Origin: Flavobacteriales bacterium
Lineage (GTDB): Bacteria > Bacteroidota > Bacteroidia > Flavobacteriales > Flavobacteriaceae
Length of the DNA stretch: 64,000 nt
NCBI GenBank assembly: GCA_011524905.1
Contig: WTJI01000039.1
Location: 1 to 64,000 of the forward strand
Direction of reading: 5' to 3'
The translations under genes and the position numbers were made by a program. The notes beneath the pieces were generated by a model. That model was not told the origin of the DNA. It was given only the letters and a program-made list of their open reading frames with translations, and searched no databases. This document shows, piece after piece, positions 1 to 64,000 of the stretch. Each line of letters opens with the position of its first letter. The stretch's first letter is position 1.

Positions 1-76
1 GGGTGGAAGATCGGTCTCGAACCGACGACCTCCTGAACCACAATCAGGCGCTCTAACCAACTGAGCTACAACCACC
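1..76 (-). tRNA. tRNA-His (GTG)
   Basis: The reverse complement folds as a tRNA with anticodon GTG inside the stem CCTGA/TCAGG, a standard D-arm and a TTCGAGA T-loop. The extra 5' G (G-1) opposite discriminator C73, the hallmark recognised by HisRS, is encoded in the DNA. Odd point: the acceptor stem reads GTGGTTG against CTTCCAC, which leaves tandem U-U mismatches at 5:68 and 6:67. The gene touches the window edge, so the sequence after C73 is not visible. A strong promoter lies directly upstream. Confidence 0.93.
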
Positions 77-84
77 ATTTTTGG

Positions 85-114
85 CAAAAATAAAGCAAAA
101 GCTACGTTTTGCAA
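85..114 (-). promoter_or_regulatory. Bacteroidetes-type promoter of tRNA-His
   Basis: On the minus strand TTG, a 19-base spacer and TATTTTTG match the Bacteroidetes housekeeping sigma consensus TTG-N19-TAnnTTTG. The expected start site is only a few bases before G-1 of the tRNA, so the 5' leader would be very short. Confidence 0.75.
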
Positions 115-139
115 AATTAAAATGATACTACTTCGTAGC

Positions 140-859
140 CTATAATAAAGCTTCCCAAGAGTCAACGGCAACGGGCTTTTCCACCGTAAATCCCTCGGCA
201 GCAGCTATCCCAACAAGGCGACCCAAATTTTGCGCTCTATAACGCACACTTTCCAAAAAGTTTTTACTGCTGATGGGGGTTTCGGGAGCCGCAGATTGTG
301 GATCATAAAATTGAGAGGTATAGGCTTGTACGGCTTCTAGTTTAATATCCAAAAAATCTGATATATCCAGGCATATATCGGGTGTGATATCTTTCCACTG
401 AATATAATGAAGTACCTGCTTGGGACGCCATGAAGATTGAAGCCCACCAGTTGCGCTAGTAGTTTCTATTTTAGATAGACCACTCAAAAAGCATGCTTTA
501 CTCACCAAGTCACTACCCTGTGCATGGTCGGGGTGACGATCACGAATAGCATTACACAATACAATTTCAGGTTGGTATTTGCGTATTTTTTGTATCAGTT
601 GCATTTGATGCGAGACATCGTTGGCAAAAAATCCGTCTGCAAAATTCATATTTTCTCGAAAAGCAACTTTCAAAATGGTAGCAGCCTTTTGGGCCTCTTT
701 TTTGCGTAAAGCTGGGGTACCGCGCGTACCCAACTCACCTGCTGTTAAATCTATTACACCTACTTTTTTTCCAGCTGCTGTGCTTTTTGCTATCGTTCCT
801 GCTGCACCTAATTCTACATCATCGGGATGGGCACCAAAAGCCAAAATATCTACTTTCAT
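140..859 (-). CDS. bshB1: Bacillithiol biosynthesis deacetylase BshB1
   Basis: PIG-L/LmbE-family zinc deacetylase of 239 residues. In bacillithiol synthesis it removes the acetyl group from GlcNAc-malate, before BshC adds cysteine. The zinc motif AHPDDVE is at residues 10-16 and a second histidine motif, HPDH, is near residue 110. The TRGTP segment is typical of the BshB1 subgroup. It is the last gene of an operon: its ATG overlaps the upstream stop as ATGA. bshA and bshC are not in this window. Cytoplasmic. The family call is firm; the substrate is inferred from the family and from Bacteroidetes using bacillithiol. Confidence 0.9.
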   Translation of the reverse strand: MKVDILAFGAHPDDVELGAAGTIAKSTAAGKKVGVIDLTAGELGTRGTPALRKKEAQKAATILKVAFRENMNFADGFFANDVSHQMQLIQKIRKYQPEIVLCNAIRDRHPDHAQGSDLVSKACFLSGLSKIETTSATGGLQSSWRPKQVLHYIQWKDITPDICLDISDFLDIKLEAVQAYTSQFYDPQSAAPETPISSKNFLESVRYRAQNLGRLVGIAAAEGFTVEKPVAVDSWEALL

Positions 860-2010
860 GGCTTTGCTTTTTGAAGTGCTTGATCAATATCTGCTGATAA
901 ATCTTCAAAAGCCTCAATACCCGTTGAAAAGCGAAGTAAGCTTGGTGTGATGCCCTGCTCCAATCGCTCTGTTTCGGTTAGCAAGGCATGTGAAGCCAAT
1001 CGAGGCTGTAAGATGGTACTCTCTACCCCTGCCAAACTCATTGCGGGCTTGATCAACTCCAGACTCTTAAAAAATCGAGAAACATCTATGTTGTTGTCTA
1101 CTTCAAAAGATAGCATACCGCCAAAACCTTTCATCTGTTTTTTTGCCAATTGATGATCGGGGTGACTGGATAGGCCTGGATAATGAACTGCAACAATATC
1201 GGGATGCTGCGCTAAATAAGCGGCCAAAGCCTGGGCATTTTCATTTTGGGCCTTGACACGTAAGTATAGCGTTTTGATACTGCGTTCTAATAGCCAAACA
1301 GTCATATCGCTTAGACTTCCGCCATAATTTATAGCTGACTGATAGATTCGGTCAATAAAAGCTTGTGAACTCATTACGGCACCAGCCGTAATATCGGAGT
1401 GTCCCCCTAAATATTTTGTGGCTGAATGAACAACAACATCTATGCCCCAGGCGATTGGGTTTTGGTTTACAGGACTAGCAAATGTATTGTCAATCATTGT
1501 CCAAATTCCCTTGGCTTTAGCCAATTCAGCAAGGGCTGCTAAATCCACCAATTTTAAAAGTGGGTTACTCGGTGTTTCAATATATAAGCCTTTTGTATTT
1601 GGACGTATCAATTGACTAAAATCTTCTGCTTGAAGACCATCTGTAAAATCAAATTCGATGCCCTGTTTGGGAAATTCGGTTTTAACAAAATTACGGGTAC
1701 CCCCATAGATATCATTTTGAAAAACAACATGGTCACCGTGTTTGAGCAAACCAAGCAGAGCTGTGCTGACAGCGGCCATCCCTGAACCAAAAACCAAGGC
1801 GTGTTCTGCCCCTTCCAAGGCAGCCAATTTGAGTTGCAACCCTTCTTGATTCGGCGTATTGTAATAACGTGGGTATCGCTTGATATCAACCTGCTCAAAA
1901 GCATAAGCCGTGGACAGATACATAGGTGAGACGACCCCTTTATAAACAGGGTCTTTCACTTCGCCCGTGTGCACACATTGCGTCCGAAAATCTTTAGCCT
2001 TCGTCATCAT
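856..2010 (-). CDS. PLP-dependent trans-sulfuration enzyme (cystathionine gamma-synthase/lyase family)
   Basis: Cys/Met metabolism PLP enzyme of 384 residues, a full-length fold type I member. The PLP-binding lysine is Lys199 in SATKYLGGHSD, and the upstream VVHSATKY context is typical. Members interconvert cysteine, homocysteine and cystathionine; synthase and lyase cannot be separated by eye. It sits between a glutathione peroxidase and bshB1 with ATGA overlaps on both sides, which suggests it supplies or recycles cysteine for thiol metabolism. That link is inference. Two adjacent ATG codons start the frame. Confidence 0.88.
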   Translation of the reverse strand: MMTKAKDFRTQCVHTGEVKDPVYKGVVSPMYLSTAYAFEQVDIKRYPRYYNTPNQEGLQLKLAALEGAEHALVFGSGMAAVSTALLGLLKHGDHVVFQNDIYGGTRNFVKTEFPKQGIEFDFTDGLQAEDFSQLIRPNTKGLYIETPSNPLLKLVDLAALAELAKAKGIWTMIDNTFASPVNQNPIAWGIDVVVHSATKYLGGHSDITAGAVMSSQAFIDRIYQSAINYGGSLSDMTVWLLERSIKTLYLRVKAQNENAQALAAYLAQHPDIVAVHYPGLSSHPDHQLAKKQMKGFGGMLSFEVDNNIDVSRFFKSLELIKPAMSLAGVESTILQPRLASHALLTETERLEQGITPSLLRFSTGIEAFEDLSADIDQALQKAKP

Positions 2011-2564
2011 TCATTTAACCATGCAATAACTTCTGGATCATCGGGTTGGGTTCTGGGAGCGATTACCTTCTCCAAACGACCATCTTTGCCAATCAGATAT
2101 TTTTGAAAATTCCAAGTTACTTTGGAATCCATCACTCCATTTTCAATTTCAGAAGTCAAAAACTGATAAATAGGATGCATGTCTTTGCCCTTTACAGAAA
2201 TTTTGGACATCATCGGAAAAGTTACCCCGTAATTGGCTTTACAAAAAGCAGCAATTTCTTCGTCTGTTCCGGGTTCTTGGCGCAAAAAGTTGTTGGCAGG
2301 AAAACCAACAATTACAAAATCCTTTTCTTGGTATTTTTCATACAAAGCTTGTAAGTCTTGATACTGCGGGGTTAAGCCACACTTGGAAGCCGTATTTACC
2401 ACCATGATTTTTTTTCCTTTGAGTGAGCTAAAATCAAAGGGTTGTCCGCTGATATCGTCAACCTTAAACTGAAAGATAGTTTGTGCCATAGTTGTGTTGT
2501 TTTGTGCCATTAGGGGAATACTAAATAGCATAAGTAAGCTCCCCATAAAAATGGAATACTTCAT
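2007..2564 (-). CDS. Glutathione peroxidase family protein, exported
   Basis: Thiol peroxidase of the GPx fold that reduces peroxides. The catalytic cysteine (not selenocysteine) is Cys62 in NTASKCGLT; the FPANNF block and the WNFQKYLI block that positions the active site are present. The track start at 2606 gives an untypical leader; the ATG at 2564 gives the signal peptide MKYSIFMGSLLMLFSIPLMAQ, so I moved the start. The mature enzyme is probably periplasmic, and its electron donor is more likely thioredoxin or another thiol than glutathione. First gene of the operon with the PLP enzyme and bshB1 (stop overlaps the next ATG). Confidence 0.9.
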   Translation of the reverse strand: MKYSIFMGSLLMLFSIPLMAQNNTTMAQTIFQFKVDDISGQPFDFSSLKGKKIMVVNTASKCGLTPQYQDLQALYEKYQEKDFVIVGFPANNFLRQEPGTDEEIAAFCKANYGVTFPMMSKISVKGKDMHPIYQFLTSEIENGVMDSKVTWNFQKYLIGKDGRLEKVIAPRTQPDDPEVIAWLNE

Positions 2565-2742
2565 GAATTTTTTTTGGCAAATTACATTTTTAATGGGGAA
2601 GTACAAACTGTACGCTTTGAAACTGAATCACCCAAAAAATGCCAGGGGTGTATTTTATTGACGAAGGGCCGTTATTATTCCATTTCGGCCATGCAAGTAC
2701 AAAGTAAATATCGAAAAATAAATGACTCTGATAGCTTGATAA

Positions 2743-3033
2743 TCAGATGATTTCGGCACTTAATCCTGCGTCAAGAAGCGCCTTACATCTAGGTTCAAGG
2801 TCTGTGTAGGGACCTGTTTTAACGGCACATCTACCCGTGTAATGAACCAGAATGGCGCATTGTTCAGCTTGCTGAGGGGTATGCTCGCAAACTTTAATTA
2901 AAACTTCAATGACATGGGTAAAGGTATTTACATCGTCATTATACAATATTATTTCATGCTCTTTTTCCTCAGCCGTTTCAACGACAATCAATTCGTCTGG
3001 TTCAACTGCTGGTTGTTTTTTAGCTTTCAGCAC
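2743..3033 (-). CDS. clpS: ATP-dependent Clp protease adaptor ClpS
   Basis: Small N-degron adaptor that delivers substrates to ClpA/ClpC-type unfoldases. The conserved core EIILYNDDVNTFTHVIEVL, the HTPQQAEQCAILVHYTGRC block and a C-terminal LLDAGLSAEI match the family. The ORF track begins at 3075 inside prmA. I prefer GTG at 3033, which gives 96 residues, the usual size, and only a 14-base overlap with the prmA stop; ATG at 3057 is the alternative. It is the last gene of the tpiA-prmA-clpS group. Confidence 0.88.
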   Translation of the reverse strand: MLKAKKQPAVEPDELIVVETAEEKEHEIILYNDDVNTFTHVIEVLIKVCEHTPQQAEQCAILVHYTGRCAVKTGPYTDLEPRCKALLDAGLSAEII

Positions 3034-3859
3034 GAAAAAGCATGGCGACCCAATCATTTTTTTGTTTTGTAGCAACGTTATTTAGACCCAATGTAGTCAT
3101 TTGCTTCGAAATGGAAGCCACATCCTTTTGATAAAATCCGCTCAATAGTATTCGCCCATTTTCCCTGAGCACCTGCTGGTAAGCTTGCATTTGCTCCAAC
3201 AAAACATTGCGATTGATATTTGCAATAACCCAATCAAATGTCCCCTGATCGCTGGGAACCGTGTCTCTTTGTAAAGCGTTTATATTGTCACAGTGATTGT
3301 GCCGGGCATTTTCAAGCGTGTTTTCAATACACCAAGGTTCTATATCTACCCCCAGAACAGAAGCGGCTCCGAGCAAAGAGGCAGCTATTCCCAATACACC
3401 CGTACCACAACCCATATCCAAAACAGTCCTTTCTCTGACATCATTTTCCAACAAATGGGACAACATCAAGTAGGTCGTTTCATGGTGACCCGTACCGAAG
3501 CTCATTTTAGGGTCTATGATAATTTCCAAGGGATAATCAGCAGCTTCGTGGAATGTGGCACGAACCCGACAACGATTATCTACAACAACAGCTGCAAAGT
3601 CTTTTTCCCACGTTGCGTTCCAGTTTTGGGGTGCAATTGTTTCCTGTGTGAAACTAATTTGAACTTCGGACTTGTGTAATAAGTCCAATTTTTGAACAGC
3701 AGATGATATATTGGCATCGTTCTGAATATAGGCAACTACACCTTTGTTGGTTTCTTCAAAACTTTCAAACCCCAATACTGCCAACTCTGCAATTAGAATT
3801 TCTGTGTAGGGCTGAAGGGGTTCAATCCTAAAATTCAAGGCTGTATAGGGTACGGACAT
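3020..3859 (-). CDS. prmA: Ribosomal protein L11 methyltransferase PrmA
   Basis: SAM-dependent methyltransferase of 279 residues that trimethylates ribosomal protein L11. The N-terminal L11-recognition region is followed by the DPKMSFGTGHHETT signature and the SAM-binding motif VLDMGCGTGVLGIAA; the ANINRNVLL motif matches the N(I/P)-type catalytic segment of PrmA. It starts 4 bases after the tpiA stop and its 3' end overlaps clpS, so the genes are co-transcribed. Cytoplasmic. Confidence 0.93.
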   Translation of the reverse strand: MSVPYTALNFRIEPLQPYTEILIAELAVLGFESFEETNKGVVAYIQNDANISSAVQKLDLLHKSEVQISFTQETIAPQNWNATWEKDFAAVVVDNRCRVRATFHEAADYPLEIIIDPKMSFGTGHHETTYLMLSHLLENDVRERTVLDMGCGTGVLGIAASLLGAASVLGVDIEPWCIENTLENARHNHCDNINALQRDTVPSDQGTFDWVIANINRNVLLEQMQAYQQVLRENGRILLSGFYQKDVASISKQMTTLGLNNVATKQKNDWVAMLFRAES

Positions 3860-3863
3860 AAGA

Positions 3864-4613
3864 TCAAATGGCGTTGACTATTTCCATAAAATCATCGGCG
3901 TCGAGGGCGGCACCCCCAATCAATCCACCATCTACATCAGCTTGTGAAAAGAGCGCTTCGGCATTATTGGGTTTTACGCTCCCACCATATAAAATACTAG
4001 TCTGTGCAGCAATTTGTTCACTACCTTTTTCAGCTAAAAGTGACCGTATAAATGCATGCATTTCTTGGGCCTGCTTTGGACTTGCTGTCTCACCTGTACC
4101 TATGGCCCAAACAGGCTCATAGGCTAGAATGACTTTATCCCAGTCTAGTGCATCAACGTCAAAAAGAGCTTTTTCCAACTGCGCTTGAACCACATCAAAA
4201 TGTTGACCTGACTTTCGGTCGGCTAATTCTTCACCAAAACAAAAAATCATTTCAATACCAGCCAAACTTGCTGCTGCTGTTTTTTCTGCTAAACTGCTAT
4301 TTGTTTCGTTGAAATAGGCACGCCTTTCAGAATGGCCCAATAATGTTGTGTTGACGCCAATACTCTTAAGCATCGACGCCGATACCTCACCCGTATAAGC
4401 ACCCGATTCAGCGGCATGCATATTTTGTGAAACAACACCCAATACAGTACCTTGCGCTTGCTGCGCCAGCCTATCAAGAAAAATCATTGGAGGGGCTATC
4501 ATTACCCTAACATCTGTTGGGAGTTTTCTTTGTAGCAAAGCATCAACTAAAGTTTGGGATGCTGCTGCGTCTTTGTTCATTTTCCAGTTTCCAGCTACTA
4601 TTTTCTGTCTCAT
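3864..4613 (-). CDS. tpiA: Triose-phosphate isomerase
   Basis: Glycolytic enzyme interconverting dihydroxyacetone phosphate and glyceraldehyde 3-phosphate; 249 residues, normal length. Catalytic Lys11 lies in GNWKMN, the electrophilic histidine in LLGHSERR, and the catalytic glutamate in AYEPVWAIGTG with the flexible loop following; the phosphate-binding ILYGGSVKPNN is near the C terminus. It lies 8 bases downstream of the permease gene and 4 bases upstream of prmA. Confidence 0.97.
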   Translation of the reverse strand: MRQKIVAGNWKMNKDAAASQTLVDALLQRKLPTDVRVMIAPPMIFLDRLAQQAQGTVLGVVSQNMHAAESGAYTGEVSASMLKSIGVNTTLLGHSERRAYFNETNSSLAEKTAAASLAGIEMIFCFGEELADRKSGQHFDVVQAQLEKALFDVDALDWDKVILAYEPVWAIGTGETASPKQAQEMHAFIRSLLAEKGSEQIAAQTSILYGGSVKPNNAEALFSQADVDGGLIGGAALDADDFMEIVNAI

Positions 4614-4621
4614 TTTTTTGT

Positions 4622-5698
4622 TTAATTGATTTTAACTTGTGGATCGATTAGGGTGTAGATGAGATCCACAAAAATATTAATTACTATAAATAAAAAGGCG
4701 ATGGTTAAAACGGATCCCATCAAAACAGGTATGTCTAAAAAATTGAGAGCCGTCACAATTTCTTTACCTAGCCCCTTCCACCCAAAAATATATTCAACAA
4801 ATACGGCTCCAGCCAACATCGACGCAAAGTATCCTGATAAAGCGGTGATAACTGGGTTCATTGCATTTTTTAATGCATGGCGAACCAATACTTGTTGCTT
4901 GCTTAGCCCCTTAGCATAAGCTGTTTTGATATACTCTTGCGTATAGACGTCTAAAAGGCTACTGCGGGTAAGCTGGGTAATAACTGCTACAGGTCGAATG
5001 CCCAAAACCAAAGCAGGCAAAATTAGGTTGCTCCATTGTATCTGTCGTCCCATGCCAAAATCGTCTATTTCATAAAAACTTCCTGTCATATTAAGCTGTG
5101 TCCAATCGTGCCACACATAACCAAATAGCCAAGAGAATAGGATGGCGCTCAAAAAAGAGGGCACACTCATACCAAGCGTACTAATAAAAAGGATGGATTG
5201 GTCCCAAAGGGTCTGGTGGTATGTCATCGATAAAACACCTAAAAATATCCCCAAGATTAAGGCTACCGTAATAGCACTCACCGCCAGCACTATCGTGTTG
5301 GGAAGTGTTTCCGCCAATACCGCCGAGACAGCTTTGCCTTGCTTTTGATAAGAGGTTCGTAAGTAAGGCCACTTCAGCACCCATTGCTGTGAAGCAGTCT
5401 GAAGTAAAAGTAACCCGCTGTGCTTTTTAGGGTCAAAGTAATTAAAAGCGTTAGGATCCGTCGAATGGAACGAGAGGGGCGACAAATCATTGATGTAAAA
5501 GGCATATTGCTTGTACATAGGCAGATTAAATCCATATTTTTGTTTAAGTGCAGCCAATTGCTCACTCCCCTCATTTTGATCGAGCATCATTTGTGCGGGA
5601 TCGCCAGGAAGAACGCTAAATATCAAGAATACTAAAGTAGCTACTCCCCATAGAGTAAATAAGCCGTTGGAAATTTTATGCCACAGAAAACGCCCCAT
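4622..5698 (-). CDS. ABC transporter permease, DppB/OppB-like
   Basis: Inner-membrane permease of 358 residues. An N-terminal helix with the FSVLPGDPAQMMLDQ region is followed by a soluble segment and about five further helices. The EAA loop EYIKTAYAKGLSKQQVLVRHALKNAMNPV, which docks the ATPase, identifies a binding-protein-dependent dipeptide/oligopeptide/nickel permease of the DppB type. No DppC, ATPase or substrate-binding protein gene is next to it. It begins exactly where the DUF1599 stop ends (zero-base gap). The substrate cannot be told. Confidence 0.85.
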   Translation of the reverse strand: MGRFLWHKISNGLFTLWGVATLVFLIFSVLPGDPAQMMLDQNEGSEQLAALKQKYGFNLPMYKQYAFYINDLSPLSFHSTDPNAFNYFDPKKHSGLLLLQTASQQWVLKWPYLRTSYQKQGKAVSAVLAETLPNTIVLAVSAITVALILGIFLGVLSMTYHQTLWDQSILFISTLGMSVPSFLSAILFSWLFGYVWHDWTQLNMTGSFYEIDDFGMGRQIQWSNLILPALVLGIRPVAVITQLTRSSLLDVYTQEYIKTAYAKGLSKQQVLVRHALKNAMNPVITALSGYFASMLAGAVFVEYIFGWKGLGKEIVTALNFLDIPVLMGSVLTIAFLFIVINIFVDLIYTLIDPQVKIN

Positions 5699-6280
5699 TT
5701 AGTTTTTGGATTCAAGATGGATCAGCGCAAAAATCGCGTAGTTAATCATATCTTGATAGTTGGCGTCGGTACCTTCACTAACCAATGTTTTCCCATGGTT
5801 GTTTTCAATTTGCTTGACCCGAAGCAGTTTTTGCAAAATCAGATCAGTCAGTGAACTTACCCGCATATCACGCCATGCCTCGCCATAGTCATGATTCTTA
5901 TTTTGCATTAGTTGGTAGGTTTCTTTTATTTTTTGATCATAGGCCGCCAAAGATGCTTCCAAGGACAAGTCTGGTTGCTCAACAGGCCCCATTTCCATTT
6001 GAATCAGTGCCATGACGGAATAATTAACGATTCCAACGAATTCTGCTTCCTGCCCCTCCATTATTTTTTGGTCATCTTTTTGCTGTAAAGAACGGATGCG
6101 TTGCGCCTTTATAAATATCTGGTCTGTCAAAGAGGGTAAACGAAGAATACGCCAGGCGCTCCCATAGTCTTGCATTTTTTTTGAAAAAAGAGAACGACAT
6201 TGGGCAACAACTTGTTTATATTCTGAATCGGTTTGCGTCACAGCTGCTGTATTTTGGCGTAAATTTCGGCAAAATATCAT
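5699..6280 (-). CDS. DUF1599 domain protein, two repeats
   Basis: Protein of unknown function found across Bacteroidetes. Two copies of the same unit are visible: KMQDYGSAWRILRLPSLTDQIFIKAQRIRSLQ and, about 90 residues later, KNHDYGEAWRDMRVSSLTDLILQKLLRVKQIE, each followed by a VNYS/INYA-type helix. The track start at 6382 runs into folP on the other strand. ATG at 6280 gives 193 residues and leaves 37 bases to the folP start. It heads the minus-strand permease-tpiA-prmA-clpS operon. The biochemical role is unknown to me. Confidence 0.85.
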   Translation of the reverse strand: MIFCRNLRQNTAAVTQTDSEYKQVVAQCRSLFSKKMQDYGSAWRILRLPSLTDQIFIKAQRIRSLQQKDDQKIMEGQEAEFVGIVNYSVMALIQMEMGPVEQPDLSLEASLAAYDQKIKETYQLMQNKNHDYGEAWRDMRVSSLTDLILQKLLRVKQIENNHGKTLVSEGTDANYQDMINYAIFALIHLESKN

Positions 6281-6317
6281 AGGGAAAAGCTGAATCTGAA
6301 AAATTTTATTAAAAAGC

Positions 6318-7139
6318 ATGACACTTAACTGCCAAGGCGCAATGATTGACCTCAATACCCCAAGAGTGATGGGCATACTCAATTTGACCCCTGATTCTTT
6401 TTACGATGGAGGCCGATACAATGAAGTGCTATCTGCCCAAAAACAAACAGAAAAAATGATAGAAGATGGGGCGACCTTTATTGACGTAGGTGCGGCTAGT
6501 AGCAAACCGGGCGCCAACATACTCAGTCCGTCCGAAGAAGAAAAACGATTGTTTCCAATCTTAAAAGCATTATTGCGCAGTTTTCCAGATTCATTATTCT
6601 CCATCGACACCTATCACAGCATTACGGCGGAAAAAGCATTAGACATGGGGATAGCTATGATTAATGATATTTCTGGCGGAAATTTGGATACCAATATGTA
6701 CGAAACTGTCGGACGTTTTTCCGTACCCTACGTGTGCATGCACATGCAAGGAAATCCAAAAAATATGCAGAATAAACCCACTTATGATGCGATTATTGAA
6801 GAGCAATTACTTTTCTTCTCAAGAAAAATAAAACAAATCCAAGAAGCTGGTGTTCATGATGTGATTATTGATCCAGGCTTTGGTTTTGGTAAAACTACGG
6901 CCCACAACTTTGAAATTCTGAATGGATTGGAACATTACAATCGGCTTAAAGCTCCTATAATGGTTGGCTTGTCGCGTAAATCTATGATCTATAAAACGCT
7001 GGGTATAACAGCAGTGGAAGCACTCAATGGCACTACTGCTTTACATGTGGTAGCCCTTCAAAAAGGGGCTCATTTACTAAGGGTGCATGATGTTAAAGAA
7101 GCGGTTCAAACCATTGATTTGTTGCAAGCCCTCAATTAG
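6318..7139 (+). CDS. folP: Dihydropteroate synthase
   Basis: Folate synthesis enzyme that condenses p-aminobenzoate with the pterin diphosphate; the target of sulfonamides. 273 residues with the TIM-barrel motifs VMGILNLTPDSFYDGG, FIDVGAASSKPGA, SIDTYHS, INDISGG, DPGFGFGKT and GLSRKSMI in the expected order. ATG 6318 is used; ATG 6342 would also keep the first motif. It is divergent from DUF1599 across a very short gap and 27 bases upstream of cdaA, the usual Bacteroidetes neighbour. A GTP cyclohydrolase (folE) of the same pathway is 12 kb away. Confidence 0.96.
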   Translation: MTLNCQGAMIDLNTPRVMGILNLTPDSFYDGGRYNEVLSAQKQTEKMIEDGATFIDVGAASSKPGANILSPSEEEKRLFPILKALLRSFPDSLFSIDTYHSITAEKALDMGIAMINDISGGNLDTNMYETVGRFSVPYVCMHMQGNPKNMQNKPTYDAIIEEQLLFFSRKIKQIQEAGVHDVIIDPGFGFGKTTAHNFEILNGLEHYNRLKAPIMVGLSRKSMIYKTLGITAVEALNGTTALHVVALQKGAHLLRVHDVKEAVQTIDLLQALN

Positions 7140-7166
7140 TTTGCTATTTTTACCAAAACAGCTTCT

Positions 7167-7958
7167 TTGAATCGATTCGAATTTTTAGAAATTACTTTTA
7201 TCGATGTCCTTGACATCCTCCTTGTTGCTGTTCTTCTTTTTTATTTATATCGGCTCGTTAAGGGTACTGTTGCCATCAATATTTTTGTCGGGATTGTTAT
7301 CATTTATTTGATTTGGAAGCTTACTGATGTGCTCAAAATGGACGTCCTCAGTAATATTTTAGGGAATTTTATCAGTGTTGGATTTTTTGCATTAATTGTA
7401 GTTTTTCAACAAGAAATAAGAAAATTTCTTTTGTTGATTGGTTCGACCAATTTCGCATCAAGACGGAATATTGTTCGATATTTTAATTTTTTAGATCAAC
7501 GGCAAGCACAATTGAGTCAACTCAATTTTGAGGCACTTTTCACTGCCTGCCAAACCATGTCCAAAGACCGAACAGGGGCTATTATCGTTTTGGAACGCAA
7601 CAATAGCCTTGAGTTTTTAAAAGACACGGGGGAGGCAACTCAAATTGAATTAACGCAAGGTATTCTTGAAGCCATCTTTTTTAAAAATGGCCCCCTACAC
7701 GACGGGGCGATTTTGGTTAAAGACAACCAGATTGTTGCTACGCGGGTTATCCTCCCCGTCACAAAAAAAACGGATATTCCTTCGCGCTTTGGATTACGAC
7801 ATCGGGCAGCCATAGGTGTTTCTGAAAAAACAGATGCTGTTGTTTTGGTTTTGTCAGAACAAACGGGCAAACTATCCTATTTTAAAGATGGGGCCCTCGT
7901 ACCCTATAAAGATGTTGAGGCACTCAAAAAAATCTTAGAAGAAGATTTATTACAATAA
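7167..7958 (+). CDS. cdaA: Diadenylate cyclase CdaA (c-di-AMP synthase)
   Basis: Membrane enzyme that makes cyclic di-AMP from two ATP. Three N-terminal transmembrane helices (about residues 10-90) precede the DisA_N cyclase domain with both catalytic motifs: HDGAILV (DGA) and GLRHRAAIG (RHR). 263 residues, usual length. The reading frame opens with TTG (7167); no closer ATG keeps the first helix. It follows folP and no CdaR-like gene follows. Its stop abuts the stop of the convergent ABC transporter with no terminator between them. Confidence 0.95.
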   Translation: MNRFEFLEITFIDVLDILLVAVLLFYLYRLVKGTVAINIFVGIVIIYLIWKLTDVLKMDVLSNILGNFISVGFFALIVVFQQEIRKFLLLIGSTNFASRRNIVRYFNFLDQRQAQLSQLNFEALFTACQTMSKDRTGAIIVLERNNSLEFLKDTGEATQIELTQGILEAIFFKNGPLHDGAILVKDNQIVATRVILPVTKKTDIPSRFGLRHRAAIGVSEKTDAVVLVLSEQTGKLSYFKDGALVPYKDVEALKKILEEDLLQ

Positions 7959-9728
7959 TTAAAGGGCTTCTTGGCTTTCCAAAAATTGGACTTGATGCAA
8001 TTGGGCGTAGTGCCCCTCCTCTATTTTAAGCAGTTCGCTATGGGTTCCTATTTCAACTATTTGTCCCTTTTCCATGACGATGATCCTATCGGCATTTTTG
8101 ATGGTTGCCAGTCGGTGGGCGATGATCAGAGAAGTTTTATTTTGGGTGATCTTTTGGGTAGCTTTTTGAATCAATTCTTCAGAATGAGAATCGATTGAAG
8201 CGGTTGCTTCGTCCAAAACTAAAATACTGGGCTGCGCCATATACGCTCTGAGAAAAGCAATCAATTGTCTTTGCCCTGATGAAAGCATGACGCCCCTTTC
8301 TTTGACATTGTAATGATAACCGCCTGGCAAACTAGCAATAAAATCATGTACACCAATCTCCTGGGCTGCTGCTTTTACATCGGCTTCTGTAATAGCTGGA
8401 TTTTGTAGAGTTATATTCTTAAAGATCGTATCGGCAAATAGAAATACATCTTGTAAGACCACCCCCACATGCTTTCTTAAATTATCTAAGGTATAATCAT
8501 TAATGGAAATGCTATCAATGCTTATTTTTCCAGAATCAATTTCATAAAATCGCGATAGTAAATTGATTAAAGTTGACTTTCCCGCACCCGTAGCACCAAC
8601 AATAGCAACTGTTTCCCCAGGGGCAATGGCTAATGAAACCCCCCGCAGTACTTCTTCGTTCGGCACATATGAAAAGTGTACGTTTTCAAATGTTATAGCC
8701 CCTTGAATCGTTTCTTTTTCGGCGGTTCCTTCATTTATAATCGCTTGCTCGGTTTCCAGAATAGTAAAAATCCGATCAGCTGCCACCATTCCCATCTGTA
8801 GGGTATTGAATTTGTCGGCTATTTGACGCAAAGGGCGAAACAACATTTGAGACATTTGTATGAATAAAAAGATCACCCCAAGCGAAACCGTACCGCCTGT
8901 AGCGACGTTAATCCCGCCATACCACACCAACAATCCAATAGTTATGGAGGCGGATATTTCAGCTACAGGAAAGAATATAGAATTAAACCACACTGTTTTA
9001 AGCCATGCTTTTTTATGTTTGGTATTGATTGCCTCGAAAGCCAAATACTCTTGACGTTCTCTGTGAAAGAGTTGTACGATTTTCATCCCACTTATTCGCT
9101 CTTGAACAAAGGTGTTGAGATTGGCAACTTGCAAGCGAACTTCTTCAAAAGCCTTTTTCATTGATTTTTGAAATTGACGCGTCGCATAAAGAATTACAGG
9201 TAAAACAGAGAAAACAATTAAAGATAACTGCCAATCAACCACGAGCATCACTACGATAACCAGAAGCATTTTCAGTAAATCGGCGATGATCATAAATAGC
9301 CCTTGCGAAAAGATACTCGCAATCGTTTCTATATCGTTCACAGATCGGGTGACCAATCGACCCACGGCCGAGGTGTCAAAATAGCGCATTTTAAAGCCGA
9401 TGATCTTTTCAAAAAGTGTGGTACGCAATTTTTGAATAACGTTTTGTCCCAACCAATTGGCATAGTAAACGAAAATAAACTGAAAAAGTACTTCGAGTAA
9501 CAATGTGAGTAACATAAGTCCCACCAACAATTGCATTCCCTCGAAGTCCTTGGGGGTGATGTAGTCATCCACAGTTACTTTAAGTAAATAGGGCGTCAAT
9601 GTAGAAAAGACTGAAAGTAATATAGCCGATAACATGACAAAATAGAAAACCAACAGATGGGCATTCACAAAATGCATGAGTTTGCCAAACAAGGCACGAT
9701 CAAATATTTTGGAACTCTTTTTGGTCAT
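7959..9728 (-). CDS. ABC exporter, fused permease and ATPase (MsbA/LmrA-like)
   Basis: Half-transporter of 589 residues that should work as a homodimer in the inner membrane. Six N-terminal helices (about residues 20-300) precede the ATPase domain with Walker A GATGAGKST, signature LSSGQRQLI, Walker B ILVLDEATAS and the H-loop IAHRL. The family includes lipid A flippases and multidrug exporters, and the substrate cannot be chosen from sequence. It starts directly after the truA stop on the same strand. Confidence 0.93.
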   Translation of the reverse strand: MTKKSSKIFDRALFGKLMHFVNAHLLVFYFVMLSAILLSVFSTLTPYLLKVTVDDYITPKDFEGMQLLVGLMLLTLLLEVLFQFIFVYYANWLGQNVIQKLRTTLFEKIIGFKMRYFDTSAVGRLVTRSVNDIETIASIFSQGLFMIIADLLKMLLVIVVMLVVDWQLSLIVFSVLPVILYATRQFQKSMKKAFEEVRLQVANLNTFVQERISGMKIVQLFHRERQEYLAFEAINTKHKKAWLKTVWFNSIFFPVAEISASITIGLLVWYGGINVATGGTVSLGVIFLFIQMSQMLFRPLRQIADKFNTLQMGMVAADRIFTILETEQAIINEGTAEKETIQGAITFENVHFSYVPNEEVLRGVSLAIAPGETVAIVGATGAGKSTLINLLSRFYEIDSGKISIDSISINDYTLDNLRKHVGVVLQDVFLFADTIFKNITLQNPAITEADVKAAAQEIGVHDFIASLPGGYHYNVKERGVMLSSGQRQLIAFLRAYMAQPSILVLDEATASIDSHSEELIQKATQKITQNKTSLIIAHRLATIKNADRIIVMEKGQIVEIGTHSELLKIEEGHYAQLHQVQFLESQEAL

Positions 9729-10472
9729 TTACGCGGGCTTGTAGTTTTCTGGATAAACAATATCGGTCAAGTACAGTCCTTGTGCAGGGACCGAAAACCC
9801 TGCTTGGGATCGATCTTTGGAGGCGATGGTTTCGGCTAATGATTCCAATGGTCTTTTTCCTTGTCCTATTTCTATAAGTGTACCAACGATGGCTCGAACC
9901 ATATTACGCAAAAACCGATCGGCACGTATGGTAAAGATAAGTTCATTTTGATGGCTTTCCCAAGCGGCGAAGTCTATTTTACAAAGAAATGTTTTAACAT
10001 CCGTATGGACTTTAGAAAAACACTCAAAATCTTCGAACTGCAATAACATTTGCGCCGCTTTGTTCATTTTATCTACATCCAAAGCCCCTTTCAGATAATA
10101 GTGATAGGGGTATCGGAATGGATCTTTGGTCAAAGAAACATGATATTGATAGGTGCGGGATAGGGCATCAAAACGGGCATGGGCTAGCCGGGGCACTTCA
10201 TAGACCTGTTGAAATGCAATCGCAGTATCAAAATACTGATTGAGAAGGAAAGTGAAGTTCTGGGGTACATTCGCTGGATAGTCAAAATGGGCAACCATAC
10301 ACCTAGCGTGAACGCCAGTATCTGTTCGTCCAGCTGCCGTCAGTACAATAGGGGCTTTTAAAAGGGTCGAAAAGCCCTCTTCCATTGCCTGCTGAACACT
10401 TATTGCATTGGGTTGCTTTTGCCAACCGTGAAAGGACGCCCCATTGTAGGAAAATCGAACAAAATATCGCAA
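9729..10472 (-). CDS. truA: tRNA pseudouridine synthase A
   Basis: Converts U38-U40 of tRNA anticodon arms to pseudouridine. The catalytic aspartate is in AAGRTDTGVHA, with YNGASFHGWQKQPNAISVQQ at the N terminus and FLRNMVRAIVGTL near the C terminus. The track start (ATG 10526) adds 18 non-homologous residues and overlaps the upstream gene. TTG 10472 begins at LRYFVRFSYNG, where family members usually start, and gives 247 residues. ATG 10526 remains possible. Confidence 0.93.
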   Translation of the reverse strand: MRYFVRFSYNGASFHGWQKQPNAISVQQAMEEGFSTLLKAPIVLTAAGRTDTGVHARCMVAHFDYPANVPQNFTFLLNQYFDTAIAFQQVYEVPRLAHARFDALSRTYQYHVSLTKDPFRYPYHYYLKGALDVDKMNKAAQMLLQFEDFECFSKVHTDVKTFLCKIDFAAWESHQNELIFTIRADRFLRNMVRAIVGTLIEIGQGKRPLESLAETIASKDRSQAGFSVPAQGLYLTDIVYPENYKPA

Positions 10473-10497
10473 ACAATTTTTTTTGTAAATATATCGT

Positions 10498-10878
10498 TTA
10501 TTCTGAAAGCTTTTTAAGCGTTTCATTGATAGCTAGAACAACAGCCCTGGCTTCCTTGCGTCTACTGGTATAAAAAACATAAGTGTCTGCACCCATTCGA
10601 TTGACACGCACCACATATAAACACTTTCCATAAAGGACTATACAAATCAAAAAAATAGACATCAAAATAAAACTCAAAACAGGATACAGGGAGGTCTCCA
10701 TTTGATTCAAAACCAGATAAATAAATACTTGCATCAACAAAATAAGAGCCGAAATAAAATAGAATATGTGATTGACCCGTTGAATTTGGGCTGAATAGAT
10801 TTCCTTATAATAAATTTTTCTTTCAATGAATTGCTGATCGACACAAAACACCAGGTGGTTGGACTCCAAGGTCACCAC
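10498..10878 (-). CDS. Small membrane protein of unknown function
   Basis: 126 residues, GTG start. A polar N-terminal segment of about 40 residues precedes two transmembrane helices (near 38-57 and 64-84), then a basic region ending KEARAVVLAINETLKKLSE. The beta-rich ends around two helices resemble a small bacterial PH-like membrane protein, but I do not recognise a named family. It sits upstream of truA on the same strand and divergent from the phosphodiesterase gene. Confidence 0.7.
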   Translation of the reverse strand: MVTLESNHLVFCVDQQFIERKIYYKEIYSAQIQRVNHIFYFISALILLMQVFIYLVLNQMETSLYPVLSFILMSIFLICIVLYGKCLYVVRVNRMGADTYVFYTSRRKEARAVVLAINETLKKLSE

Positions 10879-10939
10879 GGATTTGTGATGCGAAGAAGAA
10901 GTGAATTTTTTTTTTTACAAACGGGATATGAAGTTGACT

Positions 10940-10968
10940 TTGCCATAACGTAAGTAGGTTTATATTTG
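10940..10968 (+). promoter_or_regulatory. Promoter of the YfcE-type phosphodiesterase gene
   Basis: TTG, an 18-base spacer and TATATTTG match the Bacteroidetes promoter consensus. The box ends 22 bases before the ATG at 10991. Confidence 0.65.
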
Positions 10969-10990
10969 GGTTTATAAATGTACGGTATTT

Positions 10991-11494
10991 ATGGTAAAAA
11001 TCGTCTTGCTTTCCGATACCCATAGCTATTTGGATGCGGCCATTATGAATCATGTTGAATGGGCCGACGAAGTGTGGCATGCCGGCGATATCGGTTCTTT
11101 GGCTGTTTTAGAAAAATTGGAGCAGCAGCGTAAAACAAGAGCTGTCTATGGAAACATTGACGGACAACAAATCCGTAGCGCCTGCCCTGAGAATCAAATA
11201 TTCAACTGTGAAGATGTTCCAGTCCTCATACGACATATTGGAGGGTACCCTGGTCGATACAATACAACAACAAAAAAGTTACTTACGCAGTACCAACCCA
11301 AGCTCTACATCTGTGGGCATTCACATATCCTAAAAGTACAAAATGATGCCCAACGGCAGCTGCTACACATGAATCCAGGTGCAGCGGGTCGCAGCGGTTT
11401 TCACACCATCAGAACGCTATTGCGTTTCACCATTACAGGCGATGCTATCGAAAACTTGGAGGTTGTTGAGCTTGGTCCACGCAGCAAAGGCTAA
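10991..11494 (+). CDS. YfcE/MJ0936-type metallophosphoesterase
   Basis: Small cytoplasmic metal-dependent phosphodiesterase, 167 residues. The metal-binding motifs occur in order: SDTHS near the start, HAGDIG near residue 35, VYGNIDG near 55, and the paired histidines in CGHSHI near 110, followed by MNPGAAG. Family members cleave simple phosphodiesters in vitro and the physiological substrate is unknown. Its stop overlaps that of the convergent DUF4293 gene (shared CTAA). Confidence 0.92.
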   Translation: MVKIVLLSDTHSYLDAAIMNHVEWADEVWHAGDIGSLAVLEKLEQQRKTRAVYGNIDGQQIRSACPENQIFNCEDVPVLIRHIGGYPGRYNTTTKKLLTQYQPKLYICGHSHILKVQNDAQRQLLHMNPGAAGRSGFHTIRTLLRFTITGDAIENLEVVELGPRSKG

Positions 11495-11883
11495 CGAATG
11501 CGATCAATGGAACGCACCAAGGCTTCGTCTTTTTTGATGGCCAAATAGGCCATCACTATACTAACAATGCTGAGTCCATCGGATCCCAACAACAGTTCAC
11601 GCTGCCAAACAAAACCTTCACTGAGCACACCAAAAAATGTAACCACTACTAGCCCGATCAATACCAATAAGGCCAATAAACAAAGTTTACATTGAAGGGG
11701 ACGTCTTTTGAAAAGCAAGATGATGAGGAGCAGCAGCAACGCCAAACCCGCAGAAACAAAATGGTAGGAATAGGCGTCCAATCCTTGGAAGTTGATGAAT
11801 TGCATCTGGGTGGCATAAAGGGCAGTAAGTAGTTGTAAAACAAAAGCTGCCAGTAGATAGAGCGTCTGCTTGCGTTGGATCAT
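11491..11883 (-). CDS. DUF4293 membrane protein
   Basis: Four-helix membrane protein of about 130 residues found in Bacteroidetes. It starts [13 protein letters not shown] and ends with the family tail [15 protein letters not shown]. The track start at 11898 is TTG-like; ATG 11883 matches the usual N terminus MIQR. A TATTTTTG promoter box sits only 4 bases before this ATG, so the transcript may be leaderless. Function unknown. Confidence 0.85.
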
Positions 11884-11887
11884 ACTG

Positions 11888-11919
11888 CAAAAATACATTT
11901 AATTTGAACGGTGATTCAA
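11888..11919 (-). promoter_or_regulatory. Promoter of DUF4293 gene, possibly leaderless
   Basis: The minus strand reads TTG, 21 bases, TATTTTTG, then 4 bases to the ATG. The -7 box is a perfect consensus match, but the spacer is 2 bases longer than the usual 19. Confidence 0.5.
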
Positions 11920-11999
11920 ATTTAATTCGTAATATTGACACCGCAGTACAAAATCTTTTACTGCACCTTTCCCCAGCATTCCTTATTATTCAATCACAT

Positions 12000-13565
12000 A
12001 TGTACGAAATTGCTACGTTAAAAAGTAAAAAGCTAACTGAGCTGCAAGAAATGGCCAAATCCCTTGGTGTCAAAAGAATCACAGGCCTAAAAAAACTAGA
12101 CCTGATTTATCAAATCATTGATTTTGTCTCTGCCAACCCACAAACCCTATCGGCTAAGGAAACAAAGAAAGACAAATCATTTTCTGCCCGCCCTAAACCA
12201 CAAAAGGAGGGCCGAAAAAATAAGCCCGATGATGCAGCAGCCAAAGACCAACAAACCGCTTCAAAACCCGAAACGGAGCAAAAGGAAAACATGGCAAGGG
12301 AAGTCGATAAACCCCAACAAAAAACAGGCCCACAGCATCCCCACCACAAGCAAGGAAAAAACAAGCACAAAAACCACCACAAAAAGCAGGGCGGAGACCC
12401 CAATCACAATAAAGACCTACGCAACAGATACAGAGAGCCAGATTTTGAATTTGACGGCATCATTCAAACAGAAGGCGTCCTTGAAATGATGCCCGAGGGT
12501 TATGGCTTTTTGCGCTCATCCGACTACAACTACCTCTCCTCCCCCGACGACGTGTATGTTTCCCAATCCCAAATTCGTCTTTTTGGACTCAAAACAGGAG
12601 ATACGGTTTTAGGAACTGTTCGACCCCCGAAAGAAGGCGAAAAATATTTCCCCCTCATCAAAGTGGATAAACTCAACGGATTGGATCCCAAAGTAGTGCG
12701 CGATCGCGTCTCTTTTGAACACCTAACCCCGCTTTTCCCCGAAGAAAAATTTAAACTGGCCGACAAACAAAGTACCATTTCGTCACGAATCATTGATTTG
12801 TTTTCGCCGATTGGTAAAGGTCAAAGAGGAATGATTGTTGCCCAACCCAAAACAGGGAAAACCATGCTGCTCAAAGATATCGCCAATGCCATTGCAGCCA
12901 ATCACCCTGAGGTGTACCAATTGATCCTACTAATCGACGAACGTCCCGAAGAAGTGACCGATATGCAACGCAATGTTGACGGAGAGGTCGTGGCATCAAC
13001 TTTCGACGAACCGGCCGAACGCCACGTAAAAGTGGCCAATATCGTTCTTGAAAAAGCCAAACGATTGGTCGAATGTGGTCATGATGTTGTCATCCTTTTG
13101 GACTCGATTACCCGACTGGCAAGAGCCTACAATACTGTACAACCGGCCTCGGGAAAAATTCTTTCCGGTGGGGTCGATGCCAATGCATTGCACCGTCCCA
13201 AGCGATTCTTTGGGGCCGCCCGAAAAATTGAAAATGGGGGGTCGCTTTCTATTATCGCCACCGCCCTTACTGAAACGGGCTCCAAGATGGATGAAGTCAT
13301 TTTTGAAGAATTTAAGGGAACTGGAAACATGGAACTGCAACTCGATAGACGCATTTCCAACCGACGTATTTTCCCAGCCATCGATTTGGTGTCTTCCAGC
13401 ACCCGTCGCGATGATTTGTTACTCGACGAAAATACAGTTCAACGTATGTGGATCATGCGAAAATACTTAGCCGATATGAATCCCGTAGAAGCAATGGAAT
13501 TTATCAATGATCGCTTTAAACGAACCCAAAACAACGAAGAGTTCCTGATCTCTATGAACTCTTAA
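12000..13565 (+). CDS. rho: Transcription termination factor Rho
   Basis: Hexameric RNA-dependent ATPase that ends transcription. ATG 12000 ([23 protein letters not shown]) matches the Rho N-terminal helix bundle; the track start adds 32 extra residues. 521 residues: Rho_N, then a lysine/histidine/glutamine-rich disordered insert (about residues 50-145), the cold-shock RNA-binding domain ([16 protein letters not shown]), and the RecA-like core with Walker [22 protein letters not shown] and [12 protein letters not shown]. Bacteroidetes Rho proteins are known for such inserts; in Bacteroides thetaiotaomicron the insert drives condensate formation. Confidence 0.96.
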
Positions 13566-13775
13566 CTATCTATTTTTTTGGTAAATTATTTACTATTCCA
13601 ACACCAAATCACTCGGTTTTACCTATTTGTTTTTAGAAGTATTTAGCATCCCTGTAGTCTAAAAAATAAAAGTCAGACAGTTAAATGTCTTTCCAACAAC
13701 AAGGGTCAACACATGAAATGCGATTTTACATGAACAAATGCAAGATATAATAGGGCTCAAGCTAGGGCAAAAAAA

Positions 13776-13797
13776 AACCATCTCAATAGAGATGGTT
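13776..13797 (-). terminator. Intrinsic terminator of rpsT, possibly bidirectional
   Basis: AACCATCTC-AATA-GAGATGGTT is a perfect 9-bp stem with a 4-base loop. On the minus strand it is followed by a run of Ts, and on the plus strand by a further T-run a few bases on. It sits between the convergent rho and rpsT genes. The remaining 13566-13770 intergenic sequence is AT-rich, and I see no gene in it. Confidence 0.8.
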
Positions 13798-13820
13798 AAA
13801 AGTTTTTTTTTGCGAAAAAC

Positions 13821-14072
13821 CTACAAAGCAGCAACGTGACGGGCCAACTTGGATTTTAGGTTGGCAGCTTTGTTGGCGTGAATAATGTTCTTTTTAGCCA
13901 GTTTATCCACCAGGGAAACCACCTGTGGAAAAAGCTTGTTGGCTTCTTTTTTGTCTGTAATACTGCGTAGCTTACGAACAGCATTACGGGCAGTTTTGTG
14001 TTGAAAACGGTTTCGAAGTCGTTTTCTTTCGTTCGAGCGGATGCGTTTAATTGCCGATTTGTGGTTGGCCAT
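13821..14072 (-). CDS. rpsT: 30S ribosomal protein S20
   Basis: 83-residue basic protein that binds 16S rRNA. The start [21 protein letters not shown] and the [18 protein letters not shown] tail are diagnostic. It is 18 bases downstream of tRNA-Glu on the same strand and is probably transcribed from that tRNA promoter. It ends in a strong intrinsic terminator. Confidence 0.97.
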
Positions 14073-14090
14073 AATATACGGTTTAAAAAG

Positions 14091-14162
14091 TAGCCCGTAG
14101 GGGAATCGAACCCCTCTTTCCAGGATGAAAACCTGGCGTCCTAACCGATAGACGAACGGGCC
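14091..14162 (-). tRNA. tRNA-Glu (TTC)
   Basis: 72-nt tRNA with acceptor GGCCCGT/ACGGGCT, D-loop TCTATCGGTTAGGA, anticodon stem-loop CCAGG-TTTTCAT-CCTGG (anticodon TTC) and T-loop TTCGATT. It is located between proS and rpsT on the minus strand, with its own promoter upstream. Confidence 0.97.
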
Positions 14163-14201
14163 AAATTCAACTGCACCAGGCAGTCTTATCTTTTAGCGCA
14201 G

Positions 14202-14231
14202 CAAAAATAGTTCTTTTTTACAGCCTACCAA
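14202..14231 (-). promoter_or_regulatory. Promoter of tRNA-Glu-rpsT
   Basis: The minus strand reads TTG, a 19-base spacer and TATTTTTG, identical in both boxes and spacing to the tRNA-His promoter. The predicted start lies about 34 bases before the tRNA. Confidence 0.78.
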
Positions 14232-14248
14232 AACCCAGTTAAAAAATT

Positions 14249-15727
14249 TTAATAGGCCTTGGCAAAAAGTACCCTTTGCTGGGAGGCTTTACCCGAGTAG
14301 ATACAGCTTCCTGGCTGGGATTCTGCCGCCAAAGGGATACACCGAATGGTGGCTTTGGTTTCTTTTTTGATGGCTTCTTCGGTCTCAGCCGTCCCGTCCC
14401 AATGGGCGGCTATAAACCCCCCTTTGGTTTCGAGCAATTCCTTAAAGGTTGCATAATCATCGACCTCGGTGGTGTGCTCGGCCCGGAAGGCTTTGGCTTT
14501 TTCAAACAATTGCTGTTGCATTTCGGCCAATAGCTGGGTAATATGCGCCGCCAAATCCGACAACTTGACAGTTGATTTTTCTAAAGTATCCCGTCGGGCC
14601 AATTCCACTTGCTCATTTTCTAAGTCTCGGGGCCCAATGGCCAAGCGAATCGGAACGCCCTTGATTTCGAAAGCATTAAACTTATAGCCGGGTTTAAATG
14701 CGTCGCGATTGTCAAAATCCACTGAAATATCAAGCGCAAAGAGTTCGGCCTTAATTTGTTCAGCAACAGCCGCAATGGCGACACGCTGTTCTTCAGATTT
14801 ATAGATGGGTACGATGCCCACTTGGATGGGCGCCAGATTGGGTGGGAGGACCAAACCATTGTCATCACTGTGGGTCATGATCAAGGCACCCATCAAGCGT
14901 GTTGACACACCCCATGAGGTGGCCCAAACATAATCGAGACCGCCTTCTTTGTTGGCAAATTTTACATCAAAGGCTTTGGCAAAATTCTGCCCCAGAAAAT
15001 GGGAAGTACCCGCCTGTAAAGCTTTTCCATCTTGCATCAAGGCTTCGATGCAAAAAGTTTCTTCAGCGCCAGCAAAGCGTTCGGAGGGCGTCTTGACCCC
15101 TTGAATCACTGGAATGGCCAAAAAGTTTTCGACAAAATCAGCATAAACTTGATTCATTTGTCGGGCTTCGGCCATGGCTTCTGCTTGGGTTTCGTGAGCC
15201 GTATGCCCCTCTTGCCATAAAAATTCGGCAGTTCGCAAAAATAAACGGGTGCGCATTTCCCAACGAACGACGTTGGCCCATTGATTGAGCAGTATGGGTA
15301 AATCACGGTAGGACTGAATCCAATTTTTATAAGTATTCCAGATGATGGCTTCACTGGTCGGGCGTACAACCAATTCTTCTTCCAACTTGGCTTGCGGATC
15401 CACACGAAGCTTGCCTGGTTTATCAGGGTCATTGGTCAATCGGTAGTGGGTCACAACAGCACACTCTTTGGCAAAGCCCTCTGCATTTTTTTCTTCAGCC
15501 TCAAAAAGACTTTTGGGAACAAACAATGGGAAATAGGCATTTTGATGCCCTGTCGCTTTGAACATCTTGTCCAATGCGGCTTGCATTTTTTCCCAAATGG
15601 CATAACCATAGGGCTTGATAATCATACAACCGCGCACGGCTGAATTTTCAGCTAAATCCGCTTGCACGACCAATTCATTGTACCACTTGGAGTAGTCAAC
15701 GCTTCTTGAAGTCAATTTTTTCGCCAT
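14249..15727 (-). CDS. proS: Prolyl-tRNA synthetase
   Basis: Class II synthetase charging tRNA-Pro; 492 residues from ATG 15727 ([16 protein letters not shown]). This is the short, eukaryote/archaeal-like ProS type lacking the editing insertion, with the motif 2 region [25 protein letters not shown] and motif 3 region [23 protein letters not shown]. The C-terminal extension contains [18 protein letters not shown]. The track start at 15853 adds 42 unrelated residues. An inverted repeat lies just upstream. Confidence 0.96.
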
Positions 15728-15820
15728 AATTTTTTTGGCACAACTTTTGCCAATATTGTAATTAGAATTAAGGAAGTGCACAAAACTAGTCTTTTTGTGG
15801 CTTTTTGTAAAAGGTTGATT

Positions 15821-17011
15821 ATGGAAGCAAGAAAAAAAAGAATTCGAGGACATGTATTTAGCGGTTTGGCCCTAGCTGTTTTGAGTTGGCAATGTGGTTC
15901 TTTTCAAGGGGTTTCCTACTATCAGAGCGACGGGATCTACAACGATGCGCCCTTGGTGCAACAATCCACACCACCGACTAACAATACAACCAATCCACAG
16001 TCGAATGCAACAGCTCGCCCTGCGTCCGTGCAACCCGGTCAAAGCAGTTATTACCAAAACTACTTTCAAAACCTAAGTGACGAGTACACCTCGACACCAG
16101 ACACCAATGCCGTGTTCGTAGATGTTGACGGGTATGCCAGTGCCACACCAAACAACCAGCCCTGGGGAAGTCAGCCCAACAAAACAGAAATTTATCTCAT
16201 CCAAAATCGACCATTTAACCCCTTCTTCCTGAACAGGGGCTGGGGCTGGAATCGATTTGATTTTTGGCAATTCAATCAACCCTGGTTTGGATTCAACAAT
16301 TGGGGCTGGGGCATGCAACCCTATTGGGGATGGGCAGGGATGCAGTCCTTTTACAGTCCGTTTTGGGGTGGTTTCTATGGCCCACAACCCTTTTACAACC
16401 CCTACCGCTGGTATCGACCTTACCGCTTTCGGTCCAGACAATTTAGAAATTTCAACAATGGCCAAAGAGGTCGCTGGAATCTACAACCCCAACGCTATTC
16501 GAGAGTGGCAAGTCAACGAGGAGAAAAAACGTATCGCGGAACCAATAACGATGGCAGTCGGGCAACAGAAGAGCGGAAAAGCGAGACCAGAACACGAAAT
16601 AAAAACACTACCCCATCGAATGTGCGATACAACGTAGGCCGCAATTTGTATTCCATCGGCTATGACCGTATCCCAGCCAATTTGGGCAGGGTCAGGTCTA
16701 GTATACCTGCCGTTGGCAATAGTAATGCGCCGTCAGGAGCTTCCAACCGTGCTATACCAAACGGTTACAGTCAAAGCCGAAACAGAAGTAACTATGGGAC
16801 TTCCTCCTCTCGCACAAGAAACAGTCAGGGGCGAAACCGCACCAGTAGTCGTAATAGCAATTCATTTAAAACGCCTACCAAAAACTACACCAATAACCGG
16901 TCGTACAGTACGCCCAGAAGCAGTTCTAGGTCCTACAGCAGTCCTCGCTCAAGTGGTGGCAGACGTTCTTCAGGCGGGCGCAGTGGTGGCAGGAATCAAC
17001 AATCACCCTAA
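15821..17011 (+). CDS. Aromatic- and Ser/Arg-rich envelope protein of unknown function
   Basis: 396 residues from ATG 15821. A basic N terminus and hydrophobic stretch end in LSWQC, a weak lipobox, so it may be an exported lipoprotein. A middle tract of about 60 residues is dominated by W, F, Y, G and N ([33 protein letters not shown]). The C-terminal 170 residues are rich in R, S and N with repeats such as [11 protein letters not shown]. The frame stays open through low-complexity DNA, where out-of-frame ORFs also appear. Adjacent to the OmpP1 gene (15 bases). I do not know its function. Confidence 0.75.
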
Positions 17012-17026
17012 CCTTAACCCCTCGCA

Positions 17027-18541
17027 ATGAAATTTTTTGTTAGCCTTAGTTTTATGCTACTGGGCGGTTGGCTGTCTGCCCAATCTGTAAGTGACGCCAT
17101 TCTGTTTACCCAGCAAGATTTAAACGGGACATCCCGCTATACTGGAATGGCAGGTGCCTTTGGCGCTTTGGGTGGGGACCTCTCAGCCATTGCCGACAAT
17201 CCAGCATCAGCAAGCGTTTTTTCTTATTCCGAAATGGGCATCAGTGCCTTCTTTAACAACAACGAAACAACAGCCTCCTACTTTTCAAACGCCACTACCA
17301 ACGACTTCAACAAACTGCAACTGCAACAATTCGGGTTGGTCTTTGTTTTGAAAAATACATCATCCAACAGCGACTGGACAAAAATAGCCTGGTCTTTTGG
17401 TTCCAAACGCATCGCCGACTTTTCCAATAAATTAAATGCGATAGGCAACAATCCGAACCAAAATCTAGGGGATTATTTTACCTACTATGCCGATGGCCTG
17501 GCCACCAAAAATATTGAAGTATTTGACAATGAAACCATCCCTGGTATTTACGAATATTTGGGTAATGAAATGGGCTATGGGGCGCAACAAGCCTTTTTGG
17601 GCTATCAAGCCTATGTAATCGATCCGCTATCAGATGATGAAAATAACACGATGTACCGCAGCGCCCAATTGGCGGGCCGAGTGGGTCACGATTGGGTTGT
17701 TGACCAACAAGGCCGCCACCAACAGTACAATTTTACTTTTAGCGTCCGCTACCGGGATTTTTTAGACATCGGGGCGGCCATCAACTCTCATAATTTTCGC
17801 TACGAACAAACTAATATTTTGACCGAAACAAGCGATGACACCAATAGTTCGCTACAAGAAGTTACTTTTGAAAATCGATGGGATACCTACGGGACAGGGG
17901 TGTCTGCACAAGTTGGAATCATTGCCAAACTGCAAAAAGCCATCCGCTTGGGACTGAGCTATCAAAGTCCGCAATATTTACGTTTTGAAGAAGAAGGCTC
18001 TCAAGCACTCATCTCTTCGGGATTGGTCGAGAACGAAACCATACAGACCGTGGTACGACCCGAAGTTATCAATACATATCCAGCCTATCGTATGCAACTG
18101 CCAGCTAAAGTAAGCCTCAGTATGGCTTATGTTTTCCAAGAAAAGGGATTGGTAAGTGTTAGCTATAGTTCCCGTAATCTGGCCCGTACACGATTCAATA
18201 CAGACTCACAAGCTTCTTACTTGGGTGGGCTGAATAATACATTAAATGAAACCCTTGGAAGGGTATCAGAACTGCGTCTGGGTAGCGAATGGCGAACGGG
18301 TCGTTTTCTTTGGCAGCTTGGGTATTGGACAACCAACAACGCCATGTCATCTATTAAAGATAACGATAGGGCCTATACAGCTGGTATAAATTTTGACTTG
18401 GCCGGAAATTTATTTGGTCTGAGTTGGGTTCAAAGCCAACAATATAGTCAACGCAATCTTTATCCCGTTGGCTTAACCAGTGGTGTCAGCTGGGAACAAA
18501 AAAGAACGCAGTTGTTTTTGACTTACTTATTTAAATTATAA
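17027..18541 (+). CDS. Outer membrane protein, OmpP1/FadL-like transporter
   Basis: 504-residue beta-barrel with signal peptide MKFFVSLSFMLLGGWLSAQ. The mature start SVSDAILFTQQDLNGTSRYTGMAGAFGALGGDLSAIADNPASASVF is characteristic of the Bacteroidetes OmpP1/FadL group (often called hemin receptor). FadL relatives move hydrophobic compounds across the outer membrane; the substrate here is unknown. It probably shares a transcript with the preceding gene. Confidence 0.88.
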   Translation: MKFFVSLSFMLLGGWLSAQSVSDAILFTQQDLNGTSRYTGMAGAFGALGGDLSAIADNPASASVFSYSEMGISAFFNNNETTASYFSNATTNDFNKLQLQQFGLVFVLKNTSSNSDWTKIAWSFGSKRIADFSNKLNAIGNNPNQNLGDYFTYYADGLATKNIEVFDNETIPGIYEYLGNEMGYGAQQAFLGYQAYVIDPLSDDENNTMYRSAQLAGRVGHDWVVDQQGRHQQYNFTFSVRYRDFLDIGAAINSHNFRYEQTNILTETSDDTNSSLQEVTFENRWDTYGTGVSAQVGIIAKLQKAIRLGLSYQSPQYLRFEEEGSQALISSGLVENETIQTVVRPEVINTYPAYRMQLPAKVSLSMAYVFQEKGLVSVSYSSRNLARTRFNTDSQASYLGGLNNTLNETLGRVSELRLGSEWRTGRFLWQLGYWTTNNAMSSIKDNDRAYTAGINFDLAGNLFGLSWVQSQQYSQRNLYPVGLTSGVSWEQKRTQLFLTYLFKL

Positions 18542-18585
18542 GAAACCCTTAGCGTATCGCACGCACGCTTTATCCAATAAATCCG

Positions 18586-18593
18586 TAACTTTG
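18586..18593 (+). promoter_or_regulatory. -7 box upstream of folE
   Basis: TAACTTTG matches TAnnTTTG and lies 10 bases before the folE ATG. No good -33 TTG is visible at the right distance, so this is a weak call. Confidence 0.35.
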
Positions 18594-18603
18594 CAGGAGT
18601 TTT

Positions 18604-19293
18604 ATGACTATGAAAATAGAAAAAATCATCAACGACCCTACCCCTTACGACTTGGGCGAAGACCATTTGTCAAGTGCTATTGACACCCCACTCCGATCTG
18701 ACGCCTTCGATCTGAGTGACCCCGAAAAAATCAGTCGCATCCAAGAACATGTCAAAGAAATCTTGCTTACCCTTGGTATGGATTTAACAGACGACAGCTT
18801 GAAAGGGACGCCCAAACGTGTGGCCAAAATGTTTGTCAATGAACTTTTTGGTGGTTTACATCCCGATCGGAGACCGAGTCTATCGACTTTCGAAAATAAA
18901 TACAAATACAATGAGATGTTGGTTGAGAAAAATATCACTTTATACTCGACCTGTGAGCACCACCTGCTTCCCATCGTAGGTAAGGCCCACGTAGCCTATG
19001 TGTCTAATGGCACTGTCGTGGGGCTGTCTAAAATGAATCGTATTGTTGATTATTACGCCAAACGACCACAAGTGCAAGAAAGACTCAATCGACAAATCGT
19101 CAAGGAGCTGCAAAATGTTTTGAACACTGAAAATGTAGCTTGTGTGATTGATGCCAAACATTTGTGTGTCAATTCAAGAGGGATCCGAGACATCAGTAGT
19201 AGTACTGTTACGGGAGAATTTGGCGGTGTTTTTCAAGAAGAAGGTCGCAAAAATGAATTTTTAAAATACATCCAACTCGAGACAGAATTTTAA
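18604..19293 (+). CDS. folE: GTP cyclohydrolase I
   Basis: Converts GTP to dihydroneopterin triphosphate, the first step of folate (pterin) synthesis. 229 residues with the zinc/GTP motif [41 protein letters not shown] and the second zinc cysteine in [11 protein letters not shown]. The N-terminal 45 residues are a variable extension. The stop overlaps the cysS start by one base (TAATG), so translation is probably coupled. Confidence 0.96.
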
Positions 19294-20762
19294 TGGACTC
19301 ACAACTACACGTCTATAATTCACTGAGCGGAAAAAAAGAACCCTTTACCCCTATAACACCGGGTTATGTCGGTATGTATGTTTGTGGGCCAACAGTTTAC
19401 AGCAACGTTCATTTGGGCAACTGTCGTACCTTCATTTCGTTTGATATTGTGTATCGCTACCTTCGTTATTTGGACTACAAAGTGCGCTACGTCAGAAATA
19501 TAACGGATGCTGGACATTTGGAAAATGACGAAGATGTAGGTGAAGACCGCATTGCTAAAAAGGCACGGCTCGAAAAAATAGAACCGATGGAAGTGGTACA
19601 ACGATATACAGTTGACTTCCACAACACGCTAGCATTACTGAACAACCTGCCGCCAAGCATCGAACCAACTGCCACTGGGCACATTATAGAGCAAATTGAA
19701 ATCATTAAGAAAATTCTTGATGCAGGCTTTGCCTATGAAGTAAACGGTTCTGTTTACTTTGACGTTTTGCGTTTTAACAAAGACCACCAGTATGGAAAGT
19801 TGAGTGGTCGAAATGTTGAAGATTTGATTCACAACACGAGAAGCTTGGAAGGGCAAAGCGATAAAAAAAACCCACAAGATTTTGCCCTCTGGAAAAAAGC
19901 AGAACCCCAACACATCATGCGTTGGCCTGCGCCATGGAGCGATGGTTTTCCAGGCTGGCACCTCGAATGTACGGCCATGAGCACAAAATACCTTGGGGAG
20001 CAGTTTGATATTCACGGGGGTGGGATGGATCTGAAATTCCCGCACCACGAATGTGAAATTGCACAAGCCGAGGCGACCACCAAAAAATCGCCTGTAAACT
20101 ATTGGATCCATGCCAATATGCTGACCCTCAATGGTAAAAAAATGGCCAAATCCACAGGTAATAACATTCTCCCTAACGAAATATTTACGGGTGATAATAC
20201 CCTTTTTTCAAAGTCCTATGCACCCAGTATCGTTCGTTTTTTTATTTTGCAGGCCCACTACAGAAGCATACTTGACATAAGCGAGAAAGCCTTGGCAGCA
20301 TCCGAAAAAGGATATCATCGTCTGATGGATGCCTATCAGCTCCTGGACAGACTTCCAATTGGAGAAACAGGTGATTTTGATCAACAACAGTGGCTGAAAC
20401 TATGTCATCAAGCCATGAATGATGACTTTAATACACCTGTTCTAATTGCCCATTTATTCGATGCAGCAAAATATATCAACAGTGTCAAAAATGGCCTACA
20501 GTCTATGGATGCCAAACAAAAGAAAAGTCTGACAAAATATTTGAACGCTTTTCTTTTCGACGTATTGGGATTGGAACTACCCACCCAAGAAAAGGGCTCT
20601 GATGGAAAACTCGAACAGACCATAGACCTGCTGCTCAATCTGAGGGAAGAAGCACGTCTCAATAAGGATTTTGACTTGTCTGACAACATTCGTGACAGAC
20701 TACAAGACATTGGTGTTCAATTAAAAGATACGCCAGAAGGAACAGCATACACAATTGAATAG
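19293..20762 (+). CDS. cysS: Cysteinyl-tRNA synthetase
   Basis: Class I synthetase of 489 residues charging tRNA-Cys. Zinc/ATP motif [15 protein letters not shown] (HIGH-like), [11 protein letters not shown] and [18 protein letters not shown] are all present. The KMSKS loop reads KKMAKSTGN, with alanine replacing the first serine. The C-terminal anticodon-binding domain is present. It overlaps folE by one base upstream and yidD by one base downstream (TAGTG). Confidence 0.96.
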
Positions 20763-20989
20763 TGTTTTTTAGAAAACTACTCATCGCACCTTTTTTGGTA
20801 CTCATCTACATTTACCAACATTTGATTTCGCCACTGATCCCGCCCAGTTGTCGTTACACACCCACTTGTTCGCAATACGCCAAAGAAGCACTTCAAAAAC
20901 ATGGGCTTTGGAAAGGCCTATTTTTGGCCATCAAGCGTATTTTTTCTTGCCATCCCTGGGGTAGTTCAGGCTATGACCCTGTTCCTTGA
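20762..20989 (+). CDS. yidD: Membrane protein insertion efficiency factor YidD
   Basis: 75-residue membrane-associated protein that assists YidC-dependent insertion. The motif [22 protein letters not shown] followed by [12 protein letters not shown] is diagnostic. It starts with GTG overlapping the cysS stop by one base. Confidence 0.93.
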
Positions 20990-21050
20990 ATCATACTTTC
21001 TCAAAGCATTTAATTTCCTTACTTTTAGGACGAATTAAACTTTCCAAAAC

Positions 21051-21908
21051 ATGTTTCTATTGAAAGTTAACTGGGCGCCCAATGAGTCGCTTTTTGAGTT
21101 TTTTGGTATTGGTGTGCGGTTTTACAGCCTCATGTTTGTCATCGCCTTTTCATATGGATATTATTTGATGAAAAAGATCTATGAAAAAGAATCGATACAA
21201 CTTGAAAATCTAGACCCCTTACTTCCCTATATGGCTATATCAACACTTATTGGTGCGCGATTGGGCCATGTCTTTTTTTACGAATGGGCGTATTATCAAA
21301 ATCACTTATTGGAAATTCTTCTCCCCATACGTGCGTCACAAGGGGCCAGTCTCTTTTTTGGTACCATTGAGGGGTATAAGTTTACAGGATTTCGAGGACT
21401 CGCTAGTCATGGTGCGGTAATTGGCATACTTACGGGCGTGGGGCTTTATCAAAAAAACTATCCCTTTCGCTCCTGGATGTGGATCGTAGATCGATTGACA
21501 TTACCCGCTACCATTGGTGGGGCCTTCGTCCGATTGGGAAATTTTTATAACTCAGAAATTGTTGGGAAATACACCCAATCGAGTTTTGGGGTTGTCTTTC
21601 AGAACAATGGAGATCGTCTTCCACGGCATCCTGCCCAGTTGTATGAGGCCATAGGATATGTGCTACTCTTCTTTTTGTTGCGCTGGTTTTACCGAAAAAA
21701 CAAAACACAATCTGGTTTTTTATTAGGCGTATATTTTGCAGGCATTTTTAGTATTAGGTTTTTAGTGGAATTTGTCAAAGAAAGCCAAGGCGGTTTTGAA
21801 AAAATCCTGCCCCTTTTCAGCACAGGGCAATGGCTGAGTATTCCACTAATACTGTTTGGTGTATTCTTGATTCTTCGCGTGCGACTCCAAGCAACAAAAG
21901 CCACTTAA
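21051..21908 (+). CDS. lgt: Prolipoprotein diacylglyceryl transferase
   Basis: Inner-membrane enzyme that attaches diacylglycerol to the lipobox cysteine, the first step of lipoprotein maturation. 285 residues and about seven helices, with GARLGHVFFYE, the ASHGAVIG motif and the Lgt signature GGAFVRLGNFYNSEIVGK. It acts on lipoproteins such as those at 31181 and 61423. The next gene starts on the base after its stop. Confidence 0.95.
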   Translation: MFLLKVNWAPNESLFEFFGIGVRFYSLMFVIAFSYGYYLMKKIYEKESIQLENLDPLLPYMAISTLIGARLGHVFFYEWAYYQNHLLEILLPIRASQGASLFFGTIEGYKFTGFRGLASHGAVIGILTGVGLYQKNYPFRSWMWIVDRLTLPATIGGAFVRLGNFYNSEIVGKYTQSSFGVVFQNNGDRLPRHPAQLYEAIGYVLLFFLLRWFYRKNKTQSGFLLGVYFAGIFSIRFLVEFVKESQGGFEKILPLFSTGQWLSIPLILFGVFLILRVRLQATKAT

Positions 21909-22433
21909 ATGGAGGAATTACGCTACCCCAATGGGCCATATAATACAGTTCAATATTTAGATGAAAAAGAGCTAAGGATTTGTATCCAGCGCATTGAAAG
22001 TTTTCCAGAAACTTTAAAAAATTTTGTAGCTTCTTTTGATACCGCCGATTGGCAGGCAACATATAGACCCGGAGGTTGGTCAGCAGTCCAGCTAGTCCAC
22101 CATTTGGCGGATAGTCATCTCCACAGCTACGCCCGATTTAGACACGCTGTAACAGAGGAAACTCCTACCATAAAAGACTATCCCGAATCGTTATGGGCCG
22201 AACTCGAAGATGCCCAATCGATAGAACATATTCCAGCCAGCTTACAGATGATCACTGGCATACATCAACGGTGGGGCGCTTTTTTAAAAAAACTCAAACC
22301 CAAAGATTACAATCGTAGTTTTTATCATCCCGAGACCCAAACCCATCATTCGCTTTACCAAGCCTTGGCCTATTACAGCTGGCATTGTGATCATCACCTG
22401 GGACACCTGAAAATCATTAAAAACAAAGCATAA
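21909..22433 (+). CDS. bstA: DinB/YfiT-like metal-dependent hydrolase, probable bacillithiol transferase
   Basis: 174-residue DinB-superfamily four-helix protein. The metal ligands fit the YfiT/BstA pattern: an early histidine in VHHLADSH (near residue 62) and HCDHHLGH near the C terminus. Characterised BstA proteins transfer bacillithiol to electrophiles. The call is strengthened by bshB1 in the same window, but the substrate is inferred. It directly abuts lgt and ends inside the A-run of a terminator. Confidence 0.82.
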   Translation: MEELRYPNGPYNTVQYLDEKELRICIQRIESFPETLKNFVASFDTADWQATYRPGGWSAVQLVHHLADSHLHSYARFRHAVTEETPTIKDYPESLWAELEDAQSIEHIPASLQMITGIHQRWGAFLKKLKPKDYNRSFYHPETQTHHSLYQALAYYSWHCDHHLGHLKIIKNKA

Positions 22434-22463
22434 AAAAAGCTGTACGATTGGTACAGCTTTTTT
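22433..22463. terminator. Bidirectional intrinsic terminator between bstA and yceI
   Basis: AAAAAAGCTGTAC-GATTG-GTACAGCTTTTTT is a long stem with A and T tracts, which serves both convergent genes. Confidence 0.85.
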
Positions 22464-22478
22464 CGTATTTAAAATAAA

Positions 22479-23042
22479 TTACTCTGCAAATACAAGTTCT
22501 GTTTCGAGTGTAATTTCATCCAAGATAAGTTTATCACCTAAGTTTTCAAAAAAGCTACCAGACCCGTATCGTACTTCGTATTGGGCACGATCAAAAGTAA
22601 GTGACGCTTTCCAATTGCCATTATCAGGCATCAATTTGAAATTGGCTGGGTGAGTAATACCCTTAATGGTTAGATTTGCCGAAACGTCAAATGCACCGTT
22701 GTCTGCTGCCGTTGCAGCGGTAATGTTTAAGTTGGCAGTTGGATGGCTATCCACAGAAAAGAAATCATCTGACATCAAATGACCGATCAGTTTCTTTCCA
22801 TATTCTTCAGACAAATCTGTACAAACCATAGAAGACATGTCCACAACAAAGCTTCCTCCACTAGGTTTCCCATCTGTAAATTGGATGGCGCCAGATTGAA
22901 ACTGAAGCGTTCCATTGTGGCTATCACCTGTGATTTTTGCACCAGACCACTTAATCGCACTTTTCGCGGTGTCCATAGTGTAATTCTGCGCTGTAACGAA
23001 AGTTGCTGTTAGCAACAACGATAAAAAAGTTGTAATTCTCAT
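22479..23042 (-). CDS. YceI-like lipid-binding family protein, exported
   Basis: 187 residues with signal peptide MRITTFLSLLLTATFVTAQ. The body is a YceI-type lipocalin-like barrel: DTAKSAIKWSGAKI, SGSFVVDMSSMVC-like region, LIGHLMSDDFFSVDSHPTANL and a LTIKGITHPANF block. Homologues bind isoprenoid-like lipids in the periplasm; the ligand here is unknown. It is convergent with bstA across a shared terminator. A TATATTTG box about 38 bases upstream may be its promoter, although the TTG spacing is poor. Confidence 0.9.
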   Translation of the reverse strand: MRITTFLSLLLTATFVTAQNYTMDTAKSAIKWSGAKITGDSHNGTLQFQSGAIQFTDGKPSGGSFVVDMSSMVCTDLSEEYGKKLIGHLMSDDFFSVDSHPTANLNITAATAADNGAFDVSANLTIKGITHPANFKLMPDNGNWKASLTFDRAQYEVRYGSGSFFENLGDKLILDEITLETELVFAE

Positions 23043-23111
23043 AAATTTTTTTTATTTGTTTTTACAATATTTGTAGGGACAAATATAAAATATAAATCAG
23101 GAAATATAAAC

Positions 23112-23134
23112 AAAAGCGGCCACGGGCCGCTTTT
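23112..23134 (-). terminator. Intrinsic terminator after secDF
   Basis: AAAAGCGGCC-ACG-GGCCGCTTTT is a 10-bp stem rich in GC with a short T-run. It lies just past the secDF stop on the minus strand and could work in both directions. Confidence 0.8.
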
Positions 23135-23160
23135 AATTATTAACAAAGTTTTGAAACTAT

Positions 23161-26109
23161 TTATTCTTGGGTTTTGCCTTTTTGTTGGGTGTCGTACATT
23201 ACAGGGGTTGCAATGAAAACAGAAGAATAGGTTCCTACCAATACCCCGATAATTAAAGCAAACATAAATCCTCTGATTGATTCGCCACCAAAAATAAAGA
23301 TCGCCAGAAGTACAATAAGCGTTGTCAGTGAGGTGTTGAGTGTTCGGCTTAACGTACTATTCAGCGCCGTATCAACTGTTGTATTGAAGCCCCACTTAGG
23401 ATGATCATTCACATATTCACGAATGCGGTCGAACACAACTACTGTATCGTTCAATGAATATCCAATTACAGTAAGTATGGCTGCAATAAATGCCTGGTTA
23501 ATTTCCATATTAAACGGCATAATTTGGTAGGTCAAAGAAAAGACGCCCAACACAATAACTACATCGTGAAATACAGCAGCTACGGCACCGAGTGAAAATT
23601 GCCATTTTCTAAAGCGCAACAGAATGTAAAGGAATACCACAATTAAAGAGCCAATAACAGCCAGATAAGAATTGTTTTTAATATCATCGGCAATGGTAGG
23701 CCCTACTTTAATTGAGGACATGATTCCAAGGGCTTTGTCATCTGAACCACTAACAAAATTTTCGTAGGTCATTCCTTCAGGGAAATAACCTGCCAAAGAT
23801 TCAAATAGTTTAGTTTGTATTTCATTGTCAACTGCCAATCCTTCAACATCGACCTTGTACTTTGTAGTAATTTTTAGCTGATTGGCTTCACCAAAAGTTT
23901 TCACTTCAGCGCTTCCGAAAACATCCGTAAGGGCTGATTCAATTTCGGTCGGACTGATTGGGTTTTCAAATCGAATCGTGTAGGATCGTCCCCCAACAAA
24001 GTCAACACCCTGATTGAGGCCAACCGTAAACAAGGAACCTAAACTAATAGCCAGGAGAATACCTGAGATGGTGTAGGCAATTTTTCGTTTCCCTAAAAAG
24101 ACCCATTGGATATTAGATAGCAAGCCCTGGGTTGCTGCTGTAGCAAAAGAAACTTTCTTACCCTTTTCATTGCGGTCATCAACAAAGATTCTAGTGATAA
24201 AAATAGCTGTAAAAAGAGAGGTTGCAATTCCAATCAATAAAGTTGTGGCGAACCCTTTTATAGGACCCGTTCCAAACACAAAAAGTATAAGTGCTGTTAG
24301 CCCTGTAGTAATATTCGCATCTAAAATAGATGACAAGGCATTGTTAAATCCATCAGCAACAGCTTTTCGGATACCTTTCCCTCGCTTTAATTCTTCGCGA
24401 ACCCTTTCGAATATCAATACATTGGCGTCTACAGAAATCCCAATGGTAAGAACAATACCAGCAATTCCAGGCAATGTCAACACAGCACCCAGACCTGCCA
24501 GGACTCCAAATATGAGCAAGATATTAAAGGAAAGTGCAATATCTGCGAAGATTCCAGCAGAACCGTAATAGAATACCATCCAAATCAAAACGAAAACGAG
24601 TGCAATGAGGAAAGAATAAATCCCACTTTCAATAGCTTCTTGTCCGAGAGAGGGTCCTACTATTTCGGATTGAATGATATCGGCTGAAGCAGGTAACTTA
24701 CCTGCCCGCAGAACATTGGCAAGGTCAATAGCTTCATTGAGGGTAAAGTCTCCTGTAATTTCGGAGCGTCCGCCTGAAATAGCACCGCCAGGGACTCCAG
24801 GAGCAGAATAAACAACATCGTCTAAAACAATGGCAATGTTACTTGCCTCTTTGAATGCTTTTCCGGTGAGGTTTTCCCAGGTTCTGGCACCCGTAGCATT
24901 CATTTGCATCGAAACAGCAGGCTTTCCAACGGCATCATACGTCTGCATAGCATCGACCACTACACCACCGCTCAGTGGCGGCTCACCATTACGGTTAGAA
25001 CGGAGCGCAAAAAGTTCTGTGACTTCGCCAGCGGCTTGTGCTTTACCCCAAGCAAACTTGACATAACGGAAAGCAGCGGGTAAGAGTTTGCGTATTTCAG
25101 GGCGATCTAGGTATTCAGCGATTTGTTCTTGGTCTTTTTTGGCAAATTGGGCCAAAACAGGACCACCCTGGAAACCATAACCTACAATTCTGTCTAAGAT
25201 GGGATTAGGTAGGGCTAAATCGGTTGTGTCTTGGGCAGCTACATCCGCTAAAAGATCATCGATACCACCTTTTTCTGCTTCTTTATCGTCTGTTTTTTGC
25301 TTCAGATCTTCTTTTAATCGGTCATTGGCTAGGCTCAAAAAACCAATCAATTGGTCATTTTTAAATGTTTCCCAAAATTCAAGTTGTGCTGTGCTTTGCA
25401 ACAAGTTTTGCACCCGCTCTACATCTTTGGCTCCAGGCAATTCGACAAGGATACGACCAGATGTTCCGAGTCGCTGAATATTTGGCTGCGTTACACCGAA
25501 TTTATCGATACGCTTGCGAAGTACTTCAAATGCAGAGATAATGGATTCGTCAACTTTTCTTCTGATGACGGGTTTTACTTGGTCATCGGACATATCAAAA
25601 TTGATCTCATCGCTTAGCGTACGGTTGGCAAAAATATTAGTTTCAGCCAGTTTATCGCTCTCTCCCTTCACAGCGTCAAAAGCTTTAAAAAAGGACTCCA
25701 CATAAGGCTCGTCTGAACTTTTTTGCAATTGATCCGCCTGATCTAGCGCTTGATTGAAAATAGGGTTTTTCGAGTTTTCTGAAAGACCTTTTAGGATATC
25801 TCTGACCGAGATTTGCAAGATAACATTGATCCCACCTTTCAAATCCAATCCCTTGTTAAGTTCTTTTCCTTTAGCGTCATTGTAGGAAGTAAATCCATAC
25901 AAAGGGAGGTTTCCAATAGAATCAAGATAATTAACAACGGCACGATCCCGAAGACTCAAATAGTCTTCTGTTTCATCAGAAATAGATTGTGCGGCAAACT
26001 GGGTTGCTTTTTGTTCTTGCTGACTAGCAATAAACGTAAAAGACAATTGGTAAAGGCTTACCAGTCCAAAAAGAATTCCAAAAACTCGTATGAGTGAATT
26101 ATTCTGCAT
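23161..26109 (-). CDS. secDF: Fused protein translocase subunits SecD-SecF
   Basis: 982-residue RND-type Sec accessory protein in the inner membrane that uses proton motive force to drive late steps of Sec export. SecD is N-terminal (helix at 1-30, the periplasmic P1 domain with LDLKGGINVILQI, then six helices around 480-680). SecF follows (VDFVGGRSYTIRF, then GYSLNDTVVVFDRIRE). The fusion is standard in Bacteroidetes. It has its own promoter and terminator. Confidence 0.97.
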   Translation of the reverse strand: MQNNSLIRVFGILFGLVSLYQLSFTFIASQQEQKATQFAAQSISDETEDYLSLRDRAVVNYLDSIGNLPLYGFTSYNDAKGKELNKGLDLKGGINVILQISVRDILKGLSENSKNPIFNQALDQADQLQKSSDEPYVESFFKAFDAVKGESDKLAETNIFANRTLSDEINFDMSDDQVKPVIRRKVDESIISAFEVLRKRIDKFGVTQPNIQRLGTSGRILVELPGAKDVERVQNLLQSTAQLEFWETFKNDQLIGFLSLANDRLKEDLKQKTDDKEAEKGGIDDLLADVAAQDTTDLALPNPILDRIVGYGFQGGPVLAQFAKKDQEQIAEYLDRPEIRKLLPAAFRYVKFAWGKAQAAGEVTELFALRSNRNGEPPLSGGVVVDAMQTYDAVGKPAVSMQMNATGARTWENLTGKAFKEASNIAIVLDDVVYSAPGVPGGAISGGRSEITGDFTLNEAIDLANVLRAGKLPASADIIQSEIVGPSLGQEAIESGIYSFLIALVFVLIWMVFYYGSAGIFADIALSFNILLIFGVLAGLGAVLTLPGIAGIVLTIGISVDANVLIFERVREELKRGKGIRKAVADGFNNALSSILDANITTGLTALILFVFGTGPIKGFATTLLIGIATSLFTAIFITRIFVDDRNEKGKKVSFATAATQGLLSNIQWVFLGKRKIAYTISGILLAISLGSLFTVGLNQGVDFVGGRSYTIRFENPISPTEIESALTDVFGSAEVKTFGEANQLKITTKYKVDVEGLAVDNEIQTKLFESLAGYFPEGMTYENFVSGSDDKALGIMSSIKVGPTIADDIKNNSYLAVIGSLIVVFLYILLRFRKWQFSLGAVAAVFHDVVIVLGVFSLTYQIMPFNMEINQAFIAAILTVIGYSLNDTVVVFDRIREYVNDHPKWGFNTTVDTALNSTLSRTLNTSLTTLIVLLAIFIFGGESIRGFMFALIIGVLVGTYSSVFIATPVMYDTQQKGKTQE

Positions 26110-26140
26110 TATAAGTAAATTAAAGCCTAATTAAGGCGAG

Positions 26141-26171
26141 CAAATATAAGTTTTACCCAATGATTTAACAA
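26141..26171 (-). promoter_or_regulatory. Promoter of secDF
   Basis: The minus strand reads TTG, a 20-base spacer and TATATTTG, with the box ending 31 bases before the secDF ATG. Confidence 0.65.
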
Positions 26172-26200
26172 GTACAAAACCGATAATACTATTGACGGGA

Positions 26201-27133
26201 CTACAGGATATCAGAAAGGGCTTCGTTCATCGTGCGAACGGCAGCAACACTTTTTGAGAACTGTGCCTTTTCATCGGCATTTAAAGCAACATCTACGATA
26301 GAAGAAATCCCATTTTTTCCAATGATACAGGGGACTCCAATACAAATGTCATTTTCACCATATTCTCCCTCAAGATAAACGGAACAAGGAATCATACGAT
26401 TTTGATCGTGCAAAATACTTGCCACTAGGTAGGATACTGATGCACCAGGAGCATACCAGGCTGAAGTTCCTAACAATTTGGTTAAAGTAGCTCCACCCAC
26501 CATTGTGTCGGCAGCCACTTTTTTTAATTGATCTGCGCTTAAAAATTGACTAACTGGCACCCCGTTGTAGCTAGCTAGACGGGTCAATGGAATCATAGTA
26601 GTGTCACCGTGTCCTCCAATAACCATTCCCTGAATATCATTAGCAGGCTTTTCTAAGGCAAGGGACAAATAGGTTTTGAATCGAGAGCTGTCTAGTGCAC
26701 CCCCCATACCAATCACTCTATTTTTGGGAAGACCAGTTGCTTTCAATGCGAGATAAGTCATTGTATCCATAGGATTGGACACTACTACAATCTTTGTATC
26801 GGGTGAATATTCTAAAAGGTTGGTCGCTACAGTTTGTACAATCCCTGCATTAATACCAATTAGTTCCTCTCTTGTCATTCCAGGTTTTCGTGGAACCCCT
26901 GAAGTGATGACAACAACATCACTATTGGCAGTAGCCGCATAATCATTTGTCACACCCACCAATTTGGTATTAAATCCAAGGGTAGTAGCTGTCTGGTAGA
27001 GATCCAAAGCCTTACCTTCGGCAAAACCTTCTTTAATATCTAGTAAGACAACCTCACTCGCAATTCCTTTGATGGCGATATACTCTGCACAAGAGGCACC
27101 CACATTACCAGCACCAACAATAGTTACTTTCAT
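26201..27133 (-). CDS. mdh: Malate dehydrogenase
   Basis: NAD-dependent TCA-cycle enzyme, 310 residues, of the lactate dehydrogenase-like type. Nucleotide-binding GAGNVGASCAEY is at the N terminus. Substrate arginines lie in SGVPRKPGMTREEL, and the catalytic His/Asp region is VIGGHGDTTMIPLTR. The gene order gyrB-mdh-secDF is common in flavobacteria. A TAACTTTG box near 27237 is a weak promoter candidate. Confidence 0.96.
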   Translation of the reverse strand: MKVTIVGAGNVGASCAEYIAIKGIASEVVLLDIKEGFAEGKALDLYQTATTLGFNTKLVGVTNDYAATANSDVVVITSGVPRKPGMTREELIGINAGIVQTVATNLLEYSPDTKIVVVSNPMDTMTYLALKATGLPKNRVIGMGGALDSSRFKTYLSLALEKPANDIQGMVIGGHGDTTMIPLTRLASYNGVPVSQFLSADQLKKVAADTMVGGATLTKLLGTSAWYAPGASVSYLVASILHDQNRMIPCSVYLEGEYGENDICIGVPCIIGKNGISSIVDVALNADEKAQFSKSVAAVRTMNEALSDIL

Positions 27134-27281
27134 ATTTTAAGTTTTTTCGTTCTTCCTTTTTTATCCTCAAAAGCTAGGCGTTTCCTAACAATATTCGAGG
27201 GAAAGAACACATTCAATTGGTCAATTAAAATTTTTGCAAAGTTAAAAAAAAGATACCAAAATCGAATATCCCAAGGGCTGG

Positions 27282-29225
<1,944 letters not shown>

Positions 29226-29257
29226 TTATCGAATAAATTGCAAATCTGTCTGACTCT

Positions 29258-29265
29258 CAAAGATA
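29258..29265 (-). promoter_or_regulatory. -7 box upstream of gyrB
   Basis: TATCTTTG on the minus strand, 35 bases before the gyrB ATG. No TTG at the standard distance is visible. Confidence 0.4.
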
Positions 29266-29266
29266 C

Positions 29267-29294
29267 GAAAAAGCCACCCCAAGAAAGAGTGGCT
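29267..29294 (-). terminator. Probable terminator after asnB
   Basis: On the minus strand AGCCAC, an 11-base loop and GTGGCT are followed by TTTTT. It lies between the asnB stop and the gyrB promoter region. Confidence 0.55.
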
Positions 29295-29356
29295 CGGCCC
29301 CTATGTGGTGGGGAATTATTAACATTTTGTAGTTGAAAAATTTAAACCAAAGTCGC

Positions 29357-31024
29357 TTATTTGTAAGCTTCTTCATGAACCTTGGCTACAGCTCTTCCAC
29401 TAGGGTCATTTTGATTTTTAAAGGCTTCGTCCCACTCGAGCGCAATGGGCGTGCTACAGGCCACAGAGGGAACAGATGGTACACTCAAAGCAGCGGCCTC
29501 ACTGGGGAAATGCCCTTCAAATATGCTACGGTAATAAAACTCTTCTTTGTTTTGAGGGGTCTGTACGGGAAAACGATAATGGGCATTTTCCATTTGTTCG
29601 TCCGTAATTTTTTCCTCGACCAATTCCTTTAAGGTATCGATCCAAGAATAGCCTACACCGTCTGAAAATTGTTCTTTTTGACGCCAAGCAATGCTTTCGG
29701 GCAAATAAGACTCAAATGCCTTTCGGACAACCCACTTCTCCATTCGCTCACCGTCTATCATTTTATCTTTGGGGTTTAAACGCATGGCAACATCAATAAA
29801 TTCTTTGTCTAAAAATGGCACACGACCTTCGATACCCCAAGCCGCCAAGGACTTATTTGCTCGCAAACAATCATATTGATGGAGTTTATCAAGCTTTCTC
29901 ACGGTTTCATCATGAAAGTCTTTGGCGCTGGGTGCCTTATGAAAGTAAAGGTAGCCGCCAAAAAGCTCATCGGCCCCCTCACCACTTAACACCATTTTAA
30001 TGCCCAACGACTTAATCGCTCTGGCCATCAAAAACATAGGGGTTGAAGCACGGATGGTTGTAATGTCATAGGTTTCCAAGTGATAAATAACATCTTTGAT
30101 AGCATCAAGACCTTCTTGGATAGTAAACTTAATTTCGTGATGCACAGTCCCAATGTGTTCTGCCACTTTTTGAGCAGCTTCTAGATCGGGAGAGCCCTCT
30201 AAACCAACAGAAAAAGAATGCAATTGTGGCCACCAAGCTGCCTGCGTATTACCTGATTCTATCCGTTTGGCTGCAAATTTTTTAGCCAAAGCAGAAGTAA
30301 TTGAAGAATCCAACCCCCCAGATAACAATACGCCGTAGGGAACATCACTCATCAATTGTCGTTGTACAGCATCTGATAAAGCATCATGCAGGTCGTCGAT
30401 GCTTGTAGGATTTTCTTGGACAGCTTCAAAATCTTTCCAATCACGCTGATACCAACGAACAGGAGCCGTTGCACCACTTTCTAAATAATGACCTGGAGGA
30501 AAGAGTTCAATTTTAGTACACACCCCTTCTAGGGCTTTTAATTCAGAAGCCACATAAAAGGTTCCATCTGCATCCCAACCCATATACAGGGGGATTATTC
30601 CCATATGGTCACGTGCGATAAAATAGCTGTCCTTTTTTGAATCATAGATAGCAAAGGCAAAAATACCGTTGAGCTCATCAACAAAATCTTTTCCTTTTTG
30701 TTGGTAAAGAGCTAATAATACCTCGCAATCAGACTGCGTCTGAAAGGTGTATTTGCCTTCAAATTGCTTACGAAGCACTTGGTGGTTATAAATTTCTCCA
30801 TTGGCCGCCAGAACTAAGGTTTTATCTGCGCTGTATAGGGGTTGTTTTCCCGATGTTGGATCCACAATTGCCAACCGCTCATGTGCCAAAATAGCATTGG
30901 GGTGATCCGATATTCCACTCCAATCGGGCCCTCTGTGCCGAAGACGCTTGGACATTTGCAACAATTGGGGACGTAATTGGGTTACGTCTTTTTTTAAATC
31001 AAAGGCACATACGATACCACACAT
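29357..31024 (-). CDS. asnB: Asparagine synthase (glutamine-hydrolysing), AsnB
   Basis: Makes asparagine from aspartate, glutamine and ATP; 555 residues. The N-terminal glutaminase domain starts MCGIVCAFD, with Cys2 becoming the nucleophile after Met removal, and contains LAHERLAIVDP. The synthetase domain has the pyrophosphate loop LLSGGLDSSI and SGEGADELFGGY. It is upstream of gyrB on the same strand but separated by a probable terminator. Confidence 0.96.
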   Translation of the reverse strand: MCGIVCAFDLKKDVTQLRPQLLQMSKRLRHRGPDWSGISDHPNAILAHERLAIVDPTSGKQPLYSADKTLVLAANGEIYNHQVLRKQFEGKYTFQTQSDCEVLLALYQQKGKDFVDELNGIFAFAIYDSKKDSYFIARDHMGIIPLYMGWDADGTFYVASELKALEGVCTKIELFPPGHYLESGATAPVRWYQRDWKDFEAVQENPTSIDDLHDALSDAVQRQLMSDVPYGVLLSGGLDSSITSALAKKFAAKRIESGNTQAAWWPQLHSFSVGLEGSPDLEAAQKVAEHIGTVHHEIKFTIQEGLDAIKDVIYHLETYDITTIRASTPMFLMARAIKSLGIKMVLSGEGADELFGGYLYFHKAPSAKDFHDETVRKLDKLHQYDCLRANKSLAAWGIEGRVPFLDKEFIDVAMRLNPKDKMIDGERMEKWVVRKAFESYLPESIAWRQKEQFSDGVGYSWIDTLKELVEEKITDEQMENAHYRFPVQTPQNKEEFYYRSIFEGHFPSEAAALSVPSVPSVACSTPIALEWDEAFKNQNDPSGRAVAKVHEEAYK

Positions 31025-31125
31025 AATTTGAAATTTTTATCAAAAATAAATAATCATTTCAATTAAATAATAATTATTGTTATTTTGATTTAATATATAA
31101 ACCTATATGTCGAGATAGATTTAGA

Positions 31126-31162
31126 TATAAAAAAACAGCGACTAATTGCCGCTGTTTTTTTT
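31126..31162 (-). terminator. Intrinsic terminator after the amidohydrolase gene
   Basis: AACAGCG and CGCTGTT pair around a 9-base loop, flanked by A and T tracts. It is 20 bases past the stop of the minus-strand amidohydrolase. The adjoining 31025-31125 stretch is very AT-rich and probably holds the asnB promoter (CAAAAATA at 31041). Confidence 0.8.
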
Positions 31163-31180
31163 TATAATTTGAATTGAAGT

Positions 31181-32812
31181 TTATTTGAAACGCTTAGAAT
31201 AAACGATGTTTCCGCCCAGTATCGTTGCCACGACTCGGGTTTTGGGAATTTTACGCTCTGATACCTTCATAATATCACGATCTAAAATCACAAAATCAGC
31301 AAATTTACCTACCTCAATACTACCTTTTATCTTGTCTTCAAAGTTAGCAAAAGCGGCCCATCGGGTCATACCAAATAAGGCATCATAGCGAGACAGTTTA
31401 TTTTCAATTTGATAACCTTCATCGGGGTATCCTGATAAGTCTTTTCGGGCTACGGCAGCGTAAAAAGTATGAAAGGGATTGGGGGTTTCGACAGGAAAGT
31501 CTGTACCAAGAGTAAGTATCCCCGCATTTTCTAAAAGATCTTGAAAAGCGTAAGCATTCTTGGCTCGTTGGCCACCCAATCGATCGCCTGCCCAGTACAT
31601 ATCACTCGTTGCATGAAGGGGCTGGACCGAAGGAATTATTTTTTTACTGAATTTATCAAAGTCTTTTTCATCAATGACTTGGGCATGCTCAATACGCCAC
31701 CTAGGGTCGCGCAAAAAACGTACTTCGTTAGTATACGCTTGAATTACGGCTTGGTTGGCAGCATCACCAATAGCGTGTGTATTCATTTGAAAAGGGGTCT
31801 TAGCTATGCGGGCTGCCAGTGATCGCAAAGAATCTGGGCTGGTGATAAATTTTCCCCTATGCCCTGGCTGATCGCTGTAAGGCTTTAATAAAGCAGCCCC
31901 CCTTGAACCCAAAGCACCGTCTGCATATACTTTAACAGATCTGACGCTCAATTGATCTGTTGTGTAAATCCCATTGGAGAAGTAATAGTCTAGATCCGTT
32001 GGCTCATTGCTTACCATGGCATAAACCCTCATTTTGAGTTCATCGGTTTTTTGTAAGCTATCGATCAGTTCAATTTCTTCTCTACTAATACCAGCCTCGG
32101 TGACTGTAGTCAAACCAAGTTCAAAACACATTTCTTGGGCGGCTCTCAGGGCTGCGGCTTTTTCTTGAAGTGTAAATTTGGGAAGGGCTTCTATGACAAG
32201 CTGCATAGGCGTATCAATCAGAACACCTGTAGGTTTTCCTTTTTCCAAAACGACAGTTCCACCTTCCATTTTGGTGTCAGCAGTAATCCCAGCCAGGTCT
32301 AATGCCTTTTGATTGACTAACAGTGCATGACCATCAATTCTTTTGAGAACAACAGGGGTTTCAGGAAATAGGTCATCTAATCTGTCTTTTGTGGGGTAGT
32401 TCTTATTCTCCCAATCATTTTGATCCCAACCACGTCCATAAATGACATTTAGCTCTTTACCATTGGCGTAATCTTTTACACGCGCTAGGACTTCTTCGTA
32501 ACTTTTTGTCCCTTCAAGTTGGGCTTGTTGCAGACTCAACCCCAACTGCAGAAAATGACTGTGACCATCAATCAATCCAGGAATAATGGTTAAGCCTTGT
32601 GCGTCTACAACATTATTTGCGTTGTATTTTTTTAACAAACTGTTGCCTCCTACTTCAATGAATTTACCATCTTTTACAGCGAATGCTTCTTTTTTATCGG
32701 CAGATTTACTGAGCGTGTAAACGACAGCATTGTGAACGATTAAGTCTGCTTGGGGCTGACAAGCAACTAAAAAAACTATACTACCGATACATAGGAGTCT
32801 TTTGAATGTCAT
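31181..32812 (-). CDS. Amidohydrolase family lipoprotein (YtcJ-like)
   Basis: 543 residues. Signal peptide MTFKRLLCIGSIVFLVAC ends in a clear lipobox (LVAC), so it should be lipid-anchored. Amidohydrolase 3 domain: IPGLIDGHSHFLQLG with the metal HxH, WDQNDWENKNYPTK, a central MNTHAIGDAANQAVI histidine, WRIEHAQVI, and TLGTDFPVETPNPFHTFYAAV with the C-terminal aspartate. Relatives hydrolyse varied amides; the substrate is not predictable. It ends in a strong terminator. Confidence 0.9.
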   Translation of the reverse strand: MTFKRLLCIGSIVFLVACQPQADLIVHNAVVYTLSKSADKKEAFAVKDGKFIEVGGNSLLKKYNANNVVDAQGLTIIPGLIDGHSHFLQLGLSLQQAQLEGTKSYEEVLARVKDYANGKELNVIYGRGWDQNDWENKNYPTKDRLDDLFPETPVVLKRIDGHALLVNQKALDLAGITADTKMEGGTVVLEKGKPTGVLIDTPMQLVIEALPKFTLQEKAAALRAAQEMCFELGLTTVTEAGISREEIELIDSLQKTDELKMRVYAMVSNEPTDLDYYFSNGIYTTDQLSVRSVKVYADGALGSRGAALLKPYSDQPGHRGKFITSPDSLRSLAARIAKTPFQMNTHAIGDAANQAVIQAYTNEVRFLRDPRWRIEHAQVIDEKDFDKFSKKIIPSVQPLHATSDMYWAGDRLGGQRAKNAYAFQDLLENAGILTLGTDFPVETPNPFHTFYAAVARKDLSGYPDEGYQIENKLSRYDALFGMTRWAAFANFEDKIKGSIEVGKFADFVILDRDIMKVSERKIPKTRVVATILGGNIVYSKRFK

Positions 32813-32892
32813 ATTTTAAAATTGATTTGCGAATTTAATAAATTTAGTTTGAAGAAAAAGCGGTTCAAGATGAAACGCATACTAAAGAAATC

Positions 32893-34662
32893 TTAAAGGT
32901 TTAAATTGAGTTTGTAACGCCCCCCTACAAGGAATAAATTTTGATTAAGAGGTGTGTAGGCCCAACGAAAGGCTTGCGCACCAAAAACTGAACGATACCG
33001 CATAAACAAATACCATTGTTGGTATAAACGATAGGAAAATTCTGTTTTCACCATGGATACAGGGGTCAAGTTTTCCAATACGGGTTGATTTAATTCAGGA
33101 TTCTGTTGGAGTAAAACAGGGCGATAAGCAGCAGGTCTATTTCCCAAAAATTGCGCATTGAAATACCAATGCACTTTAGAAGTCAATCGAATGTTGGCCA
33201 CAAAATCAGCTTCTAAATCGGGTAGATTCCAAGCTTGAGATTGATTTTCTAGGATATAAGTGTTCTGTCGAAGATTAAGCTGAATTTCGCTTTGGTTTTT
33301 TGTTTTATAACGCAATCCCACCCTAGCGCCGTATTGCGTGACGGTATCATAAATCCAACCAAAGGCGTTGGCCAATCGATATCCATTTTCAGTTACCGTT
33401 GGATCAAAGGCATAGCGTTGAAAAAGAGTAAAGTTATCCGACTGGCTGTATTGACCCGCCAATTTAAACTCAATACCAGATTTAAATAAAGTTGTAAAAC
33501 CCAATTCCCCTTTGTACTTCTCATCTGTTGGTATCAATTCTAAGGTGGGTGCAACAAACGGATTTTGCTGGAAAGCACTATGATAGGAGTTCAATCTTAA
33601 ATTACCACCTACCTTTAAATAAGGTTGCATTTTCTTATTCGTATCACTGTAGGCCAAAAACACGTCAGGATAAATAAACAATAAAGGGGTGTTGTCGTTT
33701 CGGTCTCCCATGAGATACTGTGCCCGAGCGCCGATCTTATATTTGAACTTATTACGGACATCTGCCAATTGCACCAAAACGCCTGCTTTTGTCTGATTAA
33801 ATTTTTGCTGGTCACGCGTGTAATAGGATTGTTGAAACTCAGTCTGTAGATAATCGAACTGAGGACGGATATCTAAATAAGCGTTGAATAGATTGATTCT
33901 AAAGTTAGCTTTGACCTGTGCAGCCTGCTCGGTGGTGCCAAACAAATCCCCCGTATAACGTAAATCTGCGTGAATGCGCTCGAGCCATTTGTCGTACCAC
34001 TGCCAATGGCTTTTGGCTGTGACAGAATAAAACTGCTGTTGAAAATCTAGAAGTTCATTTCGCAAGGGATCATTTACCGTAGCGTCATCAGGATACAAAC
34101 CATAATAATGTGAACCCGCAGCTTTGTAAGCCATCTGGTGAAAGGCAGCAAACTGCGAGGTATTGAAATTGTGGGTTGCAGCCAGATTGGTTTGTGAACG
34201 GCTACTGGGTACGACACCATCGGGTAGATTACCTTCTCGCTCAACAAAAACATCTAAACCCAAGGCTTGTTGACTATCCAAACGCGCTCGAGCGGCTGCA
34301 TCGAAGAGCAATTGTCCCAAATTACCAAAACCCAAACTTACTTGACTATTGGTCGAAGGTTGTTTAACCGTTCTCTGTAGTTTTAGTGGGGTGGCTTTAT
34401 TGGGGATAAAAGTAGATACAACTTCGATTTCCTGCGCCTTAAACTGTAATTCTTTTGCAGCAGGTAACAAAGCCGCTGTAGAAACTTCATCTGTACTTAG
34501 TTTAAAGGCATCTGATAAGCTGGGAGTGTAGGACTTGGTAACCGTTACTTGCTGGGTGCCTAAATCGTCTTCCTCCCCTTTTTCCTGCGCCCAGAGGGTA
34601 TGGCAGCAAATAAATGCTAATGAAAGTAAAGGGAACGTATAGTAGTTATTGTTTGTTCTCAT
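32893..34662 (-). CDS. Outer-membrane beta-barrel protein, TonB-dependent-receptor-like
   Basis: 589 residues with an N-terminal signal peptide ending LWAQ. The QQVTVTKSYTPSLSDAFKL segment after it resembles the start of a flavobacterial barrel family often labelled TonB-dependent receptor, but a normal plug domain is not evident. The rest alternates short beta strands, with an aromatic C terminus (FLVGGRYKLNLNL). Its ATG lies 17 bases inside the 3' end of the upstream TPR gene, so the two are translated from one message. Ligand unknown. Confidence 0.78.
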   Translation of the reverse strand: MRTNNNYYTFPLLSLAFICCHTLWAQEKGEEDDLGTQQVTVTKSYTPSLSDAFKLSTDEVSTAALLPAAKELQFKAQEIEVVSTFIPNKATPLKLQRTVKQPSTNSQVSLGFGNLGQLLFDAAARARLDSQQALGLDVFVEREGNLPDGVVPSSRSQTNLAATHNFNTSQFAAFHQMAYKAAGSHYYGLYPDDATVNDPLRNELLDFQQQFYSVTAKSHWQWYDKWLERIHADLRYTGDLFGTTEQAAQVKANFRINLFNAYLDIRPQFDYLQTEFQQSYYTRDQQKFNQTKAGVLVQLADVRNKFKYKIGARAQYLMGDRNDNTPLLFIYPDVFLAYSDTNKKMQPYLKVGGNLRLNSYHSAFQQNPFVAPTLELIPTDEKYKGELGFTTLFKSGIEFKLAGQYSQSDNFTLFQRYAFDPTVTENGYRLANAFGWIYDTVTQYGARVGLRYKTKNQSEIQLNLRQNTYILENQSQAWNLPDLEADFVANIRLTSKVHWYFNAQFLGNRPAAYRPVLLQQNPELNQPVLENLTPVSMVKTEFSYRLYQQWYLFMRYRSVFGAQAFRWAYTPLNQNLFLVGGRYKLNLNL

Positions 34663-37648
34663 TCGCTTTTACACTTTCATTTTTTTCTGCTTCTTTTTTT
34701 TCAATTTGGGATTTCAAGTCCATCGCTTGGGTAATTATTTCAGGATATTGCTTAAAGTTCTCAATTAGTGATTCCAAAATAAACAGCGCCTGAAAGGCAT
34801 CATCTAAGCGTTGAAAATTTTGTGCCATCAGAAATAGACTTTTAGCACTCCAATCCCCTGCACTGCTGTATTGCTTAGCAATTTGGGCAATAGTCGTATT
34901 CGATTTTTCATAATCTTTTTCACGGTTCTGCAAATAGGCTTTAAAGAATAAGGCCTCTGCAGCCAAAGCATCCTTAGGAGCTTTTTCCAAGGCTGTAAAA
35001 GCCTTACGTGCTCTGACTGTATCTTTCTGTGCCAGTGCCGCATGGGCCAAAATATCATAGGCATCCCATTTGACTTTGGCGGAGATTTCGGGTAGCTGTA
35101 GCACCTTTTCGCTTTGTGCTACTGCCGCGGAATAGTTACCTGTATCAAAATAGGCCTTCATCAGATTAAATACAGCATAGCGTTTGTTTTCCTCAAAATT
35201 GGCTAAACTGTCCAAACGTTTCCAGATTGGAATGGCTTTTTCCATTTTTTCACCGTTTACCAATGCCATTGCCGAGCGCACCAAGGCCTTCTCAAGATAT
35301 TCATTGTCAGTGTCAATTACTTTTTCATAGGCTGTTACCGCTGATTCCCACTGTGCTTCTTCAAAATAAATTTCTCCCAAATAAAAGTTGGCCGCTAGAC
35401 TATTGGCTCCGCTGGAGTGCTCTTCAAGGTATTCGTTTAAGAGTTTTTCCGCTTGCTTTTTCTTGTTGTCCAAGAACTTTTTTTCGGCTGCATCAAAGGC
35501 GGTTTGCTCTAGTTCACTACTATCGAATTGCTGTATGCGATTATCGCGCAGCCAGCGTGAAAAATTTGTCACTGTTCCTGATTCTACTGCAATTTCGCGC
35601 AGGGTGTTCAATGCCTGTTGCGCCACTGCTGATTTGGGATATAGTGAAACCAAACGCCGCATAATAGCAGTTGCCTCTGCCAGTTTTTCTTGGTTGTAAA
35701 GGATCAAACCTTTGTTGAGCAGTGCGCGACTGTTATAAGGGCTTTTGGGATATGCTTTTAGCAATCGGTCGTAATTGTCTAAGGCCGCTGAATTGTTTCC
35801 CTGACCTGCTTGGGTACTGGCCAGTGCATACAGCGCATCATCGATCAACTTGTGTTTGGTTTTTGAAGCAATTAACTGTTCCAAATTTTCAATTTTCTGT
35901 GGATTGCGTCCCACAAAACCGTAAGAAATTGCTTTTTGATACAAGGCGTAGCTTCCCTTGGCTGCATTGAGCTTGATGGACTTGTTGTAGTTTTCCATAG
36001 CAGGCCAATACTTCTTTTCTGCAAAATAGGCATCCCCCAAGCGCAGGTATAAATCCCTTTTTACACTCCGTGAAAGTCTTTGAGATTGTGTGGCTTGTTT
36101 TTCAAATGCCTGAATAGCTTCGGTATATCTTTTCAACTTAAAATAAGCATAGCCTTGGTTGTAGTAAAAGGTATTCCACTCTGCCAGCTGCGGTGCCTGC
36201 GATGCTGACTCAAAATCATCAAATAAATCAATAGCTTGTTCAAAATCATTAAACTGATAGTGGGCTTGTGCATTCCAAAATATGGCGCGAACAGACAACA
36301 TACGATCGGCGTCCTTTGCTGACGCTTTTTCAAAATAAGTGGTCGCTTCTCTGTAATTACCTTGCTGAAAAGATTTATATCCTTGTAGGAAAAGGACTTT
36401 TTGTAAAGTCTCATTGTCCTTAAACAAGGTACCGTTGGTCAGCATTTGTATGGCGGCTTTGTAATTGCCCAAGGTCGTGTAGGAATCAATCAATAAACCA
36501 GCAATTAGTTCTTGTTCGGGGTGATCGGGATATTGCTCTTTAAATCGGTTTAAAACTTCTTGGGGGGCTTCATACGGATTGCCCAATTGGTAACTCAATT
36601 TGGCGTATTGGAACAGAGCATCTTCATTGACTTTGGGATCAAAAGTCATCTGGGAGGCTGACCGAAAGGCATTTCTCGCTGCGGTGGGTTTGTTAATTTG
36701 CAAATAGCAGTGTCCCAGAAAATAGTAAGCATTTTGTGCTAAAGCATCTTTTTTCCCAACGATTTTATTGAATTGGGCGACGCCTTCTTCATATTGTTTG
36801 AGGTGGTAGTGGGTGTAACCCAACTGGTAGTAATCAACATTTGACCATTTTTTGTTTTTGCCTTCGTACTGTAAAAGATAGGGTAAAGCCTTTTCGTAAG
36901 CTTTTAAATTAAAATAACTTTCCCCGACAATTTTGGATAACTCAGACTGGTTGTTGGAGCTTTGGGACAATTCGGCTTCGCCCAGTTTAATGGCTTCTTC
37001 AAAACGACCCAACTTAAAATTCATGTCCACTTTGAAATAACCCAAATCATTTTTTTGGTTGGGATTGGACACTTTTCCAAAAGACTGGCTGGCACCATCA
37101 TAGTCTTCCAACTGATAGGCAATGTGTCCCAAGTAATAGTGGGCATCAGATTCGAATTCGGGATTATTTTTGACTTTTTCTAACAAGCCCTGAGCCGACT
37201 TGTAGCGCTTGGTTAAAAATTCGGTATATCCTTTTTTAAAATAATATTGGGGTAACATGGGCTTGGCTACATCGCGTTCCTTCACTTTGCGAAACCACTT
37301 GAGGGCATAGCTATACTTACCATTGTCAAAATAGTAATTGGCCAAGTCAAAAGGGATACTGACCCCATACCAACTAGATGGAAAGTCTAACAAAAAGGTT
37401 TTTAATTTTTTTTCGGTTCCTGGGGTGTTGAGTCTTAATGAAGCTGATAAAATCTTGTAGGACTTTTCTTCCAAAAAAGGAGAATACGTTGCTTTTGAAC
37501 TCAGCTCCCACGCATTCCATGCATTAGCATAGTCTTTGTTTTGATAAAAAACTTGTGCTCGATCGTAGCCGTCGAAAGGATAAGAAAAGTTTTGTGCCCA
37601 AAGGCTAGGTACGCTAAAAAAAAGTAAGGCCCAGGTGGTCTTTCTCAT
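34646..37648 (-). CDS. Large periplasmic tetratricopeptide-repeat protein
   Basis: 1000 residues from ATG 37648, which gives the signal peptide MRKTTWALLFFSVPSLWAQ; the track start adds 19 residues. Nearly all of the mature protein is TPR units, e.g. AHYYLGHIAYQLEDYDGASQSF, NVDYYQLGYTHYHLKQYEEGVAQF and DLYLRLGDAYFAEKKYWPAMENY. The C terminus is a charged tail (KKEAEKNESVKANENKQ). It probably scaffolds a periplasmic or outer-membrane assembly together with the overlapping barrel gene. That role is inference. Confidence 0.85.
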   Translation of the reverse strand: MRKTTWALLFFSVPSLWAQNFSYPFDGYDRAQVFYQNKDYANAWNAWELSSKATYSPFLEEKSYKILSASLRLNTPGTEKKLKTFLLDFPSSWYGVSIPFDLANYYFDNGKYSYALKWFRKVKERDVAKPMLPQYYFKKGYTEFLTKRYKSAQGLLEKVKNNPEFESDAHYYLGHIAYQLEDYDGASQSFGKVSNPNQKNDLGYFKVDMNFKLGRFEEAIKLGEAELSQSSNNQSELSKIVGESYFNLKAYEKALPYLLQYEGKNKKWSNVDYYQLGYTHYHLKQYEEGVAQFNKIVGKKDALAQNAYYFLGHCYLQINKPTAARNAFRSASQMTFDPKVNEDALFQYAKLSYQLGNPYEAPQEVLNRFKEQYPDHPEQELIAGLLIDSYTTLGNYKAAIQMLTNGTLFKDNETLQKVLFLQGYKSFQQGNYREATTYFEKASAKDADRMLSVRAIFWNAQAHYQFNDFEQAIDLFDDFESASQAPQLAEWNTFYYNQGYAYFKLKRYTEAIQAFEKQATQSQRLSRSVKRDLYLRLGDAYFAEKKYWPAMENYNKSIKLNAAKGSYALYQKAISYGFVGRNPQKIENLEQLIASKTKHKLIDDALYALASTQAGQGNNSAALDNYDRLLKAYPKSPYNSRALLNKGLILYNQEKLAEATAIMRRLVSLYPKSAVAQQALNTLREIAVESGTVTNFSRWLRDNRIQQFDSSELEQTAFDAAEKKFLDNKKKQAEKLLNEYLEEHSSGANSLAANFYLGEIYFEEAQWESAVTAYEKVIDTDNEYLEKALVRSAMALVNGEKMEKAIPIWKRLDSLANFEENKRYAVFNLMKAYFDTGNYSAAVAQSEKVLQLPEISAKVKWDAYDILAHAALAQKDTVRARKAFTALEKAPKDALAAEALFFKAYLQNREKDYEKSNTTIAQIAKQYSSAGDWSAKSLFLMAQNFQRLDDAFQALFILESLIENFKQYPEIITQAMDLKSQIEKKEAEKNESVKANENKQ

Positions 37649-37750
37649 ATTGGTCAAAAATAAGCATCTTCCAGGCCTTTTACTTGGACTTTCAGCTTTC
37701 TCCAATTGATTTTATTCACAATCTTATCACCACACCTTAATTAAAGTACT

Positions 37751-37758
37751 TATTTTTG
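37751..37758 (+). promoter_or_regulatory. -7 box 4 bases before the ftsE-like ATG
   Basis: TATTTTTG is a perfect match to TAnnTTTG and is followed by TCGC and the ATG at 37763. No TTG at the right distance upstream. If used, transcription would start at or next to the start codon. Confidence 0.45.
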
Positions 37759-37762
37759 TCGC

Positions 37763-38449
37763 ATGTCAAATGCTATCCTTTCACTCTCCAACGCCACTAT
37801 CATCCAGGGGAATCGCACCGTACTTAATGCTGTAGATTTTGAGGTTAGTGCGGGAGAATTTGTTTTTTTGATTGGAAAAACAGGAAGCGGAAAAAGCAGC
37901 CTAATCAAAACGCTTTACGGGGATTTGCCGCTAGATATGGGAGAAGGGCAAATTGCGGGGTACAATCTGGCGCAACTCAAAAACAAAGATATCCCCTTTT
38001 TGCGTCGCAAGCTGGGGGTGGTGTTTCAGGACTTTAAATTGCTGCCCGATCGGGATATTTTTGACAACCTGAGTTTTGTATTACGGGTCACGGGCTGGAA
38101 AAACAAACAAAAAATCCAACAACGGATTGACGAAGTAATGGCACAGGTAGGGGTCGATGCCAATTTGCATAAATTTCCCTTTGAACTTTCGGGTGGAGAA
38201 CAACAGCGTATTGCCATTGCCCGTGCCCTGCTCAACGAACCTGAACTGATCATTGCCGATGAGCCTACTGGAAACCTTGACCCCGAAACCAGTCGAGAGA
38301 TCATGACACTTTTTAAAAACCTCCATGCCAAGGGTATGACACTACTGATGGCCACCCACGACTATAATATGATCGTTAAGTTTCCTGGGCGAATCTTTCG
38401 CTGTGACGAAGGAACTGTTTATGAGGTGGTACAGAAGAAAGAAGAGTAA
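37763..38449 (+). CDS. FtsE-like ABC transporter ATPase
   Basis: 228-residue stand-alone ATPase: Walker [14 protein letters not shown]-loop [13 protein letters not shown], signature [15 protein letters not shown], Walker [17 protein letters not shown] and H-loop ATHDYNMI. The sequence groups with FtsE, which with FtsX regulates cell-wall hydrolases at the septum. No FtsX gene is adjacent. It is divergent from the TPR gene. Confidence 0.9.
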
Positions 38450-38521
38450 ACCTCCCCTTTCCCAATTGTTCCTTATTTGTTATATTTGACATAATTGTAG
38501 CCCCAGACCTTTACTACATCC

Positions 38522-38836
38522 ATGAAAAACCTATGCCATAAATCTAACTTTTTTCGCACCCCTTTGAATATCCCAGCACCATCTGCTATGGGCAATAAGG
38601 CTTTTGAGGTACTGAAAAGTCAAAAAGTTTTAACAGACCTAGTTACAAAAAAATCAAACGATTGATCTGGTGGGTTAGAAATATCCAAAGCCTACAAACG
38701 AAAACTTAACATGGGGAAGAGTTGCGTCCGCTTTAAAAAAATGGATGAAATCCCCTACAAGCTCATCGGGGAATTAATGAAGAAAATTAGCGTAAAAGAG
38801 TGGATCAATATCTACGAGAAGAACATAAAAAAATAA
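38522..38836 (+). pseudogene. Decayed DUF1801-family gene
   Basis: A single plus-strand frame runs MKNLCHKSNFFRTPLNIPAPSAMGNKAFEVLKSQ... to an in-frame TGA, then continues to YKRKLNMGKSCVRFKKMDEIPYKLIGELMKKISVKEWINIYEKNIKK. The last 45 residues match the C-terminal block I know from DUF1801 (iron-chaperone-like) proteins; the N-terminal half of the domain is missing. The stretch 38450-39066 holds no other gene I can support. A TATATTTG box at 38481 may be its relic promoter. Confidence 0.6.
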
Positions 38837-39066
38837 ACAACGAACCACTACCAAAAGTGATTTGTAATTAATTGTTCTTACCAACGTCTGAAAATCCTTA
38901 TACCAATTGTTACAACAACTATGGAATTTCCAATGCGGTATGGTCTTATAATATGAAGTACCTATCCACCACACGTTGTATAGCCCTAGCTTTTTCCCAA
39001 TCCTATTCTACTTTTATCCCCGACCCAATAATTTTCTTACTTTCATAGCCCTAATAGTTTTAGTCG
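38837..39066. other. Intergenic sequence without recognised features
   Basis: 230 bases between the DUF1801 remnant and the acylase gene. A 66-residue minus-strand ORF crosses into it but shows no family features. TACTTTCA near 39036 resembles a degenerate -7 box for the acylase gene. Confidence 0.4.
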
Positions 39067-41484
39067 ATGAAAAACACCAAACTGCTATTTGCCTTACTCT
39101 TATCATGCGGCATTTTTTATATTCTTAACAATCCCATAGGCAAACTTCCGCCCCTGGGAATATTTCTGAATCCCAGTACGGGGATTTGGCAAAATGAGAA
39201 GAATGAATCCATCAGTGGTGAAATAACGATACCTGGTTTAAAAGATCTGGTTACGGTACACTACGATGCACAATTGATTCCACACGTATTTGCCCAAAAC
39301 GAACACGACCTTTATAAAGCCCAAGGCTATTTGACCGCCAAACATCGGTTGTGGCAATTGGAATTTCAAACCTATGCGGCTGCAGGTCGTTTGTCTGAAA
39401 TATTAGGTGAAAAGGCACTGGACTATGACCGAAGTGAACGACGACGTGGGATGGGGTTTGGCGCCGAGCAAAGTGTCGCTTTTATGAAAAAAAATGACCC
39501 TAAAACCCTCCAACTGGTTCAGGATTACGCCGATGGGGTCAATGCCTATATCGACCAACTAAAAGCTGCTGACTATCCTGTTGAATACAAGCTATTGGAC
39601 TATAAACCAGAAGCATGGTCCCCCGAAAAAACTGCCCTTTTACTGATGTATATGACTAAAATGTTGGCAGGACGTGACAAAGATTTAGCCTACACCAATA
39701 TGTTAGGTTTGATAGGTCAAGAAAACTTCAATCTGCTTTTCCCCGAATATTTTGATATCACTGACCCTGTGATACCCAAAGACACCGATTGGTCCTTTAT
39801 CGATGTCCCCCAAACCAAACAACCTGAAAATCTGGTGGTGTTAGATACCACCAGGGCATCCCTTCCTCAACCACATCCTGATAATGGAAGTAACAACTGG
39901 GCAATATCGGGTTCCAAGTCGGCTTCCGGGCGTCCCATCTTGGCCAACGACCCGCATTTGGGCCTCAATCTGCCTTCGATTTGGTTTGTGATGCAACTCA
40001 GCACACCACAACACAATGCCTTTGGCGCAACCATTCCAGGGGCCTTAGGGGTTATTTCTGGTTTTAACCAGCACATTGCCTGGGGCGAAACCAATGCCAC
40101 CCGAGATGTATCTGATTGGTATAAAATCACATTCAATTCAGACGGGACAAAGTATCTGTACGATGGTAATTGGCGCCCAGTCACCCAACGAATAGAGAAA
40201 ATTAAAATCAAAGGAAGAACAGCCTTTCAAGACACTGTACGATACACCCACCACGGTCCGGTAGTTTTTGATAAAAACTTTAAGTCGGATAAAGAACGAG
40301 CAGGCTATGCCCTCCGATGGATCGGTCATGAGGGGGGCAACCACCAAAAAACCTTTATCGAACTGAACAAAGCCAAAAATTACGAGGAATATGTCGCTGC
40401 CCTTCAGTATTGGACAGCCCCCTCACAAAACTTTGTTTTTGCCTCCACTGCGGGCGATATTGCCTTGTGGATTCAAGGGAAGTTTCCCAACAAATGGGAA
40501 GGACAAGGGAAGTTTTTGATGGATGGGAGTCGATCGGAAAACGATTGGCAATCATTTATCCCCCAGACCTTTAATGCCCACACCAAAAACCCCAGCCGTG
40601 GTTTTGTCAGTTCGGCCAACCAGCATCCTGTCGACGAACAATACCCCTTCTATGTTTTTAACGATGGATATGAAACCTATCGCAATCGGGTCATCAATGA
40701 CTTTTTTCAAAGCAAAGACACCTTTAGCATTGCAGATTTTAAAAATTTGCACAACAACAATTTCAATTTAAAAGCGGCTGAACTACTACCATTTATGTTG
40801 AAACAAATGAATACTGAGCTTTTGACTGAGGTGGAGCAAAAATTATATAATGAAATAAGTACTTGGCAGTTCAACAATGATATAGATGAAGTGGGGCCAA
40901 GTATATGGGACGCATGGTTCGATGCACTAAAAGATCTGGTATGGGACGAATTTGACCAAAAGGAAATTACCCTTACCCAGCCATTTGACTACCAAACCAT
41001 TCATTTACTGAAAACTCAAGTTGAGCATAAATTTATGGACATCGTGGCAACAAAGGACAAAAAAGAAACAGCCCGGGATTTATTTTTACTGTCATTCAAA
41101 AAAGCTGTAAAAGCTATCAAGGAAAAAGAAAAAGAGGGGTACGATTGGGGGAAATTCAAAGGCACTTTTGTTGGCCATTTGTTACAAGCCCTACCTGCTT
41201 TTTCCCGATTTGATATCCCGATTGGCGGTGGCCGGAGTATTGTCAATGCTACTTCAACAAATCATGGTCCTTCGTGGCGGATGATAGTTGAAATGACAGA
41301 ACCACCAACTGCACTGGGAATCTACCCTGGTGGGCAATCTGGAAATCCAGGTAGCCGCTACTATGACAATTTCATTGATGATTGGGCTGCGGGAAAATAC
41401 CACAGACTCAATTTCTTACAATCCGATACCCAGTCGGAAGTTATTTTAGGTACACAAACATTAATCCCAACAAAAAATGAATAA
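39067..41484 (+). CDS. Penicillin acylase family Ntn-hydrolase
   Basis: 805 residues, N-terminal hydrophobic signal or anchor. The family matures by cutting itself before a serine that becomes the nucleophile; here that is Ser275 in NGSNNWAISGSKSASGRPILANDPHLGLNLPS. The A-chain region HYDAQLIPHVFAQNEHDLYKAQGYLTAKHRLWQLEF and the C-terminal HGPSWRMIVEM and YPGGQSGNPGSRYYDN motifs are present. Relatives cut acyl amides such as beta-lactam side chains or acyl-homoserine lactones; the real substrate is unknown. Its stop overlaps the next gene by 8 bases. Confidence 0.92.
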   Translation: MKNTKLLFALLLSCGIFYILNNPIGKLPPLGIFLNPSTGIWQNEKNESISGEITIPGLKDLVTVHYDAQLIPHVFAQNEHDLYKAQGYLTAKHRLWQLEFQTYAAAGRLSEILGEKALDYDRSERRRGMGFGAEQSVAFMKKNDPKTLQLVQDYADGVNAYIDQLKAADYPVEYKLLDYKPEAWSPEKTALLLMYMTKMLAGRDKDLAYTNMLGLIGQENFNLLFPEYFDITDPVIPKDTDWSFIDVPQTKQPENLVVLDTTRASLPQPHPDNGSNNWAISGSKSASGRPILANDPHLGLNLPSIWFVMQLSTPQHNAFGATIPGALGVISGFNQHIAWGETNATRDVSDWYKITFNSDGTKYLYDGNWRPVTQRIEKIKIKGRTAFQDTVRYTHHGPVVFDKNFKSDKERAGYALRWIGHEGGNHQKTFIELNKAKNYEEYVAALQYWTAPSQNFVFASTAGDIALWIQGKFPNKWEGQGKFLMDGSRSENDWQSFIPQTFNAHTKNPSRGFVSSANQHPVDEQYPFYVFNDGYETYRNRVINDFFQSKDTFSIADFKNLHNNNFNLKAAELLPFMLKQMNTELLTEVEQKLYNEISTWQFNNDIDEVGPSIWDAWFDALKDLVWDEFDQKEITLTQPFDYQTIHLLKTQVEHKFMDIVATKDKKETARDLFLLSFKKAVKAIKEKEKEGYDWGKFKGTFVGHLLQALPAFSRFDIPIGGGRSIVNATSTNHGPSWRMIVEMTEPPTALGIYPGGQSGNPGSRYYDNFIDDWAAGKYHRLNFLQSDTQSEVILGTQTLIPTKNE

Positions 41485-41842
41485 GACAATCCTAAACTTC
41501 TTAGCTACCCTGCTACTTGCCGTACTTTTATCAATGTTTTTGCCTTGGTGGTCGGTGATGCTTGCGGCTTTGATTACAGCCTATGTTTTTCCATTAGAAA
41601 ATTCAGCTGTTTTTTGGACTCCGTTTCTATCTGTAGGGCTGTATTGGAGTATTTACTCTTTCCTACTCAGCAGTACCAATGATTACATCTTGGCTCAAAA
41701 AATTGCTAGTTTATTTCCGTTGAATGGCAATCCCTATCTATTAATTCTTGCCACGGGAACCCTGGGTGGTATTGCCGCGGGAGCAGGTGGTGTGTTAGGC
41801 CGGCAACTTGAAGTAGTACTAAAAACAAAAAATGCCAACTAA
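41477..41842 (+). CDS. Small membrane protein of unknown function
   Basis: 121 residues with about four hydrophobic stretches: an N-terminal pair around residues 7-40, one near 47-66, and a glycine-rich helix LLILATGTLGGIAAGAGGVLGRQL near the C terminus. No family recognised. Translationally coupled to the acylase gene (ATGAATAA overlap). Confidence 0.7.
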   Translation: MNKTILNFLATLLLAVLLSMFLPWWSVMLAALITAYVFPLENSAVFWTPFLSVGLYWSIYSFLLSSTNDYILAQKIASLFPLNGNPYLLILATGTLGGIAAGAGGVLGRQLEVVLKTKNAN

Positions 41843-41930
41843 AAGTTAGCTTAGCAACTCCCTCAATCATTGAGGATACTAAACAAAGCTTTTTACGCTT
41901 TTCGTATTAGTAAGTTCAACAAGATGATTC

Positions 41931-43733
41931 TTAGCCTTTCGCCGCTTGTCTCTTACGTTCGTTTTCATCTAAAAAGACTTTTCGCAAACGCAAGAAATTA
42001 GGAGTAACTTCGACATATTCATCACCTTGGATGTATTCCAATGCTTCCTCAAGGGAGAATTTTATTGGGGGGGCCAACTTTACTTTATCGTCAGATCCAG
42101 CGGCACGCACATTGGATAATTTTTTAGTTTTAGTCACATTGACAACAAGATCGTCACCACGAGAATTTTCACCAATTACCTGTCCAGTATAGACATCTTC
42201 ATTTGGTGCCACAAAAAATTTACCGCGATCTTGTAATTTATCTAAGGAATAGGGAATGGCTTGACCATTTTCCATAGAAATCATTGAGCCATTGATGCGC
42301 CCTGGGATATCGCCCCTAAGCGGTGCAAATTCTTTAAAGCGGTGATTCATAATAGCTTCACCTGCAGTAGCAGTGAGGAGTTGATTCCGCAGGCCAATGA
42401 TACCACGAGAGGGGATGATAAACTCGCACACCATCCGTTCACCTTTGGGCGTCATACTCAACATTTCACCTTTGCGGAGTGTTACCATTTCAATAGCTTT
42501 TCCAGATACGGCCTCTGGTAAATCAATGGTCAATTCCTCGATAGGTTCGTGTTTCTTTCCGTCAATTTCTTTGATGATTACTTGTGGCTGTCCAATCTGT
42601 AATTCATAGCCCTCTCTACGCATGGTTTCGATAAGTACGGATAAATGTAAGACTCCCCGACCGTAAACGATAAATTTATCGGCTGAGTTGGTTTCTTCCA
42701 AACGCATAGCAAGATTGCGTTCCAATTCTTTTTCCAAGCGGTCTTTGATGTGACGGGATGTAACATACTTTCCATCTTTACCAAAGAAGGGTGAATCGTT
42801 AATTGTAAAAAGCATGCTCATGGTGGGTTCATCGATGGCAATGGTAGGTAGCGCTTCCGGTGCTTCGGCATCGGCAATGGTATCGCCAATTTCAAACGCC
42901 TCCAAACCAATCACAGCACAGATATCACCTGCCTGAACCGAATCGACTTTCACCCGCCCCAAACCATCAAAAAGATTGAGCTCTTTGATGCGTTGCTTCT
43001 GGCATTCTCCATGTCGGTTGACTAGTGTTACGGGCATCCCTGCTTTTAAATGACCGCGTTGTAAACGACCAATCGCAATGCGCCCTGTGTAGGCTGAAAA
43101 ATCAAGAGAAGTGATGAGCATTTGAGGTGTACCTTCCGCTACTTTAGGGCTTGGTACGTGTTCTAAAACCATATCAAGGAGTGGAGCTACAGAATCAGTT
43201 TGTTCTTTCCAATCCTCACTCATCCAATTGTTCTTGGCTGAACCATAGACGGTAGGAAAATCCAATTGCCATTCTTCGGCACCCAATTCGAACATCAAAT
43301 CAAATACAGCTTCATGAACCACATCGGGCGTACAATTCTCTTTGTCAACTTTATTGACCACCACAATAGGCTTCAATTTTAGATCAATGGCCTTCTGCAA
43401 AACAAAACGTGTCTGCGGCATAGGTCCCTCAAAGGCATCAACCAATAGCAATACGCCATCAGCCATGTTGAGTACTCTTTCTACTTCCCCACCAAAATCG
43501 GCGTGACCAGGGGTATCGATAATATTGATTTTGGTGTTTTTATAAGTAACCGATATGTTTTTAGATAAGATCGTTATACCACGTTCCCGTTCCAAATCGT
43601 TATTGTCAAGGATCAACTCACCCTTATTTTCATTGGTACGAAAAAGCGCACAATGGTGCATAATTTTATCTACCAATGTGGTTTTCCCGTGATCAACGTG
43701 GGCAATGATGGCGATGTTACGAATTGCTTCCAT
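41931..43733 (-). CDS. typA: Ribosome-binding GTPase TypA/BipA
   Basis: 600-residue translational GTPase linked to 50S assembly and stress. G motifs: [10 protein letters not shown], effector-region [19 protein letters not shown] and NKVDKENC. The EF-G-like domains and the BipA-specific C-terminal part ([22 protein letters not shown]) are complete. A TATCTTTG box lies 16 bases before the ATG. Confidence 0.97.
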
Positions 43734-43749
43734 GCTTTTTAAATTGGCG

Positions 43750-43757
43750 CAAAGATA
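43750..43757 (-). promoter_or_regulatory. -7 box upstream of typA
   Basis: TATCTTTG on the minus strand. A TTTG-like -33 element is present but at a 23-base spacing, longer than usual. Confidence 0.4.
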
Positions 43758-43896
43758 GGTCTAATCGCTCAGGTAAAAGCCAAAGTCTGCTTTGAAATAC
43801 CAAGAAAATAAAATCCCCTCCTATTCTACCTCGTATGAATGAATCGTTTGAGTTGATTTTTTTCTTGGGATTCCATCAAATATAGCAACAATCGAC

Positions 43897-43928
43897 TTGA
43901 TGGAAAATCAATAAAAAACGTATATTTG
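43897..43928 (+). promoter_or_regulatory. Promoter of ssrA
   Basis: TTG, a 21-base spacer and TATATTTG lie 33 bases upstream of the mature tmRNA 5' end. The spacer is slightly long. A perfect GTTGGTT-T-AACCAAC palindrome lies between the box and the tmRNA. Confidence 0.55.
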
Positions 43929-43961
43929 AATGTTGGTTTAACCAACAATCTTTGACATTTT

Positions 43962-44357
43962 GGGGTCGACTGGTTTTGACAGCAAGACCAATTGAAAAAG
44001 TAAGCATGTCGAGTCAGGAATCACTACTCGTAAAACTGGGATTCAACGTTTTAAATGGCGAAAATAACTACGCTCTAGCTGCTTAATCGACTGAATTATA
44101 GTAAGTCCTAGCCCAGTCCGACCAGGTCGGAAAGCCAGATGTCTCTCAATAGCCCTTGTTGACGGCGATTGAAACTGAGGCACCATCAAAGTCAACATCG
44201 AAGTTTTTGAGTGTCGCAAAAACTTTCCAATCACAGACACTACGGTTGCAATGGATTGTTTTCTGTCAGTTGCTTCCCGACAATTCAAAGAAAACTAAAC
44301 ATGTAGAAAGCCTTTTTATTGCTTGTTTGGACGCGGGTTCGATTCCCGCCGACTCCA
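43962..44357 (+). ncRNA. ssrA: tmRNA (SsrA)
   Basis: Rescues stalled ribosomes by trans-translation. The tRNA-like ends pair as GGGGTCG with CGACTCC, followed by A73; the 3' half carries the T-arm GGGTTCGATTCCC. The tag reading frame starts at 44057 and encodes GENNYALAA before TAA at 44084, the tag typical of Flavobacteriia; the resume alanine is carried by the tRNA. Length 396 nt. The partner smpB is not in this window. Confidence 0.96.
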
Positions 44358-44541
44358 CTTTTTACTAAAACAAAAAAAGATTGAATAGTCCCACAATGAT
44401 TCCTATCTAGCAGACAAAAACGAATTGCTTGTATTCACATCTTAATAAATAGAAGCCCTAACTCAGCTTTTGTTTTTAAAAAAGACCACCCCTACAAATA
44501 AAAGTAGGTAAGCCCCTACAAAAGTCACTAAAATAAACTTT

Positions 44542-45315
44542 ATGGAAACCAAGGAACAAATTGTCAATGACTGGTTAACCCGTTACACGGGTGTCCCACT
44601 AAAAAACTTTGGTCGTTATATTCTGTTGACCAATTTCCAACATTATGTTGATCTATTCGCCACAATTACAAAAGCTGAAATAGAAGGGCTAGACAAACCC
44701 ATGTTATCTGCTACCAGTGATAATATCACAATAATCAATTTTGGAATGGGAAGTCCTAATGCAGCCCTGGTTATGGATTTATTGACCGCAATCCATCCAG
44801 AAGCAGTATTGTTTCTAGGCAAATGTGGCGGATTAAAAAAGCGAAATGAAATTGGAGATTTTATTTTGCCCATTGGTGCCATCCGTGGTGATGGTACCTC
44901 TGATGATTACCTGCCCAAAGAAGTGCCTGCAATGCCTTCATTTGCGCTCCAAAGAGCCATCTCTTCTACGATCAAAGACAAGGGGTTTAATTATTGGACT
45001 GGAACTGTATATACCACCAACAGAAGGGTTTGGGAGCACGATGAAGTATTTAAAAATTATTTAGAAACCCTAAGGGCTTACGCCATTGATATGGAAACGG
45101 CTACCCTTTTTACCGTTGGTTTCCACAATAAAATTCCAACGGGTGCCCTACTTTTAGTTACTGACCAGCCCATGGTTCCAGAGGGGGTAAAAACGCACAC
45201 AAAAGATAAAGAAAATGTTAAATTGTATGATCAAAATCATGTCCAGTCTGGTATTGACTCTCTGAAGCAGCTCATTAATCGCGGAGAAACAATTAGACAT
45301 TTAAAGTTTCAATAG
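44542..45315 (+). CDS. amn: AMP nucleosidase
   Basis: 257 residues of the purine nucleoside phosphorylase fold, the short Bacteroidetes type. It splits AMP into adenine and ribose 5-phosphate. Visible motifs are the start METKEQIVNDWLTRYTGVPLKNFGRYILLTNFQHYV, the phosphate-site-like INFGMGSPNAALVMDLL, LFLGKCGGL and the base-binding AIDMETATLFTVGF. The 184-base leader after ssrA contains a direct repeat that could be regulatory. Confidence 0.88.
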   Translation: METKEQIVNDWLTRYTGVPLKNFGRYILLTNFQHYVDLFATITKAEIEGLDKPMLSATSDNITIINFGMGSPNAALVMDLLTAIHPEAVLFLGKCGGLKKRNEIGDFILPIGAIRGDGTSDDYLPKEVPAMPSFALQRAISSTIKDKGFNYWTGTVYTTNRRVWEHDEVFKNYLETLRAYAIDMETATLFTVGFHNKIPTGALLLVTDQPMVPEGVKTHTKDKENVKLYDQNHVQSGIDSLKQLINRGETIRHLKFQ

Positions 45316-45418
45316 TTGTATCAAACCCAAATTTACTTCTATCTTGACAGGGTCTATTCAATTAATCAACACAAAAGTGTGAATGGACTAATATGTGCCT
45401 AATAATTTTAAATATGTC

Positions 45419-45799
45419 ATGAAACACTATCCCATATTACTATTTGCCTTCATTTCTATTCTTTCTACTTCATTTTTGCCCGCTCAAGAGCAAACACCAA
45501 TTGAAATTGTTACCTATGATAGAATGAAAAATTTAGATCGCTCTGCTTTAATTTTAGATGTTCGAACTCCTGGAGAATTTAACAAGGGTGCAATCGCTGG
45601 AGCTACTCACATTGACTTCTTGCAACCTGAAAAATTCACAGCTTATGTAAGGCAATTGGATAAATCAACCCCTGTTTATCTGTATTGTCATAGTGGTGGG
45701 AGAAGCCACCAAGCTGCTGTTCAACTTTATAAAATGGGGTTCATTAAAATATATGATTACGCCGGCGGCTACTCAGATTGGTCGGTAAAAAATCAATAA
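45419..45799 (+). CDS. Exported rhodanese-domain protein
   Basis: 126 residues from ATG 45419; the track uses an upstream GTG. Signal peptide MKHYPILLFAFISILSTSFLPAQ, then one rhodanese domain: ALILDVRTPGEFNKGAIAGATHID and the active-site loop YCHSGGRS with the catalytic cysteine. Probably periplasmic sulfur transfer or thiol handling. Convergent with the PorP/SprF gene, 4 bases between stops. Confidence 0.9.
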   Translation: MKHYPILLFAFISILSTSFLPAQEQTPIEIVTYDRMKNLDRSALILDVRTPGEFNKGAIAGATHIDFLQPEKFTAYVRQLDKSTPVYLYCHSGGRSHQAAVQLYKMGFIKIYDYAGGYSDWSVKNQ

Positions 45800-45803
45800 A
45801 CTA

Positions 45804-46712
45804 CTATTGCTCTTCTTTTTCGAAAGCAACGCGATCATTGCCATCTAATCTAATTTTAAGTAGAATCTCATGAGTACGCAATTGAAGTCCAGCCAAGTTA
45901 CCTTGAGTGGGTTGCGCGAAGGCATAGCCGGCCTTTATCTGAGAAGATATTGGGATATAGGTAATAAAGCCTAATTCTCCCGTAGAACGATGGGATAAAC
46001 CAAAATCGATTTTTTCTTGAAAGTTTACTGCCATTTGATAGGAAAAAATAGTGGGCAAACCTTTTACATGCTGCATCAAAATGGTTGGTTTTAACATCCA
46101 TCCATCTCGGATATTAAATGAAGTACCTAAACCGAGATAGGTGTGTATCCTGTCTTGTGATTGCACCCATTCAGAATTGTCCAGATTGTTATTGAGTAAT
46201 CGAGGTTGGGAAAGAGCAAACCAATATTTTTTAAAATTCAAATATAATCCTGCGCCAACATTGGGTTTAAAAGTACTAATACTTTGCTGAGCTGGATCAA
46301 AATCCTGCCCTGTCGATCGAAGGTTTTGTATGGCAGCATTATAAAAGTTCCCACCTGCCTTTAAACCCAGTTGCAAAAAAACTTCTGAACTAATCTGCAA
46401 TGGATAAGAGAAATCTAAAAAAGCTTGCGTTTGGCGTTCAACATAGACTTTATCAGTAACGAAATTGATCCCTACACCTAGTTTGTTATTCGTCTGGGTT
46501 GCATAAGAAAAAGCAAAAGTGCGTGGCGCATCATCAATGGCTGTCCATTGGGAGTTGGAGTGTATCACAAGCTCAGAACCTTCGTGCATCCCCGCCATCG
46601 CTGGATTGATATTATTGAGTTGGTAAGATGCCAACCAGAATTGGGTTTCTTGTTGTGCAAGAAGCGGACCGTTGAAAATCAGAAACAGTAAGATGAACAA
46701 TGATTTTTTCAT
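45804..46712 (-). CDS. PorP/SprF-family T9SS membrane protein
   Basis: 302-residue outer-membrane barrel with signal peptide ending LLAQQ. Family features: FWLASYQLNNINPAMAGMHEGSELVIHSNSQW, GVGINFVTDKVYVERQ, KPNVGAGLYLNFKKYWFALSQPRL and a PTI-L-QHVKGLPT block. SprF-like proteins are needed for secretion or attachment of neighbouring adhesins with type B C-terminal domains. It starts 4 bases after the stop of such an adhesin gene, so the two are very likely partners. Confidence 0.92.
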   Translation of the reverse strand: MKKSLFILLFLIFNGPLLAQQETQFWLASYQLNNINPAMAGMHEGSELVIHSNSQWTAIDDAPRTFAFSYATQTNNKLGVGINFVTDKVYVERQTQAFLDFSYPLQISSEVFLQLGLKAGGNFYNAAIQNLRSTGQDFDPAQQSISTFKPNVGAGLYLNFKKYWFALSQPRLLNNNLDNSEWVQSQDRIHTYLGLGTSFNIRDGWMLKPTILMQHVKGLPTIFSYQMAVNFQEKIDFGLSHRSTGELGFITYIPISSQIKAGYAFAQPTQGNLAGLQLRTHEILLKIRLDGNDRVAFEKEEQ

Positions 46713-46716
46713 AGCA

Positions 46717-48084
46717 TTACCGTATTAAATATATCCAACCTTTTATATCGATAGTACCATCCCCTTCTTTATCAATGGCAATCAAATAACTTCCTGCAGG
46801 GACAGATTTGCCTCTATAGGTCCCCCCCCAACTGTTATTGTAATTTCTTATTTGCACCAATTCTAAACCTGAACGAGAGAAGATATACACAGTATTGTTT
46901 GGGAAATTTTCAATGTTGATGATTTCTAGCCTATCATTGATCCCATCACCGTTAGGAGAGAAAATTTCGGGGAGTATCAATTTTGTATCTGCTATTCCGT
47001 CGTTATTTAAGTCTGTATCCAACCGGTCTGGAATACAATCACGATCAATATCTGTAGGATAATCAAAAACATCTAAGGGTGAAGTTCCCTCCTCTACTTC
47101 AACAAGATCAGAAAAACAATCATTATCGTCATCCACATCAATATTATTGCCTAAACCATCAGCATCTGTATCCAACCATTCCGTAGTATCAAAGGGGAAA
47201 TCATCATTTTCATCCAAATAACCATCGTTATCATCATCTGGATCTATACAGTCTACCAAGCCATCTTGGTCAAAATCGGGTGGGAATTCGTCAGCGTTGA
47301 GGCTGTTGTATCCACAATCTATCTCTAAGATGTCGAGATAACCATCTTCATCATCGTCGTCATCCAAACAATCGGGGATTCCATCAGTATCAAAATCAGA
47401 AGGATAGGAACTTGCATCAAAGGGATCCGTTCCACAAAATTCTTCATCTTGAGTTGAATATCCATCGTTGTCATCATCACTTCCCCCCAAACCGCTCTCA
47501 CCACCAAGTGTATCTGACACAGTAGTTGTGGTAGAAGTTTCGGTGGGTGAACTAATCGCACCTCCTCCACTGCCACCACTTGAAACAGAACTAGATGAAC
47601 TTGGGCTAAAAATTGAAATAGTAGATGATCCTAGGGTACTACTAACCTGAAGTGTTATCTCTTTGAGGGGCAGCGCTGTAACTGTTGCGCTCACTTTTTG
47701 ACTAAGCGTATTCACATTACTTGGTACTATTCTATTCCACTGACTTGCGCTGTAAACGGAAATAGCAAGTGAATCAGGAGTTAAGCTACCTAAAGCAGCA
47801 TTTGTGTAAGCCACCTCAATAGCACCACTGTAGGCTGAAGTATTGTTTGAGAAAACAAAAACAATACTGGTATTAGAAATCCCTGCTGTATTCGATGTAT
47901 TGGTTTGTTTCGAAAGTTGGGTGTTTTGAAGAGAAAAGGTCGAAGATGGCTGTAACTCCAATCCAGCAATACTGAAAAGACTGCCGTTAGTAAGCAATAA
48001 AGATTCATCTCCACCAACACTAACCAATTGGGCGTGGCCTGTTACAGCAAATGCCAATAAAATAATTAAATATAGCCTGTACAA
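46717..48084 (-). CDS. T9SS-secreted protein with thrombospondin-3 repeats and a type B gliding-motility C-terminal domain
   Basis: 455 residues, TTG start (no ATG keeps the signal peptide YRLYLIILLAFAVTGHAQ). A beta-rich N domain to about residue 160 is followed by a Ser/Gly/Thr linker (SSSSSVSSGGSGGGA), then acidic calcium-binding TSP3 repeats (DDDNDGYSTQDEE, DFDTDGIPDCLDDDDDEDGY, DADGLGNNIDVDDDND). The C terminus is a gliding-associated domain: [19 protein letters not shown]...VPAGSYLIAIDKEGDGTIDIKGWIYLIR. Probably an adhesin exported through T9SS and handled by the adjacent SprF-like protein. Confidence 0.9.
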   Translation of the reverse strand: MYRLYLIILLAFAVTGHAQLVSVGGDESLLLTNGSLFSIAGLELQPSSTFSLQNTQLSKQTNTSNTAGISNTSIVFVFSNNTSAYSGAIEVAYTNAALGSLTPDSLAISVYSASQWNRIVPSNVNTLSQKVSATVTALPLKEITLQVSSTLGSSTISIFSPSSSSSVSSGGSGGGAISSPTETSTTTTVSDTLGGESGLGGSDDDNDGYSTQDEEFCGTDPFDASSYPSDFDTDGIPDCLDDDDDEDGYLDILEIDCGYNSLNADEFPPDFDQDGLVDCIDPDDDNDGYLDENDDFPFDTTEWLDTDADGLGNNIDVDDDNDCFSDLVEVEEGTSPLDVFDYPTDIDRDCIPDRLDTDLNNDGIADTKLILPEIFSPNGDGINDRLEIINIENFPNNTVYIFSRSGLELVQIRNYNNSWGGTYRGKSVPAGSYLIAIDKEGDGTIDIKGWIYLIR

Positions 48085-48297
48085 AACTAGAATACTTACA
48101 ATCTAACGTTACACATTTGAAATTGTTGTGCAAAAATGAAAATATTACCTATATTTTTTTTGGTAGAGAGCGAATATCCCAGTAAACAACAAAATAAATT
48201 ACAAAAATGACACAAATTATATTAAAAAGAAGTCGCTTGTTGATACAGATAAAAAAGTAAGTAATTTAGTGGTGTTTCTAAGTAAATAAAATCAATA

Positions 48298-50322
48298 ATG
48301 AAAAAACACACCCTTCTTTTTTTTGTGTGCCTATGCGTCTTCTATGCGGGCATTGCCCAAACCACAAATGAGCTTTTTTCCAGTATGGATGTTTTCGGCT
48401 TACAGTATGTGCAACAACCACAAATTAGTCCAGATGGAACAACAATTGTTTATCGACGTATGCGAATGGATATTCAAAGAGATAAAGCTACTGGTAATCT
48501 TTGGCAAATTGACGTTGACGGTGGTCAACATCAAAAGCTTACTTCGTTTGAGGGGTCAGAATCAGGAGCAGTATGGTCTCCACAAGGAGACCGCTTAGCA
48601 TTTGTTAGGAGCACTACCGAGGGGAGTGAAATTTATGTTTATTGGGTAGAAAGTGGTAAGACAGCGCGTTTGACACAGGTTAGTGGCAGTCCATCTTCAC
48701 TAAGTTGGTCGCCCGATGGGAGCAAGATTGCCTTTCGCATGAAGGTTCCAAAGGCCCCTCCTGTCCTCATAAAAATGCCTAAAAAACCAAAAGGAGCTCA
48801 GTGGGCTAAAGCGGCACGTATCACAGACAGGTTGTATCATGAAGCAGACGGACGTGGTTATATCAAACCAGGGTTCAGCCATATTTTTATGGTAGATGCC
48901 AATGGATCAGCCGCTCAACAGCTTACTAGTGGGGATTTTCCCATTGGAGGTTCACTCTCATGGCACCCCAATGGACAAAAAATATACTTTAGTGGCAATC
49001 GAAAACCCGACTGGGAATACGACTATCGCAATACTGAAATTTATGAGCTTTCCTTAGACACCCAAAAAACAAAACCCCTTACCGATCGAAATGGACCCGA
49101 CTACAATCCTCAAATCAGTCCTGATGGTCGAGTGATTGCTTATTTGGGCTACGATGATAAAGTGCAAGCCTATCAGAACCGACAAATTTGGCTGATGCTT
49201 CCCGATGGTACTCAAAAACAACTACTTAGTGATGCTATTGATGCCAGTATTTCTCAAATGATATGGGATGCAAACAGCAAAGGACTTTATGTGAGTTATG
49301 ATCAAAAAGGAGATACTAAAATTGCATATCTTAAAATAGATGGGCGCCTAAAACAGCTAGCCGAACAACTCGGCGGAACGAGTATCGGTCGGCCCTATGG
49401 TGGTGGCTCTTTTTCTGTTTCAAAAAAAGGAAGTATCGCTTATACCTACACCCAACCCTCATTCCCAGCTGAATTGGCAGTTGTATCGCAGGGACAACGA
49501 CAACAATTAACACAGTTAAATCAAATGCTGTTGGGGAAAAAAACCTTAGGTCGGGTAGAAACTATCAATTACAACTCTTCATTTGATGGGCGTGATATCC
49601 AAGGCTGGTTGGTTTATCCCCCAAATTATTCTGCTAATAAAAAATACCCACTTTTGGTCGAAAACCATGGAGGACCCATTTCAAACTATGGTAATCGCTT
49701 TTCGGCAGAAATGCAACTTTATGCTGCTGCTGGCTATATAGTGTTTTATCCTAATCCAAGAGGTAGTACTAGTTATGGAGAAGCATTTGCCAACTTATTG
49801 TACCATAATTACCCAGGTGAGGACTACCAAGACGTGATGGATGGTGTGGACTTTCTCATAGATAAAGGACTTGCTCATGAAGACCAACTCTATGTAACTG
49901 GAGGTAGTGCTGGTGGAATTATGACTGCATGGATGATCGGAAAAAACAACAGATTTGAAGCAGCTGTAGTAGTTAAACCCGTCATGAATTGGATCAGTAA
50001 AACACTTGTTGCCGATAATTATTTTCAATATGCCAATAACCGATTGCCAGGGCAACCCTGGGAAAATTTTGAAGCCTATTGGAATTTTTCACCTCTTTCT
50101 TTAGTGGGAAATATTGAAACACCTACAATGGTCATGGTTGGCATGGAAGATTTACGAACGCCACCTAGTGAAGCAAAACAACTATATCATGCTTTGAAAA
50201 TTCGAAAAATACCAACTGTGTTGGTAGAAATTCCACAAGCAAGCCATGGCATCGCTAGGAGGCCTAGTAACCTCATCAGCAAAGTAGCTCATGTTTTAGC
50301 ATGGTTAGAGAAATACCGATAA
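48298..50322 (+). CDS. Exported S9-family peptidase (prolyl oligopeptidase / acylaminoacyl peptidase type)
   Basis: 674 residues with signal peptide ending GIAQ. The N-terminal beta-propeller shows TolB-like blades (SPQGDRLAFVRS, SWSPDGSKIAFRM, SWHPNGQKIYFSG). The C-terminal alpha/beta hydrolase contains HGGPISNYGNRF, the nucleophile Ser537 in GGSAGGIMTAW, the aspartate region MVGMEDLRTPPSEAKQLYHAL and the histidine in SHGIARRPS. It should cut short peptides in the periplasm. It lies between two oppositely oriented T9SS adhesin genes; a processing role for them is speculative. Confidence 0.93.
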   Translation: MKKHTLLFFVCLCVFYAGIAQTTNELFSSMDVFGLQYVQQPQISPDGTTIVYRRMRMDIQRDKATGNLWQIDVDGGQHQKLTSFEGSESGAVWSPQGDRLAFVRSTTEGSEIYVYWVESGKTARLTQVSGSPSSLSWSPDGSKIAFRMKVPKAPPVLIKMPKKPKGAQWAKAARITDRLYHEADGRGYIKPGFSHIFMVDANGSAAQQLTSGDFPIGGSLSWHPNGQKIYFSGNRKPDWEYDYRNTEIYELSLDTQKTKPLTDRNGPDYNPQISPDGRVIAYLGYDDKVQAYQNRQIWLMLPDGTQKQLLSDAIDASISQMIWDANSKGLYVSYDQKGDTKIAYLKIDGRLKQLAEQLGGTSIGRPYGGGSFSVSKKGSIAYTYTQPSFPAELAVVSQGQRQQLTQLNQMLLGKKTLGRVETINYNSSFDGRDIQGWLVYPPNYSANKKYPLLVENHGGPISNYGNRFSAEMQLYAAAGYIVFYPNPRGSTSYGEAFANLLYHNYPGEDYQDVMDGVDFLIDKGLAHEDQLYVTGGSAGGIMTAWMIGKNNRFEAAVVVKPVMNWISKTLVADNYFQYANNRLPGQPWENFEAYWNFSPLSLVGNIETPTMVMVGMEDLRTPPSEAKQLYHALKIRKIPTVLVEIPQASHGIARRPSNLISKVAHVLAWLEKYR

Positions 50323-50329
50323 TTATGAA

Positions 50330-53300
50330 CTACCGCCTTAGGTAAATATAACCTTCGTACATGGATTGTTCGCCGAGTCGAAGACGATAAAAATAGGAAC
50401 CTTCGGGAAGTTCTGTTCCGCTTTTTAGTTGTCCAACATTTGAAAATCCTGGCCAGTCATTCTCATAAAAATCAGTTTGATACACCACCAATCCATACCG
50501 GTTGTAAATAATCAATTCTCGTTTTTGGTAATGTGAGAGCCCTTGAATTTCCCAAACATCATTAATTCCATCTCCGTTGGGAGATATTGCATTAGGGATG
50601 ACCAATGGGTCATAATACAATTGTGTTGTATCGGTGTAAGCGCCTGGATCGCAGGCATCCGCTTTACTTCGATAAAAAACACGAAAGGCAAATCCATCCC
50701 ATTCAGAAGAAGGATTTTCAAATTGTAAACCCGATTCTGTAATGGAAAAAGTAGCTCCGATAGCGGAAATGGACTGCCATTGAGCCGATAAATTTTCAAT
50801 ACTATAATCAATACTAAATTCCCATTCCACTGCTACTTTGTCATCCGCTTCTATGGGAATAACCAAATTGGAGTCCAAAAGAATTGGAAGGGTTTCAACG
50901 GGTAAAGTTACACTGCTAGTCGGTGGTATTTCTAAAAAGTCGAAAACCCCATTGAGATCAGCATCTAAAGGAGAAAAATATCCTACATTATCGATAACCC
51001 TTCCCTCCTCTGACACGCTCAATGGATTGGTTCCCAATCGACCGTCTTCATCAAGATCTTCAAATCCGGCTTCAATAACATCGGCGCACCCATCCCCATC
51101 ACTGTCTAAATCAAGGGCATTCGGAATACCATCAGAATCAATGTCTGCGGTGCCCTCTATGACATCTAATATACCGTCATTGTCATCATCTATATCTATT
51201 GCATCACCTATTCCATCTCCATCTGTATCTAAGATGTCAGGTTCGGGTTCAGGGTCAATAGTATCCGAAACGATGTCTGTTTCACCCCCCTCACCAGTTG
51301 TAGCGCTAGCCACCGTACTTGTTGTTGTACTGCTGGGTGAAGTCGTTCCAGAACTACCACCGCCTGTCGAAGGGCTAGTTGTTGTGGAAGTTGTGGTAGA
51401 ACTGCCGCCACCCGGAGGCGGTGGCGGTGGCGGATCATCATCATCAATTGTTGTTATTGTCACTGTTTGATTCGCCAAAATGGTATACGCAGCAGGTCCC
51501 GTACTAATAGACAAGGTAAGCAGTGTTGTAATATCACCATCATCAAGGGTGTCTGGAACACCCGCTAATATTATCAATTGTGGAATATTCCAATTGAGAG
51601 GTGTGAAAAGTAATTGAGAAACAGTAGTGCTGATTTCTGTTGTATCAGCATTGGTCAAATCGATAATAACATTAGACACGGGTTCGCTTTCTAAAACCAC
51701 TGTAAATGTAGCTGTACTGCTACTGTTTTCAAGGACATTTGAACTGACTGCTGTAACAGTAAATCCTGCGTCATCATCATCCAGGGTCACTACTGCAACA
51801 GATTGAGCGGAAAGTGAAGCAAAAACTGGTGGAGCCGAAGCGACGCTTAAATTGATTAAAGTAGTTACATCACCATCATCGATGGTATCTGAAACACCAG
51901 CCACTGTAACAGTTTGACTCACATTCCAATTGAGTGGTGTAAATAGTAATTGTGTTACTGTCGTGCTAATTTCAGTCAAGTCAGCTATCGAAAGACTGAT
52001 AATAACATTTGAAGTCGGTTCAGCATCCAAAACGACAGAAAAAGTTGCTGTACTACTGCTGGTTTCAAGAACATTTGAACTAATCGCTGAGACCGAGAAA
52101 CCAGCCGTTTCATCATCTAGGATTTGAAGGCTATAGACTATATCTGCCAGAGGATCAAAGCAATCATCACTAAGCACATCGCTTACTGTCAGCGTAAGAC
52201 TAGCTGATACTGTCCCTTCAGCTACACTATCATCTATGGTAATTAGTGTACCAGACTGGGTATTATTCCAATTGAAACTTGTGAACGTGAATTGCGTAGG
52301 GGAAACAGTCAACTGACTGGTCGGGCTAACATTGGCTTCAATCACTACTGTAGAAGAAGGTTGATCTGTTAATGCGATACCAAAAGTAGTACCACTCCCC
52401 CCTTCTGTAAGCGTTAAGGTAGGTGAAACGAGGCTCAGGTTGGCATCTGTAATATATAAATTGGCAGATGCGGAAACAGTGCTACAAATATACTCTGGAA
52501 TACTCACAATAACTCGATAACCCTTGGTATCCATTGATATTGGTGGATTTGTCAAAGTGAGATTGGAAGAAGTTACACCTGAATAAATACCTGTATTGGT
52601 CAAATCAACCCATGTACCGCCATTATCAATTTGCCATTGGTAGGTTGAATTACTGTAACCCGAAGTAACCGAAAAAATAGCATTATCGCCCAGACAGATA
52701 TATTGCGATACAGGGCTTACAACGATACTGGGTGCGGGAGAAACTTCTTGAAAGTCCAATACCCCATTGGAATTGGCATCTGTAGGCGTAGTGTAACCCA
52801 AAGCACTTGTCACTTTACCAAAGGCATCTACAGTTGGTGTACCTGTTCCCAAGGTACCTTCATAAGCACTCCCATCACCTGAGTTCCCATCTACAAGTCC
52901 TGCTTCTAAAACATCATCGCAGCCGTCGCCATCACTATCTATATTTTTATAATCAGGAAAAATACTTACACCTGAATTTTTGTAGTAATATAGTAAAGCT
53001 AATTTTGCAGAAAAATTGGTAGGTGATGCAGCACCCGAAACTTCATGCTTGAAACGAACCTCTTCTATTTCATGCGACCTAAAATAAAACTGCGAAGTAG
53101 AAACTACCCCACTCCATTTGAAGCGAATTTCTTCTGAGGTGAACGATTCTACCCCAGATTCGTATATACCATCATGATCGGTATCAATTAACAATTCGTC
53201 ACCAGGATCAACTACTGTAATTGTTTGTTCTGAATTTGAACCATCAAAAACACTTAGCGTAAATTGTTCTTCCTCAAATCGGGTTTGTGTTCCAGTATTG

Positions 53301-55336
53301 CTTTCCTCCAAATAAAAGTTCATTCTATTAAATAAAGAGGTTGTGTAATCTAAGGTGTAGGTCAATGAATGTATACCTGCAGGAAGTGAAGTGAAAATTG
53401 TTCCACTACCATTCCCTGTTAAGCTTCCAACGCCAGATATTATCGACCCGCTTAGGGTAGTTGCAGTAGTCCCATCACTAAATTGAACAATAGGATTGGT
53501 TAAGCTAGTAAGGTCTAATACAACATCCCCACGTGAGTCTATCGTGTTGATGATTCCATCATTTTCCATATCCAAATCTACATTGTCAATCACAGTATCT
53601 TGATCATAATCTTTAGGGCAAACAGGAACATAAAAAATAGTTGAGGTATAGGTGCTAGAATTGCATGATATGGTACCCCTAACACGATATTGTCTGTAGT
53701 CAGGATCTGCTGTATACGTTGCTGTTGAAGCTACTGACACCCAAGTATCGGTACTGTAATCTAACCCTTCCCATACCAAGACATCGAATGCACTGGCATT
53801 GGCAAGCCCTAAAATCAAATGACCTGAAGTCGAAGAACAATCCCCCTTGCTAGGATCTGTATTGGTGTCAATTTCAATAATGGGTGGATTTTGAAATCCC
53901 GAATAGAATGATCCCGATGTAGCATTATTATTTTGATTGTAATAGGATAAATAGAGTTGTCCTGATGAATTTACACTTACATTCCCATCCAATCCTGTGA
54001 TCTTATAAGTTACATAGCTGGCTTGTCCACTAACAACATTGGGCCCATCAATACTCACACCACCAAGGGTAGAAGAGCTAAAATTGGTGTTTGTGTTATC
54101 TTGGTCTGAGAAGGTCAAGGTGTCACCAACCCCAGCAATAATTGATAGCGTTCCTGTAACAGCATCTGTGCCAATAAACGATATATTGGGGATACTCTCT
54201 ACGTCCTCACTTTCTTCACATACTAAAGGGGGAACAAAAAATAAACTTTGGTTGGCTCCCGTTCCATTAGACACATTTCTAAAAGCATAAACATCTTCTG
54301 AAGTTCGAATATACATATTGTCATTGGAAGTAAATTCAGATTGCTCAATCTCAAAATAATCGCCGGCCATTAGTGTCCTAGTTGCCGTCAGGCTACCATT
54401 TAAAAAAACGTCTGTATTGTCTTGGTCCGCAATAAGTAGCACATTATCAGCTGCCTGTCCACCGCTTGAACTCGGATCACCGATTACAAAAATGTACTCC
54501 CGCCCTATTTTATCAGTTCCAACTATTTGATCTACACCATGATCTCTACCTGAATCATTTCCCATGGTCCCGTTTGAAGATCCAACATTTACTACGATAT
54601 TTTTGTCTGCATCTATTTTAACCCCCAACAAGCCATCTCGATTGTCAGTGGGAAACGTTAAGGATCCATTATCAATTCTAACAGCTAGTATGTAACTTTC
54701 GAATCTGTTCAGATTTATCGTAAAGGAAGACACCCCCAATGGAGCTGAAGCGGAAGCCAATTGTAGTGTTGGGCTAATATTACTAAAAGTCAAAGCGGTA
54801 TCATCTTCGGTTGCCATTACCGAAGTAAAAGTTATGTAGTCCTGAGAAGCTATATTGGCTACTGTGGGATTTGTAAAACCAGCTGTCCGGAAAGAAGTAC
54901 CGAGTGCAGCTGCACCTTTACTGACAAAAGCACCAGCTTGGGCAGGTGGTGTTCCTGTTCCTGCTCGATACCTTAGTGACACAAACACAGGAGCATCTGC
55001 TTCAATATAATAACCTTCGTTGGTAGTTACAGTTCCTGTATCAGTATGCGGTAAAAATAGCTGCGTCGCATAAGCATTACCCAAGGAATAGTTATATGGG
55101 TTTCCATTGGAAACTTGACTCACTATTGCGCTACCAGATGGCTGCCCAATGGGCTGAATAGTAAAAGTAACCATACTTGTGCTCGGAGTGGAAATCCACA
55201 TGTATTGGTCTACAGGTTGAGAATTCCCACCAACAGCCGTAAGCGGCGGGATATAATGAATCTTACTCAGCTGGCCATAACCCGCAGTACCGATTAAAAG
55301 TATAACTACTACAAAAAATTTCCGCCAATAAATCAT
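50330..55336 (-). CDS. Giant T9SS adhesin-like protein with type B C-terminal domain
   Basis: 1668 residues from ATG 55336; the track begins at a TTG two codons earlier. Signal peptide ends TAGYGQ. An IgGFc-binding-like N-terminal region covers about 100-380 ([20 protein letters not shown]). TSP3-type [13 protein letters not shown] and an Ig-like unit follow (about 795-965), then three Calx-beta-like repeats (about 965-1300; the last two closely similar). [19 protein letters not shown] linker, more TSP3 and the type B gliding C-terminal domain [20 protein letters not shown]...GYIYLRR end the protein. Likely a cell-surface adhesin; ligand unknown. Confidence 0.9.
51440..52125 (-). repeat. Two tandem near-identical Calx-beta-like repeats
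   Basis: Two units of about 110 residues share AVSSNVLE(N/T)SSSTATF(T/S)[13 protein letters not shown] and SVDTLDDGD-type blocks and end in DDDD. They point to a recent duplication inside the giant adhesin gene. Boundaries are approximate. Confidence 0.7.
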
Positions 55337-55427
55337 AGTCAATAATCAAAAATACTGATTTGACTACTAAGAGTCCTACACACTGTTTAAATTAAATACT
55401 ATATTTATCAACTAAAATTTGGATCTC

Positions 55428-56267
55428 ATGGAAACGATAATTGCATATTTTGAAACGATCCCCTCAACCCACAGAAGTTTGATATTGGTCAGTGGCCTTA
55501 CTTTTTTTTGGCTACTAGAGGGCGCTGTGCCCTTATTTAATTTTCAATATAAAAAATGGCGTCATGCCTTACCCAATTTGTTTTTTACAATGACGACTGT
55601 GCTGATAAATTTCTTATTGGCCTTCTTATTACTAAATGCTGCTGACTGGGTTGTTGCGCAAGAGTTTGGTATTCTTTATTGGCTCCCCAAAATGCCATTT
55701 TGGGCATTGATGTTAATCGGAATCATGCTACTTGATTTGGTGGGTGCTTACCTTCCGCACTGGGTAGAACATCGCATCAAACCTTTGTGGATGGTTCATC
55801 TAGTGCATCACTCGGATCATAAAGTTGATACTACTACAGCCAATAGACATCATCCGTTGGAAAGTGTGATCCGATTTTCTTTCACCCTTTTTGGCGTACT
55901 TATTGTTGGTGCACCGATTGGTCTTGTCATGCTTTATCAATCCTTATCGTTGGTATTATCACAATTCAATCACGCCAATATCCAATTGCCCAAAAATCTA
56001 GATCGAATTTTAAGTTTTGTGATCGTTTCACCTGATATGCATAAAATCCACCACCACTATAGGCTCCCCTACACTGATGCGAACTATGGAAATATTTTTT
56101 CTATTTGGGATAGAGCCTTTGGTACTTACATGGATTTTGATCGAGAGCGCATCGTTTATGGCGTAGATGTCTTTCCCGATGAAAATAAAAATGGTCAGAT
56201 AAAAGAACTGCTCAAACAACCATTTCAAAATTACCAGAGACCTACGGCTGAAGCCGAAAAACCGTAA
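55428..56267 (+). CDS. Sterol desaturase / fatty acid hydroxylase superfamily membrane protein
   Basis: 279 residues from ATG 55428; the track start is a TTG 3 codons upstream. About four N-terminal helices, then the di-iron histidine boxes: HWVEH, HLVHHSDHKVD, NRHHPLE, and HKIHHHYRLPYTDANYGNIFSIWDRAFGTY. Integral membrane oxygenase that hydroxylates or desaturates a lipid; the substrate cannot be chosen. It is divergent from the adhesin gene and upstream of the next surface cluster. Confidence 0.92.
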   Translation: METIIAYFETIPSTHRSLILVSGLTFFWLLEGAVPLFNFQYKKWRHALPNLFFTMTTVLINFLLAFLLLNAADWVVAQEFGILYWLPKMPFWALMLIGIMLLDLVGAYLPHWVEHRIKPLWMVHLVHHSDHKVDTTTANRHHPLESVIRFSFTLFGVLIVGAPIGLVMLYQSLSLVLSQFNHANIQLPKNLDRILSFVIVSPDMHKIHHHYRLPYTDANYGNIFSIWDRAFGTYMDFDRERIVYGVDVFPDENKNGQIKELLKQPFQNYQRPTAEAEKP

Positions 56268-56333
56268 TAGCTAAATGTAAAATTCTTTGTAATTTTGTTT
56301 ACCGTTATAGAATGACGGTAGATACCTATACTT

Positions 56334-59300
56334 ATGATTCAAAGAATTTTGTTCCTTACCCTTGTTTTGGTGAGCACCACTGTTTTAGGTCAAAATACCT
56401 GTCCAACAAATACTGCTTTTTTTGATCCCGTTACAGCCACTACAGATGCGCCTGTTTCAGTAAGTTTTGACCTTACAAACTTCTTTGCCGATGCCGATGG
56501 TGACGAACTTAGTTTTACTGCCACAAGCAATGACGATAACATTGCAAGTGCTTCATTAGATGGCAGGACATTGACTATCGACACAAAAAGCCAAGATGGT
56601 ACCACTTTTGTAATTTTAACAGCCTCCGATGGTGACGCAAATTGTTTTTCTGGTGCTGAAGTATTTGTGTCTGTTTTACCTGCCATTGACTTGACATTTC
56701 CCGAGGATTTGACAAACCCCGATTCTAACAATGATGATTCTGCCGACAGTAGTACTGATCAAGATATTACATTCCCAGTTGAAGAATCAGGTACTAATGA
56801 CTCCGCTTCGGCTGACTGTCCTGTAATTGCCAACCAACCTGGATCAATTGAACAGGATATTAGTCAAACACTATCCGTTGAGTACAACCTAAATGAATAT
56901 TTTTCTGATCCCAATGGGAATGTGCTTAGCTATAGTTTTGAAACTTTTGGTGACGATATCCTCACTATTAATTTAGATGGCAATTCATTAAAAATTGAAT
57001 CAAATGGAAATGCAGGTTTTGCAACACTATTTGTAGATGCAAGCAATGGGAACGAAGGCTGTTTTTCCTCAATTTCTATCAATGTATTCATTACAGACCC
57101 CAATGACTCTTCGAGCGTGGACGTCTCTGTAGATGATTTATTGCCTGATACAACAACGCCACCAGAAGACTTAATTACAACACCAGATGATACTTTTACA
57201 CCACAAAGCTGTCCAACTGTTTCTGGTGAATTAGGTACGTACGAAAAAACATTGGAAGAAGGTTTGTTCTTAGAGTTCAACCTGAATGATTATTTCAGTG
57301 ACCCAGATGGGGCGCCGTTAACATATTCTTATGATGTTTTTGGAGATAATGTAGTGGATGTAATCATTGATGGGGCTGTTTTAAAAATAGCTTCCAATGG
57401 AAACCCTGGATTTGCTACAATCTTTATTGATGCTAACAATGGGAATGAAGGCTGTTTTTCTTCTACTTCACTTAATGTGTTTTTTATTGATCCCACCAAT
57501 GAAAATATTCCTGATATTTCCATCGATGACTTAATTTCGAATGTTCCTGATCCGCAAGACCTCCCTTTTGGATCCGATGATTCACAAATTGATTTCTCCC
57601 AATGTCCCTTTGTCATCACTGGAATAGAACCCATAATTACTTCGCCTGATGAACCAAAACAAGAAGTGTACGATCTGAAGTTTTTCTTTGGTGACCCCAA
57701 TGATAAAGAATTAACTTTTGAGATAAATAATGCCAATTCCGATATTGTTAACGTAGCATTAGAGGGAAGTGTTTTGACCATTAATACACTTGATAGTACG
57801 GGAGAAAGTTTTATCGAAATCATTGCGACGAATGGCGAAGCTGGCTGTGAAACCTACATCGGATTGTTTGTATTAGTAGCTACTGAAGAGGAAATACCAC
57901 CTCTAACTGAACTTGAAACAACCTTTGATTTATCATCTGAACTTGAAGTCAACCTGTGTCCTGAACCTGTCAAATTCTTTGAACCTATTTCCATCCCCGT
58001 AGGAGAAGTTCAAAACTTTACTTTTGATTTAGATGAGTATTTTTCTGACCCCGAAGGCGACGCATTTGAGTTTGATATTTTTAATGCCAACCCAGAAGTG
58101 GCCTACAGTTCTTTATTCGGTAGTAACCTTACTATTAGCTTGGGTGCCGAAAGTGGCTTTGGATTTATTGTAATTAATGTTGTTGGAGGCGGAAATAATT
58201 GTATTGTAAGTCTAGAAATCCCTTTGGAAGTTACCCAAAGTGAAGATTTTGTTTCCGATTGTGTACCCCTGCTTACAGCCACACCAGAAGTATCTCTTCA
58301 ACTTGACCAGCCCGAAACAATCATAAATTTAGAAGAGTACTTAAATATTGCTGAAGACCGTGTGTTCACCGTTGATATTTTAGGTACTGAAAACGAATAC
58401 ATAGAAGCCAGTTTGTTTGGTTTTAACTTAGTAATTAGTGTTAAAGAAATTGGTGCAGGAGATAGTGCTGTTTATTTGCAAATAAAGGAAGAAACATCGG
58501 GTTGTATGGAAGTCGCTCCTATTTATATTCCCATCGAAGATCCCCTTGGACTTCAAGACACAAATTGCCCTAACCTTAAATTGGAATTCCCCTATTTGGT
58601 GACATTGCAAAAAGGTGAAAGTATTTCATTTGCATACAGCGATTATTTTGCCAATATCGATACTGAGGGAATTGAATTTATTGGAGCGGTTGCTTTTGAA
58701 AGTTTTGCTACTGCAAGTGTAGAAGAAGGCGTTATGACGATTGTGGCCAAAGATCAAGTTGGATTTTCACCAGCAGCTATAGGAGTAACTGATGCCTTTG
58801 GATTATGTGAAATCTACCTCCCGTTTGAATTGCAAATACTTGGAGAAGGGGTCACAGAAAATAGTTGTCCAGAATTGACCGAATCGCTTCCCAACATCGA
58901 AATGAACGACACTGAAGCGGAAGTTAGTATCGACTTAAACACCTATTTTCAAGATCCTGATGGAGATCCTTTGTTTTACGGTGCATTCATTGACTCAAAC
59001 GAATTTGTAGATTTTAACCTCATTGACAATCAGCTAACGCTCTATCTGAAGCAAAATACTGCAGCTGTTGTCACCCTTGAAATTGGTGCTTCCGATGCCT
59101 TTGAAGATTGCTTCACTACAAGTATTCTCGAAATAATAATTGGAACTACTGAAGAAGAAGTGACCAATAATTGCCCAGAAGTTGTGGGAACGATAGACGC
59201 GATTAGTTTTGGAAATGATGAACTTTTGAAAAATATCTCTCTCGAAAGCTTGTTTACCGATGCCGATGGAGATACCCTTACATTAGAGGTTGTTTCTGAC

Positions 59301-61418
59301 AATCCTGAAATAATCAATGCCGAAATACAGGATAATACTTTAACAGTATTCGCCACTCCAGGAAAAACTGGCAATGCTGTATTAGTCGTGTCTGCCAAAG
59401 ACCAAGACCCCTACTGTCAATCAACCTATAATGTGTCAGTAAATATTCCATCCAACGAGCCCGTGGTGCAAAATACATGTCCAACCATTACCAGTGGCAT
59501 TCCTCCAATGCGGGTGGCGAAAAACAGTTCGGATCGGATCATACTGCTTCCTGAACTTTACAGTGACGATGCTCCTGAACTCGTTTACTACTCAACGGTT
59601 AGTTACGATAACAGTGTGGTTACTGCTAATATCGAAGGGAGTTACCTGGTTCTCAACTTCTCTGACACCAATACGGGTAATGCCTTAGTAGAATTAAATA
59701 TTATTGACGGTGGATCAGGTTGTATTCAATACTTAGAATTTCAAGTAGAAATTTTTGAAGAAATTGAAAATCTCCCCCCCTACTTTGAATCGCAAAGTTT
59801 TTCAGTTGAAGAAAATGATTCCGATGAAAATGCAGGTGATTTTGATAAATTTTTAGGTAAAATCACTGCAATTGACCCTGAGGGAAGCCCTGTAAACCTT
59901 TCCATCACTAACGGAAATAATCAAGGTATTTTTGAGCTTCGTGGTGATCAGCTTTTCCTTGTTGGGATTTTAGATTTTGAAACGCAAGAAGTTCACGAGT
60001 TAGAAATAACCGCTTCTGATGGCAATAAATCCAATACGAATGTTGTCAAGGTATTTGTAGAAAATGTAGCAAATGCCAGTATTCAAAAGGGTTTTACATT
60101 ACAGGTATATGATATTGATAATGAAAACACTACAAGTAAATCCAATGCATACAAAAGATTTTTAAATCCCGTTTTACAAAAAACCAGAAAAGGTGTTGGT
60201 AAATGGAAGGTTAGAAAAAATATCACCGGAGGGGCAGACGCTGACAAGTTTAAAATAGAACGAGCAGTCGAACAAAAAGATGGAGAAATCCTTGAGGATC
60301 AGCTTGTATTTGCTATTAACCCAGACTTCGAAAATCCATCAGATGCCAACGGTGATAATATTTATGAAGTTGATATTGAGATAATAAATGAGCAAGATGG
60401 TCAATCACTCATCCCAGTTATTGTAAGTCAAAATGCTATAGTTGTTCCTGAAAATGAACCCAAAGCCTTGAATGTTGAATCCATTCCTGCAACAGTACTT
60501 CAAGACACTGATGGAGACGGAATACAAGATGTTATCGATAACAGCCCTTTACAATTCAACCCTGGTCAAGAAGACAGTGACGGAGATGGCGTTGGAGACG
60601 TATCCGATGATGCTGATCAAGATGGTGTGTGGGATCCATTTGATATTTGTCCTGACACGCCTTATGGTACTCCTGTGAATTTAGATGGCTGTCCCATCTT
60701 CATTTTACCTCCCAATAATTTCACCATTTCAAAAATTGAAAAATGTATCGGTGATAACGAAATCCGTCTGGCAGTTGAAGATACAAGCCACGCTTATAAA
60801 CTAGATTTAACGGGGGAAATAAACAGAACCCAAACCCTACGGGAAGAAAGTGTTAGTTTTACTGGACTTAATGGAGGTGATTATCAACTCTGTATAACAG
60901 TCATTGGTGTTGATGAGGAAGAATTCAAACGATGCTTTGATATATCGATTGCCGAACCTGAACCCCTAACGGTGTATAGCAAAAGTGGCACCACTAAAAA
61001 ACAAGTAAGTTTTGATCTATCAGGCGGCAATACATATAATATTACGCACAATGGCTTCACCAAGCAAATTAATAAAGATCAAGTTACCATTGATTTGGCC
61101 AAAGGGCTCAATACTGTTAGAATAGATACAGGTATTGAATGTCAGGGTGTTTTTGAGCAACAGTATTTTAATTCTGCCGTGGTTATGATGGCTCCCAATC
61201 CAGCTCGTGACCTTACTAGCATTTTTGTTGGTGGTGATGACCCTCAAGTTAACATCACTGTGTATAATACACTTGGAGGTATTCTTTATCAAACTAAAGT
61301 TCGCATACCTCAAGACAGACGTATCACCCTGCCAACTGCGTCGCTACCCGTGGGCAGCTATTACGTCAAAGTTGAAGGACAGACAACCCAACAGAATCTA
61401 GCACTCATCAAAGAATAA
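56334..61418 (+). CDS. Giant T9SS type A substrate with ten Cys-pair Ig/cadherin-like repeats
   Basis: 1694 residues, signal peptide MIQRILFLTLVLVSTTVLGQ. Ten tandem units start with a Cys-Pro-like motif at residues 23, 162, 293, 424, 542, 643, 745, 845, 947 and 1049. Each has a second cysteine 81 residues later (80 in unit 7) and a core like FDLNDYFSDPDGDPLTYS. A cadherin-like domain (about 1145-1245), a TSP3 segment DTDGDGIQDVIDNSPLQFNPGQEDSDGDGVGD (near 1390) and a type A C-terminal domain (APNPARDLTSIFVGG...LPVGSYYVKVEGQ...LALIKE) follow. Only 4 bases separate it from the next gene. An extracellular or surface role is inferred. Confidence 0.88.
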   Translation: MIQRILFLTLVLVSTTVLGQNTCPTNTAFFDPVTATTDAPVSVSFDLTNFFADADGDELSFTATSNDDNIASASLDGRTLTIDTKSQDGTTFVILTASDGDANCFSGAEVFVSVLPAIDLTFPEDLTNPDSNNDDSADSSTDQDITFPVEESGTNDSASADCPVIANQPGSIEQDISQTLSVEYNLNEYFSDPNGNVLSYSFETFGDDILTINLDGNSLKIESNGNAGFATLFVDASNGNEGCFSSISINVFITDPNDSSSVDVSVDDLLPDTTTPPEDLITTPDDTFTPQSCPTVSGELGTYEKTLEEGLFLEFNLNDYFSDPDGAPLTYSYDVFGDNVVDVIIDGAVLKIASNGNPGFATIFIDANNGNEGCFSSTSLNVFFIDPTNENIPDISIDDLISNVPDPQDLPFGSDDSQIDFSQCPFVITGIEPIITSPDEPKQEVYDLKFFFGDPNDKELTFEINNANSDIVNVALEGSVLTINTLDSTGESFIEIIATNGEAGCETYIGLFVLVATEEEIPPLTELETTFDLSSELEVNLCPEPVKFFEPISIPVGEVQNFTFDLDEYFSDPEGDAFEFDIFNANPEVAYSSLFGSNLTISLGAESGFGFIVINVVGGGNNCIVSLEIPLEVTQSEDFVSDCVPLLTATPEVSLQLDQPETIINLEEYLNIAEDRVFTVDILGTENEYIEASLFGFNLVISVKEIGAGDSAVYLQIKEETSGCMEVAPIYIPIEDPLGLQDTNCPNLKLEFPYLVTLQKGESISFAYSDYFANIDTEGIEFIGAVAFESFATASVEEGVMTIVAKDQVGFSPAAIGVTDAFGLCEIYLPFELQILGEGVTENSCPELTESLPNIEMNDTEAEVSIDLNTYFQDPDGDPLFYGAFIDSNEFVDFNLIDNQLTLYLKQNTAAVVTLEIGASDAFEDCFTTSILEIIIGTTEEEVTNNCPEVVGTIDAISFGNDELLKNISLESLFTDADGDTLTLEVVSDNPEIINAEIQDNTLTVFATPGKTGNAVLVVSAKDQDPYCQSTYNVSVNIPSNEPVVQNTCPTITSGIPPMRVAKNSSDRIILLPELYSDDAPELVYYSTVSYDNSVVTANIEGSYLVLNFSDTNTGNALVELNIIDGGSGCIQYLEFQVEIFEEIENLPPYFESQSFSVEENDSDENAGDFDKFLGKITAIDPEGSPVNLSITNGNNQGIFELRGDQLFLVGILDFETQEVHELEITASDGNKSNTNVVKVFVENVANASIQKGFTLQVYDIDNENTTSKSNAYKRFLNPVLQKTRKGVGKWKVRKNITGGADADKFKIERAVEQKDGEILEDQLVFAINPDFENPSDANGDNIYEVDIEIINEQDGQSLIPVIVSQNAIVVPENEPKALNVESIPATVLQDTDGDGIQDVIDNSPLQFNPGQEDSDGDGVGDVSDDADQDGVWDPFDICPDTPYGTPVNLDGCPIFILPPNNFTISKIEKCIGDNEIRLAVEDTSHAYKLDLTGEINRTQTLREESVSFTGLNGGDYQLCITVIGVDEEEFKRCFDISIAEPEPLTVYSKSGTTKKQVSFDLSGGNTYNITHNGFTKQINKDQVTIDLAKGLNTVRIDTGIECQGVFEQQYFNSAVVMMAPNPARDLTSIFVGGDDPQVNITVYNTLGGILYQTKVRIPQDRRITLPTASLPVGSYYVKVEGQTTQQNLALIKE
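56391..59765 (+). repeat. Ten-unit protein repeat array within the T9SS type A gene
   Basis: Unit lengths measured from Cys to Cys are 139, 131, 131, 118, 101, 102, 100, 102 and 102 residues. The extra length in the first four comes from Asp/Ser-rich linkers. Units 2 and 3 are the most alike at DNA level. Confidence 0.85.
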
Positions 61419-61422
61419 GTCT

Positions 61423-62112
61423 ATGAAAAAAATCTATCTATATTATTTTCTACTGACACTCATTGTTGTGCATTGTAGTCAGGAACCTGAACCAGTCCCA
61501 GCGGGTATTGCTACATTAATTGCGCCTGCCAACAATGAAGCTTGTTTAGATGGTACTCCCGTTAGCGATACACAGAGTTCTGTTGATTTTCAATGGAATG
61601 CTGCAACCAATGCTATGAATTATAAATTGATGGTGACCAATTTACTTACCAATCAAACGCAAAACTTTTCATCCGTCACCCCCAACCTGCAGGTTACATT
61701 GGTGCACCAAACACCTTATCAGTGGCAGGTAGAAGCTATGGGTGAACCAGAAACCCTTCCTACCTCAAGTGAAAGCTGGAAATTTTACTTAGCAGCAGAA
61801 GCTCAGACCAACTATGCCCCATTTCCTCCTCAATTGCTGTTACCAGAATCTGCTTCCACTGTCACACCAATCAATGGCTTAATCAACTTAAGTTGGAGTG
61901 CTTCAGACCTTGACAATGATATCGAACGCTTTGAAATCTATTTAGATAATAATGATGGGTCAACCAAATTAAAAGATCAAAGCTACGCTGGTGAAACTAC
62001 AACGATAGAGGTAGATGTTGAAAGCAATCAAATTTACTACTGGCAAATTGTAGCCATAGATAGCTCTGGGAACAGAAGTGATTCTGGCATCTATAACTTC
62101 CGTACACAATAA
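61423..62112 (+). CDS. Probable lipoprotein with two fibronectin-III-like domains
   Basis: 229 residues. The N terminus MKKIYLYYFLLTLIVVHC places a cysteine after a hydrophobic stretch (VVHC, an acceptable but not canonical lipobox), followed by acidic SQEPEPVP. Two Fn3-like units follow: residues about 27-125 (VDFQWNAATNAMNYKLMVTN, YQWQVEAMG) and about 130-229 (INLSWSASDLDNDIERFEIYLD, YYWQIVAIDSSGNRS). It is co-oriented and 4 bases after the giant type A protein, so it is likely a membrane-anchored partner. Function not known. Confidence 0.8.
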   Translation: MKKIYLYYFLLTLIVVHCSQEPEPVPAGIATLIAPANNEACLDGTPVSDTQSSVDFQWNAATNAMNYKLMVTNLLTNQTQNFSSVTPNLQVTLVHQTPYQWQVEAMGEPETLPTSSESWKFYLAAEAQTNYAPFPPQLLLPESASTVTPINGLINLSWSASDLDNDIERFEIYLDNNDGSTKLKDQSYAGETTTIEVDVESNQIYYWQIVAIDSSGNRSDSGIYNFRTQ

Positions 62113-62114
62113 AC

Positions 62115-62276
62115 TTGCAGACAAAAAGCTGTTACCGCTGTAAAAAAAGTGACCGTGTCATGTTCCGAATCAAAATAGACCAAACCAAGCATTGGTTTTT
62201 TTGCTGCCAATCCTGCACGGAAACAGAAAAAAAAACAAATTCATTTTATCGTTATGGGGGGACTTGGAAAGGCTAA
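62115..62276 (+). CDS. Small zinc-ribbon protein, TTG start
   Basis: 53 residues, absent from the ORF track because it lacks an early ATG. Frame: CYRCKK with cysteines 6 and 9, a beta-like KIDQTKHWFFCCQSC with cysteines 30/31 and 34, and a C terminus YRYGGTWKG. Paired CxxC motifs suggest one bound zinc. From memory, similar short proteins ending in YGGTWK occur in other flavobacteria, which supports a real gene. It begins 2 bases after the Fn3 lipoprotein stop. Function unknown. Confidence 0.65.
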   Translation: MQTKSCYRCKKSDRVMFRIKIDQTKHWFFCCQSCTETEKKTNSFYRYGGTWKG

Positions 62277-62314
62277 TTTGTTCCCATAGTTCGTCAAAAA
62301 ATAGGGGATTACAA

Positions 62315-62322
62315 TATCTTTG
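62315..62322 (+). promoter_or_regulatory. -7 box upstream of the PLP decarboxylase
   Basis: TATCTTTG matches TAnnTTTG and lies 19 bases before ATG 62342. This supports that start over the upstream track start at 62192. No matching TTG at the right distance. Confidence 0.45.
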
Positions 62323-62341
62323 TGGGAAAGATAGTTTCGCT

Positions 62342-63796
62342 ATGAATGAAAGAAAAACAGCACAGCTGCAAGATGCACTCCCTAAATTGGTCGATGTACT
62401 GGAAAATTATGTTTCATCAAGCCAAAAAAAGGAAACTCCTGTTTTAAAGCAACATGCACCAGAACATATTCTTGGTGCCCTGCATACCGATCAAATTTTA
62501 GAAAATGGTTTTCAGTCCCCCGAAGATATAACGGATTTTGTTTCAACCTACCTAGCGCATACGAATCACCTCCACCATCCGCGTTATATGGGACACCAAG
62601 TGGCTGTTCCACATTCACTTTCAGGTATTCCAGATTGGATTCATGGTACAGCTAATAATCCCTCATCATTATATGAAATGGGACCAGTAGGTGGTGCACT
62701 AGAAGCTTACATGATTAATTGGATGTTAGAAAAATTGGGCTGGTTTCGTGGCCAATCCTATGCCGACTTCACCCAATATCCCGAAAACGGTAGCGGTATT
62801 CTTACCCATGGTGGATCGGTTGCTAATCTGACAGCCCTATCTGCCGCCCGAGCAGCCATTGCTCCCGAAGCGTGGACCGATGGCAACCCTACTGATTTAG
62901 TGATTATTGGCCCAAGTAGTTCGCACTATTCCATAGGAAGAGCAATTTCCATAATGGGAATGGGGAAAAATGCTTATGTCGCTGCTGCTGTAGATAATAA
63001 CGAAGTCATCCAAATTTCAGATCTCCAAAGGGTATATAAGGAACAAAAAGAACAAGGAAAACGTATAATGGCTGTTGTCGCCAATGCCTGTGCAACTTCC
63101 ACAGGGCTTTATGACCCCTTAGATGAAATCGCTGACTTCTGTCAAGAAAATAAGCTTTGGTTTCACGTTGACGGTGCCCATGGAGCTGTTGCACTGTTAT
63201 CGGATCGTGAAAAACAAAAAATGAAAGGGGCAGAAAAAGCCGATTCCCTTATTTGGGATGCACATAAAATGATGCGCGTCCCTGCCCTTTGTACGGCAGT
63301 ACTGTTCAAAAATCAGTTCCACCAATACAATAACTTTAAGCAAAAAGGGAGCTATGTCTTTCACAGCACTGAAGTTATTGGAATGGATTCAATGCCCTAC
63401 ACCGTAGAGTGTACTAAATCCGCCTTAGGAACTAAGTTATTTTGGACATTTGCACTGGGGGGAGAGAAAAACATGACACTGTACATTGAAAAATGTTACC
63501 AATTAGCAGAGGATTTTTACCATCTATTAAACCAACAAAAAGACTTTGAAGTTCCCTATTTTCCGCAATCGAACATACTTTGCTTCCGTTTCACTGGTGG
63601 GCCTGCATCAGATGACTTTCAGCTAAAATTACGTTACACCTTAATTGATACTGGAAATTTTTATATTACATCGTGCGAAATGAACAACAAACGCTACCTA
63701 CGGGTCGTTCTAATTCATCCTGATACAGCAGTGGAAGATCTGAAAGCTTTACTGAACAATATCAGGGATGTAGCCCAAAACTTAATTCAGGATTAG
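62342..63796 (+). CDS. PLP-dependent group II decarboxylase
   Basis: 484 residues from ATG 62342; the 50 extra residues of the track ORF overlap the zinc-ribbon gene and look non-coding. Fold type I decarboxylase: NPSSLYEMGPVGGALEAYMINWM, GILTHGGSVANLTALSAARAA, VDGAHGAVALL and the PLP lysine Lys309 in IWDAHKMMRVP. The family contains glutamate, diaminobutyrate, aromatic amino acid and sulfinate decarboxylases, and the substrate is not clear. Cytoplasmic. Confidence 0.9.
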   Translation: MNERKTAQLQDALPKLVDVLENYVSSSQKKETPVLKQHAPEHILGALHTDQILENGFQSPEDITDFVSTYLAHTNHLHHPRYMGHQVAVPHSLSGIPDWIHGTANNPSSLYEMGPVGGALEAYMINWMLEKLGWFRGQSYADFTQYPENGSGILTHGGSVANLTALSAARAAIAPEAWTDGNPTDLVIIGPSSSHYSIGRAISIMGMGKNAYVAAAVDNNEVIQISDLQRVYKEQKEQGKRIMAVVANACATSTGLYDPLDEIADFCQENKLWFHVDGAHGAVALLSDREKQKMKGAEKADSLIWDAHKMMRVPALCTAVLFKNQFHQYNNFKQKGSYVFHSTEVIGMDSMPYTVECTKSALGTKLFWTFALGGEKNMTLYIEKCYQLAEDFYHLLNQQKDFEVPYFPQSNILCFRFTGGPASDDFQLKLRYTLIDTGNFYITSCEMNNKRYLRVVLIHPDTAVEDLKALLNNIRDVAQNLIQD

Positions 63797-63844
63797 CCCC
63801 GTAAATATTATGAATAAGCCCATAGTTAAATTGACTCCCAGCAG

Positions 63845-64000
63845 ATGAAAAAAGAATTTACTGACACCTTAATGGAACAAGGATTATCATGGGTTTGGGC
63901 CTCTAGCATAACCGTCATAGCAGTATTTATTGCAGCCATTTTCCTGGGTTTGCTGGTGGCTTGGGTAACTAAATTAATCTTACGAAAAGTTTTTAGTCGT
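63845..64000 (+). CDS. Start of a probable MscS-type mechanosensitive channel (cut by window end)
   Basis: 52 residues visible: MKKEFTDTLMEQGLSWVWASSITVIAVFIAAIFLGLLVAWVTKLILRKVFSR. One clear transmembrane helix followed by a basic segment resembles the N terminus of the larger MscS/YbdG-like channels. The pore region lies outside the window, so the family call is tentative. Confidence 0.5.
   Translation, partial: MKKEFTDTLMEQGLSWVWASSITVIAVFIAAIFLGLLVAWVTKLILRKVFSR

Follow-up and report, generated by a model that had tools for sequence, protein, structure and literature searches.

What kind of domain recurs ten times in a giant protein when the copies share little beyond two cysteines about 81 residues apart, and what do these cysteines do? 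The gene that raises this question lies at positions 56334-61418 (+ strand, as are all features below unless stated otherwise) of the window, by which we mean the whole 64,000-nucleotide stretch of DNA analysed, and its host genome is that of a marine flavobacterium. The product is 1694 amino acids (aa) long and contains 26 cysteines, the first twenty of which fall within aa 1-1130 as ten pairs. A putative signal peptide, read from the translation, spans aa 1-20 (MIQRILFLTLVLVSTTVLGQ; 56334-56393). Because Cys23 of the first unit follows this peptide almost directly, the array begins right at the mature N-terminus and a separate head or tip domain is absent.

Beyond the array, a cadherin-like domain without cysteines (aa 1172-1242; 59847-60059) scored 28.6 bits with Pfam Cadherin when its fragment was compared (cut-off of 28.8), with protocadherin-15 as its sequence-based match. 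This domain is followed by a conserved C-terminal platform region (aa 1243-1388; 60060-60497; VGKWKVRK...GGADA.KF) that is kept in paralogues and orthologues and that found no match in Pfam, and then by thrombospondin type 3 (TSP3) repeats of the calcium-binding type (aa 1390-1443; 60501-60662; PF02412 at 31 bits, cut-off of 25), for which COMP/thrombospondin was the sequence-based match. An unnamed domain with four conserved cysteines (1471, 1520, 1534 and 1603; 60711-61187) and no Pfam match over the cut-off separates the TSP3 repeats from the sorting domain. Together with Cys1439 and Cys1453, these are the six cysteines remaining after the array, and their spacing from Cys1439 onward (14, 18, 49, 14 and 69) is identical in genomes G003, G056 and G315 and holds across two genera. 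The protein ends in a type IX secretion system (T9SS) type A C-terminal sorting domain (aa 1620-1694; 61191-61418 with the stop codon) that scored 23.8 bits with TIGR04183, for which at least 23 is required. A second sorting-domain profile, PF18962, gave 24.8 bits on this domain, below its cut-off of 27, and 36.4 bits on the orthologue in G056. The signal-peptide-like start, the downstream domains and the type A sorting domain indicate a secreted and probably surface-bound protein of a member of the Bacteroidota, in agreement with the extracellular location that a sequence-only reading of this DNA had proposed.

The same reading had listed ten cysteine pairs, and every position proved exact. 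The pairs and the segments that they enclose are Cys23-Cys104 in unit 1 (56400-56645), Cys162-Cys243 in unit 2 (56817-57062), Cys293-Cys374 in unit 3 (57210-57455), Cys424-Cys505 in unit 4 (57603-57848), Cys542-Cys623 in unit 5 (57957-58202), Cys643-Cys724 in unit 6 (58260-58505), Cys745-Cys825 in unit 7 (58566-58808), Cys845-Cys926 in unit 8 (58866-59111), Cys947-Cys1028 in unit 9 (59172-59417) and Cys1049-Cys1130 in unit 10 (59478-59723), with a gap of 80 in unit 7 and of 81 in the nine others. When 20 cysteines were placed at random in 1135 residues over 20,000 trials, a spacing of 80-82 was reached by at most three of the ten successive pairs, which rules out chance spacing. The low identity between units and the variable linkers also held up, as pairwise identity averages 25% (range 16-54%), the two cysteines are the only invariant positions in the 105-residue alignment of the ten units, and the distances from each second cysteine to the next first one are 58, 50, 50, 37, 20, 21, 20, 21 and 21 residues in order.

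The nearest named relative is the Flavobacteriaceae MAG UBA11891 (G003), the only genome in which the locus search for related arrays found one. Units 4 to 10 are 41-67% identical to their counterparts in G003 (44% for unit 4, 55% for unit 5, 54% for unit 6, 67% for unit 7 and 52% for unit 8) and about 25% identical to other units, demonstrating that the array is old and co-linear. In G003, which belongs to the same genus as the window's genome, both cysteines were present in all nine orthologous units seen, spaced 80-82 residues apart, and the shorter gap of 80 recurs in the counterpart of unit 7. With units at 25% identity and co-linear orthologues, a recent repeat expansion and an assembly artefact could both be ruled out. 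A tblastn search of 50,697 phage records returned no match that would point to a phage origin. The G003 orthologue itself spans two contigs (locus L040 and the start of contig C45), split at a short tandem linker repeat, LTPPTLDVSSTID; this split is probably an assembly break.

To what family the units belong had been answered tentatively with an unnamed extracellular domain. The window's own units give that impression, since no single one of them reaches a Pfam cut-off: with Big_9 (PF17963; cut-off of 23.6 bits), unit 1 scored 19.4 bits and unit 9 scored 18.2, no repeat unit matched Cadherin (PF00028), the nearest region being the cadherin-like domain at aa 1172-1242, and NCBIfam had no match within the array. 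Related units tell otherwise, however. The Big_9 cut-off was passed by the orthologous unit 1 of G003 (26.0 bits), by a Cys-paired unit of genome G142 (36.8 bits) and by a Cys-paired unit on another contig, C43, of the window's own genome (28.4 bits). Furthermore, the ten-unit profile aligned over 92 columns with a profile of Cys-less repeats, whose members include units over the Big_9 cut-off, at an hhalign probability of 98.8% (E of 1.1e-16). As judged from these profile comparisons, the ten units are divergent Big_9/cadherin-like repeats of a fold already known, and a separate family of their own is highly improbable.

Their features fit this assignment. The units have the length, the sandwich fold and the tandem use in giant surface proteins of Big_9 and of He_PIG, Cadherin_4 and Cadherin_5, and they share with Big_9-type repeats the pattern DLxxxFxDPDGDxLxY...LTI...G...AxDG; they differ from Big_9 in being divergent enough to fall under its cut-off. 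An AlphaFold model of unit 1, made with the ten-unit alignment as input, is a seven-stranded sandwich (pLDDT of 93.6 and pTM of 0.82), bearing out the beta-sandwich that had been proposed. The best matches among solved structures were the Ig-like domains of GH107 fucoidanases (TM of 0.66-0.68), and protocadherin-15 was also matched. These enzymes, MfFcnA4 and MfFcnA9, also come from a marine flavobacterium. Their Ig-like domains (PDB 6dms, 6dlh and 6dns) accompany an enzyme, whereas the window protein is without a catalytic domain. The EC domains of protocadherin-15, a eukaryotic cadherin, matched the Cys-unit profile in sequence (E of 4.4e-7) as well as in fold, but have no cysteine at the aligned second-Cys site.

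Where the models place the cysteines bears on what they might do. In the model of unit 1, the cysteines are residues 4 and 85, directly before the first strand (6-7) and the last strand (86-96), respectively. In a second model, comprising units 9 and 10, both cysteines again stand directly before strands A and G. A classical Ig core disulfide between strands B and F is ruled out by these models, as the cysteines lie outside both strands.

We then asked how the cysteine pair is distributed among homologues. A search profile in which the cysteines were masked yielded 61 non-redundant units, of which 42 had both cysteines, 19 had neither and none had only one, the compared units being related and not independent events. 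The association remained strong (Fisher p of 4.8e-12) even with three units that a script had flagged as carrying one cysteine counted against it. In these three, the cysteine is located past strand G and thus off-site, and three further apparent one-Cys units were incomplete, truncated where a locus or a match ended. A phylum-wide search, read at its 29 best loci, gave 63 homologous units, all without a cysteine at either site, which supports the earlier view that ordinary repeats of this kind do not have the pair. The Cys-paired form turned up in g1, g54, g91 and g125, four genera of the family; in g91 and g125 the paired units are scattered along longer proteins, separated by other sequence. 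Considering the both-or-neither pattern, the phylum-wide units without cysteines and the four genera with the paired form, the pair is most likely a derived, lineage-specific addition, gained or lost as a pair. The orthologue in the more distant genus g54 (G056) has 2964 aa and, by an eye count, about 19 pairs with spacings of about 80-123. Set beside the 80-82 of G003, this range makes the near-constant gap of 81 a property of the genus and the pairing itself the deeper one.

Strands A and G of cadherin-like sandwiches lie side by side and run parallel. As the two cysteines come just before these neighbouring strands, they are expected to be adjacent, and an intradomain disulfide in each unit is most likely. 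For the disulfide clamp of the sequence-only reading, the coupling of the two cysteines is thus supported, and the bond is one that we infer from the sequence pairing and the predicted fold. It seems quite improbable that the cysteines act instead between molecules, joining the proteins into disulfide-linked fibres or sheets, or serve as metal or other ligands. In Flavobacterium johnsoniae, envelope proteins are joined to one another by disulfides (PMC12635249), so that intermolecular bonds are in use in the envelope of this phylum, and the window's genome (90% complete) had neither a DsbA (PF01323) nor a VKOR (PF07884) that we could find, which would also suit such a role. Against it, none of the units compared has a cysteine at one site without the other, and the models put the two cysteines where neighbouring terminal strands begin; two cysteines alone also make a poor metal site.

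With an intradomain disulfide as the preferred reading, we consider it rather probable that the array is a T9SS-secreted surface structure whose units are stapled by disulfides at the terminal strands A and G, so that 73% of the chain would be protected from being extended. In this model, each unit would be a divergent Big_9/cadherin-like sandwich with one added cysteine pair before strands A and G, and the array would form the exposed part of an outer-membrane surface protein secreted by the type IX system. Pulling would act between the free N-terminal end and the membrane-side C-terminal end, and force would pass each unit via the disulfide into strand G, so that the 80-81 residues between paired cysteines would be shielded and the linkers and G strands alone would be extensible. 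If each pair forms a disulfide, 809 residues lie between paired cysteines and 298 of 1107 residues remain extensible; in units 6 to 10, about 80% of each repeat would be shielded. The expected outcome is a stalk that withstands force and resists unfolding and proteolysis, a force-shielding and surface-adhesion role that we infer from this arrangement. Some observations weigh against this model. No DsbA or VKOR turned up that could account for the disulfide itself, although envelope disulfides are formed in F. johnsoniae (PMC12635249). The first four linkers are long, at 37-58 residues from cysteine to cysteine, more than a stiff rod would call for, and the two-unit model had a pTM of 0.47, too low to establish rigidity between units. 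The stalk role given to the array by the sequence-only reading appears plausible, although a separate tip domain is absent.

There are physical precedents for this model. In adhesin extender domains, the parallel arrangement of the terminal strands is a source of strength (PMC5380327), and a fimbrial Ig-like domain unfolds 10 orders of magnitude more slowly because of its disulfide (PMC5625045). A Mobiluncus adhesin has its first and last strands joined by an ester bond (PMC10619420), and the ester-bonded stalk domain of the clostridial Cpe0147 is inextensible above 2 nN, with an engineered disulfide mutant also resisting unfolding (PMC8382745). Like these Gram-positive cross-linked stalks (PMC8382745, PMC10619420), the window array consists of tandem Ig-like domains, and its cysteines are placed where a covalent tie could join first and last strands, but the ties of the Gram-positive stalks are ester or isopeptide bonds, whereas that of the window array would be a disulfide in a T9SS protein. 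The likeness is one of working principle, as an analogy that implies neither membership nor homology. If the model is true, the array would be a natural, T9SS-secreted Gram-negative counterpart of the ester- or isopeptide-locked adhesin stalks, with a second kind of bond at the two terminal strands, where the mechanics are decided, and the staple, if present, would be the natural equivalent of the disulfide engineered into Cpe0147.

Other features of the array would be accommodated by disulfides that confer chemical stability to proteases, heat or low calcium and do not bear load, in an array that forms a ligand-binding surface with a role of its own for each unit. Unit 1 stands at the mature N-terminus with no separate head domain, the linkers that connect units 1 to 5 are long and acidic, and units 6, 7 and 10 have lost the calcium-type DxDGD motif. 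In addition, the identity of 41-67% between orthologous units 4 to 10, compared with a mean of 25% within the protein, implies that each unit position has been conserved separately for longer than the age of the genus, as expected of specialised units. Arrays of about 10 to 19 units in which the cysteines are kept despite the loss of identity fit a structural role instead, and no known ligand-binding family was matched. Considering both sides, we regard this alternative as unlikely and retain the load-bearing staple as the preferred reading.

Only 4 bases past the stop codon of the array gene, a putative partner gene (61423-62112; homologues at loci L039, L042, L085, L090, L092 and L096-L125) encodes a putative lipoprotein of about 229 aa with fn3-like domains, a signal-like N-terminus and a lipobox-like VVHC whose cysteine, Cys18, is invariant in six aligned homologues; the protein had no match over the cut-off in Pfam or NCBIfam. 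At 27 of the best 30 loci of a Flavobacteriaceae-wide search, the lipoprotein gene came immediately after the gene of a T9SS giant whose C-terminus is homologous; two of the other three lay behind another type of protein and one was near a contig end. All four copies in the window's genome are directly behind such giants, and 200 of 400 Flavobacteriaceae genomes had a match to the lipoprotein family at an E of 1e-10 or better.

One of these giants is a 2784-aa paralogue encoded on contig C23 of the same genome (positions 2303-10654 of locus L085), which has its own lipoprotein and a platform 45% identical to that of the window protein, but a wholly different N-terminal part with no Cys-paired units. 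As read from this paralogue, the passenger appears to be exchanged modularly ahead of a common platform. It is possible, and we propose it tentatively, that a two-gene module is widespread in Flavobacteriaceae and consists of a T9SS type A giant, composed of the platform and an exchangeable passenger, and an fn3-like lipoprotein acting as anchor, chaperone or cap, with one lineage using as its passenger an array whose Big_9 units are all naturally stapled between their terminal strands. Gene order is what points to the partnership of giant and lipoprotein.

For type B T9SS cargo, barrel partners have been described (PMC9143113). A type B CTD protein and its PorP/SprF-like anchor (PMC9143113) likewise bring together a T9SS-secreted protein and an outer-membrane partner of its own, but differ from the window pair, which has a type A signal and an fn3-like lipoprotein and no PorP-like barrel. 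The lipoprotein pairing suggests that dedicated outer-membrane partners may exist for type A cargo and not for type B only. Such type A partners would be new for T9SS biology within our limited literature search, which found no report of the pairing of giant and lipoprotein. Pep25/Lbp26 of F. collinsii (PMC9950754) was considered as a precedent for the gene pair and set aside, as no link to the lipoprotein family was found there. The fold is known; what is less familiar in this system is the proposed staple and the conserved lipoprotein gene that accompanies the array gene.

Some proteins carry homologous units with and without the cysteine pair in one chain. As stapled and unstapled homologous units both exist, the effect of the staple on force resistance, protease resistance and calcium dependence is directly testable. 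Loci L086-L089 (in genomes G142, G343, G324 and G108) encode giants in which Cys-paired units (spacing of 79-88) are about 115-120 residues of other sequence apart, and these proteins offer a ready-made set in which to test what the pair does. The genome without a DsbA or VKOR match also encodes a protein with 13 potential disulfides. Upstream of the array gene, on the - strand, the neighbouring gene at 50330-55342 encodes a 1670-aa protein that combines an IgGFc_binding domain with a signal of T9SS type B (CHU_C).

Follow-up and report, generated by a model that had tools for sequence, protein, structure and literature searches.

A gene of 53 codons, located at positions 62115-62276 on the forward strand of the window, the 64,000-nucleotide stretch of Flavobacteriales contig WTJI01000039.1 analyzed here, is almost certainly real and conserved and, as judged from comparison with homologous sequences, under purifying selection. 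According to a structure prediction its product is very probably a single-zinc treble-clef finger in which cysteines 6, 9, 31 and 34 serve as ligands, and it belongs to a family that lacks a model in the libraries used for naming bacterial proteins. From its conserved residues and a cyanobacterial gene pair with a PIN-TRAM protein we tentatively propose that it is a small, zinc-binding, RNA-associated accessory protein. Taken as a whole, an explanation that combines the conserved gene, the treble clef and the RNA-associated accessory role has in our judgment an even chance of being correct. A gene of 53 codons is easily skipped, yet the family to which this one belongs is under strong purifying selection and is found in Cyanobacteria down to genomes of Prochlorococcus size. 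With a family model and one experiment in a tractable cyanobacterium, many small proteins that now go unnamed would receive a family name, and a concrete starting hypothesis for the family's role is provided by its pairing with the PIN-TRAM gene.

The reading frame consists of a TTG start, 52 further codons and a TAA stop, and its translation is MQTKSCYRCKKSDRVMFRIKIDQTKHWFFCCQSCTETEKKTNSFYRYGGTWKG. An in-frame TAA at 62094-62096 (forward strand), seven codons 5' of the TTG, bounds the open frame on its 5' side, and between this stop and the first cysteine the TTG is the sole common start codon. As the initial annotation had proposed, the 53-residue product carries a CxxC motif at residues 6-9, a C30-C31-x-x-C34 motif and a YGGTWKG tail at residues 47-53, and the gene fits neatly between two others. 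On the forward strand, the first zinc pair, C6-x-x-C9, a putative zinc knuckle assigned from an alignment of 64 sequences, is encoded at 62130-62141, while the second pair, C31-x-x-C34, at 62205-62216 and the C-terminal YRYGGTWKG at 62247-62273 were assigned from the alignment and an AlphaFold2 model. Upstream, a gene for a lipoprotein-like protein with a weak Fn3 match (61423-62112, forward strand) ends 2 nt before the small gene. Note that this gene itself starts 4 nt past another one, at 56334-61418, that encodes a secreted cadherin-like/TSP3 protein of 1694 residues with a weak match to a T9SS sorting tail, and that the pair also occurs in the same-genus genome G003. Downstream, 65 nt separate the end of the small gene from the ATG at 62342 of a gene for a PLP-dependent decarboxylase of 484 residues (62342-63796, forward strand). 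The list of open reading frames contains a longer, TTG-initiated version of the latter at 62192-63796 that overlaps the small gene, an extension already held to be wrong in the initial annotation. The decarboxylases of the same-genus genomes G001 and G003 align, from close to their own N termini onward, with the 484-residue protein starting at 62342, and as a clean protein runs from this position the longer frame is, judging from these sequences, an artefact of choosing the first TTG. A search of Rfam over the locus found no structured RNA.

Orthologues of 53 codons with 47-53% identity are present in both G001 and G003 at the same site, 5' of the decarboxylase gene, and the homologous start codon is ATG in one and GTG in the other. 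The upstream lipoprotein gene and the 2-nt gap are retained in G003, while in G001 the upstream gene differs. Among close homologues, pN/pS mostly ranges from 0.02 to 0.2. The start codons of 81 non-redundant family members, inferred by a simple rule, comprise 61 ATG, 12 TTG and 8 GTG, so that a TTG start is not unusual in this family. The initial annotation had named a lack of conservation of the cysteine pairs and the frame in related genomes as the observation that would speak against the gene. Both were found to be conserved, and with orthologues at the same site, 216 relatives and low pN/pS the proposed gene is upheld.

Thirteen residues are invariant in the 64-sequence alignment, namely C6, C9, R18, W27, C31, C34, Y45, Y47, G48, G49, T50, W51 and K52, and C30 is not conserved. 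The protein shows the pattern that defines the family, a CxxC followed by YR or FR in the middle of the domain, W-x-[FL], a second CxxC and Y-x-YGGT[WR]K. Members from pico-cyanobacteria end in YGGTRK, and matches from the profile search likewise carry Y[KTVAQS]YGGT[WR]K. Note that the invariance of YRYGGTWK is partly built in, as the same phrase was the key of the large contig scan, which for this reason also under-counts members that lack it. The AlphaFold2 model, calculated from the 64-sequence alignment with a pLDDT of 94, predicts strands at residues 15-20 and 28-30, a helix at 32-41 and a further strand at 46-52. It contains the two CxxC-type half-sites of a treble clef, C6/C9 and C31/C34, the second of which is placed at the N terminus of the helix, after a beta hairpin, and the four cysteines would be expected to bind zinc. 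In a zinc ribbon, both cysteine pairs are located on knuckles between strands. As the second pair in the model heads a helix and a strand then follows, the predicted fold is a treble clef, and a zinc ribbon of the RPB9/TFIIS type, the class to which the initial annotation had assigned the protein, is rejected on the basis of the model, in which helix 32-41 begins at the second pair. A Foldseek search against the PDB ranked ZZ and KDM6 GATA-like domains first, with weak scores throughout (E > 0.1, TM ~0.5), and lower in the list, again with weak scores, returned ribosomal proteins that were taken as L24e type.

The distribution of the family was followed through a collection of genome contigs, where a scan for the YRYGGTWK pattern, confirmed by tblastn, yielded the 216 relatives. 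The initial annotation had directed the search to Bacteroidetes; relatives were indeed found there, but this scope was too narrow, and the family is present in Bacteroidota, Cyanobacteria and some Proteobacteria and reaches Methylophilaceae and Nevskia, among others. In profile searches, 22 of the 400 genomes covered from the host's taxonomic family, the Flavobacteriaceae, contained a member, as did 8 of 396 in a phylum sample. In the cyanobacterial class of Oculatella 83 of 194 genomes were positive, always with a single copy, and the family of a Methylophilaceae genome gave 25 positives out of 150, some with two copies. Cyanobacterial carriers include genomes of 1.6-1.7 Mb that we judge from their size and gene content to be Prochlorococcus-like. 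One cyanobacterial copy (L179) has an in-frame TGA within the domain and is possibly a decayed gene or the result of a sequencing error. Carriers in the host's taxonomic family have small genomes, with a median of approximately 2.0 Mb versus approximately 3.3 Mb for 20 listed non-carriers, a part of all non-carriers, in a rough comparison.

With 56 columns for 113 rows, few forks of the phylogenetic tree are resolved. The Methylophilaceae sequences are placed among those of Bacteroidota in this weakly resolved tree, which suggests horizontal transfer between the two groups. A second family member, 45% identical to the one described here, is found after typA on a further contig of the same assembly (C55, 5.4 kb), and the tree places this copy (loci L008 and L188) and the window copy in different branches of the family. 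The assembly contains two typA (BipA) genes, the one on C55 being 88% identical to that at 41937-43328 of the window, which is not followed by a zinc gene. The presence of two typA genes suggests that a different, related organism may be the source of contig C55, and we therefore do not claim two copies in one organism.

The neighbours of the family vary by clade across loci, and within clades synteny is stable, with one context, for example, common to about 12 genomes. In 16 of the 36 cyanobacterial genomes inspected an RNase-like gene with PIN and TRAM domains (Pfam, 2.6e-10 and 1.5e-5, respectively) immediately precedes the family member in the same orientation, the gap usually being tens of bases (pairs at L016, L181, L184-L187, L134, L138, L140-L145, L147-L149 and L151). 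In two related cyanobacterial genomes (L182, L183), a divergent family member is instead immediately preceded by a gene for a DUF2805 protein. In three genomes that we judge from their gene content to be marine-Synechococcus-like (L171-L173), the domain forms the C terminus of a DUF924 protein (Pfam, 3e-49). Genes near the Bacteroidota copies, named by eye, include RNase R-like ones at L018, L062 and L103, a TypA-like one at L008, RnpA-like ones at L027 and L032 and, two genes away at 12 loci of one clade, an RNase G-like one.

The proposed RNA-associated role draws on basic and aromatic positions that do not vary, on the cyanobacterial gene pair and, in Bacteroidota, on the nearby RNase R-, TypA- and RNase G-like genes. 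Four cysteines (6, 9, 31 and 34) would hold one zinc ion in a treble-clef finger to which the C-terminal YRYGGTWK would add a further strand, and the basic and aromatic residues K4, R18, W27, Y45, Y47, W51 and K52 would contact RNA or a partner from the ribonucleases or the ribosome. The protein would be cytoplasmic and stabilized by zinc, and its gene would act on its own, outside the decarboxylase pathway, and be freely gained and lost among genomes. Note that the link to RNA rests mainly on the gene pair of one phylum, with diverse neighbours elsewhere. A more specific version, in which the family, with its members of 50-60 residues in Bacteroidota, Cyanobacteria and Methylophilaceae, provides a dedicated cofactor of the PIN-TRAM ribonuclease and of other RNA-handling machines in other lineages, is unlikely, but if true it would mean that bacterial RNA turnover has a small-protein regulator of a new kind.

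The ligands of treble clefs range from proteins and lipids to DNA and RNA, and both ZZ domains and the zinc-binding domain of ClpX contact partner proteins. Just as open as the RNA-associated role, and held equally tentatively, is a zinc finger that binds protein instead of nucleic acid and contacts its partner as a small adaptor or as a regulator. The best Foldseek matches in the PDB are protein-binding domains, the ZZ domains of p300 and p62 and the KDM6 GATA-like domain, and the DUF924 fusion in the three marine-Synechococcus-like genomes is an arrangement that a partner-recruiting module might show. However, the structural matches score weakly and the treble-clef fold serves many different functions, and DUF924 was not found in the 49 Flavobacteriaceae genomes tested, carriers of the small gene included, which rules it out as a general partner.

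That the protein works with the adjacent PLP-dependent decarboxylase, as its regulator or assembly factor, is considerably less probable. Within the genus, three genomes carry the small gene, and in each of them the decarboxylase gene follows it directly on the 3' side; neither of the two was found in a further same-genus genome, G002 (97% complete). Among the loci examined, however, this adjacency is confined to these three, all from this genus, and the other neighbours differ by clade, so that a decarboxylase-specific role is unlikely. The -7 element of Bacteroidota promoters has the consensus TAnnTTTG, and a match to it, TATCTTTG at 62315-62322 (forward strand), is located in the gap before the decarboxylase gene. 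A corresponding match exists in G001 but not in G003, so that a separate decarboxylase promoter is hinted at in two of the three genomes; the element is to be taken as suggestive, and a scan of the locus for promoters and terminators gave no signal exceeding chance.

A phage- or plasmid-derived anti-restriction protein of the Lar-like type, or another zinc protein of mobile elements, is very improbable. The distribution of the family is patchy, and 5 of 64 members show weak Lar-like matches (best 2.3e-4 for PHROG 599 and 8e-3 for TIGR03655), but these do not add up to a consistent profile match and look like common CxxC spacing. In addition, synteny is stable inside clades, and the search of viral contigs, phages and plasmids returned no credible family match, the one partial phage match having E = 0.2. 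A chance open frame, as its shortness and TTG start might suggest, is practically ruled out, since the frame and the position of its start are conserved across phyla together with the cysteines and the tail, and since pN/pS indicates strong purifying selection.

With respect to known systems, Pfam-A, NCBIfam, PHROGs and PADLOC yielded no fitting family, the matches being weak and scattered, neither exceeding a curated cut-off nor recurring consistently among members, and the literature searched contained no mention of YGGTWK and none of DUF924. The zinc ribbons of RPB9 and TFIIS share the CxxC...CxxC arrangement and an aromatic residue preceding the second pair, and profile matches of this type are weak (E ~0.14; PF01096, best 0.0025); the difference lies in the second pair, which heads a helix in the predicted structure of the present protein. 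NblD, a cyanobacterial protein of 66 residues that acts on phycobilisomes (PMC7760959), is comparable by description as a small and long-unannotated protein of Cyanobacteria, but the family studied here also occurs in Bacteroidota, which lack phycobilisomes. Haloarchaeal zinc-finger micro-proteins such as HVO_2753 and HVO_0758, with fewer than 70 residues and two CxxC-type pairs (PMC10716476, PMC11241148), are likewise very small and stand-alone. Their C(P)XCG motifs are, however, mostly absent from the present family, which has the YGGTWK tail, and 1 of 20 members, a cyanobacterial one, matches NF041909 weakly (0.0034). In its predicted architecture of a knuckle, a hairpin and a second CxxC heading a helix, the family resembles the treble clefs of ZZ, KDM6 GATA-like and L24e-type proteins, but it shows no significant sequence match to any of these and is set apart from them by a C-terminal YxYGGTWK strand of its own.
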